From positions 19,236,850 through 19,300,849 of the forward strand of contig NC_044925.1 of assembly GCF_003576645.1 (NCBI RefSeq): a stretch of DNA of 64,000 bases, given 5' to 3'. A program made the position numbers and the translations under genes. Positions 1 through 64,000 of this stretch are shown here, one piece after another. Below the pieces are notes generated by a model that was not told where the DNA came from, searched no databases, and worked only from the letters and a program-made list of their open reading frames with translations. Positions within the stretch are counted from its first letter, which is position 1, and each line of letters opens with the position of its first letter. This DNA comes from Ipomoea triloba (Eukaryota > Streptophyta > Magnoliopsida > Solanales > Convolvulaceae).

Positions 1-730
1 CCCCGCTTCCAGTTACTCCACCTCTCGAGCACTTGACCTTTGATCACCAAGCCCGCGTCAAGCCTCAGGTTTCTTTCGCTCGGACAGCAGCCAGGATACT
101 TCACCTCCCTTGCTTAATCCAAAGCAGGACGTTGTTGATAGTCACAGTTGAATGTAACAATCTCCAATCTGACCACAAGCTATCGTTGAATCAACTTTGA
201 TGTAGAGCAGCTTTGGTCACCTTCTGGATGTATGACAGTTTAGCTTTGTAACTCTCTTCGAACACTAAGATGTGTTCTCTCGCTGTATTGAATATCAGGA
301 TGATATTCCAAGTTAAACACTTTGCACTGGAACGTTTTTATCAGACACCTCTTGTTAACCTCTTGACCTTTTTCACAACCCTTTTTTCTTCTGTGTCTTT
401 ACGTCCTTATATATGAGAGTAGAAGAATAGTTCCGTTGGAGGGAAAACTATTCCGTTTGAAATTGGTCTCCCACGCCGAACATGGGTCTTTGCACAATTT
501 CAGCATTTTTCATGGAGTAGTGGTCTTGTAACTTGAGCCTTTTGTTTTGTAGTGAATATTCCATATTCCACTTTCTTGAGTTCATGCTTCACTTGCTTCT
601 TTTGGATAAAGTTACTCTTTTTATGTTCCCATCATTCCTTGTTTGGGGAATCTGACTACTTCAGGATTGGTGCACTTCTTGACCGTTTGTGGTGGAGGTC
701 TGACGTGTCATCCACTTCCGTCCATTTTGN

Positions 731-915
731 TGGCAGTAGTAAGACAGAGTTAGGTGCCACCTCATGTGCTTCGGAGGTCTCGGATTCACCTCTCGAAGCT
801 ACCTGGTCTTCTAGAGCAGATTCACTCACTTGGGACAAGGGGATTGCTGCAGTTGGAGTAGGAGTGTCAGCATCATCTCGAGCAACCCCAGAGGTCTCTC
901 CTGGACCTCTCGTGT
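731..915 (-). repeat. Stray duplicate of the envelope-position ORF (copy of 3124-3308)
   Basis: Near-identical to 3124-3308 with one visible change (CTTCGGAG against CTTCAGAG). It is bounded by Ns at 730 and 916 and sits inside LTR sequence. It looks like a small contig placed in a scaffold gap, not a biological insertion: there is no target duplication and the break follows no element end. Confidence 0.85.
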
Positions 916-1146
916 NCTTTTTTTATGTTCCCATCATTCCTTGTTTGGGGAATCTGACCACTTCAGGATTGGTGCACTTCTTGACCGTTTGTGGTGGAGG
1001 TCTGACGTGTCATCCACTTCCGTCCATTTTGAAACCTCCCGCTCAGCACCTCTTCAATATTTTATCTCCATGATATTCTTCTTCTCCAAACTTAGAGTAT
1101 TTTATCTGCACATGTTGACTAACATTCAGCCTCTTGGAGAAGTGCN

Positions 1147-1287
1147 CATCTCATGGGCACGGTTTTGAAGCTCGTCGGCTGGGATTTCTGTGAGATCTAA
1201 CCAGTTTAGTGCAAATCGTTCCTCAGCCTCCATCTCTGCTGCTCTTGAGATCAATTGATCAAAGGGACCTGTTCTCCAGTTGATCCA
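1147..1287 (-). repeat. Stray duplicate of the envelope-position ORF (copy of 3472-3612)
   Basis: Matches 3472-3612 almost base for base and is bounded by Ns at 1146 and 1288 within LTR sequence. Same explanation as the other stray pieces: a repeat contig slotted into a scaffold gap. Confidence 0.85.
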
Positions 1288-1618
1288 NGAACTCGATAGG
1301 TATATCGAGAGGTCCTTACCTCTCGAACTTAGCTTGTGTCTCGAGACTTAGTTGATGTCTCGTAGACCCTTATTCCTCCAGAGTTGTCTCGTGCCTGCTT
1401 CTGATCTATCTGTTTGCTTACAACACGAAAACTTCTAAGTTGTTCAAACAAGTTTACCTTAAGCTTAAATATTTCCCGAGTTGAGCTCAAATTACCCGGT
1501 TGTATTTTCGCTCTTAGTTTACTTATCGAACTTACATTGTTTTGCCTATGTATCGAGACTTGGGGATTCTTACTTAACAGTTGGTATCATCAAAACCTAT
1601 TACATGATGTTCCTAACA

Positions 1619-1635
1619 ATATCCCCCTTTTTGAT
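1619..1635 (-). other. Polypurine tract for plus-strand priming
   Basis: On the minus strand AAAAAGGGGGATAT runs directly into the LTR end TGTTAGG. This is the position and composition of a retrotransposon polypurine tract, and it confirms the element's orientation and the LTR edge at 1618. Confidence 0.85.
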
Positions 1636-1725
1636 GATGCCAACACTTATACTTACTTATATGGCTGATTTGAAAAAGAAAAAGCATTGATTTTATTTTC
1701 AGCGCATATGGTAAGTTTGACAACN

Positions 1726-2867
1726 AGCGAAGTACTCTGGAGAAGTCGTCCAAACTCGATACATTCTCAATACTTTGATTCAATCGAGATGTGATTTCAG
1801 CATTCAGCTCATCAGAGTCAGCAGGTAGGATTTCTGTTGCTGATGCACACTCCACAGCTTGTTCAGTTATCTCTCGAACAACCGAGAGATCATGTGTCAA
1901 CCCATCATTCAGAAAAGCTTGCACTGGGTTCCTGACCACAGTGCCCTGACCATCAGCAGCCACCACACAGTCTAGATCTTCAGCTGCTGGAATATCTACC
2001 TCTCGAACCACCTGTCGTGGTTCCTCAACAATACCCTGTACTGGATCACTGATCCCAGTACCTTCAACTTCTCGAGCCTCCTCTTGAGGCAAACCAACAG
2101 ATTCATCAACATCCTCAGCACCATCAACAGCAAGTATATCAACACTTAAAGTTCCTGACAGGGACTTGGTAGGGGGCACTCTCTCAACCTCAGTGGCCAG
2201 TGTAGCCTAAGGTTCCCCCTGGGCTTGTGCCCTGTCCTCAAATGGTACTAGTATAACGGACGGTGTCACCTCTCGAACCTGGGTGACAGCAGCAGTCTTG
2301 GTCCTCTTGGCCTTCCTTTTCAATTCAACCCTGTTGACTAGGGTGTCCAAAAGCTCGTCATCAGAGCGCTTCTCCTTAGCTGGGGCTTTCCTTTTGCCCC
2401 TTCCCTTAGGCTTTGAGGGTGAAGATGCATCCTTAGCACCTTTTGCCTTAGCTTGAGGTTTCGTTCTACCCATATAGGTATTCCGATGAACCTCTCGCCC
2501 TTCCCTCAGTTCGAAGCCCTTCAGTCTCAATAGAAATTGAACAACAAAGCCAAAACCAACCTTTTTGTAGATTGTCAGGTCGGAGTTGGAAACTGAGCTC
2601 TGCACTTGGTGTTTGAGGCAGTCGAAGATGATGTGAGCCCAGTCCAACTTGTTGTTGTTCCAGATGGCGTGGAGGATTTTCAGAGTGTCCAGATTGACTT
2701 CGTCTGTTCCGGACACCTTGCCGAGGATGAATTTTATGATGAGCTCGGCGGCTAGGGCAAACCTCTCCTTCAAATGAAATCTGCGGAGGGCAGAGGATGC
2801 TCTGGGTGGTGCAGTCTCCAATCGGATTTTGTCCCAAAACTCCTGCTTATCCATGTTGTAGTCCGAT
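1726..2867 (-). repeat. Duplicate of the envelope-position ORF (copy of 3612-4753)
   Basis: This 1142-bp block repeats 3612-4753 with a few substitutions, including one that makes a stop in the ORF frame near 2207 (a CTA triplet where the main copy has CTG). It lies between Ns at 1725 and 2868. It could be a contig from a second genomic copy of the element or an alternative haplotype; the breaks at single Ns argue against a true tandem duplication. Confidence 0.82.
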
Positions 2868-2868
2868 N

Positions 2869-5133
2869 CCGGTTTCCACCTTCTTGAACCTCAACTCTCG
2901 AACCAGCAGGATTCTCCTCATTCTGCTCTTGTTGCTCACTTGTTTGCACTTCAGTATGCTCTGGTGAATCTGGAATATCTATTATCTCAGGAGCAACTGG
3001 TGCACTCCACCTTTCCCTATTAACCATATCGATGGGAAAGCCTGGGAGTTGGAGCAACAAAATTTCACCCTCTCGAACTGTCTGAGCTTCATCTGTTGCA
3101 TTCGAGGGTGTGGACTCAGGTGGTGGCAGTAGTAAGACAGAGTTAGGTGCCACCTCATGTGCTTCAGAGGTCTCGGATTCACCTCTCGAAGCTACCTGGT
3201 CTTCTAGAGCAGATTCACTCACTTGGGACAAGGGGATTGCTGCAGTTGGAGTAGGAGTGTCAGCATCATCTCGAGCAACCCCAGAGGTCTCTCCTGGACC
3301 TCTCGTGTGTTCTACACTTTGTCCCAAGGATATTGCTGTGGCAAGCCTGATATCCTCTCGAAATTGAGCATCTAGTTCAGGATCTTCTTCAGGCTCGGCT
3401 TCATCTTCTTGTGCATCAACAGCTATGCCCTTTCCTTTGTCAGATCGACCAAGATTACTCCTGATTACTTGCATCTCATGGGCACGGTTTTGAAGCTCGT
3501 CGGCTGGGATTTCAGTGAGATCTAACCAGTTTAGTGCAAATCGTTCCTCAGCCTCCATCTCTGCTGCTCTTGAGATCAATTGATCAAAGGGACCTGTTCT
3601 CCAGTTGATCCAGCGAAGTACTCTGGAGAAGTCGTCCAAACTCGATACATTCTCAACACTTTGATTCAATCGAGATGTGATTTCAGCATTCAGCTCATCA
3701 GAGTCAGCAGGTAGGATTTCTGTTGCTGATGCACACTCCACAGCTTGTTCAGTTATCTCTCGAACAACCGAGAGATCATGTGTCAACCCATCATTCAGAA
3801 AAGCTTGCACTGGGTTCCTGACCACAGTGCCCTGACCATCAGCAGCCACCACACAGTCTAGATCTTCAGCTGCTGGAATATCTACCTCTCGAACCACCTG
3901 TCGTGGTTCCTCAACAATACCCTGTACTGGATCACTGATCCCAGTACCTTCAACTTCTCGAGCCTCCTCTTGAGGCAAACCAACAGATTCATCAACATCC
4001 TCAGCACCATCAACAGCAAGTATATCAACACTTAAAGTTCCTGACAGGGACTTGGTAGGGGGCACTCTCTCAACCTCAGTGGCCAGTGTAGCCTGAGGTT
4101 CCCCCTGGGCTTGTGCCCTGTCCTCAAATGGTACTTGTATAACGGACGGTGTCACCTCTCGAACCTGGGTGACAGCAGCAGTCTTGGTCCTCTTGGCCTT
4201 CCTTTTCAATTCAACCCTCTTGACTGGGGTGTCCAAAAGCTCGTCATCAGAGCGCTTCTCCTTAGCTGGGGCTTTCCTTTTGCCCCTTCCCTTAGGCTTT
4301 GAGGGTGAAGATGCATCCTTAGCACCTTTTGCCTTAGCTTGAGGTTTCGTTCTACCCATATAGGTATTCCGATGAACCTCTCGCCCTTCCCTCAGTTCGA
4401 AGCCCTTCAGTCTCAATAGAAATTGAACAACAAAGCCAAAACCAACCTTTTTGTAGATTGTCAGGTCGGAGTTGGAAACTGAGCTCTGCACTTGGTGTTT
4501 GAGGCAGTCGAAGATGATGTGAGCCCAGTCCAACTTGTTGTTGTTCCAGATGGCGTGGAGGATTTTCAGAGTGTCCAGATTGACTTCGTCTGTTCCGGAC
4601 ACCTTGCCGAGGATGAATTTTATGATGAGCTCGGCGGCTAGGGCAAACCTCTCCTTCAAATGAAATCTGCGGAGGGCAGAGGATGCTCTGGGTGGTGCAG
4701 TCTCCAATCGGATTTTGTCCCAAAACTCCTGCTTATCCATGTTGTAGTCCGATAGGTGCTTGACTGCCTCCTCCGACGTAGCAAAGTCGAATGCTGCTCG
4801 TAAATCACCCACAGAGATTGTTATGTCTATTTCGTTGAAGCGGCTTTCAATCTTGCCCTTCGTGACCTTGGCATGAGCGAACCATTCTGTGTAGTCGAGG
4901 TCATGAATGGTTCGGTAGTCATGCGTCATGTACCGCATTAGTCCTGCCTTCTCAAATTTCTTCAAGACTCTCTCCGCCATTGTTGGATTTGGCGAGTGGG
5001 TGATGAAGCCATCTTTGTCAAGGATGCTTCCCGCCTTGACTTGTTTAATCTGAGAGCGTATGTGGTCTAGCTCTCTCTGGTATGCACTGGAGGATGAAGA
5101 TGAAGATGAAGAAGATGATGATTCAGACGCCAT
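2869..5133 (-). CDS. Extra ORF in the envelope-like position of the copia element, 3' end lost at an N
   Basis: About 755 codons are open before the N at 2868. The start ATG (5133-5131) has a good plant context (TTCAATGGCG) and is followed by a serine run (residues about 5-16). Residues about 20-250 look like a folded domain with aromatic and hydrophobic spacing (for example FGFVVQFLLRLKGFEL). Residues about 257-330 are rich in Lys, Arg and Ser with a likely nuclear localisation signal (GRGKRKAPAKEKR). The rest is acidic, low-complexity and probably disordered. I see no signal peptide and no convincing membrane span, so calling it an envelope protein rests on position alone. Sireviruses often carry an extra ORF here, of unproven function. 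A TATA box about 110 bp upstream suggests its own transcript. It could be a retrotransposon accessory protein or a captured host gene. Confidence 0.6.
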
Positions 5134-5241
5134 TGAAGAAAGTTTGTGTGTTTTGGAGGGAATGTGTACAGCGTCTAAGGATTTGGGGATTTTGGGTATA
5201 TGGTTTTGAGTTTGAATCCGGGTAAAGAAGAAGGATTTTGC

Positions 5242-5248
5242 TTTTATA
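5242..5248 (-). promoter_or_regulatory. TATA box upstream of the envelope-position ORF
   Basis: The minus strand reads TAATATAAAAGC at 5250-5239. A start about 30 bp downstream would give a pyrimidine- and A-rich leader of about 80 nt before the ATG at 5133. This is an ordinary plant promoter layout, inside a retrotransposon. Inferred from sequence only. Confidence 0.5.
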
Positions 5249-5610
5249 TTAGGCGGATTCGGGTTGGATATATGGGTAGGGTTGAGAGTTTGACCCGTGG
5301 AAGGATCCCGGTTGATTTAAAAGATGTGAGAAGTCAGAAATACCCCTGATAACGGTCAGCTTATAAGGTATTTTGGTAAGGGTATTTCGGTAAAGTATAG
5401 AACGGTTTAAGCTTTGAGACAGTGGAGTATTGATATTTTAAAATAAGCATGCTCCCACTAATCAAGATAATGCCCTTAAGTGCGAAAAACCGTCAGTAAC
5501 CGATGACCACGTGGCTAGCATTTATGTCCAAAGATAGCCGTTCCACCTCATATATCCGTTGAGCTTATCAAATTCACCTTTCGAAGGTGAATGATCTTCC
5601 TCATGAGTTT

Positions 5611-5780
5611 AAGGATCTTCCCCCTGAGTGATTGATCCCTAAACCTCCTTATTCTTCCGTCTTGATCTGGTTAAGGATCTTCCCCCTGAGTGATTGATCC
5701 CTAACCCTCCTTATTCCTCCATCTTGATCTGGTTAGGGATCTTCCCTTTGATCCCTAACCCTCCTTATTCCTCCTTTCAG
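5611..5780 (-). repeat. 62-bp tandem repeats with polypurine runs between the two extra ORFs
   Basis: Units start at 5611, 5673 and 5735 (the last is shorter). Each is pyrimidine-rich on the plus strand, so the minus strand carries runs such as GGAGGAATAAGGAGGG and AGGGGGAAGATCC. Repeated polypurine tracts upstream of the 3' LTR are a reported Sirevirus trait; here they lie between the two accessory ORFs. The rest of 5134-6198 has no gene I recognise. Confidence 0.7.
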
Positions 5781-6198
5781 AGATATCAGTTTGTTATCTT
5801 TCGAAGTGACCTCTCGAACTACCCTTCTTCGAGACATAATGTATGTAGACAAACTGATCGGGTGACCTCTCGAACTACCTTTCGAACACAGATTGCGAGA
5901 GAAACAAGTTTGATTCATTTAAAAGATATCACTTGGAACATATCCTTAAGTTCATTTAGTGATTTCCAGATACATTACATATGAATCAATATCCTATTAA
6001 ATTCCCTAGAAACTTTTGTTTGGCCTTGGTCAGCCTAATAGGAATCTATCGTTAAGGCGGGAACTAGCCATCTAAAGTCCTATTTGTCTAATAACAGAAC
6101 TGGGGGTGGCTATTCCCTTTTCTTGTTCTTCTCTCCGGAGCTGCTTACTATAGTTGGGAGTGACCATCTTCATCGCTAATCCTCTTAGTGTCTTTGGA

Positions 6199-6567
6199 TT
6201 AGTTATGATCACCCCTTTGACTGCTGCTGACCTCAGAAAGTCCCATCTGGTCTTCCTCTCCATTTCCCTTGGTTCTCCATTTGGTTGAGGAAGGCCCTTT
6301 TCCAGAATGTGCAGCAGTAGGAGTCCCTCTTGTGCAAGACTCTCCTCCCGATTCCAGTATCCCATCGTTGTGGATCTCCTCGTATTTGGGGATCCATTCA
6401 CCTTGGATGGGAATAGGATTCTTGCTTGGATTATCAGGAAGCTCCGTAATCTGTTCACCCTTCGTTGATTCTGGATAGTTTTCTCCTTGAAAATCTTTGG
6501 ACTTGACTGCCGGTTTCTTTCCTCTATAAAAGAATGGAACATCATCTTTTCCTTTCTTTTTCTCCAT
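6199..6567 (-). CDS. Small accessory ORF between pol and the envelope-position ORF
   Basis: This 122-codon ORF has a plant-like start (CCCATGGAG) and encodes a very hydrophilic product rich in Lys, Glu, Gly and Pro, with no domain I recognise. A second minus-strand frame (6545-6072, 157 codons) overlaps it and ends in a basic helical-looking stretch (KTRWDFLRSAAVKG). One frameshift between the two would give a longer protein, so this may be a broken gene. A TATAAATA box lies about 40 bp upstream of the ATG. It lies about 200 bp past the pol stop. It may be a retrotransposon accessory protein or a fragment of captured host DNA; I cannot tell which frame is real. Confidence 0.35.
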   Translation of the reverse strand: MEKKKGKDDVPFFYRGKKPAVKSKDFQGENYPESTKGEQITELPDNPSKNPIPIQGEWIPKYEEIHNDGILESGGESCTRGTPTAAHSGKGPSSTKWRTKGNGEEDQMGLSEVSSSQRGDHN

Positions 6568-6605
6568 GGGAAGTTGATGGTATGAACTTCTGAAAGAAAC
6601 CCTCT

Positions 6606-6613
6606 TATTTATA
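6606..6613 (-). promoter_or_regulatory. TATA box upstream of the small accessory ORF
   Basis: The minus strand reads GGGCTATAAATAAGAGGG, a consensus plant TATA box, with ATTGG (an inverted CCAAT) just upstream. The ATG at 6567 lies about 40 bp downstream, so a transcript from it would have a very short leader. Confidence 0.45.
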
Positions 6614-6767
6614 GCCCAATAAGGTTACCACTGTTGAGTCACGGGATGCAATATGAATGACCATTCAATGCTTGTGTAACTCCAAAGCTGCCATAAAGTT
6701 GATGAAACCGCCCCTCACATGCGAAACAGTTCATGGCACTAAATACAAGAAGATAAGATTTGACCAT

Positions 6768-9700
6768 TCATCCCAATTCTATCATTCCCAATTCTAACCT
6801 TAGTTGAGAGAATCTATTTTCACATAACGCTTTTGTGAAAATATCTGCTAGTTGCTCCTCCGTTGCAACATATTCCAAAGTGATGTCCTTTTTCTCAACG
6901 TGGTCTCGGATGAAGTGATACTTAATATCAATATGCTTTGTTCTGGAGTGTAACACTGGGTTGTGGGTGATGGCAATAGCACTTGTATTGTCACACATAA
7001 TTTTAACCTCCTTACACTCAACACCATAATCCATTAGCTGTTGCTTCATCCATAAGATCTGAGCACAACAACTTCCAGCTGCTACATATTCTGCCTCAGC
7101 AGTGCTTGTAGCTATCGAATGTTGTTTCTTGCTAAACCATGAGACAAGTCTTCCACCTAGAAACTGACATGTCCCTGATGTGCTCTTTCGATCTATCTTA
7201 CAACCGGCAAAGTCCGCATCTGAATAACCCATAAGTTCGAAAGATCCACCTTTCGAATACCAGAGCCCAACACTCTGCGTACCCTTTAGATATCTAAGAA
7301 TCTTTTTGGATGCATTTAGGTGACTTTCCTTAGGACTTGCCTGAAATCTAGCACATACACCTACTGCAAAGGATATGTCTGGTCTACTTGCAGTTAAATA
7401 AAGAAGAGATCCGATGATACCTCGATAAGTGGTTTGATCGACCTCTCGACCTTCGCTGTCGACATCGATACGTAGAGAGGTTCCCATAGGTACTTTGACT
7501 GAGGATTTCCCTTCTATGTTGTATTTCCTGAGCAGATCCTTGGTGTATTTCTCCTGGTTGATGAAGATACCTTCCTTAAGCTGTCTCACTTGTAGTCCAA
7601 GGAAGTAGTTGAGCTCTCCCATCATGCTCATCTCGAACTTTCCTTTCATCAAACTGGAGAACTTCTCGCACAAGTCTGGATTGGTGCTACCAAAAATGAT
7701 ATCGTCCACATAGATTTGCACCAATAAGATGTGATCCCCATCCTTAATCCTAAACAATGTTTTGTCCACTAGGCCTTTGGTGAACCCACACTGAAGTAGA
7801 AAAGAGGATAAGGTATCGTACCAAGCTCTTGGAGCTTGTTTTAAGCCGTAGAGTGCCTTCTTCAACTTGTATACTTTGTCAGCTCCTACGTCCTTCAAGA
7901 AACCCGGAGGTTGTTCAACGTACACCTCTTCTTCGAGAAGTCCGTTCAGAAAAGCGCTCTTGACATCCATTTGATATACCTTAAAGTCTTTGAAGGCGGC
8001 ATATGCGAGAAAGATGCGTATGGCTTCGAGACGTGCCACTGGAGCGAAGGTTTCATCAAAATCTATTCCTTCCTCCTGACAGTAGCCTTTGGCAACAAGT
8101 CTGGCCTTGTTCCTAACAATAACTCCATCCTCATTCATCTTGTTTCTGAAAACCCACTTTGTACCAATGACATTCTGATGATGAGGTCTCGGAACTAGTT
8201 CCCAAACATCGTTCCTCTCGAACTGATGAAGTTCCTCTTGCATTGCTTGCACCCAATCTGCGTCGCTTAGAGCCTCATCGATCACCTTAGGCTCTATTTG
8301 AGATAGAAAACAAGCAAACATGCTTTCTCTGTAAGCTGATCTGGTTCGAACTCTGTCACGTACATCTCCGATCACTTGATCAGCAGGGTGACTTCTCAGC
8401 CATCTTAGGTCGGGTTGCGGCTCCTCAGTTGATACTTCCATTGAAGGTTGAGATATGGGTTGAACATCTATGATCTGGTTTTGATCAACTGAGTCAGGCG
8501 CTTTCTTCTTGGTAGACTCTTCATCATCTGATTCTGACTGGAGTTCTGCTACGTCTCGAACTATCGACTGCTTGTCTTCGAGAGGTAAGTTTGATCTCTC
8601 GATAGACTCTGGCTGATCTTCCTCAGCAGCTTCCGTTGTCTTTGATGGTTGATCTGTTGATGCCCTTTCATCAAAGGTAACATGTATGGACTCTTCAACC
8701 ACCAAACTCCGCTTGTTGAAGACTCTGAGTGCTTTGCTTGTCGATGAGTATCCCAGAAATACTCCATCATCTGCCTTTTCTTCAAAAGTTCTTCGTTGAG
8801 TCTTCCCATTGTTGTGAATATAGCATTTGCACCCGAATGAGTGGAAGTGGCTTACATTCGGTTTTCTTCCATTCCACAACTCATATGGAGTCTTTCCAAC
8901 TCCTTTTACTATCAAGGACCGATTTTGGGTGTAGCACGCTGTGTTGATTGCTTCTGCCCAAAATCCTTGTGATATGTTGGCTTGCGAGAGCATGGTCCTT
9001 GCGGCTTCTTTGAGAGTTCTGTTCCTTCTTTCAGCAACCCCGTTTTGTTGAGGTGTTCGAGCAGCTGATAGTTGATGATGAATTCCGTTCTCGTTGCAGT
9101 AGCTCTCGATTACTTGATTAACGAACTCTCCACCTTGATCTGACCGGATCTTTAGTATCGAGACTTCCTTTTCAACTTGAACTTGTTTCAAGAGATTTGG
9201 TAGGGCAATTTTTGTCTCGCTTTTCTTGGTTAAGAACACGGTCCAAGTGAATCTTGTGTAGTCATCCACTACCACAAGAGTGTACTTCTTTCCCTTTATG
9301 CTGGGTGGATCCACTGGGCCAAATAAGTCCATGTGAAGAAGACTTAATGGTCTAGTGGATGATGTCTCGGCTTTGCTCTTGAAGGAGGATTTGATCTGTT
9401 TGCAACGTTGACATGCCTCACAAATTTTATCCTTTCGAAACGTCACTTTGGGCAGTCCTTCCACTAGGTTCCTCTTAGCAAGCTTGTTGATAGTTTTAAA
9501 GTTCAGATGACTAAGCTTACTATGCCAATCCCAGCATAAGTCTTCCTTGCTCCTTGCTAGCATACATAGGGATGGTTTTGCAGACCTCCAATCCACTATG
9601 TACATGTTTCCTTTCCTTGCTGCTTCCAAGACGACTTCGAGAGATTCCTCGCTCATAATCTGGCATTTGCTTTTGGTGAAGATAACTTTGTAGCCCTTGT

Positions 9701-9950
9701 CACAGAACTGGCTTGTACTAAGGAGATTGAACTTGAGCCCTTCAACGTAGGATACTCCCTTAATAACCAGCTCATTCTTTTGAATTTCACCAACAGCTTT
9801 TGTGCGTCCCTTCTTCTCGTTGTCGCCAAATGTCACCAAGGGACCTTCGATAGGTTGGATGTTCTCTAGCAGTGTTAGATTTCCAGTCATATGTCTCGAA
9901 CATCCACTGTCAATGAACCACACGTCCCTGGTGTCCTGCAAGGAAATCAA
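6768..9950 (-). CDS. pol: Copia polyprotein: protease, integrase, reverse transcriptase, RNase H
   Basis: It encodes the enzymes for cDNA synthesis and integration of the element. The open frame has 1060 codons without interruption. In order: aspartic protease with catalytic DSG (residue 14, WFIDSG); the GAG-pre-integrase zinc region (WHSKLSHLN at about 142, CEACQRC at about 178); integrase core with D208, D271 and E307, giving exact D-D-35-E spacing; RVT_2 reverse transcriptase with YVDD at about 747; RNase H with SDADFAG at about 908; and a terminal ADIFTKAL motif. The listed start at 9950 is TTG, not ATG, so it is probably not where translation begins. The frame overlaps the gag stop by 2 nt in the -1 frame and is closed by a TAA a few codons upstream. 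It is probably expressed as a gag fusion by recoding or splicing. All key residues are present, so it could be active. Confidence 0.93.
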
Positions 9951-12184
9951 GCAAGTTTAGGTACCCAAACTTTGGGTCCTGGTGGGTTAGTGAGTTTAGG
10001 CATCCATTTATACCTTGTGCCCATTATTCCAGGCCTAGGCGCAATGTAGCCATTGTACGTTTGATAATTATAAGGAATGCTAGCAAAGGTTTTAGGCCTC
10101 TTTGGTGCATAAATCAACTTAGGTAGAGACTTTTCGACCGGCTTATGCACCATGCCTTTCATACGCTGTTTGGTCATGTGAAATTGATGAAAGTGAGGTT
10201 TCTTCCAGAACTTGTGATTTGATGACCAATTCTCACTAGATGGATAGAGTCTTCCTTTCTCCATCCGTGAGTTCCTAACTATGTGGATCTCAGACCTTCC
10301 ATATTTGCCTTGAGGTGCATTATATGGAGTGTAGCTCTTTTTGTACTTGGAATGGCCTTGCGAGAGATAGCAAGGTGATCTCTCGATATTGTTTACCCGG
10401 CCATTCTTCGTAGCTTTCCTATACTTTCCATTGCTGGTGTATAGGGACGGTTTATGAATAGCTACTCTGGTCTTTTCTGTTGGTCCTTTATGACCTTTAT
10501 TTGGTTTGGGTTGAGATCCTCCATTTCTTGAAGTTCCCAAACCATTGGTCTGTTTATCTCTCGAGAGATGGTCTTGATGGAACCCTAGACCGGTTCTATC
10601 ACTTGTAGGTCTGTGATCAACCACCATTTTCTCCATAGCTTTGGAGGAATTAGTGTATGATGCTATGACCTTTCGAAGATTAAGCTCTCTCGTCTCTCGA
10701 GCTTTGCACTCTTCAGATAGTAGGATTACTTTGGCTTCTAACTCACTTACTTTGAGAGTCAGCTCCAAATTCTCTTTCGAGACGTTCTTAAGCATATCTC
10801 TTTCAGCAGTTAGCTTGCTGTTTTCATCCATCACTCTAGCATGAGTGCTATTGGCGATGTTAAGGTTCCTTCTGAGCGATTCCAACATCTCGAAGGGGTC
10901 CTCATCGCTTTTAAATGAAGAACAACGAGAGGTAGAAGTAGAGCAGCGAGATGTAGGAGTAGAGGTTACCTCGTTGTCAATGGCCATTAGGCATTGATTC
11001 TCCTCTTCCTCGGTGTATAAGCAGATGAGCCCCCTCTCATCCTCTGAGCTGCTGCTGCTTTCGCTGGAGCTCGACGTCTCGGACTCCTCGATTGTCCTCT
11101 CGAATTCTTCAGCAACAAGCGCCTTCCTGCGCTGATACGTCTTTGATGATCCTTTGAAGCCACCTTGTGTTGGCTTCTCCCTGGATTCCTCTATTCTCTT
11201 GGAATCCTTGCCTTCTTGGCCCTGATGCTTGCTTACTAGTGGGTAAGGGCATTCGGCCTTGAAATGTCCCGGTCTTCTACAGTTGTAGCATAGACCCTGA
11301 TTTTCCTCCTCCGTCCTTCTGGATGGATATCTCTCATTTTTCCTTCTTGAGGAGGAAGGTGAACTTTTGTTGCTCTCCTGGTTCATCTTCATGTATTTCC
11401 TGAACTTTCTCACAAAGAGAGCAAACTGTTCGTCAGACATAACATTCATAGGATTAGAGTCTGACCTTGAAGATGTGGATGGTTGCTCAGCAACAAGTGC
11501 TACGTTTCGTCGATCCACAATGTCCTCATCTCTTGGGAACATCTCGAACTCGAAGGCTTTGAGATCCCGGAAGAGTTTGTCTGTTGTGGTTTCCTTCAGA
11601 TCTCGGTGATCTCTCATCGTGATCACCTTTACTTCCCACTCCTTAGTGAGGCCACGTAAGACCTTCAGGTTCAGCTCCTTTTGTGGGATCTCCTTTTCAA
11701 GGTCACTGATCTCGGTTGTGAGCTTCATGAACCGAGACTCCATGCTGTCGATGCTCTCTCCTGGCTTCATCTTGAAGTCTTCGAACTTCTTCATGGCCAC
11801 GGTGAGCTTGTTTTCCTTTTCCTGTTCGTCACCTTCACCAATTAACATCAAAGTATCCCATACCTCTTTTGCCGTTTTGCACTTCCTCACTTTTGGGAAG
11901 ATGGTTTCGTCTATAGCTCTGAAGAGAATATCCTTGGCAATATTGTCCAGGTTGTTTCTCTTCCTATCATCACTGGTCCATTCTTCCCTAGGTTTTGGGA
12001 TGTACTTTGGTGTTTCTTGGGTTTGAACTGCAGCAGTATTAACCATTAGGATCTTGACTGGTCCAGAAGTTATAACCTCGGCCATCTCATCATGGAGGGC
12101 TGATAAGTACGCAAGCATGCGTGTTTTCCAGTCGTCAAACCTGCTAAGATCAAAGAGAAGATGTCTCGACAACATGCTGTCCAT
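9947..12184 (-). CDS. gag: Copia Gag nucleocapsid polyprotein, long Sirevirus-type form
   Basis: Gag forms the virus-like particle and packages the RNA. The 745-codon frame starts at the first ATG after the primer site. The N-terminal third is the UBN2-type retrotransposon capsid region (residues about 60-230, with [10 protein letters not shown] and [11 protein letters not shown]). A CCHC zinc knuckle ([14 protein letters not shown]) sits at about residue 299. An acidic serine-rich stretch follows, then a coiled coil at about 430-520 (heptads such as [18 protein letters not shown]). The basic, Tyr/Pro-rich tail ends in VWVPKLA. The coiled-coil extension beyond the zinc knuckle is reported for Sirevirus Gag and separates it from short copia Gags. 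The stop TGA (9949-9947) overlaps the pol frame. Confidence 0.9.
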
Positions 12185-12283
12185 ATTGAAAAGTTATCTC
12201 GTGCTTTGAAAATATTTAAGAAGATTTTTCAAAGAAGGATCTCTAGGCAATATAAACAAAGGTTTATATCGATCAGAGAACTT

Positions 12284-12295
12284 GCTCTGATACCA
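12284..12295 (-). other. Primer binding site, tRNA-iMet
   Basis: The minus strand reads TGGTATCAGAGC two bases inside the LTR edge. This is the classic copia primer site complementary to the 3' end of initiator tRNA-Met. It marks the LTR boundary at 12298. Confidence 0.95.
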
Positions 12296-12661
12296 ATTGT
12301 TGGTCCCAAGGGGATGGGGTACAAGTCTAGAGGGGGGGGGGAATAGACTTGTATAAGATTTTGCAAATCTTTTCGACCTCTCGTGTGTATTGAACTTAGG
12401 ATGTTTAGGTTCGATACCTCACGAGGTGAAGACAAAGTTTTATGCGCAGCGGAAATGTTATCCCCTTTTAGTTAGCACGAGTTTGAGTTAGTTCGAGAGG
12501 TGTGTTTATATGCAGTGCAATCGAGAGGTTAGCGAGAGATAAAAGCAGTAAGTAAATGCAAGAGAGATTTTTAAGTGGTTCGGCCAACCCGCCTACGTCC
12601 ACTCTTCTTCCAGAAACTCCCTGGAAGGATTGCACTAAAAACTTCCCTTTTTAGTACAATA

Positions 12662-12901
12662 TCGAGCGCTTGAGCTTTGATCACGAAGCCCGCCTCAAGC
12701 CTCAGGTTTTTCGCCCCGCTTCTTGTTACTCCACCTCTCGAGCACTTGACCTTTGATCACCAAGCCCGCGTCAAGCCTCAGGATCTTCACAAGACAGCTC
12801 CCAGGTTACTCCGCCTCTCCAAGGTCTTTCTCCCCGCTTCCAGCTACTCCACCTCTCGAGCACTTGACCTTTGATCACCAAGCCCGCGTCAAGCCTCAGG
12901 T
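12662..12901. repeat. Tandem units inside the LTR leader region
   Basis: A unit containing TTTGATCACCAAGCCCGCG and CAAGCCTCAGG recurs at about 12662, 12738 and 12856, and again in the other LTR copies (1-60, 20720-20950). It lies downstream of the predicted transcription start in element orientation, so it would be in the transcript. Confidence 0.75.
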
Positions 12902-13260
12902 TTCTTTCACTCGGACAGCTGCCAGGTTACTCCACCTCTCTTGCTTAATCCAAAGCAAGGTGTTTTTGGTTGTCACAGTTGAATGTAACAGACTCCAATC
13001 TGACCACAAGCTATCGTTGAATCAACTTCGATGTAGAGCAGCTTCGGTCACCTTCTAGATGTATAACAGTTTAAGCTTTGTAACTCTCTTAAACACTAAG
13101 ATGTGTTTTCTCGCTGTTTTGAATATCAGGATGATATTCCAAATTTAGCACTTGCACTTGAACGTTTTAGACAGACACTTCTTAAGAATTTCGAACTTCT
13201 TTTCTTTTTAACTCCTTTTTCTCTCTTTTTCCCCTTTTTTTCTTCTGTGTCTTTACGTCC

Positions 13261-13268
13261 TTATATAT
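13261..13268 (-). promoter_or_regulatory. LTR promoter TATA box
   Basis: The minus strand reads CATATATAAGG. It lies about 840 bp into the LTR, so the upstream 0.84 kb would be U3 and transcription would begin near 13235. The same block occurs at about 409-418 in the left LTR. Confidence 0.6.
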
Positions 13269-13728
13269 GAGAGTAGAGGAATAATTCCGTTGGAGGGAAA
13301 ATTATTCCGTTTGAAATTTGTCTCCCATGCTGATCATGGGTCTTGCATATTTTCAGCATATTTCATGGAGTGGTGATCTTGTAACTTGAACCTCTTTGTC
13401 TTGTAGTGAATGTTCCATAGTTCACTTTTCTTGAGTCCATGCTCCACTTTCGTCTTTTGGTAAAAGTTACTCTTTTTATATTCCCATTATTCCTTGTTTG
13501 TAGGGAATCAGACCACTTCAGCATTGGTGCACCTTTTGACCGTTTGTGGTGGAAATCTGACGTGTCATCCATTTCCGCCCATTTTGAAATCTTCACGTTC
13601 GGCACCTCTTCATTATTCCATCTCCATGATATTCTTCTTCTCCAGACTTTAAGTATGACCGTCATTCAGCTTTGTTGGAGAATTGTTAGTGTATCGAGAC
13701 CAAGGTTGATATCTTGATTGCTTAATGT

Positions 13729-13850
13729 CTCGAACTCAAATATCGAGAGGTCTATCTCTCGAACTCTGTTTATGTCTCGAACTGGATAACTGTATCGAGA
13801 GGTCCTACCTCTCGAACTCTGCTTATGTCTCGAGACTTAGTTGATGTCTC
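13729..13850. repeat. Cluster of TCTCGA/TCGAGA inverted repeats in U3
   Basis: At least seven TCTCGA or TCGAGA hexamers occur in about 120 bp, several paired as hairpins, for example CGAGAGGTCCTACCTCTCG. Palindromic motif clusters in U3 suggest transcription-factor sites or CpG-rich regulatory hairpins. Function is inferred. Confidence 0.6.
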
Positions 13851-14109
13851 GCAGACCCTTATTCCTCCAGTGTTGTCCCATGCTTTCTTCTGATCTGTCT
13901 ATATGATTACAACACACGAGACTTCTAAGATGTTCAAACAAATTTCCCTCAAGCTTAAATATTTTCCGAGTTGAGCTCAAAGTTACCCGGTTGTATTTTC
14001 GCTCTTGGTTTACTTGTCGAACTTACAGCGTTTTGCCTATGTATCGAGACTTGGGGATTTCTACTTAACAGTTGGTATCATCAAAACCTATTACATGATG
14101 TTCCTAACA

Positions 14110-15019
14110 CATATGTTGTGGGATTTCAACTTCTGCATGTCCGTTGTTTGGTCCACCAATCTTACCATCGCCGATCTCCACGATCCAATTAGCAAATGTT
14201 CTTACTGATTCTAGATCCGCATCACCAACATTGCTCAACCTAAGATTCTTCGTAAGCCTCAAGACTTTGCAGCTATTCCACAGATACGAAGAATTAATTG
14301 CTAAAGATACAACATCTTCTCTTGTACCCTTTGGGATCACCGGTAGTATTTGTCTAAAGTTTCCACCTAAAACAACTATTTTCCTTCCAAATGTTTTTGT
14401 TGAACTGTTAGGGTCTACAAATCGCAACAAATCCCTCATAGTTCGATCTAAAGCTTCAAAACAATGTTTGTGCATCATTGATGCTTCATCCCAAATTATT
14501 AAACTCGCCTTTATCAATAATTCAGCTACTAAATTAGTACCTTGTTTTATATTACAGGTTGAGTCTTCATTTATTGTAATTGGTATTGCAAATCTTGAGT
14601 GTGCAGTTCGTCCACCAGGTAACAACAAAGAAGCTATGCCACTTGATGCAACATTTAAAACAATTTTACTTCTAGATCGCAATGTACAATGCTCTCCATA
14701 AAAATGTCTTTCTAGTCCCACCATATCCATAAACAAAAAACAAACCACCTAAACTACTTGAAATGTCTTGCATAACAGTATCAAAAATAGCCCTTTGCTC
14801 TTCTGTTAATTGTGAACACAACTCATCTGATTGTTGTTTTAAATATTCACAATCATATGATAATTCTTCTAAAAGCAATGTATTATGACCTAATCTACAA
14901 TTATCCATGTTTGGCAAAGACATTGGATGAAAGTCTTGTAATGATATATTTTGAAGTTGCAATAGTTTTTCCAACTCCATCAAACCAAAATTCTTCTTGT
15001 CTTCTTCTATTAGAACCAA
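14110..15019 (-). pseudogene. Helitron PIF1-like helicase fragment, broken by the copia insertion
   Basis: The minus strand encodes the middle of a Helitron RepHel helicase. One frame (15019-14672) holds the N-terminal helicase region (LTEEQRAIFDTVMQ) and Walker A; a second (14748-14104) continues with [22 protein letters not shown], Walker B-like IIWDEASM, and GGNFRQILPVIPKG. The two frames overlap, so a frameshift separates them. Walker A reads GGTRKTF where GGTGKTF is normal, a change expected to abolish ATP binding. The C-terminal part is cut off exactly at the copia LTR edge (14109). It is a dead relic. It is printed a second time at 15890-16799. Confidence 0.85.
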
Positions 15020-15392
15020 ATCTGTTACAATGAGAAAAGAAAGTTTAAGAAATAAATTAATTAAAATTAAATGTAGAAAAAAACTTCTCTTATATTTGTA
15101 CCATGTTTTTGTAAAATTGTTCTTTGTTTGTGTTGGGAATCATCATACAAATGTTGCCACTGGTTGCCTTCTTCAACTGAGAAGAAGGCGACGCAGGCAA
15201 CATCGGCGATCGGAAAACGATCGCCATTCTGGTCGACGGCTGCCGATTTTAACCCTATGAAATTGAATTACCGGGTGTTACATGTAGGTGACCTGCTATT
15301 GGATCTGAATGCTTCAAAATGATAAGTTAATGTGTTTAATTGAACCTTTTTAAAGTTTAAGGGTTTAATAGAGTGTATTTGACCATTTTCCC

Positions 15393-15432
<40 letters not shown>

Positions 15433-15769
15433 TAAATTTGATTCATCCGCAAGTTTTCGCGGCTAGGGTATTATTAATATTAAGGGGGGAAAGGGGTGGC
15501 CGCAATTTTTTTAATTAATTTAATTTTTATTTTAATAATTTAATTATTATTAAAAATATTTTAAAATGTCAATTCACCGTCCACGTAAGCATGTAACATG
15601 ATGAAATGGATGATAACATGCTATTAGGTGAAATAGCATACATTTGAAGTCTTCAGTAACTTAATTGCACTTTTTTTTTTTAGTTCAGTGACCTAAATGC
15701 ACTTTCAAGTTACGTTCAGTGACCAATTTGAACATTTTTCAGTTATTCCTTATTATTATTATTACTAGT
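15020..15769. other. Noncoding flank of the helicase fragment, with a microsatellite
   Basis: AT-rich Helitron-related flank. It contains an (AAT)n microsatellite at 15393-15432 and the recurring phrase TTCAGTGACC at about 15685-15725. A likely helicase intron acceptor (TTGTAACAG on the minus strand) lies near 15020. I see no gene. Confidence 0.6.
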
Positions 15770-15770
15770 N

Positions 15771-15889
15771 TTGTATTTTCGCTCTTAGTTTACTTATCGA
15801 ACTTACATTGTTTTGCCTATGTATCGAGACTTGGGGATTCTTACTTAACAGTTGGTATCATCAAAACCTATTACATGATGTTCCTAACA
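15771..15889 (-). repeat. LTR tail fragment at the start of a repeated contig
   Basis: These 119 bp are the last part of a copia LTR and end in CCTAACA. They match the left LTR tail (1500-1618), not the right LTR (about 13991-14109), yet are followed by the same helicase flank as the right LTR. They start at the N at 15770. Confidence 0.85.
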
Positions 15890-16799
15890 CATATGTTGTG
15901 GGATTTCAACTTCTGCATGTCCGTTGTTTGGTCCACCAATCTTACCATCGCCGATCTCCACGATCCAATTAGCAAATGTTCTTACTGATTCTAGATCCGC
16001 ATCACCAACATTGCTCAACCTAAGATTCTTCGTAAGCCTCAAGACTTTGCAGCTATTCCACAGATACGAAGAATTAATTGCTAAAGATACAACATCTTCT
16101 CTTGTACCCTTTGGGATCACCGGTAGTATTTGTCTAAAGTTTCCACCTAAAACAACTATTTTCCTTCCAAATGTTTTTGTTGAACTGTTAGGGTCTACAA
16201 ATCGCAACAAATCCCTCATAGTTCGATCTAAAGCTTCAAAACAATGTTTGTGCATCATTGATGCTTCATCCCAAATTATTAAACTCGCCTTTATCAATAA
16301 TTCAGCTACTAAATTAGTACCTTGTTTTATATTACAGGTTGAGTCTTCATTTATTGTAATTGGTATTGCAAATCTTGAGTGTGCAGTTCGTCCACCAGGT
16401 AACAACAAAGAAGCTATGCCACTTGATGCAACATTTAAAACAATTTTACTTCTAGATCGCAATGTACAATGCTCTCCATAAAAATGTCTTTCTAGTCCCA
16501 CCATATCCATAAACAAAAAACAAACCACCTAAACTACTTGAAATGTCTTGCATAACAGTATCAAAAATAGCCCTTTGCTCTTCTGTTAATTGTGAACACA
16601 ACTCATCTGATTGTTGTTTTAAATATTCACAATCATATGATAATTCTTCTAAAAGCAATGTATTATGACCTAATCTACAATTATCCATGTTTGGCAAAGA
16701 CATTGGATGAAAGTCTTGTAATGATATATTTTGAAGTTGCAATAGTTTTTCCAACTCCATCAAACCAAAATTCTTCTTGTCTTCTTCTATTAGAACCAA
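15890..16799 (-). pseudogene. Second printed copy of the helicase fragment (copy of 14110-15019)
   Basis: Apparently identical to 14110-15019 at an offset of 1780 bp, including the GGTRKTF lesion and the frameshift; the match continues to 17549. Identity through damaged and microsatellite sequence, together with the N at 15770, points to an unmerged assembly overlap or an allele, not a separate gene. Confidence 0.85.
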
Positions 16800-17172
16800 A
16801 TCTGTTACAATGAGAAAAGAAAGTTTAAGAAATAAATTAATTAAAATTAAATGTAGAAAAAAACTTCTCTTATATTTGTACCATGTTTTTGTAAAATTGT
16901 TCTTTGTTTGTGTTGGGAATCATCATACAAATGTTGCCACTGGTTGCCTTCTTCAACTGAGAAGAAGGCGACGCAGGCAACATCGGCGATCGGAAAACGA
17001 TCGCCATTCTGGTCGACGGCTGCCGATTTTAACCCTATGAAATTGAATTACCGGGTGTTACATGTAGGTGACCTGCTATTGGATCTGAATGCTTCAAAAT
17101 GATAAGTTAATGTGTTTAATTGAACCTTTTTAAAGTTTAAGGGTTTAATAGAGTGTATTTGACCATTTTCCC

Positions 17173-17212
<40 letters not shown>

Positions 17213-17885
17213 TAAATTTGATTCATCCGCAAGTTTTCGCGGCTAGGGTATTATTAATATTAAGGGGGGAAAGGGGTGGCCGCAATTTTTTTAATTAATT
17301 TAATTTTTATTTTAATAATTTAATTATTATTAAAAATATTTTAAAATGTCAATTCACCGTCCACGTAAGCATGTAACATGATGAAATGGATGATAACATG
17401 CTATTAGGTGAAATAGCATACATTTGAAGTCTTCAGTAACTTAATTGCACTTTTTTTTTTTAGTTCAGTGACCTAAATGCACTTTCAAGTTACGTTCAGT
17501 GACCAATTTGAACATTTTTCAGTTATTCCTTATTATTATTATTACTAGTATTTTCGCAGATTTTCTATAATATTTTAAAAATATTTGGATCGATATACAA
17601 TTATATAAATTATAACATCAAATATTATATAGCACAATTGATGAAATTAGACCGATTGATGAAATTATAACATCAAATATTGATGAAATTTGTTGGGCCG
17701 ATTATGTTTTCTAATGTTTTCCTTACTTGAATTAGACCAAATAATTGTCCAATTACCCGTGCGATGCACAAATAAATTTTTTATTATATATTTAGATAAT
17801 AAAAATAAAAATGAAATTATAAAAATTTTAATATTGAACATGTACATTTATTTGATTATAAGATTTGTGCAAAAGTATTACTCGA

Positions 17886-18608
17886 TCTTTACTATATATA
17901 AAAACAAAATCCTCACTTTAAGCTTCCAGCCCAAAACAGTCCTACAATATTTAGTATGCAATTATTTCCTATTTTCCTATTCATTGTACAATTCTACATT
18001 ACAGTTCATATTGTACCACAATTCTACATTACAATTCCTATCATACTACACTTCTATCGTAATAAGATACAACCTTATATAAATCCCTAATAAAAAGAAA
18101 ATTTGTATAATGCTTCGATTGATTCGTTGTTATTTGTTTTGTCTCGGGAATATCAATGTTCCGTAGTCAACCAACAGACATTTGAGTGCCTACTCCATGA
18201 CTCCCAGGTAATGTTTCCAAACAGCTTGATTTTGTAATACCATTCCTACAAAAAAAAAAAAAACATAGAGTAATGATAACTATACTTATTAACAATTTTA
18301 GTATTAGGTATTACATATATAATTTACATAATAATTAAATATAGAAAGACGGATTATATTATAAATTCAATAAATTTGTGAAAGAATGTAGTGTTATTAC
18401 TTTATTTGATAGTATAGTTAGTGCAATGGAAATGACATGTATTATACCAAACATATGTTGTTACGGGATCATTCGAAAATATTGAGGAAAAATAACATAT
18501 CCCTGGTCATATTGTTTTATTTAATATTGCTCAATTGTATATTGTTTTATTTAATAGGAATAAAATCATGGCCATGTTTGGTCATATTACTTTATTTTGT
18601 ATTTATTG
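17886..18608 (+). mobile_element. Non-autonomous Helitron-like element, 5' part
   Basis: Starts TCTTTACTATATATAAAAAC after an A, the usual form of a plant Helitron 5' end. It runs to the 5-bp sequence TATTG at 18604-18608, where a copia LTR begins. An uninterrupted form of the same target (TTTATTGTTATGC) is seen at about 27415. The family recurs at 19630-20352, in the left palindrome arm from about 26983, and inverted at 28010-28850. No ORF is convincing. The 300 bp before it (17550-17885) are AT-rich, with ACCCGTGCGATGCAC at about 17755, which resembles an inverted Helitron 3' hairpin. Confidence 0.55.
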
Positions 18609-18835
18609 TGTTGGTCCCAAGGGGATGGGGTACAAGTCTAGAGGGGGGGGGTGAATAGACTTGTATAAGATTTTGCAAATCTTTTCGACCTCTCGTGCTT
18701 ATTGAACTTAGGATGTTTAGGTTCGATACCTCACGAGGTGAAGACAAAGTTTTATGCGCAGCGGAAAAGTTATCCCCTTTTAGTTAGCACGAGTTTGAGT
18801 TAGTTCGAGAGGTGTGTTTATATGTAGTGCAATCG
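18609..18835 (-). repeat. Start of a second copia LTR, cut by an N
   Basis: Begins TGTTGGTCCC directly after TATTG and matches the right LTR start at 12298 for about 227 bp, then hits the N at 18836. The same junction is printed again at 20353, with a few LTR differences (GAGTTTGAGTTAG against GAGTTTTGGGTTAG). Confidence 0.85.
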
Positions 18836-18836
18836 N

Positions 18837-18916
18837 TTCAAAATGATAAGTTAATGTGTTTAATTGAACCTTTTTAAAGTTTAAGGGTTTAATAGAGTGT
18901 ATTTGACCATTTTCCC

Positions 18917-18956
<40 letters not shown>

Positions 18957-20352
18957 TAAATTTGATTCATCCGCAAGTTTTCGCGGCTAGGGTATTATTA
19001 ATATTAAGGGGGGAAAGGGGTGGCCGCAATTTTTTTAATTAATTTAATTTTTATTTTAATAATTTAATTATTATTAAAAATATTTTAAAATGTCAATTCA
19101 CCGTCCACGTAAGCATGTAACATGATGAAATGGATGATAACATGCTATTAGGTGAAATAGCATACATTTGAAGTCTTCAGTAACTTAATTGCACTTTTTT
19201 TTTTTAGTTCAGTGACCTAAATGCACTTTCAAGTTACGTTCAGTGACCAATTTGAACATTTTTCAGTTATTCCTTATTATTATTATTACTAGTATTTTCG
19301 CAGATTTTCTATAATATTTTAAAAATATTTGGATCGATATACAATTATATAAATTATAACATCAAATATTATATAGCACAATTGATGAAATTAGACCGAT
19401 TGATGAAATTATAACATCAAATATTGATGAAATTTGTTGGGCCGATTATGTTTTCTAATGTTTTCCTTACTTGAATTAGACCAAATAATTGTCCAATTAC
19501 CCGTGCGATGCACAAATAAATTTTTTATTATATATTTAGATAATAAAAATAAAAATGAAATTATAAAAATTTTAATATTGAACATGTACATTTATTTGAT
19601 TATAAGATTTGTGCAAAAGTATTACTCGATCTTTACTATATATAAAAACAAAATCCTCACTTTAAGCTTCCAGCCCAAAACAGTCCTACAATATTTAGTA
19701 TGCAATTATTTCCTATTTTCCTATTCATTGTACAATTCTACATTACAGTTCATATTGTACCACAATTCTACATTACAATTCCTATCATACTACACTTCTA
19801 TCGTAATAAGATACAACCTTATATAAATCCCTAATAAAAAGAAAATTTGTATAATGCTTCGATTGATTCGTTGTTATTTGTTTTGTCTCGGGAATATCAA
19901 TGTTCCGTAGTCAACCAACAGACATTTGAGTGCCTACTCCATGACTCCCAGGTAATGTTTCCAAACAGCTTGATTTTGTAATACCATTCCTACAAAAAAA
20001 AAAAAAACATAGAGTAATGATAACTATACTTATTAACAATTTTAGTATTAGGTATTACATATATAATTTACATAATAATTAAATATAGAAAGACGGATTA
20101 TATTATAAATTCAATAAATTTGTGAAAGAATGTAGTGTTATTACTTTATTTGATAGTATAGTTAGTGCAATGGAAATGACATGTATTATACCAAACATAT
20201 GTTGTTACGGGATCATTCGAAAATATTGAGGAAAAATAACATATCCCTGGTCATATTGTTTTATTTAATATTGCTCAATTGTATATTGTTTTATTTAATA
20301 GGAATAAAATCATGGCCATGTTTGGTCATATTACTTTATTTTGTATTTATTG
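18837..20352. repeat. Second printed copy of 17093-18608
   Basis: Offset is 1744 bp, beginning mid-sequence at TTCAAAATGATAAG right after the N. It repeats the (AAT)n tract, the TTCAGTGACC phrases and the Helitron-like element. No gene is present. Most likely an unmerged overlap between contigs or haplotypes. Confidence 0.85.
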
Positions 20353-21650
20353 TGTTGGTCCCAAGGGGATGGGGTACAAGTCTAGAGGGGGGGGGTGAAT
20401 AGACTTGTATAAGATTTTGCAAATCTTTTCGACCTCTCGTGCTTATTGAACTTAGGATGTTTAGGTTCGATACCTCACGAGGTGAAGACAAAGTTTTATG
20501 CGCAGCGGAAAAGTTATCCCCTTTTAGTTAGCACGAGTTTTGGGTTAGTTCGAGAGGTGTGATTATATGCAGTGCAATCGAGAAGTTAGCGAGAGATAAA
20601 AACAGAAAGTAAATGCAAGAGAGATTTTTAAGTGGTTCGGCCAACCCGCCTACTTCCACTCTTCTTCCAGAAACTCCCTGGAAGGATTGCACTAAAAACT
20701 TCCCTTTTTAGTACAATATCGAGCGCTTGAGCTTTGATCACGAAGCCCGCCTCAAGCCTCAGGTTTTTCGCCCCGCTTCTGTTACTCCACCTATCGAGCA
20801 CTTGAGCTTTGATCACCAAGCCCGCCTCAAGCCTCAGGATCTTCACAAGACAGCTCCCAGGTTACTCCGCCTCTCCAAGGTTTCTCCCCGCTTCCAGTTA
20901 CTCCACCTCTCGAGCACTTGACCTTTGATCACCAAGCCCGCGTCAAGCCTCAGGTTTCTTTCACTCGGACAGCTGCCAGGTTACTCCACCTCTCTTGCTT
21001 AATCCAAAGCAAGGTGTTTTTGGTTGTCACAGTTGAATGTAACAGACTCCAATCTGACCACAAGCTATCGTTAAATCTACTACGGTGTAGAGCAACTTCG
21101 GTCACCTTCTAGATGTTTAACAGTTTAAGCTTTGTAACTCTCTCAAACACTAAGATGTGTTTTCTCGCTGTTTTGAATATCAGGATGATATTCCAAATTT
21201 AGCACTTGCACTTGAACGTTTGAATCAGACACCTCTTTCGAATTTTCCAACTCTATTGCACCTCTTTCGCTTTGTGTCTTCACGTCCTTTTTATATGAGA
21301 GTTGAGGAATAATTCCGTTGGAGGGAAAATTATTCCGTTTGAAATTTGTCTCCCATGATGTGTATGGGACTTGCATCTTTTCAGCATTTTTCATGGAGTG
21401 GTGGTCTTGTAACTTGAACCTTTTGTTTGGTAGTGGATATTCCATAATCCACTTTCTTGAGTCCATGCTCCATTTGCTACTTTTGATAAAAGTTACTCTT
21501 TTTAAATTCCCATTGATCCTCGTTTTAGGGAATAAGACCGACTTTGGATTGGTGCACCTTTTATCCGTTTGTTATGGAGTTCTGACGTGGCATCCACTTC
21601 TGGCACCTCCTTAATATTTTATCTCCATGATATTCTTCTTCTCCAAACTT
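20353..21650 (-). repeat. Second copia LTR, nearly complete, cut by an N
   Basis: Starts TGTTGGTCCC after TATTG and follows the right LTR through its tandem units and TATA region to about the U3 part, where the N at 21651 ends it. It has small indels and a shorter stretch near 21230-21300, so it is a different copy from the LTR at 12298. This insertion lies in the Helitron-like element and is separate from the one in the helicase. Confidence 0.85.
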
Positions 21651-21651
21651 N

Positions 21652-22083
21652 CTCAGCAGTGCTTGTAGCTATCGAATGTTGTTTCTTGCTAAACCATGAG
21701 ACAAGTCTTCCACCTAGAAACTGACATGTCCCTGATGTGCTCTTTCGATCTATCTTACAACCGGCAAAGTCCGCATCTGAATAACCCATAAGTTCGAAAG
21801 ATCCACCTTTCGAATACCAGAGCCCAACACTCTGCGTACCCTTTAGATATCTAAGAATCTTTTTGGATGCATTTAGGTGACTTTCCTTAGGACTTGCCTG
21901 AAATCTAGCACATACACCTACTGCAAAGGATATGTCTGGTCTACTTGCAGTTAAATAAAGAAGAGATCCGATGATACCTCGATAGGTGGTTTGATCGACC
22001 TCTCGACCTTCGCTGTCGACATCGATACGTAGAGAGGTTCCCATAGGTACTTTGACTGAGGATTTCCCTTCTATGTTGTATTT
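21652..22083 (-). pseudogene. Stray copia pol piece (RNase H and end of RT)
   Basis: Matches 7095-7526 of pol with very few changes and encodes the stretch including [18 protein letters not shown]. It is bounded by Ns at 21651 and 22084. It is a contig from this or another copy of the element, possibly the interior of the second copia insertion whose LTR starts at 20353. Confidence 0.82.
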
Positions 22084-22097
22084 NTTTAAATTTCATG

Positions 22098-22406
22098 ATC
22101 TTCCTTAGGGAACTTGCATCCATTTACAAACACATGTTCAAATTCAAAGATTTTTTATCGTTAAAGACTCCCGGTGGAGTGGATAGCAATCGGCTAATTG
22201 GTAAATTCTTATTAAAATTTGTTCTATACTGGATGTGTTCTATACTGCACAAACTAATATTATTAATTAATTGGTAAAAAAATTAATAAAATAAGAATTT
22301 ACCAATTAGCCAATTGCTATCCACTCCACCGGGAGTCTTTAACGATAAAAAATCTTTGAATTTGAACATGTGTTTGTAAATGGATGCAAGTTCTCTAAGG
22401 AAGATC
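22098..22406. repeat. Fold-back repeat with arms of about 115 bp
   Basis: The left arm (22098-22212) and right arm (22290-22406) are near-perfect inverted repeats around a spacer of about 77 bp. The left flank AAATTTCATGAT is the same as the flank of the small CACTA element at 27511. This suggests the fold-back is the native continuation of the Helitron-like family interrupted there. Confidence 0.75.
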
Positions 22407-22519
22407 CACTACAACAAACTGTTTTTTAGCAACATATACTTAGCGGCGGTTATATATAACTGCCGCTAAATGAGTATTTCGCGACAATTATACAAACCGC
22501 CTCCAGATCATGTACTAAA
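22407..22519 (+). mobile_element. CACTA transposon left end, extra copy
   Basis: CACTACAACAAACTG followed by subterminal GCGGCGGTTATATATAACTGCC-type repeats, matching 23083-23197 but at a different insertion site (flank AGATC against GAACA). It stops at the N at 22520. Confidence 0.8.
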
Positions 22520-22520
22520 N

Positions 22521-22872
22521 AACTTGTATACTTTGTCAGCTCCTACGTCCTTCAAGAAACCCTGAGGTTGTTCAACGTACACCTCTTCTTCGAGAAGTCC
22601 GTTCAGAAAAGCGCTCTTGACATCCATTTGATATACCTTAAAGTCTTTGAAGGCGGCATATGCGAGAAAGATGCGTATGGCTTCGAGACGTGCCACTGGA
22701 GCGAAGGTTTCATCAAAATCTATTCCTTCCTCCTGACAGTAGCCTTTGGCAACAAGTCTGGCCTTGTTCCTAACAATAACTCCATCCTCATTCATCTTGT
22801 TTCTGAAAACCCACTTTGTACCAATGACATTCTGATGATGAGGTCTCGGAACTAGTTCCCAAACATCGTTCC
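22521..22872 (-). pseudogene. Stray copia pol piece (reverse transcriptase)
   Basis: Matches 7864-8215 of pol and encodes RT residues around TKWVFRNK to QPQGF; one visible change turns Pro into Gln (QPPGF against QPQGF). Ns at 22520 and 22873 bound it. The following 22874-23082 is AT-rich with no recognised feature. Confidence 0.82.
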
Positions 22873-23640
22873 NTATGAATTGAACATAGTAAATGATTCA
22901 TATTATTAAACATGATGCACATGTAATTTAATTTTATGCATATTAATCTTTGCTTTTATAGTTTTATTAACATATAAAATGAACATTATGAACCTATTAT
23001 AGAGTGAATGAAAATAGATATGATGTGCATATAGTTTAGTATTTATGTACATTAAAGTTTAGTTTTATGATCATATAGAACACACTACAACAAACTGTTT
23101 TTTTAGCAACATATACTTAGCGGCGGTTATATATAACTGCCGCTAAATGAGTATTTCGCGACAATTATACAAACCGCCTCCAGATCATGTACTAAAACTA
23201 AAAAAATTAATTGTTAGTAACTATAATCCATTGAAAGTATTAATGTGGCGTTAATTAAGTGCATATTTTAGTGGCGGTTATATGATCACCGCTAAAAGTC
23301 AAACTAAAATTACTTATTCAAATGTTTAAAACAAAATAATTTCATTAACCCTTCCTGTTTTCCACCGCACCCTACAACTGGTCTTCTCTCTCCAAAATAA
23401 TCGGTTGCCAAAAACACTGCTCTTCTCCCATTATATCCAGTCTTTTCTCCCAAATTCCAATTTTTCTCAATTCTTCCACAATCCACAGTGATTTCTAAAA
23501 CACGAAGAAGCAGCAATCATGGAATCGTTCATTCAATTCTTTTTTTCGTAGCCAATGGAGTTCGGTTACTTGTTCGTCGCAGTCGAAGTTCGATTTCTTG
23601 TTCGTCGCAGCCGGAGTTTGATTTGTTGTTCGTCGCAGCC

Positions 23641-23706
23641 GAGGTTGGGAAGAGTAGTTTGCTGCTCAGTTTCACTTCAGATACATTTAAGGGCCTTTCT
23701 CCTACG
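23641..23706 (+). pseudogene. RabC/Rab18-type small GTPase exon fragment
   Basis: Encodes VGKSSLLLSFTSDTF then KGLSPT, which I recognise as the end of the P-loop and the switch I approach of plant RabC (Rab18) GTPases, where the usual text is GVGKSSLLLSFTSDTF. It is followed by a GT donor (CCTACG|GTAACC). The glycine-rich start of the P-loop is missing, so the capture junction falls inside the G1 motif. It is joined in frame to upstream sequence of unknown origin from 23488. It cannot encode a GTPase. Confidence 0.8.
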
Positions 23707-24360
23707 GTAACCCTACTAGTCTGCTACTTTACTGCACCGTGCGGAGTATATATTTGAATATTATATCTAACAAATGGATATATGCATGTATAGAATTGAA
23801 CCTGCAAATTATTGTTGTATGTTATAATTTGAGCATAGGTTAGTACATTTCTGATCCCTAAACCCTAATCCCTCATAGGTGAAATTGTATACAGTTGAAT
23901 TTTGGACATTTGATTTGAGGGCATTCGGACATATGATGGGTTAAAGATTCTTCCTAACATCAAAGATTGTAGTCAATATATTTCAAGTGTAGCAGACTTG
24001 AAATACTTGTTTTTTAATGAATTGGTTTTACCATCAGATATTGTAGTCATACACATTATGATGCTGGAAATGGCTCATTCATGAATTTAGGATATTATCC
24101 AAGCTGAGCTATTATATGATATCTTTATTGTAGAATGGACCATCCTTATATTTGAGTTATTTAAATTCTAAAACCCTTGACTTGCAGATTTATTTATTCT
24201 GTTGATCTTGCATCAGTTACAATCAGCAAGAAGCTAGGAAGCTTATTTGATGTGCAGGTATGCCAAGATTTAAAAGGTTAATAGGTAAGAGTCGACCAAG
24301 GTACGAAAGTTTGAATATATCAAACAAATTAATTTAGTTCCATTTGTTGACAAATGAAGA

Positions 24361-24779
24361 TGGTTGATTGGTTGTAACAAGGACCTTAGCTCCTTTAAAC
24401 ATTACCATGGAAAGCATAAAGGATGTATCGGACATTCTAAGGCTGCCCAATGCAAGTTCTTGTTAATGCCAGTGAGCATCACTTCTATGAACAATGCAGC
24501 AGGTATATATGCGCTTATTCTTTATGCAATACATAGGCATTCATATCCTCTTTCATGACGTGTACAATGTAATGGACTTTTATCATATCCTCTTTCATGA
24601 CGTGTACAATGTAATGGACTTTTATCATGCATGCTTCATATGGTGGCAGAATTTGATGACAAAAAGCACAATTGCCACAATATGGTGGCAGAATTTGATG
24701 ACAAAAAGCACAATTGCCACAAACGCCTTGCAGAACACAATGAGTGTAGACAAAAAGCCTTTGAACCTAGCACATTGGG
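24361..24779 (+). pseudogene. SBP-box (SQUAMOSA promoter-binding-like) zinc-finger fragments
   Basis: Bases 24367-24502 encode GCNKDLSSFKHYHGKHKGC then IGHSKA, the first zinc-finger half of the plant SBP DNA-binding domain, ending at a GT donor. Bases 24690-24779 encode AEFDDKKHNCHKRLAEHNE, the end of the domain, followed by GTAACC. The middle (FCQQCSRFH region) is missing. Two different 42-bp tandem duplications lie between and in the fragments (24542-24625 and 24639-24722). Known role of the family: nuclear transcription factors of phase change and flower development. This piece lacks zinc ligands and cannot be a full factor. Confidence 0.85.
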
Positions 24780-25008
24780 GTAACCAAGATTCTTCATTCT
24801 TGTTCTAATCTTGTCTTTGTTATGATTTGATCTGCAATTGTTAATTCATTCATGTGGTAGGGGCTGCAGCAAGGTTCTTAGATATGGCTTTCCTAGAGGC
24901 TACCAATGCTATTCCACTTTAATTTCCTATAGAACATTCTTTACTTTTATACTTACTGTCACTTCTATTTGATGGTCTGAAATACTGAAGTGGCATTCTT
25001 CATTTCAG

Positions 25009-26047
25009 AAGGAATCTTTCATGCCTTCTGGAACAACCCCTGGTTTGTGTATATTTTAAAATGTTCTCTAATGTCTTATTTTTGTGTACACTTGTTTTTT
25101 CTAGTTTTTTAATTGTCATGAATTGGCATCTGGTATCCATATTAGCAGATTTTTATGTGTGTGGATTAGGTTTCCTTTAAATAGTTTCAAATTATTCATT
25201 TGACTTGTTTCCTTACAGAACCAAATATTGTGATAAACTATCTTCAAAACCTAAGGTCATCCGAGGAGTTGTTATGGGAACAGGTTTTGTTTTGATCATA
25301 AGTTATTTTCATTCTTAGTACTTGTTGTTCTTGTAGTTTTACCATACTAATTTTCCTTCATTTGTTTTTATTTCCATGGCTTTACCATCAGATAGAGAAA
25401 GCTAAGAAAAAAGAAACTGCCTTTATAGTAAATATTGCAAAACGAGATCAAGAGATAGCTGAGTCAAAGGTAAGAAATGTTTTGTACCCTTGTATATTAT
25501 GATACACAAGGCCACAAGGGAATTTATGTACCCTTGCAGATGCATGGATTGGCAATGAAACTAGCTTTGCAGAAATCACAAAATGCAAAACTCAAAGTCA
25601 CTTTGAAGGTTTGTATTCTTCTATGGTTTTCTTACTACTATGTAGAGTTGTATGATATTTTATTTTATTGTTTATTTTTGTTGTATCTTTTGCACATGTG
25701 AGTACTGCTTTATGGTCATGTTAGTTATATCTCTTGTTCTATAACCTATTTGGGTTGTTTTGCTGATAAAAGCAATTTACATTAATAATTTCATTGGTGT
25801 ATGAATTGTAAGGATGTAGAGAGCCATACAAAGATGTGGCTAGAAACCTTTTTGATAGTATGTGCAAGAATCAAAGTCGTCATTTCTATTTATATGTTTT
25901 CTGAATGTCGTAATTGTTAGCTTTCTAATTTTGATTTTGAATCCTATGATGAATGAATGGTTATTTGTTTGTCTTCTGTTATCGGTTGCAGGATTATGCA
26001 AACAAATAGAGGGACTGACTAATGATGTTGAAATATCAAATGAAGTG
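25009..26047 (+). pseudogene. FIP37 (WTAP-like m6A writer subunit) exon set
   Basis: Five pieces with good splice borders match FIP37 in order: 25009-25042 (KESFMPSGTTP), 25219-25283 (EPNIVINYLQNLRSSEELL), 25392-25469 (KKKETAFIVNIAKRDQEIAE), 25540-25608 (MKLALQKSQNAKLK) and 25992-26047 (GLCKQIEGLTNDVEISNEV). FIP37 is the plant WTAP homologue, a coiled-coil scaffold of the N6-methyladenosine writer complex. Here the N-terminus, several middle exons and the C-terminus are missing. It is therefore a captured fragment, not a working gene. Spliced transcripts could still carry antisense or small-RNA potential against the true gene. Confidence 0.85.
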
Positions 26048-26262
26048 GTAATTCCCCCTCTTCCATTATGTATTATTTCTGTTTTTATGTAGAACTGTAG
26101 AAGCACTGGGCTAGAGGAACTTTTCATGCCTAACATAGTAATGCCTCCTGCTTATACTTTATAGTAGTTATTTTACTTGAGGCAGGTTTTTTTTATAGCA
26201 GTTTCTTTCAATATGTATTTACACTATAACTTGTCTCTTTTGAGTTTTTCATCTGTCTCCGG

Positions 26263-26398
26263 GACCCAAATTGTATGCCTTTCTCCAGTTGCTGTTGTTT
26301 TATTTATTTGATATTGAAGCATTATTGATTGACCCAAATTGTATGCCTTTCTCCAGTTGCTGTTGTTTTATTTATTTGATATTGAAGCATTATTGATT
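26263..26398. repeat. 68-bp tandem duplication
   Basis: The unit beginning GACCCAAATTGTATGCC is printed two times in direct order (26263-26330 and 26331-26398) and appears identical. With the two 42-bp duplications it makes three small tandem duplications in this CACTA element. Bases 26399-26560 contain a possible exon after TTTTGCAG with a product I do not recognise. Confidence 0.85.
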
Positions 26399-26982
26399 TA
26401 GCAGATGTCTTTTCCTTTTGCAGTGCCATGCTCTCCAAGCTCCTCAGTTGTTTGAGTCCTCGAAGATTCAAAATACTACAAGTCATGACTATCAATTCTC
26501 ATCGAGGGTGAAAAATGGTATTCATCGTCTAGTGATGATGTAAATGGACAATTTCCTTTTGCATGAAACCATCATATTAATGAATAAACTACTATGTTGT
26601 TTTATATTTTTCATTTAAAATATTTTTCAGTTATGTATACAGTTCAATTAATATGTAGACCGTTGTACATGAATATTGTTTGATATTATTTGACAAATAT
26701 TCGTTACAATTGATTTTCTTTTCAATTAAATGTGTATATAGAGTTTGTTTGTGGTTGCAATGCAAATTTGAATGTAAACTTAATTTCATGAGGATTATAA
26801 AAATAAAAATAAAAATGTCAGTTCAAAAATTTTCATTACAATTAGATAAGAAATAATTTAAAAATTAATTTAAAAACTAAAGCTTAATTTAGAGGCGGTT
26901 ATATAACCGCCACTGATATTTAAAGTAAAAATAAATAAAATAATTTAGTGGCGGTTATGTAAGTGTCGCTAAAAACTGTACA

Positions 26983-28545
26983 TGACTCCCAGGTAATGTT
27001 TCCAAACATCTTGACTCCCAGGTAATGTTTTCAAATAGCTTGATTTTGTAATACCATTCCTACCAAAAAAAAAAACACATAGAGTAATGATAACTATACT
27101 TATTAACAATTTTAGTTTAGGTATTACATATATAATTCATAATAATTAAATACAGAAAGACGGATTATATTATAAATTCAATAAATTTGTGAAAGAATGT
27201 AGAGTTATTACTTTATTTGATAGTATAGTTAGTGCAATGGAAAGGACATGTATTATACCAAACATATGTTGTTACGGGATCATTCGAAAATATTGAGGAA
27301 AAATAACATCTCCCTGGTCATATTGTTTTATTTAATATTGCTCAATTGTATATTGTTTTATTTAATAGGAATAAAATCATGGCCATGTTTGGTCATATTA
27401 CTATATTTTGTATTTATTGTTATGCATTTTTTATGTTGTTAGTATGTTGCCTTTTTTTTTTTTTTTTTGAGTTCTTTTCAGCTTTTTGCTTGGTTTTTAA
27501 ATTTCATGATCACTACACCAAAAAGGTTATTTAGTGGCGGTTAATTTGTTATTTAGAGGCGATTCAAAACCGCCACTAAACTGTTTAGAGGCGGTTCTCC
27601 AACCGTATCTAAATAGTGTGTCGCGAAGGATTTAGAAGCGGTTTTAGACAAGTGTGGGAATTAATGGAAAACTTATTTAGCAACAATTTTTAATGCATTT
27701 AGCGGCGGTTTTGTAATGCCTCGAATAATACTTAAGTATTTGAATTATTATTATTGCCGCGAATAATACTTATCAGTGACAGTTTTTAATGCATTCGCGG
27801 CAATTACAAAACCGCCGCTAAATGCATTAAAAACTGTCGCTAAATAAGTTTTCCATTAATTCCCACACTTGTCTAAAACCGCTTCTAAATCCTTCGCGAC
27901 ACACTATTTAGACACAGTTGGAGAACCGCCTCTAAACAGTTTAGTGGCGGTTTTGAACCGCCTCTAAATAACAAATTAACCGCCACTAAATAACATTTTT
28001 GGTGTAGTGATCATGAAATTTAAAAACCAAGCAAAAAGCTGAAAAGAACTCAAAAAAAAAAAAAAAAAGGCAACATACTAACAACATAAAAAATGCATAA
28101 CAATAAATACAAAATATAGTAATATGACCAAACATGGCCATGATTTTATTCCTATTAAATAAAACAATATACAATTGAGCAATATTAAATAAAACAATAT
28201 GACCAGGGAGATGTTATTTTTCCTCAATATTTTCGAATGATCCCGTAACAACATATGTTTGGTATAATACATGTCCTTTCCATTGCACTAACTATACTAT
28301 CAAATAAAGTAATAACTCTACATTCTTTCACAAATTTATTGAATTTATAATATAATCCGTCTTTCTATATTTAATTATTATGAATTATATATGTAATACC
28401 TAAACTAAAATTGTTAATAAGTATAGTTATCATTACTCTATGTGTTTTTTTTTTTTTTTTTGGTAGGAATGGTATTACAAAATCAAGCTATTTGAAAACA
28501 TTACCTGGGAGTCGAGATGTTTGGAAACATTACCTGGGAGTCATG
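26983..28545. repeat. Large palindrome with arms of about 0.75 kb
   Basis: The left arm (from ACTCCCAGGTAATG at 26987) is the reverse complement of the right arm (to about 28545), with few mismatches, through a poly-T/poly-A tract and into a small CACTA element at the centre (about 27760). The arms are the Helitron-like family also seen at 18199-18608. The right side continues as that family to its 5' end near 28850; the left side is cut at the CACTA junction. Confidence 0.9.
27511..28009. mobile_element. Small palindromic CACTA element (499 bp)
   Basis: Begins CACTACACCAAAAA and ends TTTTTGGTGTAGTG, perfect terminal inverted repeats, and is filled with GGCGGTT/AACCGCC subterminal units arranged as one long hairpin. 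Flanks are GAT on the left and ATC on the right, so no 3-bp direct duplication is seen; the flanks themselves are inverted copies. It has no coding capacity. Confidence 0.85.
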
Positions 28546-28850
28546 GAGTAGGCACTCAAATGTCTGTTGGTTGACTGTGGAACATTGATATTACCGAGAC
28601 AAAACAAATAACAACGAATCAATCAAAGCCTTATACAAATTTTCTTCGTATTAGGGATTTATATAAGGTTGTATTTTATTACTATAGAATTGTAGTATGA
28701 TAGGAATTGTAATGTAGAATTGTGGTACAATATGAACTGTGATGTAGAATTGTACAATGAATAGGAAAATAGGAAATAATTGCATACTAAATATTGTAGG
28801 ACTATTTTGGACCGGAAGTTTAAAGTGAGGATTTTGTTTTTATATATAGA
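28010..28850 (-). mobile_element. Helitron-like element, inverted copy
   Basis: Reverse complement of the family at 17886-18608, extending it with sequence through AAATTTCATGAT. It ends near 28850 in TATATAAAAACAAAATCC (minus strand), the Helitron-type 5' end. A GATATA microsatellite and an (ATT)n run (28869-28905) follow. Confidence 0.55.
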
Positions 28851-28867
28851 TATAGATATAGATATAG

Positions 28868-28905
<38 letters not shown>

Positions 28906-29089
28906 GAAATTGAGTTTGGTTGGCGGTTTAAGAAAAAGAAGAGGACATGATGTGTATCTAGATTCTAGAAGTTTCTTGGTTGTATTTAAAATGGAAATCA
29001 CGTGATAGTGATCCAACTAATCAATGAAACGTGACTGGTAAGTGATAACCATGCTTCTTCCTTTTTTCTTTTTTTTTTTTTTTTTCTTT

Positions 29090-29222
29090 GAGGAAGATAA
29101 TCATACATGCTATGATGCTATTGTTGTTCCGCGATCTTTCTGGAAAACAACTTTTGCGTGACAGACAAATAAGACGTCGTCCCGGCGCGACCTGATTTAG
29201 ATGCAGCGGTAACTTCCTTTTT

Positions 29223-29253
<31 letters not shown>

Positions 29254-29390
29254 CTTTGAGGAAGATAATCATACATGCTATGATGCTATTGTTGTTCCGC
29301 GATCTTTCTGGAAAACAACTTTTGCGTGACAGACAAATAAGACGTCGTCCCGGCGCGACCTGATTTAGATGCAGCGGTAACTTCCTTTTT

Positions 29391-29421
<31 letters not shown>

Positions 29422-29593
29422 CTTTGAGGAAGATAATCATACATGCTATGATGCTATTGTTGTTCCGCGATCTTTCTGGAAAACAACTTTTGCGTGACAG
29501 ACAAATAAGACGTCGTCCCGGCGCGACCTGATTTAGATGCAGCGGTAACTTCCTTTTTTTTTTTTTTTTTCTTTTTTTTTTTCTTTTTTTTTT
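29090..29593. repeat. 168-bp minisatellite, three units
   Basis: Units start at 29090, 29258 and 29426 and appear identical. Each has a GC-richer core (GACGTCGTCCCGGCGCGACC) and a long poly-T with single C interruptions. As 168 is a multiple of three, it makes a repetitive Lys-rich open frame on the minus strand, which I treat as incidental. Confidence 0.9.
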
Positions 29594-29595
29594 TT

Positions 29596-30057
29596 GGAAT
29601 AAAGGTCAAATAGGCCACCGAATTACACACGAAATTGCAATTAGGTCATTGAACTCAAAACCAATGCAATTGGGTCCCTGAACTACACAAATCCATGCAA
29701 ATTAACCCAAAGTGACTTGTTTGACTTGATCTTCCGGTTACCAACTTTAAAAATAATATTTTAAAATAATTTTAAATGAAATAATTAATTAAAATTAAAT
29801 TTAAAATTTAAAATTAAAAAAAGACCTAATTGACTTGTTCCTGTTTTTTATTTTTTATTTTAGTTTTAATTAATTAATTTAAAATTATTTTAAAATATTA
29901 TTTTTAAAGTTGGTAACAGGAAGATCAAGTCAACAAGTCACTTTGGGTTAATTTGCATGAATTTGTATAGTTCAGGGACCCAATTGTATTGTTTTTGAGT
30001 TCGATAGCCTAATTGCAACTTCGTGTGTAGTTCGGTGGCCTATTTGAACCTTATTCC
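29596..30057. mobile_element. MITE with long terminal inverted repeats (MULE-like)
   Basis: GGAATAAAGGTCAAATAGG at the left pairs with CCTATTTGAACCTTATTCC at the right, and the inverted similarity continues inward for about 170 bp around an AT-rich centre. Flanks are T-rich on both sides, so a 9-bp duplication is possible but unprovable. Noncoding. Confidence 0.75.
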
Positions 30058-30210
30058 TCTTTTTTTTTAACATAGGAAATTCAATTCGTAGTCATTATTT
30101 AAAACTATATACAAAATTATGTAATAGTTTATAAATTATATAAAAACAAGTCAATTGTATTAAAAAGACTATGCAACTACATCTTTCTTTTGATTTGTAT
30201 ATAAGATATA

Positions 30211-30580
30211 CTAATATGATACTCGTGCGGTGCACGTACTAACAATTTAAAATATTTAGATTATTTTTTATATATAAAAAGAAGATATAAGCTTTATTTA
30301 TTTATATAATTTTGTTATTTAATAGTTATGTTGATTTGATATGAATATAGATTTTAATTTACAATTAAAATATGAATTGATATTTAAGATGGGTAATTAG
30401 TTAAAAGAAATTTTTTATTAAAAGTTCAATACAAATTATTAAATACTTCTTGGTAAATTATATTATTAGTTGAAGTAGAGTCACCGTAAATACAAATTTT
30501 GAGACCTTTGAGATTGTTAACTCTAGATGCAACAACATACAATTGAGTATTGACAAAAACTGGTTTCCCCAATAACAATT
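30211..30580 (-). mobile_element. Helitron 3' end with helicase C-terminal remnant
   Basis: The minus strand encodes GKPVFVNTQLYVVASRVNNLKGLKICIYGD-like sequence (30580-30475), in which the C-terminal helicase motif QLYVAVSRV is recognisable. About 240 bp downstream comes CGTGCACCGCACG, a stem, then ATATTAG at about 30211. This agrees with a Helitron 3' terminus (hairpin then CTRR). It is a decayed tail only. Confidence 0.6.
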
Positions 30581-31323
30581 TAACATGCATGAGATCATAT
30601 TTGTCACTTAATTTGCCCTTGGACCTTGACTTTTATTAATAAACATTGTATATGAAAGCATTAACTGGAATTATTTTCTTTGTAATTTGAATGACAATCT
30701 TAAATCTATCAGGGTAATAGTCATTCAAAGAATCACACCTGAGTTCCTACAATGCACATTTATTTATTAATTATATGAATTATAAAATAAACATATCATG
30801 TAACAATTTTAAAAGTCTTAAAACATTATATAATAATTTGACCTAAAATTACATAACAATATCTATCAAACTAAACATATACAGTAAAATGTTTAACATT
30901 TTGTATTGTTAGAACTACAAATTAAATGAGGTAAAAATATTTATAATTTGTTATTTAAGAAATATATTAACTAATAAATAAATCTCCTTCTTTTTCCAAT
31001 TAAATGCCCATGTAATTTAACAATTTTTTTAATCAATAATTGAAATGATTTTTAATGATATACATTTGCTAATTTCAACTTATTCATTTATAATGCAATT
31101 GATCAATTCAAAAATAGCATATTAATACATATTAAAGATTACGATGATTGTCCAAAGCTACACTGTTTAACATAAATAACATTTTAAAAATATTAAAACT
31201 ATAACTTTTTATCCTAAAAATTTTGTGTCAACATCTACTTGTTAATTACGGGATATATTGTATAACTATTAATATAAAACAATTAAAAATTTTCAAATAA
31301 ATAAAAAATTGTAAAATTTACAA
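30581..31323. other. AT-rich region without a recognised gene
   Basis: Over 70 percent A+T by eye with many stops in all frames. Probably decayed interior of the Helitron whose end is at 30211. Nothing coding can be supported. Confidence 0.5.
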
Positions 31324-31870
31324 TCTATACACTATACTTACTATATATAAAAGTAAAATTCTCTTATTTCATTTTCGCGCTCAAATTTTTGTAGTCAATT
31401 AATTAAATATTGTATTGGTCAAATAATTAATAAAGCTTATTTGATAAGAAAATGTAAAATAAAATTAACTAATATATATTAATTGGTAATATTGTTTATA
31501 TATTCACGTATCAATACTATTAATAAAAGTAAAATCACCCCCTTCAACTTCCCTGCGCAAACTAATATTATTAATTAATTTGTAAAAAAAAATAATAAAG
31601 TTTGATTGGTAACAAAATTTTATTTAACAAATTCTGAGAATATTAAACCATTATAATTGTAAGAATAATGGAAACAAATTTTGCGCAATAAATAAGAAAT
31701 TGCTTGAAAATTCTGCGTAATTTTATAAGAAAAAATAATTTATTAATTATTATTTATACCAATAATAATTTGAATACTTATCTATACTTCTATATCTATA
31801 TACAAATGTGGAAATGGTCCTAAACTCATGGGACCAAAAGTGAGAATTATTCATATTTGAAGTTTATCAA
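31324..31870 (+). mobile_element. Cluster of Helitron-like 5' ends
   Basis: Three TC-starting segments with the TATATAAAAGTAAAATTC-type leader begin at about 31324, 31511 and 31781. They look like successive, nested or tandem Helitron 5' termini. No ORF. Confidence 0.4.
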
Positions 31871-32094
31871 TCAAGATATTTGTTTAATTTTGTTTCTAGA
31901 GTTACACGTTATGAATTTATTAAAAGAAAAAGTTCATGGTCTTCACTAAAGTAACTATGGTGAGGCTTAATATGTGTTAGAACTATTGGACGAAGACAAA
32001 ATAATGGCAATGTTTAGTGACATAGTTAGTTTATCAGTCAATTTTGACTTGTTTGACCACTATTAACAGTTTGACTTGGTTAAACAGTCAATAT

Positions 32095-32328
32095 GAGTGT
32101 TTGACTAATTAGCTTTTTGTAATATATAACTTATTGTTCCAAAAAGCTAAAATTTAAAAAACTGCTCAAATTAGCTTTTTCAATAAACTTTTTAAGAAAG
32201 TCATTTTGCATGTAATCAGCTATCACCTAACATTTAATTTACAAAACATCTTTCTACAATCAGCTAATGCTATCAATTAGTCAAACCCACTAACACAATC
32301 AGCTAACAATTATTTACCAAACACCCCC
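32095..32328. mobile_element. hAT-like MITE
   Basis: GAGTGTTTGACTAATTAGC on the left and GCTAACAATTATTTACCAAACACCCCC on the right form imperfect inverted ends of the common plant GGGTGTTTGGTAA type. Noncoding. Confidence 0.5.
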
Positions 32329-32400
32329 AATATATTGATGAAAATGCTGAGACAAACCATTAGACATTTGCATTATTTAAGATGTTTGAAACAAAAAGAG

Positions 32401-32795
32401 TTAATTCCATTTTTGGTCCTAGATTTATAGGTGACAATCTACTTTAATTGCTTTTATATTGGAACATCCACTTTTGGTCATAGTATTATTGTGGCATGAC
32501 CATTTTTTGTCCTTTATCAACAAAATAGTTTAAATATCGTTAAATACAATGACATTTCAGTCTTCAATTATGGATGTTTTTAAAAAATAAACATAAAAAA
32601 TATAGTGGTCCAACCTAATTTTTATAAAAAAAGATTAAAATGTCTTTATGTTTAACGATATTTCAACGATTTTGTTGATGGAGGACTAAAAATGGTCTTG
32701 TTACAATAATACTAGGACCAAATGTGAATGTTCTAATAAAAAATTGACTAAAAGTGGATTGTCACCTATAAATCTAGGAACAAAAATGGAATTAA
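32401..32795. mobile_element. MITE with terminal inverted repeats (TTAA-flanked)
   Basis: The left end TTAATTCCATTTTTGGTCC and right end GGAACAAAAATGGAATTAA are inverted copies that extend inward (TTTATAGGTGACAATC and its complement). The TTAA ends suggest a PIF/Harbinger-type or similar target. Noncoding. Confidence 0.7.
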
Positions 32796-32853
32796 ATCGA
32801 ACAAAAATATTAGAACTATTTGTCATATAAATTTATAATATTATTTTCCTTTA

Positions 32854-33662
32854 GGTTGTGTTTGGAAACCAAGAAAATTATTTCTAGAAATAATTTTTCG
32901 GGTTTTCAGTGTTTGGCAATGAGGAAAACTTAAACTCAATGGAAAACAATGCCTTGGTGAATGAAAAATAGATAAGATTTTCAGGAAAATGACTTTTTTT
33001 TTGGGGGAAGTCATTTTCCAAGTCTTTCTCTACCAAGACCAAGCTTCTATGTCCTTTGCCTTTTGCTCACGCCTCTTCTGCTCTCACCTTCTTCTTGCTA
33101 CATTCATTTTCTTGCCATCTTCTTATCACTAAGTTATGTTTCCTTTGTTTTTTTTTTTCTAGTTATAGATTATATTTTCAGTGGCGGATCTTTCCAGATC
33201 TCGCTATCTGAAATGGTTTCCGGATGTGAGGATGTAAACACATAGTCGGAAGTTGGTTATGTTGGATTTTATGACTTTATCTTGGATTTTTGGATTGTAA
33301 GACTTTCATGTTGGATTGCTAGTTTGTTATTTTGATATCTTATTTTGGATTGTAAGACGTTGGATGGGATGATCACTTGGTTATTTTGGTTTGTTACTTT
33401 CAATTGCAATACTTCGATTAGTTATTTTGATATTTTATTAGTCATTGTTGATTATACTGAAAATTGTTATATCTAAACAAAATAATTAAAATGTTTAATT
33501 ATACAATTATGCCTATATTTTGAAAAATAAACCAAACACACCAATGCAGTTTTTTGGAATGCAACCAAACATTGGAAATTAAAATATTTTTTGGAAGTCA
33601 TTTTTTTTTTTGCAACCAAACTCATTTTCCAGAAGTCATTTTCTAGTTTACAAACACACCCC
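32854..33662. mobile_element. hAT-like non-autonomous element
   Basis: GGTTGTGTTTGGAAACCAAG at the left and CTAGTTTACAAACACACCCC at the right are imperfect inverted ends of a hAT type common in plants. Internal GGAAAATGACTT and AAGTCATTTTCC motifs are also inverted. No transposase frame. Confidence 0.5.
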
Positions 33663-33819
33663 AAATGTCAGTGAATGTATAAAATCTAAATTATTTGTTT
33701 GTTATTATTTATGAGTATATCTAATCTAAAAAAAGTCTCAATCAAAGTTATATCCCTAATTTATGTCCATGTTTTTAGTGCTAACCATTTTGTATATTGT
33801 GTTTTTTTAGAGTTATACT

Positions 33820-34289
33820 TGTTGGTCCCAAAAGAGATAAGGTAAAGTCTAGAGGTGGGGGGTTGAATAGACGTTACACCAATTCGAAGTTTTGCTTAGT
33901 CAATATTAAAACCAAATTAAAATACTTAACAATTTGTTAGTATCTTGTGCATGTTTCGCATGAATATCAAGCAAGCATAACTAAATAATGTAAAGCAATA
34001 AAGGCTAGATATATCAATTCTATTTTGGACTAGTCATTTTTCAAATATAGCTCTTAGGCTATGAGATATGATCCTCGGATTTGCAATAGTGAGATTAAAC
34101 TCTTAACCATTCCGTCTGTACGAATTTATTAGTTAATCAAATATTTTCTTTGATGTAGTCCATTTCTTAATCTTCAAGTAGCCTTCATTCAATGTCTATC
34201 ATCTTCTTCGATTTGTGTCATTACTACTTCTTCTTTCAAGCTTCAATTCGTGACCTTGTATTTTCGAAATTGTCCCTTCTTTGGTAACA
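33820..34289. repeat. Diverged Sirevirus-type LTR, probably solo
   Basis: Starts TGTTGGTCCCAAAAGAG and keeps GTCTAGAGGTGGGGGGTTGAATAGAC, clearly related to the LTR start at 12298, then diverges. It may end at TTTGGTAACA (34289). No matching 5-bp duplication is seen (ATACT left, CTTGA right), so the right edge is uncertain. Confidence 0.55.
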
Positions 34290-34369
34290 CTTGACTTTTC
34301 ATTTGATCTTATAAGTAATGTTCCGCTTACTTATAAGGAAAAATATAATACTTTTGAAAAAAAATGTAA

Positions 34370-34631
34370 TACTTCATCCGTCCCATTTTATGTGTCTTGT
34401 TCGATTAACGAGACTCGACTGAAGTAATTTTTAATTCAATTTTTCATAATATTAAGTTTAGTATTAGTATACAAAATTTATATATTTAGAAAGTACACTA
34501 AAAGTACTATTAAACACAAAAAATCAAATTATAAAATAAGTAAAAAATATTAAAGAAAATAAACAAAGAAGAAAGAGTTGGTTTGAACAGTAAATAGTAA
34601 GTATGACAGATAAAATGGGACACTGAGAGTA
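34370..34631. mobile_element. Stowaway-like MITE
   Basis: TACTTCATCCGTCCCATTTTA at the left pairs with AAAATGGGACACTGAGAGTA at the right, the Stowaway (Tc1/Mariner) CTCCCTCCGTCCCATTTTA end in decayed form, with TA at both borders. Confidence 0.75.
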
Positions 34632-35326
34632 CTTTTTAATCGAAATGTAAAAAATATTATATTTTCTCTTAAAAGCATTACATTATATATACCATTATAA
34701 GTAATAAAATTTTATTCATAATTAGTATTACATTTGAGCAGATAAGTATGACATTTGTGTGTATAAATATCACATTTTCATATTGTCTCGATCCGACCCA
34801 TCTCACGGTGAGACGGTGTCACCCTAAGTTTTTTTGCCAATATATTTTGTGCATAGCTCGGGGGAATTGCTTGTTTTCCTAATTTCATTCTTAATAATTC
34901 CTAAACCCTACCTTAGAGTAAAAAGCTTGCACTCTTATGGCCTCACGCTTCACGCAGTCCGCAAGTCGCCTAAGCTTGTAACTTGTAAGCTTCCCAGCCT
35001 TAACGGAGTTTACATTGCTGTCGCTGCACAAGCACAATCACAACCACCGTCGTCCGTCGCCAGGAGCCCAGTATCCGCCTCGCCCTCGTCGGTCACAGCC
35101 AGCCATCGCCGACTCGCCCGTTTTAGCTTGCCATGGCCGATTCGCTTGTCACCGTCGGGCTCGCAGCGTCGGAACACCAAGCCTAACACTGCTAACACTT
35201 TGCATTATCATCGGTGGGGTACTATTCCGTGTATCCGGTCTCCAACTCGGAGAATATCTACGGTTTAGCCCGCACTGAATCCTAAACCTCCCATGCACAT
35301 TTCCAATCTTAGGTACACTCAGTAGA
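34632..35326 (+). promoter_or_regulatory. IPK1 upstream region and probable 5' UTR
   Basis: Contains a CCCATCTCACGGTGAGACGG palindrome near 34797, an AT-rich part, and a GC-rich stretch (about 35020-35170) rich in CGTCG and CGCC that stands out from its surroundings. The last 150 bp probably form the IPK1 leader. The open frames here have no recognised domain and I do not call a gene. No clear TATA box can be assigned. Confidence 0.4.
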
Positions 35327-38300
35327 ATGGCGATCGTTTTAGACGTGAAAGACGCGAGAGAATGGTCTTATAGAGGCGAAGGAGCTGTCAATCTGGTTCT
35401 TTCTTATCGTGGAACCTCTCCACATTTTGTACGTTTTCTTTCTCGTCTACTTATCTATAAAAGATTTGCTTCATTCATACAGAGAGATTGAGTTATAGTT
35501 TATTTGGAGAGCACTTTTATCTGTATTTCAATATTACTAGCTAGGTAATTGTTCCATTTTAATATTGTTTAGGATGGCTTTGTATTGAAAGTATCTGCTC
35601 TTTTGTAGTTGTCAATCTTCAATTTTATCCGGAGTTTTGATAAAGATTTACTTCGTGCTATATTTTTTTTTTGGTAATTTTCTTTTCTTTGTTTACGTTT
35701 CATGCGATGATGTGGACAATAGATGCTGAAAGGTTAATGACTCATCATTGTTTAGTTAAAATATTGCCAGACTGATATTGTTGGCAAATATTTCCCCATT
35801 TATCCAATCCATGCTCATTGAGTTATAAGGAAAAAAATGTATGAGAGCAGAAGGGTTAATTGGTGATCCTTACTTGAAAGGCTTTTCATGACTAGAAATT
35901 TACTAATTGATCATTTTTTGGGGCTCTTTTTGGCTTTTGGTGCTTTCCTTGTCATATATCTGCTAGGTTGTTAATTTTACCTATCCAAATACCTCTATCA
36001 CTAATAAAAAAAAATTCATTTCCAACTAGGCACAATAGAAGGGAACAGAAGGATACAGAACACTGATTCATTTGATAATATGATTGCTCTTTCTTCCCCC
36101 CTTACAAAACCATCTTGGGTGTATAACTGCAACTCTTCCCTTTCTTCTATGTAGCTTGGAAAAGTTTTGAGGATACAAAAGGTTCCAACAAATGGGTCTG
36201 AAAATGAGAATGGTCATCCAGGTCTAACCATGCATGAAATCATCCTTTGGAAAGATGTGAAAGAGCTTGCATCAGCCCCTACTAGGGAGATTGCAGAGCA
36301 CTTCTTTGTCCAGCATGTAATGTGCCCATTATTGGGTTCTGAGCATGTTGATGCTGGGGTATGTTACTGTAAATTTGTATCAAGTGCCAACATCCATGTC
36401 TGTCCTTGTGTATGCTTTTATTCTTGACACCTCTGTTTTGTCCATATTTCTTTGGAGTGCAACTATGACCATCTCTATAGCCCATTTTCTTGAATACCAT
36501 TGACTATATTGGTAATAATATTCTTTAAACTTGTTTATGGTATATGCACTGAGCTAACCTGCATTCTTTAAAAAAAATAAAAATTTAAAAAGTGGAATTC
36601 TCTAAGACATTGAATTTGAAAAATGAATACTAGCTTTTCTAGTTATCTTCATGATTGGATTTCCGGTGCTTAGCAGCATGGTTAAAGGTCTTTGCTTATC
36701 TGTCCTTTGTATTGTCAGATTCGCATCCTTGTATCCAGAGAATTTCTAGAGGAAGTTGAAAAGAATGTCCTTCGCAAGCGCCCTACTTGGCGGGTTGATG
36801 CTGCTAAGGTCAATCTCCGGAGTGATTCTATTTTACTGATGTCTGATCATTCAATATTTCCCCATGGTAATAATGCCTTTTTCTCTTTCCTTTGGTTGTG
36901 AGTAGCTACCCATGGTATAACATTAACATAATGCTACTTGTTAATGAGCATTTGAATTTATGTTATGCATTAGAGCAAAAATACTAAATATTCTCTCTGT
37001 AGTTTGTTGATCATAACCACTGCAATTAATCTAAAACTCCATGCCATCTCAAAGATTTACTTTAGAAATATTATGGAGTAAATTGTTTGTTGAAAAGTGC
37101 ACAAATCCTTAGCATAGACAATTGTAACTATGTTTCACTTTACAAATCCAAGCAATAAGTTTTGTTCTTGCAATACTGGATAGCTTTCGTCTGTCATGGT
37201 TAAAATGATTACATATACTTTGGTATATTATCGACATCTCAATCTGTGTCTGATCATTATGATGACTTGCATATCTCTCTTCCTTTCAGTTACACCTCAA
37301 GAGGAACTGTGCATATGCGTTGAAATAAAGGTGCCTTAAATGTTTTTGTTCATTATTCTTTTCTACCATAGTGTTGTAGTTCTTTCTCTTCATTCGTCTC
37401 TAATTCTATAATAATACCTTGTTTCTTTTCCATTTTTCTGAATGTAGCCCAAATGTGGGTTCCTTCCAGTTTCAGAATTTATTATAGAAAGTAATGCTCT
37501 TAAAAGGAGAACCACTCGTTTCAAGATGCACCAGGCTCTGAAGTTTCATCAAGGGAAGGTAATGAATACATCAATGCACCAAATAATGTTCTGAAATTTT
37601 TTTCCCCATGAATTCTACCTGATACATGATCGGCACCTTTTCTTGTGTTTATTTTCTCTGTTGACCATCTTAAGTCCATTATTTAGTCTTAATCATGCTG
37701 CCCCCATTTTTACATTAATGCGTTTCTTATGATTTGTCTTTTACAATCCTTTCAGATATCATATATAAGTGGATATGATCCACTTGATATGTTCTCTAGG
37801 TCTAAAGACAGATTAGACAAAGCAATCAAGGATCTTTTTATGACCCCACAGAATAACTTTCGAGTTTTTGTGAATGGTGGTCTCATATTCGGGGGCTTTG
37901 GTGGTGGTGCAGAATCTACAAATTCTAAAGCTGGTCAGGCATTTGAAGATGCACTCAAGAATATAATTTTTGCAAAAGAAGAAGGGATGCGTACGGAATT
38001 TTTTCTTGAGCTCATATCTGAGGCAGTTTTCAGTTCAGGATTACTAAATCGACTTCTTGAAGTCCAGAAGCTTGATATTTTTGACATTGAGGGTGCAATT
38101 CATGTGTATTACAATGTTATTTCTCAGCCCTGTATGGTTTGCAGAGATTTAGGCAATGACTTGTCAAAAAGGTTTAACACCTTGCATTCTATTTCAATGG
38201 AAGAAAGTTGGAAGATATTGAGGGACTATTTAATAGCTGCTACTGCAAAGGACTTGAGTATGATGATTAGTTTTAGACCTCGAGAAGATGGGAAACGGGA

Positions 38301-39057
38301 ATCTTCATATAGTCTTGTCTCCTTAAAGTCCACCAACCAAAATTTTGATTACAAGGTATATCATTTTTCTCTTCTGCAATTTGGATTTTATAAATCTGAA
38401 TTGAAATGGGATTTTGAAACTTCTGTCATCAAAATTCTAGGCACCCAATTATTTCAGTATGCCCTATAATTGAAAGTCTGAAACATAGCCTTAGTATTTG
38501 AGGGTAGAGGGTAAGCAAATAATTACATTACCCATGGAACAACAAATCCAACAGGATGTAGCATGTTGTCAGTGAGAAATTATAAATCAATTAATCTATC
38601 AAGGCTACCAATGATGAAAAAGGTTTCACTTTTGAAGATATGCAGCAACATGGAGGTTTCACTTCATTATCTGAAAGAACTCATTAAGTGAAATGGTATC
38701 AGCATCATAAGTTTTCTAGTGCCAAGGTGTTTTGTCATTTCTGTATGTAGTGGTTTGCTCACTTGAGTTTGATTTCATGTCATACATTCATTGCAGACTT
38801 TGTTGATGCTGGCTACTGTGTTAGAAAATAATTGTGATTGTCCACTTGATCATGCTGCCCTTTTGGAATTATGCTGTATAGTTTCGATTATTGTTGTATT
38901 GATGATCATTATTGCTGCAAATTGTTAGGCATCTTTCATTGACCTGGACCTGAAACCTCTAAAAAAGATGGAGTACTACTATGAATTGGACAAGAAGATA
39001 GTCAGCAGTTATGTAAAGATGGTAAATTCAGGAAAGGGGATGGCTTGTTCATATTAA
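35327..39057 (+). CDS. IPK1: Inositol-pentakisphosphate 2-kinase (IPK1), seven exons, complete
   Basis: It phosphorylates InsP5 at the 2-position to make InsP6 (phytate), the last step of phytate synthesis, linked to phosphate sensing and mRNA export. Exons read from GT-AG borders: 35327-35428, 36155-36358, 36719-36866, 37290-37330, 37448-37558, 37756-38355, 38929-39057. These give 444 residues, close to the usual plant length of about 450. Landmarks: ATP-loop region RGEGAVNLVLSYRG near the start; VEIKPKCGFLP across exons 4-5; RFKMHQ; and the metal-binding FIDLDLKP in exon 7. The start ATG begins MAIVLDVKDAREWSYRG, typical of the family. All expected motifs are intact. The 5' end is flanked by repeats. 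Confidence 0.93.
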
Positions 39058-41696
39058 TTCATTGCTGCAGAAGATACTGTGTACAAAGATGTTCTGGTAA
39101 CTGATTGAAATGTTTGGAGCATATTCTTTAGTAACCTTGATGATTTCTCTGATTCTTCCTGTTTGTGTTTGTTAATTGAAGTTTTATTGGTTGTGGATAG
39201 TGTCCATTTATAAGAGTAAAGAGACATGATGAATTTGAACCAAGAAATTTAGGGGATTATGATATTATACAGTAAAACACAAAGGAAAAAAAACAAGGGG
39301 ATTTTAAGAATATCCCTCCAACAAGAATGAATTCTTGCCCTCTGCTACTTAGAGCTAATTGTTCCAATTCCGCCGGATGCCCTCTCTTCTAACAGGGTCT
39401 CCCTGTTTATAATGTATTACCATATGTAAAATAAGGAAGGAGCATCAATTATTTATTACATAATCAATCAATCCCTAATTACATGCTCTATAAAATAAGC
39501 AAAGAATTAGATAATCAGTCAATCCTTGATTATATGCTTCCTTGAATTTTGCCACATGAATGATTATTTGATTACTTTCCTTTCCTGCCTGATTTGTATC
39601 ATCCGATCCATGGCCAAGGAAGGAAAATGTGAATATTCAAGGAAGAGCAATCTATATACAATTAAGTTTAACCTGTAAATCAAGTTTTGACTAATTTAAA
39701 TACAACTACCAATATGGCTTTGGAAAATCATTGCTTTACAAGAGGTGTAGTTAGAATAAATATACATTGAAAGTGATTTCATTGCTTTAGGGAGAGGCGT
39801 GCAAAATTGGTAGACATATGGAGGCACAAGAGAGAGGAAGAAGTAGGAAGTGAACATGAAATTCCGTCCTCAGGGAAACATTATTTTCTTTATTAGAAAA
39901 GATGCTGTTCTGTTATGCAATTTAGGCTGTCCTCATTAATCAAAGATTCTGATCTTTCCTTTGCTCTCTCATAATTTGTGCTAATCAATGACTTCCTGTA
40001 GAGGTAACAGTTTTTTATACAATTGGATTTGGGTTTCCCTTTGCTTGAAACTTGCTAATCCAAGAATACTAATTCCATTACTCCAATACATTCTCAATTT
40101 CTTGATTTTCAGTTACCAGATTTTAAGGAAAGAATTAAGTTAGTTAGTTCTTTCCTTTATTAGAGTAGGTTGTATATATGCTGCTGTAATCTCCATTAGT
40201 TTATGCAAGAATTTCAGAATTTCTTCATCCAGCATTTGTGTGAACACTTAGAGGAACTGGTATTGGAGGTTGTCTCATTTAGTTGCATTATTTTAGTGGC
40301 TATTTGCGAGCTCTTATTTACCTAGACTAGACTAGAAAGCAGTCCTTTTCTGCCTTCCAAAAATAAATTCAGAGAGAAGGTCAAGAGAGGGAATTTGCTG
40401 TTTATCATGGGACTTTGTCTGGTATGGACTCCCAAATAGTAGGATGTTCTTTACTTTTTAGCTCATTTATAAAAATGTTGTGCATAAACACATCTAAAAT
40501 TTATTGAAGGTTTGAAGATACAGTTAGAATGTATAATTGAATTATTGAGAACCAAGAAGTATAATCTATTTGATAAGTCTTCTGAGTTCTGTGACTTCTG
40601 TCACAAGGTACAAAATTACTTCATAATTGCATTTCTTTTGGGAGATATAGCTGGAAGAGTCTGATGGTTCAGCATGCTTCTCTCATTTAAAACTCTCAAT
40701 CCGAGGAGTTATTGCCTCAAGCAAAATGGATACATGGAAAAGCTAGGAGGGCTTGCTTCAAAGTCAGGAGTATTCTGTACTTGAATCAGCAAGGTACATG
40801 ATTACTACTAATATTTAAGCTAAAAACACATCCTACATAAGCTGAAAATGTTTTAGACAAAAATATTCTCATGAGTGTAAAATGCTTGTCTGAATAGCCA
40901 TCTACTTTAAACATAAATCTGATGGCTTCAATCATAATATGCCCTTCTCAGTAGTGCCACTTAAGTTATTGGCCTGGACAATAAAATTAGTCACTCTGGT
41001 TTTGCTTTAAAACTTGATATGAAATTACATCTTTGTTATTAAGCTGAGGAATATACATTTTGTTGGCAAAATTATTTAATCTAAAACAAGTGAACTATTT
41101 AAGTGAAGTTTCCACTTGCAAGTAGAGATAAATGTAGATGCTGTGATATTCTGGTAGATGGGGTTGGAGGGAACAGAATGGGGGCAGGGTGGGGGAGGAA
41201 ACTAATAAATGTAGATGTTAGCAATAGGTTATACCATGAAGAAAAATTCAGACAATGCATTTACTTCTATTCACCAACTACCACTGACATTCCATTTAAG
41301 TGTCGTGCCAGACTGTTAAAAGGATTCTAGAGAGAACAAACTAGTACTTAAGAGAAGTGGTTAACAATTTACCATGAGCATAACTGAGAGAGACCGACAT
41401 AAAGCAATTTATAAATAGAACAACCTATAAATAAACTTCAGAACATCATAAAGCAGTTTCTTGGACATTCATTGCTTTTGACATCATGTCATTGCCTTTA
41501 AAGGTTCTAGCATATTACTTATTTGTTTTAGTGGAATACTTTGTTGTGTAATTTTTATGTCTATTTAGACATTTTGTGATTTTGTGATTATTTCTGGTTC
41601 CATACTGACAGCCTGCAGTTCGCGTAAAGTTCATTTAAATGCCTAAGTCAAGAAAGGTCCAAGGAAACCAACTCTGTTTGTAATTTTTTGTTGCAG
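39058..41696. other. Gene-free stretch between IPK1 and the HIPP exon
   Basis: AT-rich, with no open frame that resembles a known family on either strand. It probably includes the IPK1 3' UTR and the HIPP promoter, first exon or exons and first intron. A candidate short exon at 41639-41656 would leave an intron of only 40 bp, too short for plants. Confidence 0.5.
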
Positions 41697-42077
41697 AAAA
41701 CAGTGGTGTCAGTGGATCTTCGTTGTTCAAAGTGCAGATTTAAGGTGATGAAGTTAATATCAAGAGTAGAAGGGATTAACTCCATTGCCCTTGATGTTGT
41801 CAAAAGTACAGTGACAGTGATTGGCGAGGCTGATCCAATATGTATCATCAAACAAGTTAGGAAATTCAGAAGATCTGCGCAAATAACAAGTATAGGCCCT
41901 CCCGAGCAGGAAAAGAAGAAAGAAGAGAAGAAAGATGAGAAGAAGGATGCTAAGAAAGATGAGAAGAAAGATGAGAAAAAAGATGCTGTTTGTTCTCTTC
42001 CCAGTACTACTTGTCAGAGATGTCATGTCTGGTATGCTATAGGGGAAGATCACTATAGTCATTGTAACATCTTATGA
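41697..42077 (+). CDS. Heavy-metal-associated isoprenylated plant protein (HIPP), last exon
   Basis: The exon starts after TTTTTTGTTGCAG and encodes an HMA ferredoxin-like domain, KTVVSVDLRCSKCRFKVMKL, with the metal-binding CSKC. A highly charged KKEEKKDEKKDAKKDEKKD linker follows, then a Cys/His-rich tail (CQRCHVWYAIGEDHYSH). The protein ends in CNIL, a CaaX box; the final Leu favours geranylgeranylation. HMA plus CaaX defines the HIPP family of membrane- or nucleus-associated metal-binding proteins. The first exon (usually a few codons such as MK) is not identified, so the entry is 5'-incomplete. It is downstream of IPK1 in the same direction. It is a likely functional gene. Confidence 0.8.
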   Translation, partial: KTVVSVDLRCSKCRFKVMKLISRVEGINSIALDVVKSTVTVIGEADPICIIKQVRKFRRSAQITSIGPPEQEKKKEEKKDEKKDAKKDEKKDEKKDAVCSLPSTTCQRCHVWYAIGEDHYSHCNIL

Positions 42078-42476
42078 TCAAAGTTTCTTATAATTTTCTG
42101 TTTATAAATCTCCCATCTATGGCTATTTGTGATCTGAATCTAATCAATCTATCATCAACCATTCTTTGCGACTTGCATCCATCGTCACATAATATAAATA
42201 TTTCTGCATTAGAATTTAGATACATCGTGCCAAGTTGCTCTAGTTGGAAGCTATTGTCTCTGACTAAAATTACTGCTTGTGAAATTGCTGCATTTAGTTT
42301 CATGATACTGCTCTTGTTTACAATTTGGTGGTGACACAATAATAGTTGATATAATGCAGCAATCTCTGATTTTGTGATCATTGAGTTCTGTTGGATTAAA
42401 AACAAAATAGGATTAGAAGTTCAACCAATGACTAAAATGATAGGTTTGGGTGGGTTGGGATTAGTTTCGAAAGTAT

Positions 42477-42736
42477 TACTTCATCTGTTTCATTTTACCT
42501 GTTTTATTTACTATTCGTTGGTCAAATAACCTTGATCTTCTTGGTTTATGTCTATTAACATTTTGTTATAATTTTTAATCTTTTGTGTGTTTAATGGTAC
42601 TTTTAATATAGTTTTTAAATATATAAATTTTACATACTAATTTTAAATTTAATATTTTGAAAAATTAAATTGTAAATCATTGGTCAGTCAAGTCTTGCTA
42701 ACAGAACCTGACACATAAAATGGGACAGAGGGAGTA
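42477..42736. mobile_element. Stowaway-like MITE
   Basis: TACTTCATCTGTTTCATTTTA on the left and TAAAATGGGACAGAGGGAGTA on the right are Stowaway ends with TA borders. It lies about 400 bp downstream of the HIPP stop. Noncoding. Confidence 0.85.
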
Positions 42737-43701
42737 CACTTTTGAAAAAATTGTACTTTCGTTTCTAAGTTATACTTAAGTTTTAACTCAGTCTTTTAAT
42801 TATGATTGTATTTATTTTTTATTTCTTAGTTATGAGTGAAGTTGTATGTTTGGTTCCTAACGTTTGGTTTCCGTTTCAACTTAATAGAAAATCCAAAAAC
42901 TTTATATTATTAGAATGGTAAAGTAGGAAATTCACATTTTATTTTTCTTATATTGAAACCACTTTTGTAACATTTTTTTTTCTTCAATTCTAAAAACATT
43001 TCAATAACCCTCGTATGACTTGTTAGGAACCTAAATTTCGTATAAGAAAATTTCGTATAAGAAACTTGAGAGTCAGTACAAATAAGGGAACACTCGTTAT
43101 CGTTTTTAGGCGTGCAACTAAAAAAATTTTCAAATTATTTTTATGATAAATTCACCAAGTGAGAAACCCTTTGGGTGGCTGGCTCACAGGAATGCTCACT
43201 GCTACGGGAGCTTTGAATTCCTTTGAGACAGTCGTAGCCAAGCTCTGAGCCTATTGTTGCTAGCATGGTGGTTATGATATTGGCAAATTATTTAATATAC
43301 TAAAAATACATTTATACAAAATAATATACTTTTAGTACTTAAGTAATGTATTTTTCTGAATACAATGTACATTTTAATATATTAAAAGTACATTACTTGT
43401 GTAATGAATATACATTATTTGATAGTATGGTCCACACAGTTACCATGGCCTACACAATATGCCTCGCTTGCCCAAGCCCAAAGGCCAGTTTGAAGAAGGT
43501 CCGTGAAAGTAAACGAAACTATCGTGTTCTAAAGGCTGGGACATGTTGTTATATCATGGACCAGGGTCCGCACAACATTATGGTCCTTGGATCGAAATAA
43601 CGAGGTGCATAATTTTTACTCGTAAGATACAAAATTTTATAACACAAGACACAAAAATCATAACACGAAATATATATATACATGCTATATATTTACTTAT
43701 G

Positions 43702-44007
43702 GAAAAAATAACACTTTGCGTCCTTAACTTACAAGGTAATTGTAGAATTCTTCCCTAAGTGCTGGTCATACTTACTTTTTGTCCCTTAAGTTATCATTGA
43801 TGTTTCACTTTTCGTCCCCTTTACTAATAAAAAATTAGGGACGAAATTTGCAATTTTAGTATAATTCATGGACGAAAATTAAGTACAAAAAGACGAAAAG
43901 TGCAACGTTAATGATAACTTATTGACGAAAAGTGAGCATGATTAACACTCAGGGACGAATTCTACAATTACTTTATGACTTATTAGGGACGAAAAATGCA
44001 ATTTTTC
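43702..44007. mobile_element. MITE with long inverted repeats
   Basis: GAAAAAATAACACTTTGCGTCC on the left mirrors GGGACGAAAAATGCAATTTTTC on the right, and GTAATTGTAGAATTC mirrors GAATTCTACAATTAC further in. The centre has repeated GGGACGAAA and TTTCGTCCC words. Noncoding. Confidence 0.75.
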
Positions 44008-44653
44008 TTTTATTTTCAAATCTAATTTAGATATATAATTTGTGTTCATAGACACATAATTTCACAACACAAGACACATAAATTCATAATATACGGTACA
44101 ATTACTAATTTGTTATAGATACAGAATTAATACTTCTAAGGTACAAAATTTCACAACGCAAGACACAAAAAGTAACAATACAAAACACATGCACATGAAC
44201 CAAGGTCTATAATGCAGTGTAAACCTTCGTCCATGGTATAAGGATTTGCAATTAACCCCAGAGAACCGAGGAATGGAAAGGAAGTTGAAGAAGCATTATA
44301 GGCTGACGACTTTACTCATCCTTTCTGAGCAACAAAGGGTAATCAAACCAGAACATTTGAGATATAAAAAGATGTCAAAATTTTTAGATTGTTTTTATTA
44401 TAAATTCACCAAGAGAGTAACTTGAGATTTTTAGTATGTAAAAATTCTTTTGTAAACTCTGTATTAGCTTAGTCAAGAAGAAAATTCTATTATACGGAGT
44501 ATATATATAATATACTTTAATAGACTTTTATGAACTTTAAAAATTTAGAAAAGTGTAATTCAAATTTTTAGGGAGTCTTTAAAAGTTGAACGGCATTCTA
44601 TTACGATTTTTAAAGAGTCTTTAAAAGTCAGGTGATATTCGATTAAGACTTTT

Positions 44654-44792
44654 AGTGGCACCGGTGTCCTGGTGGAGTGAGTTCGAGTCTCAGTGGAGGC
44701 AACTGTTGACTCTTTGTGCTTCAGTAGGTTGAGAAAGTAGCTATGAACAGATACTATATTGTAACAGAGTCAGTAGTACTCAAAAAAAAAAA
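44654..44792 (+). mobile_element. tRNA-related SINE
   Basis: It has a box B-like GAGTTCGAGTCTC about 30 bp from the start, a body of about 125 bp, and an A11-12 tail at 44782-44792. The promoter-like word plus poly-A tail fits a short plant SINE. No clear target duplication could be assigned. Confidence 0.6.
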
Positions 44793-46430
44793 GTCGGGTG
44801 CTATTAAAATGTTGTGAACTTTTATAGACTTCTTTATTTGAGGACTTTTGTAGACTTTTTTCTCTCAAATATAAATAGTTGAAATCCATCCCTCAACTTC
44901 ATGATTTCTAAACTTTCTTCCTTAGTTCCTACCAACTCTGAATGCTTTCTATCTATCTAAACTCTATTTCTTTTCCTCCCTATTTAAACTCTATAAACCT
45001 TATACCTAAATTCAATAAATTATTATTTTTTCATTATCATATATTTTCTTCATGCTTAAACTCTACAAACCTTTTCTCTCTCCTAAACTTTACAAGCCTT
45101 TTCTTTCTTTAAAAATTCTACACATTATTTTTTTCTTCATTATTGTTTGTATCTTCCTAATAGAAGACACAAATAGGTAAAAACAAAAGTGAGTATTATG
45201 TTTTGAGTATTATCGGACTATATATCATTTTTCTGGTAATATTATATCAATTAGTGAAAAATGATATTACCTTTAAATTTAGTTGAAATTCATTCTACAG
45301 ACTCCAAACTTCTAAACTTTCTCTATGAATTTTTTTCTCCCTAACTACTAAACTTTCATCTATAACTTTTTCTCCCTAAATACATGAACAAAGCAAACCT
45401 TTTATCTATCATCGTCAAATTTTACTATATGTTTCATAATATTTGTATAAATACTTGTATATTTTGATTTTTATTCGTTCTATGAACTTTTTATCCCTAA
45501 CTTCTAAACTTTTTCTACTAACTTTCCTCCCTCCCCCCCTAAATACCCGAAACAAAGCAAAAATTTTATCTGTCAAATCGTAGTATATGTTTTGTAATAT
45601 TCGTATAAATACTTGTATATTTTGATTTTTGTTCTTTTTATGTTTATATTTGTAATAGAATTTTTAAAATTTTTAATAGCAAGCTTCTACAAACAGCGAA
45701 TTGCTGTTCGCAACAACGTAACAATTTGCGGTTGCAAACAGTAGTATCTTATTGCTTTTCGCAACCCTAAATTGCTATTGAAAAATAAAAATAGATCTTT
45801 TACTTGATGCCTAATAGTATATCCGGTATGAATCTATCTACAAATCTAATAACAGCCAATGACCCTAACGGGAACTAAAAAATATTTGTGTAAATTTTTG
45901 TTGAAATGAATGGTTCATATTATTTTGGTTTTAGTATTGTTTTAAGAATAATTTTTCCTATTTTACCCTCTATTATATCATCATTTATTTTTCCTAAATA
46001 TCATTGTATTCCGTCAGTGTAAACTTTAGTAACGGAATATTCCGTTAACTATTTATTATTCTTAACTTACTCATTTATTTTCATAATGAAGGTCTTAGGT
46101 TCGAACCCCACCCCAATCAAAATTGACATAATTATTAAACATATACTATAAATATGTTAGAGTGTATTAAAAAAATATAATATAAAATTTAAGATGAATT
46201 TTGGTTAATTAATTTGAATCACGCATTAGGCATTGTTGAAATAGTACACCTAATTTATAGTATATATTCAATAACACAAATGAGAAATTATCCCTATTAT
46301 CATTGTCTTTTTGGAAAGGAGGATTTGGTTTTGTTTTTCAAGGTGCACTGCGTCAAGCCGTCAATGCACTAAAATTGCAGTAAAGCACACTAGGGGACTA
46401 GATCAAATCAAGAATTCATATAAATGAATT
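44793..46430. other. AT-rich region with repeat fragments
   Basis: No gene is seen. A word around 46020-46050 (AGTAACGGAATATTCCGTTA) occurs inverted at about 57335, and a block near 45820-45930 resembles 56140-56260. A box B-like GGTTCGAACCCC near 46094 may be a SINE remnant. Confidence 0.4.
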
Positions 46431-46497
46431 ATGTGCATGAGAAAGAATACGAAATAAACAAGCTCTAGTCAACTATCGACGCTCGTCCTTGAGTAAT

Positions 46498-46760
46498 GTC
46501 ATAGAAAGGTGTTTTAGATTACTAAAAGCGAGGTTTCCAATTCTTAAATACATTCATGGTTACCCATTTTGAAGACAATTCCATATCCCCTTGCTTATTG
46601 AACAATTTTACACGGGTGCATGATGTAATGGATCAATTATTTAGCGACTATGAGAGGGAATGAATATAACATGGAAATACCTAGTAGTGGTGGGAGTAGT
46701 GGTGCAAATGAACCTAAAGAGTTAGGTCGATATGTCTTAGAAAGTCAGCAATATGTTATG
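46498..46760 (+). pseudogene. PIF/Harbinger transposase C-terminal remnant, copy 1
   Basis: Encodes VIERCFRLLKARFPILKYIH then GYPF, which I recognise as the end of the DDE_4-type nuclease (the usual text is VERTFGVLKKRFPIL). A stop follows GYPF, and further stops come before the expected HNFIR region. Only the C-terminal quarter remains. Confidence 0.7.
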
Positions 46761-47748
46761 CATGAGGTTTGAGGAAGACATTGCAAATGTTATAAGGTGG
46801 ATTGTAATCAATGAGATTTTGCATATTTTATTTGTAATAGTTGTAATTTATTTAGTAATATGCTTTTATTAATTTTTGCACATTTAGTATTACGGTATTA
46901 AATTTAATTTTATCTAAAAATAGAATTTGAAAAATGAAATTAGAAATTGAAGAAGTGAAAAATTAGAGAAATGAAGAATGAGAATTAAAAATTAGAGACA
47001 CGAAATACTGAAAAAATCAAGTAACCAAACTAATAGAGTAGACTGAGAATCTGCTGCTCGAGCTACAAAATGAGCTAACATATTCGCTAATCGACCAATA
47101 AATGTAACGTACATAGATTCAAAGTGTCTAAAGAGGAAACACAGCGCCTCATCACACAACCAGCATAAGAGTAATCCCGAGACAAGTCATTCAAAAGAAG
47201 TAGTTGACAAACCAAGAAACAGCCGACTCAAACCTACCTTTTGCCAACCTTTCCTTCGCCAGGGATAGAGCTTCTTTAACCGCCATAGCTTCCGTCAAAT
47301 TTGGACTGTCCATGCAATGCAACGAATCCTCTGATCACCACCATGCTTGAATCCTCTGATCTGTACTAGGCCTTGACATCATCGCAAGAGTTTGGGGGGC
47401 ACAATATAATCATGCAAGGAAGGATGAGGTACCAAGCATTCCACTTACTGGAACATCAAAATCCATGCAATGTAACACCACTCTTCAAATAGAGACAAAG
47501 CCATATATTGTCTGAACATTTCCAAAGTTCCAATAACTATTACTCCAGATCAGACAACGTAACATTACGAGATTTTCATATTGCCCAAAGGACGGCCACA
47601 TACTGCATTTTACGGTGCACATCAGTTAAACACAAGACGTGTTCCAGCCATTCGGCAAAATTAGTGGAATTACTGTGAAACCCATAGACGTCCATAAACC
47701 AGTGTAGAAATGAATTATATTTGCTTCTTTATATTAAGCAAATGTGAA

Positions 47749-47824
47749 GGGGTGATGGCATAGTTAGCTAGCGCGTAGGTCTCATAGCTTAGCTTCTAAG
47801 TTATCTTGAGGTCAAGAGTTCGAG
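47749..47824 (+). pseudogene. tRNA-Met (CAU, elongator type) pseudogene, copy 1, fused to tRNA-Tyr
   Basis: GGGGTGATGGCATAGTTAGC and GCGCGTAGGTCTCATAGCTT match the 5' half of plant elongator tRNA-Met, with anticodon CAT and an intron-like insert. GAGTTCGAGCC is the T arm. The acceptor 3' strand is missing: the T arm runs straight into TTAGCTCAGTTGG of the tRNA-Tyr relic. Confidence 0.75.
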
Positions 47825-47895
47825 CCTTAGCTCAGTTGGTAGAGCTGAGGACTGTAGTTGGTATTTGATCGTTGCAGGAAATCCGGCAGGTCGGA
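47824..47895 (+). pseudogene. tRNA-Tyr (GUA) pseudogene, copy 1
   Basis: CTTAGCTCAGTTGGTAGAGC, then GAGGACTGTAGTTGG with anticodon GTA, then an intron-like stretch and the 3' acceptor end ATCCGGCAGGTCGGA. The 3' anticodon exon and most of the T arm are missing, and the 5' acceptor strand is lost to the fusion with tRNA-Met. It cannot fold as a tRNA. Confidence 0.8.
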
Positions 47896-48491
47896 ATTTT
47901 GTCCCTTTGTGCTTTTTAAACCTTTTCGCGGTGTACCCTAACAAATATATGAAAGCCCAACATCCACCCGAGGAGCATTTTCGTATATTCTTATCACAAC
48001 TGATTGAACGATCACACCCTCTGATCTTAGGAGTTAGGATAATGTGTGCTGTGCTGTGGAAAAATCCTAGGTTGATGGCAACCCATCCATCTAAGTTAGA
48101 GTAAATAATAGCATTCAAAATTAGTGTTTGATGATGAATCATAAGGATGGACTTAGCTTAGTGCGGCCGGGTCGCATGGAGATGTGGCTTCAATTCAGAG
48201 TGATGATGGCTGCTACTTACCTTAGCTAGGATTGAGGAGCATGCTGAAATTGCTGAAGAGTTTATGAACGAATGATGATGCAGATATAGACTGGCCTATG
48301 AAGAATGATGATAGAATGCAGATATAGACCGGCCTATGAACCTCGTGCATGCACCTTCAAAACAAGAAAACACTACTGCGAGTGCATGTAAGAAGGCAGT
48401 AAGGCCCGGCACTTTCTATAGCTTCCGGCCATCTGGACTCCAAATAGGCCAAAATTAAGGGGGATGAACATGCTCTTCCAAAATATTTTCC

Positions 48492-48524
<33 letters not shown>

Positions 48525-48599
48525 AGGGAGGGTCTACCTTGGATTGTGGATCCTGATCCAAAAATAATATCTAGATTTTGTACATGCAACTGAAACATT

Positions 48600-49099
48600 C
48601 TGTACATGTAGTTAATCGTTTATGTAATTGTAAACAAATTAAAAGCAAATTGATCGATTAATTGAAGGCACATGACATGATACTTATGTTAGATATAAGT
48701 AATCTAATGATACAAAATATTCTACGAGAAACCTAACCTCGTAGTATCAGAAGCGGAATTAGCGTTGATCTCCAACCACATTTGATGTATGATGCCTCTT
48801 GGACGGTATACCATTAGCCATTTTTTCCCATACTAGACTCAGAACCACAGATGGTGTATATGTGTCTACTAAGCAATATGAGTACCGTAACTGTATGTGC
48901 TATATAATGAATATCCTGTACCCCATCAATCCATGATTATATTAGGCACAAAGTCTAGTTGAATAACAACCTTTAGTAATTCAGTCCAAGCAAACTACTT
49001 AGTAAGCCTAGTCAACATGCACTTAATTATGACCCTAATATATAATATATAATATATAATATATATTATTAGGAAAAAATCTTACATTCTCCCACTTGG
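48600..49099 (-). repeat. Possible decayed LTR edge with polypurine tract
   Basis: At 49086-49099 the minus strand reads AAGTGGGAGAATG then TGTAAG, a polypurine tract followed by an LTR-like start. Upstream (49038-49069) is an AT microsatellite. The far edge of the LTR is not identified. Bases 48496-48525 hold a (TA)n(TG)n microsatellite just outside. Confidence 0.3.
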
Positions 49100-49185
49100 T
49101 GCAAATACTAGCACAACCCTCATCAAAGAACAAAACACACGAATCATATTCACATGTCCTCTATTTAACATAGTAGTATTCGTCT

Positions 49186-49352
49186 GTAAGGACAGCCCAG
49201 GTGGTAAGAGTGTTCTACCTAAAACCAAGAGGTTGGAGGTTTGATCCTTGGCTGGTCAGCTATGGGCTGGTTTACCACATTTTAATTCTCCAACTTAGGT
49301 CCTTCATGAACAAACCCAATGTTTATTCTCAGTACCTTTGTATGATCTTCTC
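49186..49352 (+). mobile_element. tRNA-derived SINE
   Basis: AGCCCAGGTGGTAAGAGTGTT (box A-like) and GGAGGTTTGATCCTTGGC (box B-like) are about 35 bp apart, the layout of an internal Pol III promoter. No A tail is clear. The element is followed by a 63-bp tandem duplication. Confidence 0.55.
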
Positions 49353-49355
49353 AGT

Positions 49356-49490
49356 AGAGATCTCTTAATGTTAGCATAATGCTAACTATAACTTCTTTAT
49401 AATTAATTTAACTTAAACAGAGATCTCTTAATGTTAGCATAATGCTAACTATATTCCATGACTTCTTTATAATTAATTTAACCTAAACAC
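49356..49490. repeat. 63-bp tandem duplication
   Basis: Units begin AGAGATCTCTTAATG at 49356 and 49419; the second has a small insertion (ATATTCC). The unit contains the inverted word TTAGCATAATGCTAA. Confidence 0.8.
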
Positions 49491-49780
49491 TACCTCTAAC
49501 GACTAAGAACAATAAAAAAACTCCAAGTCCATAAATTTGAAATCTTAAACATACTCTATAACTTTCCAAATAATCTCAAGGTCCACTTTAAAATGAACTG
49601 AACATCATCAGTCTTACTTATATGTCTCGTAAAATTGTTTTGAGCCTTACTAACCCAAACAATAGTTATAATTCTTAATGGCTAAAATAATAATTAAATT
49701 CTTAAATCCGTAATGTCTCAAAAACAAGTCAAGATAATGATTATAACACTCACTTGCTCAAATTAGACCTATGATTCCTA

Positions 49781-52140
49781 ATGTGGCGACTTCTAAACTT
49801 TGACGTCCAATTAAGTCACCCACCCGTTGAAAGGCTAAGTTTCCATTTACCAGACTGTCAATCTATTGTGTTTGAAGATGATGATCAGATAGAAGATGTT
49901 CTAAATTGGCCGACAGTAAATCAAAGCATGTTCACCACATGGTTTGATGCTAACAAGAAATATGAGTCTGCTAAGGAGTTGCCTTATACTAACATGCCGA
50001 ACAAATTTGTCTGGAAGAAAGATATTAGAGAATGGCATCCTAGGAAGATGGGATTTTCCATTGGACGAATATTTTACGTACTTCCAGGAAGTGGTGAAAT
50101 TTATTACTTGACATGTCTCTTGAATGTAGTCCGCAGTCCTACCAATTTTGAAGACATCAAGTAATTTAATGGTGTGATATACCCAACTTTTAGAGATGCA
50201 TGCTATGCAAGAGGATTGTTAGATGATGATAGAGAATACATTGACGCAATAAATGAAGCAAGTCATTGGTCTACTGCCCAAGCAATGAGGAAATTGTTTG
50301 TTATATTACTAACCTCAAACTTGGTGAATTGGCCGGAGAACGTGTGGAATCAGGTGTGGCATCACCTATCAGAGGATGTACAATTTAACAGACGAATACA
50401 TTTGCAAGAAATGGGTAATTCTTTAATTTTTTGTAAACTCATCTTTAATATTTGAATTATAATATTAATTCAAACTTTTAAAATCAACAATGCTCTAATT
50501 TTCAATTTTCCAAATGCAGATTTGTGTTTATCTGATGATGAGAAGAAAAATTTGGGATTGATTGAAATAGAGTGTTTGTTACAGTCGTACAACAAGCTTT
50601 TGAAAGATTACCCCCAAATGCCAATTCCAAACTATGATAATGCATGACACATGGATAACCGTTTGTTGTTTGATGAGCTAGCGTATGACTGCCAAGCTTT
50701 ACGATAGGACAACGACGCGAGAAGATGGAAAGACAATTAAATGATGAACAAACAGTTGTATACCATACAATTCTAAGTGATCTACAACAACACAACGATG
50801 GTTCATTCTTTGTTTATGGATATGGAGGTACAGGAAAAACATTTGTTTGGAAAGCATTATCTGCAAAAATATGGTCCGAGTGAGATATTGTCCTAAATGT
50901 AGCATCCAGCGGTATTGCGTCATTGCAATTACCAGGAGGTCGGACTGCACATTCAAGGTTCACAATACCAATTGCAGTTAACGAGGACTCCACATGCAAC
51001 ATTAGCCAAGGCCAAACTAATAATTTTGGATGAAGCACTAATGATGCACAAACACTACTTCGAGTCACTGAACAGAACCATGCGTGATCTAATGCAATTC
51101 AGCGATCCTCATAGCGGTGAAAACAAATTCAGCGGAAAGACTGTGGTCTTAGGTGGTGATTTCAGACAAATATTGTCAGTGGTGCCGAAAGGTTCAAGAC
51201 AAGATATTGTTTCTGCTGCAATCAACTCTTCCTACTTGTGGCAATCATGTAAGGTGCTTCGATTAACAAAGAATCTATGTCTTAATACTAGGGAACCAGG
51301 TGTTGATATGTAAAATATTCACCAATTTGCATCATGGTTAGCTACTATAGGAGATGGAACATTAGGAGGACCTAACGATGATTATGTGAAGGTCGAAATT
51401 CCTTCCGAAATGTTGTTTCCATCTGCTGGTGACCACATTGCCGCAATTGTTGATAGTATATTTCCAATGTTCAAGGAGGGAGGTTGCCAATAACAATACA
51501 TGGAAAGTCGTGCTATTTTGGCTCCAACACTAGATGTGGTCATTGTAGTAAATGAATATATGAGTGATTTGCATGTTGCTGAGAGCAAGACCTATCTAAG
51601 TTGCGACACTGTTTGTAAGTCTGATTCAACAAATGGTATCCTATATGATATGCACACTCCAAAATTCCTAAATGGGTTGAAAGCTTCTAGCATACCTAAC
51701 CATCATTTGACTTTAAAGATTGGATCTCCGGTAATGTTGTTGAGAAATATAGATCACTATGCAATGGTACAAGACTTATCATTACTAGGTTATCTGATCA
51801 TGTTGTAGAAGCAAAGATTGTCACTGGATGCCAGCCAAGTAGTCTTGATACCAAGGATGCCAATGACCCCCACTGATACATGATTGCCATTTAAATTCCA
51901 AAGAAGACAATTTCCTCTAATGTTGTCATACGCAATGACTATCAACAAAAGTCAGGGGCAAACTTTAACACATGTAGGGTTACTATTAAGGAAACAAATC
52001 TTTGTTCATGGTCAATTATATGTATGTGGTTGCTTCAAGGGCTAGAAACCCTAAAGGGTTAACAATTTTAATACCCAATCAAGGTGGAGAGAGTAGTAAT
52101 TATAGTACCAATGTTGTGTACCATGAAGTTTATAATAATT
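49781..52140 (+). pseudogene. Helitron RepHel C-terminal half with PIF1-like helicase
   Basis: Bases 49781-50450 encode the pre-helicase region (SHPPVERLSFHLPDCQSIVF, then FVWKKDIREWHPRK and GRIFYVLPGSGEIYYL). Bases 50750-52140 encode the helicase: intact Walker A (YGYGGTGKTFVWKAL), [18 protein letters not shown], Walker B-like ILDEALM, GGDFRQILSVVPKGS, and near the end QGQTLTHVG and GQLYVCG. There are in-frame stops (for example at 50162 and 50881) and several frameshifts, so it is dead. The Rep nuclease part is absent. In the living family this protein drives rolling-circle transposition. It is less complete than a full RepHel but longer than the relic at 14110. Confidence 0.88.
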
Positions 52141-52219
52141 TGTAAATTGATAATCTTAAATAATAATTTCCTTTAATAAAGTTTTTGTATCATTTGCTGC
52201 ATTACAACAAATTCAAATA

Positions 52220-52278
52220 AATTCTATTACATAATAGCTTTACTTCCATCCATGCATTGCACGGGTATAATACAAGTG
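52220..52278 (+). mobile_element. Probable Helitron 3' terminus of the above element
   Basis: ATGCATTGCACGGGTATAATACAAGT resembles the plant Helitron 3' end (a GTGCA...GCACGG hairpin followed by CTAGT), here in altered form. It lies about 130 bp after the helicase end, as expected. Confidence 0.5.
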
Positions 52279-52446
52279 ATTCGTAATGGCCCAAGTGAGC
52301 TATAGCACGGATGAAAAATGATTTAGTAATGAAATAGATCCAAACTTAATATTATTACCAACAATAAATACCATTAACAAAATATGGAAGTTAATAATAA
52401 TTAAAACTTAATAACCATGTTATAAATCTAAAATGAGCTATAATTA

Positions 52447-52452
<6 letters not shown>

Positions 52453-52508
<56 letters not shown>
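52453..52508. repeat. (AT)n microsatellite
   Basis: Uninterrupted AT dinucleotide run of about 56 bp. Confidence 0.95.
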
Positions 52509-52510
<2 letters not shown>

Positions 52511-52714
52511 ATCAATAATGGCAAGATCCATACTTTAATGACCCCAGATAGATTCCAAATAGCTTGTTCAGAATAGGTTTTAAAGTCCCAAGAGAAATAT
52601 AAGACTAAAATATGCTCAAAATTAAATGAGAAACCAAACAAGCTGCCTTAATAGGCCATAATGCCCTAAATTGGCCTAAAGATCCAAAATTGAATGATAT
52701 ACTATGAGAAGATG

Positions 52715-53150
52715 TCAGCTCAACAAGTGGATATGTGTCCACTATGTGTGGGGCTACTATATCGTGAAAATCGACTAAAGAGTCGTGTATAGCTAGATCG
52801 ACTATGGAAGCAGATTTCATAGCCCTTGATCTAGATAGCCAAGAGGCTGAGTGAATAAGAAATTTATTGTCAGACGTGCCATTGTGGGGTGTCCAACACC
52901 TTCTGTGCCTATACATTGTGATTCCTAAACTGCCATTTGTGTTGTAAAAAATAGTGTCTACAATGGGAAACGAAGACACATAAGTGTCAGACATGAGTCT
53001 GTAAGGCAGTTAATTAAACGGGGTTATCACAATGGAGTTTGTGAAATCTGAGAGGAATATTGCAGATCCTCTGACATAAGGCTTAACTCGAAAAGCCATC
53101 CTTAGAAACATCAAGGGAGATGGGTTTAAAATGAAAAAGGTACGAAATTC
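52715..53150 (+). pseudogene. Copia RNase H fragment, plus strand
   Basis: Encodes, with stops, SGYVSTMCGATIS, then STMEADFIALDLDSQEAE, IRNLLSDVPLW, and finally VITMEFVKSERNIADPLT and GLTRKAIL. These are the conserved end of copia RNase H (STMESEFIAL, and the terminal ADPLTK box). The stops lie in conserved places. The lineage differs from the Sirevirus element, which ends ADIFTKAL. Confidence 0.8.
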
Positions 53151-53503
53151 ATGATGGATACCAATTTGGTGGTCAAACGAAGTCATGGAAAAACTTACAC
53201 CAAAGTTATGGTAATAAATAACCATAACTTACTCTGTAGCCTTCTGTGGGTGGTCTATGCTAAGATACACTTAACGTGGATTTATGAATAAGTCAATGAA
53301 TTTGACTTTTCAGAACCTTCAAATATTAGAGTTGACGTGAACACTTGAGTTCAAAATTTTAACTGAATTGAGAGTTCAAGAGTCACCTCACTCTTAGGGA
53401 AGAAAATTACTCAGTAGTGTCATGTGTTAGTTCAAGCCGCATGCACTAACATTGAAATCAGCTCTTGTGTTTCACTCAAACTTTCTTTCGTTACTACCTT
53501 CTT

Positions 53504-54080
53504 TAGTGTGGGGGATTGATGGGAGAATAGTAAAAGAAGAAAGTTTTTTGTTTTTTTTTTTGTTTTTTGTTTTTTGTTTTTTTTTTATTGTCCCATATTG
53601 ATTGTATAACTCATCTTTTCATCCATTATAAGGCTTAACACTTTCCAAGGGGTTTGAAGAGTTATGGAGAGGAAATAAATGGGAACCGCACGAGCGCCTC
53701 CATCGTCGTGCGCTCCGCTTGGTTCAATTCACAAGCGTGCGAGATCTGGTGAAATTTTTAGCCTTCATAATATTTTTTCCCCTATTTTTGTGGATCATTG
53801 ACCACCTTGTCTGCAGTTCTCCACCCACAAAGCTTTACGCGTGTTCATGTTCTCTTCTCTTTTGCAATTCTCACGTCCATTTACTATGGCTGGTATAGGG
53901 AGGGTTGTTTTATTTCTTACTATATATACATCCCTTCCCTCATTCAGAATACACATTGCATACTACAGTTCTTCCCCTTCATTACACGTCCAAAGTTTGA
54001 GCATAAACTATTTCTGTTTTGTGATTTCGCGTTTGTCTGTCGAAAACATACGATACCATGGTCGTATAATACTTTTAAGG
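53504..54080 (+). repeat. Polypurine tract and 3' LTR of the plus-strand copia
   Basis: TAGTGTGGGGGAT (53504-53516) is a polypurine tract and is followed by TGATGGGAGAATAG, the LTR start. The word CCCATATTGATTG and a TATATATA box near 53923 fit an LTR promoter. The right end is not certain. With the RNase H relic it forms the 3' third of one old element. Confidence 0.65.
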
Positions 54081-54279
54081 TAGTGTTACGTTAAACATGT
54101 CATAGAATATTTCTTCTTTTCCTCTTGCACAAAAACATCCTACATTAATAGTACATTTGTATGACATTGTTGATCTTCTACCAGTTTGTACGTGACCTTT
54201 TTATAACACTTCCTCCACCATAGGTAGATTGTCCTCTTCTGTTAACCATAGACCTGCGACACAAAGCCAAAATTTTGAC

Positions 54280-54356
<77 letters not shown>
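54280..54356. repeat. (ATT)n microsatellite
   Basis: About 25 trinucleotide units with one interruption. Confidence 0.95.
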
Positions 54357-54360
<4 letters not shown>

Positions 54361-54807
54361 AATGTATATGCACTGGAACATGTGTGGTAGCTTGGGCATC
54401 GACATCAAAACAAAAGATGTACTGTGGTCGAAATGGCTCAGTGGTGACCCAAAATTTCATGGTCATTTGTTTACATGACATAATGTTTGCTTATGTACAT
54501 GCAAAATGGGGGGGAAATGCAAATGGTTCCCAAATATTTTGAGATGTAATTACAAAATTCGAATATGGTTCCTATGCCTCAACATGGTATGATATTAGTC
54601 TAGCTAGAGTAAATAAGTTTTTTGAAAACTACGAATAAGTTATTACTTATGTGAAAAATACATGTTATTACTATGTTATCCAAATATTTTTGGGTTTTTG
54701 GCACCTTATCGTGGAAAGAAATATCACTTAAATGAATTATGTGCATGAGGACGAATACAAAATAAGCAAGCTCTAGTCAACTATACCCACAGTCATCTTT
54801 GGGTAAT

Positions 54808-55080
54808 GTCATAGAAAAGTGTTTTTAGATTACTAAAAGCGAGGTTTCCAATTCTCAAATACATTCATGGTTACCCATTTCGAAGACAAGTCTATATAGA
54901 TCACACTTGCTTATTGTGCAATGCCCAATTTTACACGGATGCATGATGCAATGGATCAATTATTTAGTGACTATGAGAGAGAAGACATGAAACTACCTAG
55001 TAGCAGTGAGAGTAGTAGTGCAAATCAACCTATAGAGTTAGATATGTCTTTGCAAGTTGCAACATGTTATGCATAAGGTT
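54808..55080 (+). pseudogene. PIF/Harbinger transposase C-terminal remnant, copy 2
   Basis: Same piece as at 46498, with a one-base insertion (GTGTTTTTAG) that shifts the frame after VIEK. It keeps the later region better: LAYCAM, then MHDAMDQLFSDYERED, matching the HNFIR...D...F..Y end of PIF/Harbinger nucleases. Confidence 0.7.
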
Positions 55081-55333
55081 CATGAACACATTGCAAATGG
55101 GATTGAATCAATGAGTTTCCACATATTTTATTTTATAATCAAATTATTTACTAAAATGATTGAAATAATTGTAACTTATTTAGGATATCTTTTTTATTAA
55201 TTTTGTTACTTTTTGCACATCTAGTATTAGTGTATTAAATTTATTTTTATTAAAAATAGAATTTGAAAATTTAAGTTATGAATTTAATTATGTTTAGTTT
55301 CTATTTGTTTCTTGATATCAAACAGATGTGAAG

Positions 55334-55418
55334 GGGGTGGTGGTGTAGTTGGCTAGCGTGTAGGTCTCATAACATCTGAGTAATCCTGAGGCCGAGAATT
55401 TAAGCCCCTCTCCCCCCA
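55334..55418 (+). pseudogene. tRNA-Met (CAU, elongator type) pseudogene, copy 2
   Basis: GGGGTGGTGGTGTAGTTGGC, GCGTGTAGGTCTCATAAC, the intron-like ATCTGAGTA, ATCCTGAGGCCGAGAATTTA and a C-rich acceptor end. The order agrees with plant elongator pre-tRNA-Met including its intron. The box B (GAATTTAAGCC) has lost its TTCGA core, so Pol III activity is doubtful. Confidence 0.75.
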
Positions 55419-55492
55419 TTACTTTTATGTCCTGCCCAGAAAGAAGGTCTAAATGTCGTCAAATAAACAAAATATGTAAGATTTACCGTCGT

Positions 55493-55567
55493 CCGACCTT
55501 AGCTCAGTTGGTAGAGTGGAGGACTGTAGTTGGCGTTTGACTATAGCAGTAAATCCGGCAGGTCGGA
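55493..55567 (+). pseudogene. tRNA-Tyr (GUA) pseudogene, copy 2
   Basis: CCGACCT and AGGTCGG form a perfect acceptor stem. Box A (TAGCTCAGTTGG) and anticodon arm GGACTGTAG are intact. The intron start is kept, but the 3' exon and T arm (box B) are deleted, leaving AAATCCGGC. Copy 1 has the same deletion, so the loss came before the segmental duplication. Confidence 0.85.
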
Positions 55568-56957
55568 AGTTTTCCCTTATGTGTTTTTCAAACCGTTTTT
55601 GTTGTACCCTAACAAATATATGAAAGTCCAACATCCAACTGAACAGCATTTCCGTATATTCTTATCACAACTGATTGAACGATCACACACTCTTAGGATA
55701 ATGTGTGCTGTGCCGTGGAAAACTATAAAAGAGTAGCCATAAGGGAAGTGAATCATCCAATGTTGCTGTGGCATAGACATGCACATAGAGTGATGGCTGC
55801 AACTTACCTTAGGATTGACGACACGAGCAGACCTGATTGAACAATTGACGATGATGCCATATATAGACTGGCCTGGGCCCTGGGGAACCTCATGCATGCA
55901 CCTTCAAAACAAGAAAACACCACCTAAACTGCGAGTGCATGTAAGAAGGCAGTAAGGCCCGGCACTTTCTTTTGCTTCCGGCCATCTGGACTCCAACTTG
56001 AATATTGAATAGGTCAAAATTAAGGGGGATGAGCATGCCCTTCCAAAAATTTTGCCATGTATATACAATGATTATATATGTAAATGTGTTCAACTATATG
56101 TATTGGGCCTCTCAACCTTTTCTAACAAAATATTAATATATCTACTAAATATCTACAAATACCAATAAAGTTAGGTCACTAACAGGAACTCAATTTTTTT
56201 GGTATAATTGTTTGTTAGAATGAATGATTCGTATTATTTTGACTAGTTTTACACGCGAATGCATGAGTTAATGCCCAACAATGTTTATATTTAAATAAAT
56301 ATTTGAAAGTATATAAATGCAAGATTATATAGGAGAAATTTATATATAGGTAGTTGAATGCCGAATTTGTTTATTCAAATATGTAACTCAAAATATATGA
56401 ATCCAAGAAAATATAGGAAATTAATTATAATTATTGACAATAAAATAAATGTATATTTGCAACTTTGTAAAAGCAATAGTCTAAATACTTGATCTAAAAA
56501 TGATAGTCTAAATAAATACTAGTACATTTTGGTTTGAATTATTTATAAGTATTCTTAATTCTCTTTTGAGTAACATTGTCATTTTCTTCATCTTCACTAT
56601 TTGTCATCTTCAATTCCTTTTTGTTGGTAGTGTGTTATTTACAATTGGGTTACTGTTATTAGCATAGATGACAACGTCATGTAATGTGATTATGATGTAG
56701 GAAGCTATAGATTTTCCTTGTGTATATGACTGGATCTTAGTTGTACTATTAACTCTTGATCTTATAAACATCTGTTGATATTTTGCAGTGGTAGTTTGTT
56801 CCCCTACATGTCTCATGTGGAAATATTGAATACAATATTAATATTTATTATATTTGTATATGTTCATGAGTAGTATCTCTTGTTCTATTTTCATAACTAG
56901 TTTACTTGATAGTAACATCAATAACTTTGATCTGCCGATTGTTCGAATATTGATGTT

Positions 56958-57182
56958 ATAGAAAATAAAGACAATACAACTAATGAAATTATATTTCTTT
57001 TTAAATTTTTTGATAATGAATAATTTTTATAGTAGAAAATAAAGACAATATAACTAATGAACTTATATCTCTTTTTTTAATTTTTTAATAATTAATTTTT
57101 ATTGTAGAAAATAAAGACAATACAACTAATGAAATTATATATCTTTTTTAATTTTTTGATAATGAATATTATTTTTTGAATA
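56958..57182. repeat. AT-rich tandem repeat, three units of about 73-76 bp
   Basis: Units begin TAGAAAATAAAGACAATA at about 56958, 57034 and 57107, each with AACTAATGAA.TTATAT and a T-rich end. No gene is seen in 56100-58632. Confidence 0.8.
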
Positions 57183-58632
57183 AAGGCATTGTAAACATCA
57201 AATTCTAAATTAAAGAAATGCATATGTATTTTTTTTTGTTGTAGATACTAATTTATTTAATTTAATAAGAGTAATAGATTGAGTGGAGTACTTACTTTTC
57301 AATAATATACTATAACATATTCGTGTTAAAAGTTAAACGGAATATTCCGTTACTAAAGTTTATATTAACGAAATGTTGGGTTATTAGGGTTTAGAAGGAA
57401 AATCATAAAATGCAAAGATTTAAAATATAATTTCATTAGTTATGAATTATGATATCTTTATTTTCTACAATGCAAATATTCTTTACCTTCAAATTTATTA
57501 ATTAATTATATTCATTACATTGTCCATTGTCTTCTTTCTATACTATCTTATAATTAAATATCAAAGTTATAATACAAATTAAAATATGTTGTATATATAT
57601 TTATTTACCAAGTATTTTATTAATACCATATAAAGAAAATAAAAAATAGTTTGAAGTCAATCATATTAACTACTTGAGGAGAATTTGTTGACTAACAGGG
57701 TAATCAAATAATCCAAGAAATTGAAGCCGGAAACTACCCCGTAATATCTCTGGATTACATAACAGTTGTTCACTTTAAAGGTAAATCATATTTCTATATT
57801 AAGATGGTTTAAAATGTATTATTTTTTCTACCCACTAGTACATAATCAGTCATTTGCGTTCAGAGTAGTTAGGGACAATCTGCGTCCGGAGTTACCCGGA
57901 CGCATATGCCACCTGCAACAAGGAAACAAGTGTTACTACACTAGATAAATAATTGAAAATTTCCTTCTACTCTTGTGTTATGCTCTAGTAGAGGCAGATC
58001 ATAATCTGAAAAATAGTTGCAGAGAAACATAAGCTTAAGGCTCTTTTATAATAACACTGTAATTAATCTTCACACAGGTTTTCGATTAGTATATAAGTTA
58101 TATGAAAATCAAAGATGTGATGTTTTTGGTTTAGTATATAAGTTATACTCATTATAAGAACTGAATTTAATGTTCTAATTGTTAATATTTTAGGTTAACA
58201 TGCAATAAACTATAAGACAGTATTAACCACTGTATTTTTAAGAACATGCAATATCATCTTGAAGTAGATGAATTTCCTAATAATCAACTATCATTATTTC
58301 ATTGTTAAGTGTAAACTAAAACCCTAAGTATAATGTTGAATGAAACTATAGTTGTGTTGAATGAAAATTGTAGTGTATATAAAATGAAACTGAATATGTT
58401 ACACAAATAAAGTTACTTTAAACACAACGGTGCGGACGACACCGTTTTAAACCATGGTCCACACTATAATTTGCAATACAATAATAATGTACTCAACATC
58501 TGCCCACCCATGAACTTTTTATTAAACACTAAGCGAAGTTTAAGAAACACCATTTGCAAGACCAAGTTCGTGCAATTATGAAATACAATAATTCACAATA
58601 ATCAAGCAAGCCTAGAAGGTTGGGGCATTCAT

Positions 58633-61600
58633 CTACACTGCTGCTTTCACAACAATGGGACTTCTCACACGGTGCTTTTTATCAGACCATTTTAACACCC
58701 CAAATGCATAATCAGCACTAGCGTTTTCCCCCTTTGCCTTGAGAGTAACTTTGAAACTTTTCTCCTCGCCAACCTTTTCGAACTTAAGAATGTTGGGGTT
58801 GACAGTGACAGAGAATCCAACCGGGCTACGAACAGAAGCTGTGTAGGTAGCCGGAGAGCCGACGTTTTTCAGAGTTCTGGTGACGGTGGCTGCGCCTTTG
58901 AGGTGAGGGATAGCGATTGAGGGATAGTTGAAGGTGGAGAGAGTAATGTGGTGAGGGCACTTGTATGGTGTCCCTAAAACCCTTGTGATATCAGTTTCAT
59001 TGTAGCCTTGTGCGCAGATGAAGTTGACATAATCTTTGAGTTTCAAGTCGTAGACCAAGCCAGGATCTGCGGCACAGTTTGGGTTTATGTGTCCAGCTCC
59101 ATATGCAAATGGGGTTGCTTCCACTCCAGTTTTATCGTCAGTTATCGCCTTCCCCGAGTTGGTTTTTACTGTAGCTGTGAAAGGTAATGCCCATGTTAGT
59201 CTAAAATAGTGTTGTCTAAAATTATTGACAAAAACATTATCCCAATCATACTAATAAGATACAAGGAAGATGAATATTAGTTAGAGAAGCTAAGGAAACA
59301 AAGGATAAACCCTAGATTCATATCTGAATACGATCAAGACATTATAATAATAAAAGGATCTTGATAATGTTAATTCTCCCATGCATTCGCCAGTACAAAA
59401 TATGTATAGAGATTGTATATAAAGTGTGATCTTGAATGGGAAAATAGCCCTCCAATTCATCCCTTTTATTTACTGTTCTTGAGTAGTAACACAAAGAGAA
59501 GGGAGAGAGGATCTTTCTAGAGAGAGTAGGGGAAGGAAAAAGCCCCTTACATATGAGGACAAGGTCAATTATATAGGATGGGGTAATACCCCTATTCGTA
59601 TACAGTGTATGTATTAAATACTTAGGGCCGTACCCGGGGTATATTCCCTATCAGATCTATTTCCCAATGGAGTATATATGTACAAAATTTCCCACAAATT
59701 TGAGAGTTCAGTGTATTGAGAGAAAAGTATAAGGGTGCGTTTGGTTCGCACAAGGGAATCGGAATCGGAATGGGTATCAAATACTTGGTAAGGGTAATGG
59801 ATTTTGGTGAAAGTATTTAACATGTTTGGTAGTTGGGTGGAATAAGAATGACTATTAATAGTTTGGGAAGAAATGAGAAAGAGAAATGAAACCCTTATTT
59901 AATAAAGGTATGTGTTTTCTCATTAATGGATATTCTAAACTCATAGGATACTCAAAACCTATGCAATCACTTTTATACCCATTCATTATGCCTAAACCCA
60001 CCAATCAAACACACCCAAGTGTTTATTACACGGTTCTAAGTTCACTTAAGAGTAGGTAAGTTATAATAGACAGATAGGGATTGGAGATCAAGTCTATGTG
60101 TAAAAGTGTTTCTAATTAATTAACCTTTGTACTCTATTAACCATGCTCATAGTGATTTTCCTAATACGAGAACTGCATGCCTTGCAGATTAGAATTTTCT
60201 AGAACTGCGCGCTAAACGCCATCCAGTTACGTACAATTGTTAACATCACGGCAGTCCACACAATTTTTCAGTGCATGCATAAAAGTAAACTTGCAAGACA
60301 TCTTGAAATCATTAAATAATACATTATTATATACCGGTGGTCATAATAGCAGATCTGATTTCTGCAGGGCTCCATGAAGGATAGACCGTTTTGAGAAGGC
60401 CAACAACACCAGCTACATGAGGACATGACATTGAAGTCCCTGATAGTAAGTTGAATGAAACAATCCTCTTATCGTAATCATTATCAGACGGCCCAGTGGC
60501 TTCAGTGAAAGCAGCTATCACATTCACTCCAGGGGCAGATATATCAGGCTGGAATACATACATAAAATAAATAAATAAAAAAATCACAGAATGGCTCAAC
60601 ACATTTACGCAAATCAAAGACCTTCGCCCGACCTTGAGAATCTCTGGATTAACGGTGTTGGGGCCTCTTGATGAGAAAGCTGCTATAACTGGAGCTGGCT
60701 TCACTCCCAATAGTGTGTTTGGATGAGTAATGTGAGCCACAGGATTCCTACTTATCATGTATTATTATATCATGTATATGTAACAGATCAGAATCTGATT
60801 ATTAGTCTACGTACACGTGATCTTAATTACCTGGTTTTATTAATGTAATCAAAGATTGCAAGTCCATCTGAGTAGGTGACATGTGTAGCTGGGAGAAAGT
60901 GTTCATCAGCCTCAATATCATTCCCAAAATACTCATCATTTGCAAGAATCATTCCTACAGCACCAGCCAAAGCAGCTTGGTGGCTCTTATCAGTTCTGGG
61001 AATTCCGCCTCGTAGGCAAACCAAAACTTTTCCCTTTACCTTTTCCGGGTCCAGAGTTCCAGGCTTACAAACCAGACTGCACGAGTTATATATAGCAGTT
61101 AGTATCACATTAACTAGCAGTGAATAACAAATGGAGTTTTAATTTATCCTTACGCATCTTGGCTTGAAATCGATGCATTAATTCTAGCGGATGCACCAGA
61201 AAGAAGTGGATAGAACTTCCCAGTTGGAAGTTTTAGCTGCGCTGCACTTTCTCCCTACAAACACAGACATTTTTTTTTAGTACTACCATGGTTGAAAAAA
61301 TCGCTAGGCGCTCCCCGAGCGCCTAAGACGGGGATTAATCGGCCCCTAGGGTCAGTGCATTTTTTTTAAAAAAAAATTTGTCAAGTATTTTCAATTTTTA
61401 AAGACAAATAATTATAAATTATATAATAATACTAAAATATTAAATATTAACCTAAAAAATAAAGAGTTTGTACAATTTAGGGTTATTTCGCTCAAAACGA
61501 TGTTATTTTGAGTAAAATAACCCATTAAAAAAAGAAAAACAATAGTTAGTTGGTCGACTAAGCGGCCTAGTCGGTACCTAGGAAGTCTAGTCGGCGCCTA

Positions 61601-62538
61601 AGGGGTGATTAGACAGACTCCTAGCCGGCCGCCGCCTAGACCACCATTTAAGGAGATACGCTAGGCGTTCGACTGGCACCTAGCGCCTAGGCGGGGATTA
61701 ATCGGCGCCTAGACGAGATTTTTGCAACACTGAGTACTACTGACTGTTGCAAAGAGAAGCAAATTAAAGAACGGAAACTAACTGTGTAGTGTTTTTTGTT
61801 TCCCAACACTACATTACTCTGAAACTGTCTGTCCATGGTGTTTGCCCCAACAGTGATCAGCCAGGGTGCAACATTAGTGACAGAACCGGCATCAGGTCCA
61901 TCATTACCAGCTGCGGCAACCACAACAATACCATTCTTTACAGCATGAAAGGAACCAATGGCCAAACCGTCTTGAAAATATGGGCCAGGGTCTTCTCCTA
62001 CAAGCGATACAGACAGCACATCAACACCATCGTCAATCGCCCGATCAAAAGCAGCCAGGATATCTGCATCAGAGCAATAATCTTCGGCCCAGCAAACCTT
62101 ATAAGCAGCTACCCGAGCTTTGGGCGAGCCACCCTTAGCTGTTCCGTTGCCCAAACCGAAAACATTTGCCCCAGGAACAAAATTACCACCCGCTGTTGAT
62201 AAGGTATGAGACCCATGACCACCAACATCACGTGGGGTGAAGGAACTACTGGAATTAAGAGTGCCACCCGCAGAAGAATACCCTTTGTTAAAGTATCTAG
62301 CTCCAATGAGTTTCCTTTGTTATCCAAATGATAAAAACAAAGCAAGTTCAGAACTAAATTTTTTATCTAAATTTCAGATAAGGAAAACACAAACAAATTA
62401 AAGCTAAAAAAAATAAATAAAATAAAGACCTGTTGCAGTGAAAGCTTTTATCTTTCTGATTCTGGCAAATGCCTTTCCACCTTTTGGGAATTGGTCCAAA
62501 TCCTTCGTCACTAAAGCTTTTTGATTCAGGCCATACTC
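58633..62538 (-). CDS. Subtilisin-like protease (SBT5 type), 3' seven exons
   Basis: Secreted serine protease of the S8 plant subtilase family. Exons on the minus strand: 62538-62430, 62314-61783, 61254-61154, 61076-60831, 60747-60633, 60548-60335, 59174-58633, all with GT-AG borders. They encode VWPESKSFSDEG; catalytic His in GGHGSHTLSTAGGN; the AAGNDGPDAG oxyanion region; the PA domain (LVCKPGTLDPEKVKGKVLVC); catalytic Ser in LLSGTSMSCPHVAG; and the C-terminal Fn3-like domain ending RSPIVVKAAV. The text, especially GARYFNKGY and NFVPGANVFG, is closest to the SBT5.3/AIR3 group. The signal peptide, I9 prodomain and catalytic Asp exons must lie beyond the window. No break is seen, so the gene is probably functional. 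Introns carry two MITEs. Confidence 0.9.
59733..60016. mobile_element. hAT-like MITE in a subtilase intron
   Basis: GGGTGCGTTTGGTTCGCAC on the left and CCAATCAAACACACCC on the right are inverted ends typical of plant hAT MITEs. It lies in the 1160-bp intron 59175-60334. Flanking 8-bp copies are imperfect. Confidence 0.65.
61287..61732. mobile_element. hAT MITE in a subtilase intron with 8-bp target duplication
   Basis: CATGGTTGAAAAAATC on the left and GATTTTTGCAACACTG on the right are imperfect inverted ends. The element is flanked by AGTACTAC (61279-61286 and 61733-61740), an exact 8-bp duplication, as for hAT. Its interior has many GCGCCTAGGCG-like words and forms strong secondary structure. 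Confidence 0.85.
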
Positions 62539-62559
62539 CTGCAGCTCCAACACAACACA

Positions 62560-63129
62560 CAAAACATGAAGGGATGTCAATCGGGCCAGCCTGCTCAGTT
62601 TCTGGCTAGATCAGTCATGCTGTTAGACTTATGGGTTTGGGCTAATCAATTATTTTATTATTATATTTTCTCGGGTTTGGGTTGACCCTTACCCCAAATC
62701 TCGGATTGTTGGGTTTATCGGACAGACTGAACCATAATTAAAATTGAAAATTATACCCACATTTAGAGTAGTAAAAAGGGCCTAACTCGGAAACGGGCCT
62801 AATTCGCCGATTTGAACCTGTTTAGCCCCTTATTAGGAAGGTTGGGTTGTACATTGTCCGACCTGATCCAAATGAGCTGTCCCGTTTACGGGTTGACTTC
62901 ATGACCTATGTAATCCGCGGGCTAACCCGTCACCCCAACCCATACCTTCACCCCAAGTTTATTAAAATATTTTTTTATTTGTATTAGAATTTAAAAGTAT
63001 TGTTAATAGTAAGATTTGATTTCTTAATCTGTCATTTAATCTTAACCTAACAATATCAATTAAATGCTAAAGGTATTTATTAAAATTTTATTTTGTATAA
63101 TTATATATTTATTTAAATCATTCACAAAC

Positions 63130-63130
<1 letters not shown>
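62560..63130. other. Unclassified repeat in the subtilase 5' intron or upstream region
   Basis: Less AT-rich than its surroundings up to about 62950, with words such as CGGGCCTAACTCGG and GGGTTGACCC. It resembles interspersed repeat sequence. No exon is recognised, so the missing 5' exons are farther away. Confidence 0.4.
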
Positions 63131-63131
<1 letters not shown>

Positions 63132-63192
<61 letters not shown>

Positions 63193-63217
63193 TAGAGGTA
63201 ATCAAAATAAAAAACAG

Positions 63218-63254
<37 letters not shown>
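63132..63254. repeat. Two (AT)n microsatellites
   Basis: Runs at 63132-63188 and 63221-63254, separated by about 30 bp. Confidence 0.95.
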
Positions 63255-63256
<2 letters not shown>

Positions 63257-63319
63257 ATCGCGTTCAAATGCGTACTGTCCGCCCAGGAGAGAAATGCGGA
63301 CGAATCACAACGCGCCACG

Positions 63320-64000
63320 TGTCCGGAATGTAGTTGCACATAACGTTATAACTAGGTACACATCATGTTATAACTAGGTGCACATAGGTGCACCCAGGTG
63401 CATAAATGTTAACAAGGTAAATTACTTGCACCTGCAAGTGAAAAATAGGTGCACACGTGCAAGTAAAGTGTATTACAAGTGCAAGTAAAATTGTACAATG
63501 AGCATCAATACTAAGTGCACCTAATGTTATAACTAGGTGCACATAATGCTATAACTAGGTGCACATAGGTTGCAATTAGGTGCATGAATGTTAACAAAGC
63601 AAATTACTTTCACAAGTGCAAGTAAAATGTATTGCAGATGCAAGTAAAATGTATTCCAGGTGCAAGTGAATTGTACAGTGAGCTTCAATACTAAGTGCAC
63701 CTAATATTATAACTAGGTGCACCTAATGTTATAACTAGGTGCAACCTATGTTATAACTAGGTGCACCTAGGTTGCACCCAGTTGCATGAATATTAACAAG
63801 GTAAATTACTTGCATTTGTAAGTGAAAGTATTTGCAAAAATATGTGCATGAATATTAATAAGGTAAATTACTTACACTTGTAAGTGAAAATAGGTGCGAA
63901 AATAGGTGCACTTGTAAGTGAAACTAGGTGCACTTATAAGTGAAACTAGGTGCACTTGTAAGTGAAACTAGGTGCACCAAAGTTCCAGTTACTTACGAAA
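63320..64000. repeat. Minisatellite rich in AACTAGGTGCAC
   Basis: Irregular short units built from GTTATAACTAGGTGCACC and TTGCAAGTGAAA-like words, at least ten AACTAGGTGCA copies, running out of the window. It begins after a GC-richer block (63255-63320, GGATCGCGTTCAAATGCG) that may be the end of a transposable element. Many GTGCAC palindromes are present. No gene. Confidence 0.8.

Follow-up and report, generated by a model that had tools for sequence, protein, structure and literature searches.

Capture of host-gene pieces by CACTA elements is already known. The soybean Pack-CACTA element Tgm-Express1, at the wp allele, is reported to carry both exon and intron sequence captured from several unrelated host genes (PMC1947982), and the non-autonomous CACTA elements of the Tpn1 family in Ipomoea nil combine conserved ends and 3-bp target duplications with captured host genes (PMC5105172). 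Similarly, Arabidopsis Pack-CACTA or Pack-TYPE elements are described as having CACTACAA ends and captured gene pieces mid-element (PMC8903248), and CACTA elements of Chenopodium as having captured host-gene pieces, such as AP2, and a 3-bp duplication (PMC8978399).

In the window, the whole stretch of 64,000 nucleotides of Ipomoea triloba DNA (on C10) that was analysed, positions 23083-26973 very probably represent, judging from the sequence, a damaged copy of a putatively non-autonomous (Pack-type) CACTA transposon with pieces of three host genes. The element is a well-preserved example of a gene-shuffling element type that is already known. Like Tgm-Express1, it is a CACTA element with exon and intron pieces from several unrelated host genes, but Tgm-Express1 carries pieces of five other genes, lies in intron 2 of F3H and gives chimeric spliced RNAs (PMC1947982), whereas the window copy is damaged. 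The likeness to Tpn1 extends to the genus Ipomoea, conserved ends, 3-bp duplications and host genes inside; the Tpn1 terminal repeats are 28 bp long (PMC5105172). With the Pack-CACTA or Pack-TYPE elements of Arabidopsis, rice and maize, the family shares captured pieces and related members with different interiors, but the CACTA duplications are given as 5 nt in rice and maize (PMC8903248) and are 3 nt in the window family, in which one element unites three separate source genes. The Chenopodium elements likewise have captured host-gene pieces and a 3-bp duplication, but those in the excerpted account hold one gene each and have transposase domains (PMC8978399).

The 5' terminus of the element (CACTACAACAAACTG...), with subterminal TTAGCGGCGGTT-type repeats, occupies 23083-23227 (plus strand, as are all features below unless stated) and is common to relatives with other interiors. 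A 15-mer of this terminus occurs 22 times genome-wide, compared to 0 times for the reversed control. The terminus is followed at 23228-23539 by a leader region also found in older relatives on C6 (L025) and C11 (L027). On the other side of the cargo, the stretch at 26202-26415 is common to members on C9 and C3 with different cargo, and the 3' region of the family, with subterminal repeats, at 26421-26973, is likewise present in relatives with different cargo. Short direct and inverted subterminal repeats (family D1, TTTAGNGGCGGTT type) are present in both end regions. The subterminal motif of Tpn1 is GACAACGGTT, while that of the window family is TTTAGYGGCGGTT; thus, the window family is probably other than Tpn1.

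The first-pass annotation had placed the element between CACTA-type ends at 23083 and 26975. The 5' terminus is indeed at 23083, but there is no 3' end at 26975: homology of the window copy to the family 3' region stops at 26973, and no TGTAGTG is present at 26975. Complete copies extend ∼238 bases beyond this breakpoint, to ...TTTTTGGTGTAGTG. Since the 3' terminus is missing and complete copies are longer, the description of a cargo between CACTA-type ends is true of the family, not of the window copy. Of the ∼238 terminal bases that the window copy lacks, 217 are found detached at 27793-28009, with the end ...TTTTTGGTGTAGTG, as one arm of a palindrome whose opposite arm is an inverted copy of the family 3' terminus (27511-27729, minus strand). 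The 3' end of the window copy was probably lost through rearrangement or misassembly.

The proposed search for further copies with both CACTA ends and 3-bp target duplications succeeded. On C15, a complete copy of 4257 bases carries the same cargo (target duplication ACA/ACA), and another such copy is found on C11 (ATA/ATA), where it crosses three N-joins that repeat its middle. All seven members for which both ends are available start with CACTA, finish with TAGTG and are flanked by identical 3-bp duplications, while only the 5' end is in place in the window copy; for one member (L015), which has two candidate 5' ends 84 bases apart, the outer one was taken for the target duplication. Members share the 5' end (∼95-145 bases) and the 3' region, and their interiors differ. 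The window, C15 and C11 copies diverge from each other by 0.3-2.3%, depending on the segment. ACA, the same triplet as the target duplication of the C15 copy, directly precedes 23083, and the left flanks of the window and C15 copies are identical over 209 bases; the identical flank indicates that these two copies derive from one insertion event. A candidate second copy at 22407 was rejected, as it amounts to only 114 aligned bases (99% identity) in a region interrupted by single Ns, and the sequence next to these Ns repeats that of 7095-7526 and 7864-8215. No stop-free frame in the window stretch is longer than 118 amino acids, and scans for tRNAs and Rfam families were unproductive. Transposition would have occurred in trans, through a CACTA transposase encoded elsewhere.

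The cargo consists, as the first-pass annotation had proposed, of Rab, SBP and FIP37 pieces in one direction. The Rab piece was recognized by tblastn with an Arabidopsis RABC1 sequence (RabC/Rab18 match at 23596-23778, E 2e-9). The piece of RabC/Rab18 exon 1 lies at 23596-23720, its start overlapped by a 28-bp tandem repeat of ∼3 units (23559-23646), and the resemblance to the C1 gene runs on into the intron of that gene (23753-23829). The P-loop in this exon is no longer intact, being broken by a 15-nt deletion that is also present in the C6 relative. The match to Pfam Ras was under the cut-off (E 0.017), no solved structure matched at E 0.001, and a protein database search with the window ORF found nothing for Rab. 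A further piece at 23995-24200 has 85% identity to C11:20.685 Mb; this locus was ruled out as a Rab parent, as tblastn with RABC1 shows no Rab there.

The SBP zinc-finger assignment was borne out by a Pfam match above the cut-off (E 1.6e-10) and by a match to solved SPL chains (1.3e-10). Its three segments comprise a piece of SBP-box exon 1 followed by its intron (24369-24510; best source on C7, L013 from 3043), a piece of exon 2 that holds an exact 42-bp doubling (24646-24783), and a third segment (24787-24920) corresponding to C7 L013 4273-4413; segments two and three are joined across ∼890 bp of the C7 gene.

For FIP37, tblastn with 120 FIP37 proteins gave, for the four proteins listed, colinear linked matches (24907/24976-25041, 25218-25469, 25537-25596 and 25991-26053), with a best linked E of 3e-16 against the 64-kb target. 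The joined pieces matched Pfam Wtap at E 1.7e-7 (31.7 bits, cut-off 35) and solved WTAP chains at E 0.07 only. Segment A (24975-25509), three exon pieces with introns, has 90.75% identity (gaps counted) to C14 L012 2965-3536, and segment B (25534-26061), two exon pieces, corresponds to C14 L012 6713-7024. Between them, ∼3.2 kb of the C14 gene is absent, corresponding to residues ∼160-246. There are five exon pieces with introns, as had been noted, but internal exons encoding ∼87 residues are missing. GT donors are found in all four FIP37 introns examined. The exon differences, read by eye, are mostly amino-acid-changing and include one frameshift; they give no sign of constraint on coding.

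A search of the host genome placed the apparent parents on other chromosomes, FIP37 on C14, SBP on C7 and Rab18-type genes on C1 and C5, in agreement with the claim of three unlinked source genes. Neither outcome that would have contradicted that claim was found: the best sources on separate chromosomes rule out one native gene as the origin of all three pieces, and complete copies with both ends and 3-bp target duplications exist. Donor identity is firm for FIP37 (2.9% and 7.1% divergence from the best source) and less so for SBP and Rab. The SBP segments diverge from C7 by 22.8%, 20.4% and 9.0%; this divergence is uneven and exceeds that of Rab from C1, and C7 may therefore not be the direct SBP donor. 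Only 73-91 bases of Rab exon 1 could be aligned, with 14.1% divergence from C1; with similarity so short and divergent, the donor may be another paralogue.

Retention of introns indicates that SBP and FIP37 were captured at the DNA level, and both pieces have lost internal sequence in comparison with the C7 and C14 genes. Capture would have involved aberrant excision or repair between adjacent elements, and the cargo would be a passenger without a coding role. FIP37 is the most recent of the three acquisitions. The old relative on C6 carries the Rab half, including its deletion, but lacks SBP and FIP37, and its content suggests that Rab was acquired before the other two. We dropped an order of Rab, then SBP, then FIP37 based on divergence alone: the distance between SBP and C7 (up to 22.8%) is greater than that between Rab and C1 (14.1%) or between the Rab half and the C6 relative (15.6%), and divergence thus cannot put SBP after Rab.

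It is possible, although the less likely course, that the SBP-FIP37 chimera was assembled earlier outside the element, at a locus like that on C13, and then captured whole by a Rab-carrying CACTA element. The C13 locus has SBP and FIP37 with the same internal deletions, 2.7-4.4% diverged from the window by segment, and matches neither the Rab half nor the CACTA ends; moreover, its right border with the window (26192) is ∼10 bases from 26202, where the C9 and C3 members start matching. However, C13 may just as well represent an old copy of the element that has been truncated: it has a deletion of its own between the SBP and FIP37 parts, its left border is placed only to within ∼120 bases, and an abundant (high-copy) repeat starts 117 bases beyond the right border. 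By contrast, we consider it extremely improbable that the arrangement is an artefact in which a repeat-prone assembly joined separate loci. In favour of an artefact, the first 23 kb of the window contain 12 single-N positions, several adjoining duplicated pieces, a palindrome follows the element, and exact 42-bp doublings occur twice in the window copy and six times, at other spots, in the C15 copy, but not in the C11 copy. Against it, the same cargo order recurs between proper ends at C15 and C11, SBP and FIP37 are also together at C13, these copies diverge by 0.3-4.4%, and an Ipomoea batatas protein likewise unites SBP and FIP37. Artefact may account for the doublings and for the loss of the 3' end, but not for the chimera. 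The 42-bp doublings are probably assembly errors, and we rejected the doubled SBP motif as biology, given the differing positions in C15, their absence from C11 and the single copy in the I. batatas protein. An exact 68-bp doubling, mostly within 26202-26415, is absent from both C15 and C11.

The idea that chimeric or small RNAs from the element act on the parents is one that we regard as possible in principle only. The chimera is very unlikely to be a functional gene, or a regulatory RNA that acts on the levels of FIP37 (a component of the m6A writer) or SBP through chimeric transcripts or small RNAs. The retained GT donors, 296 window positions at which 21-mers match the FIP37 gene in the sense orientation, and two I. 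batatas entries annotated as FIP37-like proteins, one an SBP-FIP37 join, are consistent with such a role, but the cargo has frameshifts, stops, mostly amino-acid-changing differences and a broken P-loop, antisense 21-mer matches to the FIP37 gene number 0, and annotation as FIP37-like in a database is not expression. Even less probable is the specific case in which transcription of the SBP-FIP37 cargo in Ipomoea yields RNAs that dampen the FIP37 or SBP parent; if this were true, cargo RNAs would give the transposon a means of influencing RNA methylation or phase change in the host.

We prefer the reading of a damaged Pack-type CACTA copy with a passenger cargo. The likely parents, a Rab-only relative, the C13 SBP-FIP37 locus and complete copies are all present in one genome, which makes a stepwise history testable. 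The annotation of related cargo as FIP37-like genes in I. batatas serves as a warning for gene annotation, and elements that allow each piece of their cargo to be dated help to test how capture works.

The FIP37 pieces claimed by the first-pass annotation are borne out by translated searches. Our query was an Arabidopsis FIP37 sequence, confirmed by a top database entry of 100% identity. Comparison by tblastn of 120 of the 570 proteins from the FIP37 search with the window yielded, for the four proteins with detailed hits, linked and colinear matches ending at 24976-25041, 25218-25469, 25537-25596 and 25991-26053, between which residues about 160-246 of FIP37 are absent. Profile support is weaker than that from tblastn (for the joined pieces, Pfam Wtap E 1.7e-7 and 31.7 bits, under the cut-off of 35; solved WTAP chains, E 0.07), but we consider the FIP37 identity secure. 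The claimed SBP zinc-finger domain also stands (Pfam E 1.6e-10; solved SPL structures E 1.3e-10), and we regard its identity as secure. The Rab piece at 23596-23778 was found by tblastn with an RABC1 sequence (E 2e-9), and a genome-wide search recovered the same site (E 1e-4); the piece scored under the cut-off for Pfam Ras, had no match to solved structures at E 0.001, and its ORF had none in the protein database. Judged from these searches, the Rab identity is weaker than the other two but real. What had been described as a P-loop exon is indeed a piece of a Rab exon, but its P-loop is broken, the start having been lost to a 15-nt deletion as compared with the Rab genes on C1 and C5.

The window maps to C10:19236850-19300849. 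A search of the genome, 461,989,178 bases in 17 contigs, found sources for the three parts, as the first-pass annotation had proposed, on different chromosomes: C14 carries a FIP37 gene with its exons in order over positions 729-7407 of the fetched locus, C7 an SBP gene, and C1 and C5 Rab18-type genes, of which C1 shows similarity reaching further into the intron. (A Rab18-like locus at C3:7.74 Mb has a stop codon and changed residues, and still resembles the Rab piece of the element over 36 bases of intron.) Introns are kept in the element, and therefore DNA was captured, not mRNA. Compared with the C14 FIP37 gene, about 3.2 kb is missing from the cargo between 25509 and 25534; compared with the C7 SBP gene, some 890 bp is missing at 24787. 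The SBP gap could instead reflect growth of the C7 gene, which by eye has repeated motifs there.

The uncorrected divergence from the source genes is 2.9% (10/342) and 7.1% (22/309) for FIP37 versus C14, 22.8% (38/167), 20.4% (19/93) and 9.0% (12/133) for SBP versus C7, and 14.1% (12/85) and 17.6% (15/85) for the Rab exon versus C1 and C5, respectively. The window copy differs, by segment, by 0.3-1.3% from a copy on C15 and by 0.6-2.3% from a copy on C11. It follows that FIP37 is the most recent cargo and that the copies spread later still. The SBP values are uneven and above those of Rab, and thus the direct donor may be a gene other than that on C7. Divergence does not place the uptake of SBP between those of Rab and FIP37; the main explanation does not depend on such an order and is as strong without it.

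The CACTA 5′ terminus at 23083 holds up; we counted 22 genomic occurrences of its 15-mer (11 on each strand, two of the 22 inside the window), compared to 0 for the reversed control. The 3′ end placed at 26975 by the first-pass annotation is not an end, as the C15 and C11 copies run about 238 bases beyond the point matching 26973, ending ...TTTTTGGTGTAGTG. These terminal bases are gone from the window copy, and 217 of them lie at 27793-28009 and once more, in inverted orientation, at 27511-27729. Both places fall inside a palindrome of about 1.56 kb (26981-28545) that has arms up to 99% complementary and holds two inverted CACTA 3′ termini. The palindrome is flanked by a repeat also present at 18.2 kb and 19.9 kb of the window. 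The missing 3′ end and the palindrome reflect either a true rearrangement or a misjoin. Assembly is unreliable across the left third of the window, where 1-22873 has 12 single Ns (the last at 22873), several adjoining duplicated pieces. Duplicated pieces near Ns comprise 1.7-kb repeats (13991/15771 and 17093/18837) and parts of a Copia-like stretch (21652 and 22521). In the window, frames resembling by eye Helitron PIF1-type helicase fragments (14104-14748 and 50915-51313) and exons of a subtilisin-like protease gene (58633-62154, minus strand) were noted. Within the element, 42 bp is doubled exactly at 24541 and again at 24638; neither doubling occurs in the C15 copy, which has six elsewhere, and C11 has none. 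We therefore treated them as assembly errors. The 68-bp doubling at 26263 is probably another.

Other copies with both CACTA ends and 3-bp target duplications, which had been named as a check, exist on C15 (4257 bases, ACA on both sides) and C11 (ATA on both sides, with the middle repeated across three N-joins), both with the same Rab-SBP-FIP37 cargo. Matching 3-bp flanks were found in 7/7 members with both ends in hand (C15, C11, two on C6, C9, C3 and C7), using for C9 the outer of two possible 5′ ends 84 bases apart; outside this count were the window copy, L040 and L042 (3′ end missing or beyond the fetched DNA), a C11 relative, L027 (no 3′ end within 8.5 kb), and L032-L039 (eight loci of 3,015 bases each). 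The left flank of the C15 copy agrees with the window at every one of the 209 bases that separate the last N from the 5′ end, and the two copies therefore descend from one insertion, via later duplication or as misplaced haplotypes. Both C15 insertion flanks (L009 1456-1570 and 5883-6236) match parts of the window left flank at 72-79%; the sequence suggests that this insertion went into a tandem-repeat array.

Relatives are alike over a 5′ stretch of some 95-145 bases and in the 3′ region from 26421 onward, and differ in their interiors. In the C9 and C3 members these ends enclose a different cargo, with interior frames that resemble by eye a Raf-like protein kinase; pieces of the 3′ part of these members recur at many further loci. 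An old C6 relative, L025, has a smaller part of the 3′ region in common, together with the Rab half, 15-nt lesion included (divergence 15.6%, 144/922), and matches neither the SBP nor the FIP37 gene. Rab was in the element before its split from this relative, in which SBP and FIP37 may have been lost. The other C6 member, L014, matches the SBP gene over 62 bases; at L014 3653-3721, a stretch of about 69 bases from the SBP region of the element is 90% identical to both the window and the C7 gene, by either independent capture or exchange between elements.

In a chimera on C13 (L011 2540-4574), SBP is joined to FIP37 and the internal deletions are those of the element; the chimera has short repeated pieces of its own and no match to Rab or the CACTA ends. 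It is either an old copy that was truncated or the remnant of a chimera that predates capture by the element. Its right border lies about 10 bases from the start of the match to the C9 and C3 members (26192 versus 26202), which slightly favours the pre-capture relic. An abundant repeat begins 117 bases past this border, and the flank is therefore not traceable.

The longest stop-free frame in the window stretch of the element is 118 amino acids; in the best reading, an element without a long frame of its own would owe its movement to a CACTA transposase supplied in trans from elsewhere. DNA may have been gained when neighbouring elements were excised as one or repaired aberrantly, a model set out in PMC8903248 and PMC13317346. 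The cargo looks like a passenger: by our count by eye, FIP37 exon differences are mostly amino-acid-changing, with one frameshift. Matches of 21-mers to the FIP37 gene number 296 positions in sense and 0 in antisense (12 and 0 for SBP), and small-RNA action on FIP37 would be possible in principle. In Ipomoea batatas, two short FIP37-like proteins are annotated from related chimeras; their identity with the joined FIP37 pieces is 96% and 92%, at query coverages of 64% and 48% (the best short-protein matches; two of the five proteins reported among six candidates). One, of 138 amino acids, joins SBP and FIP37 pieces and by eye is most like the C13 version; annotation is no evidence of expression.

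Similar elements are known: soybean Tgm-Express1 holds exon and intron regions from five genes and yields chimeric transcripts (PMC1947982), and the Tpn1 elements of I. nil, which have 3-bp duplications, take up genic regions (PMC5105172); Pack-TYPE elements are surveyed in PMC8903248. Among the matches listed for Ipomoea trifida and CACTA, no title names such an element, and we make no strong claim of unpublished status; FIP37 and CACTA gave a single mention of each together in one paper. The element is real and well supported as a new Pack-CACTA member, ordinary in kind, with a capture history that is unusually readable.
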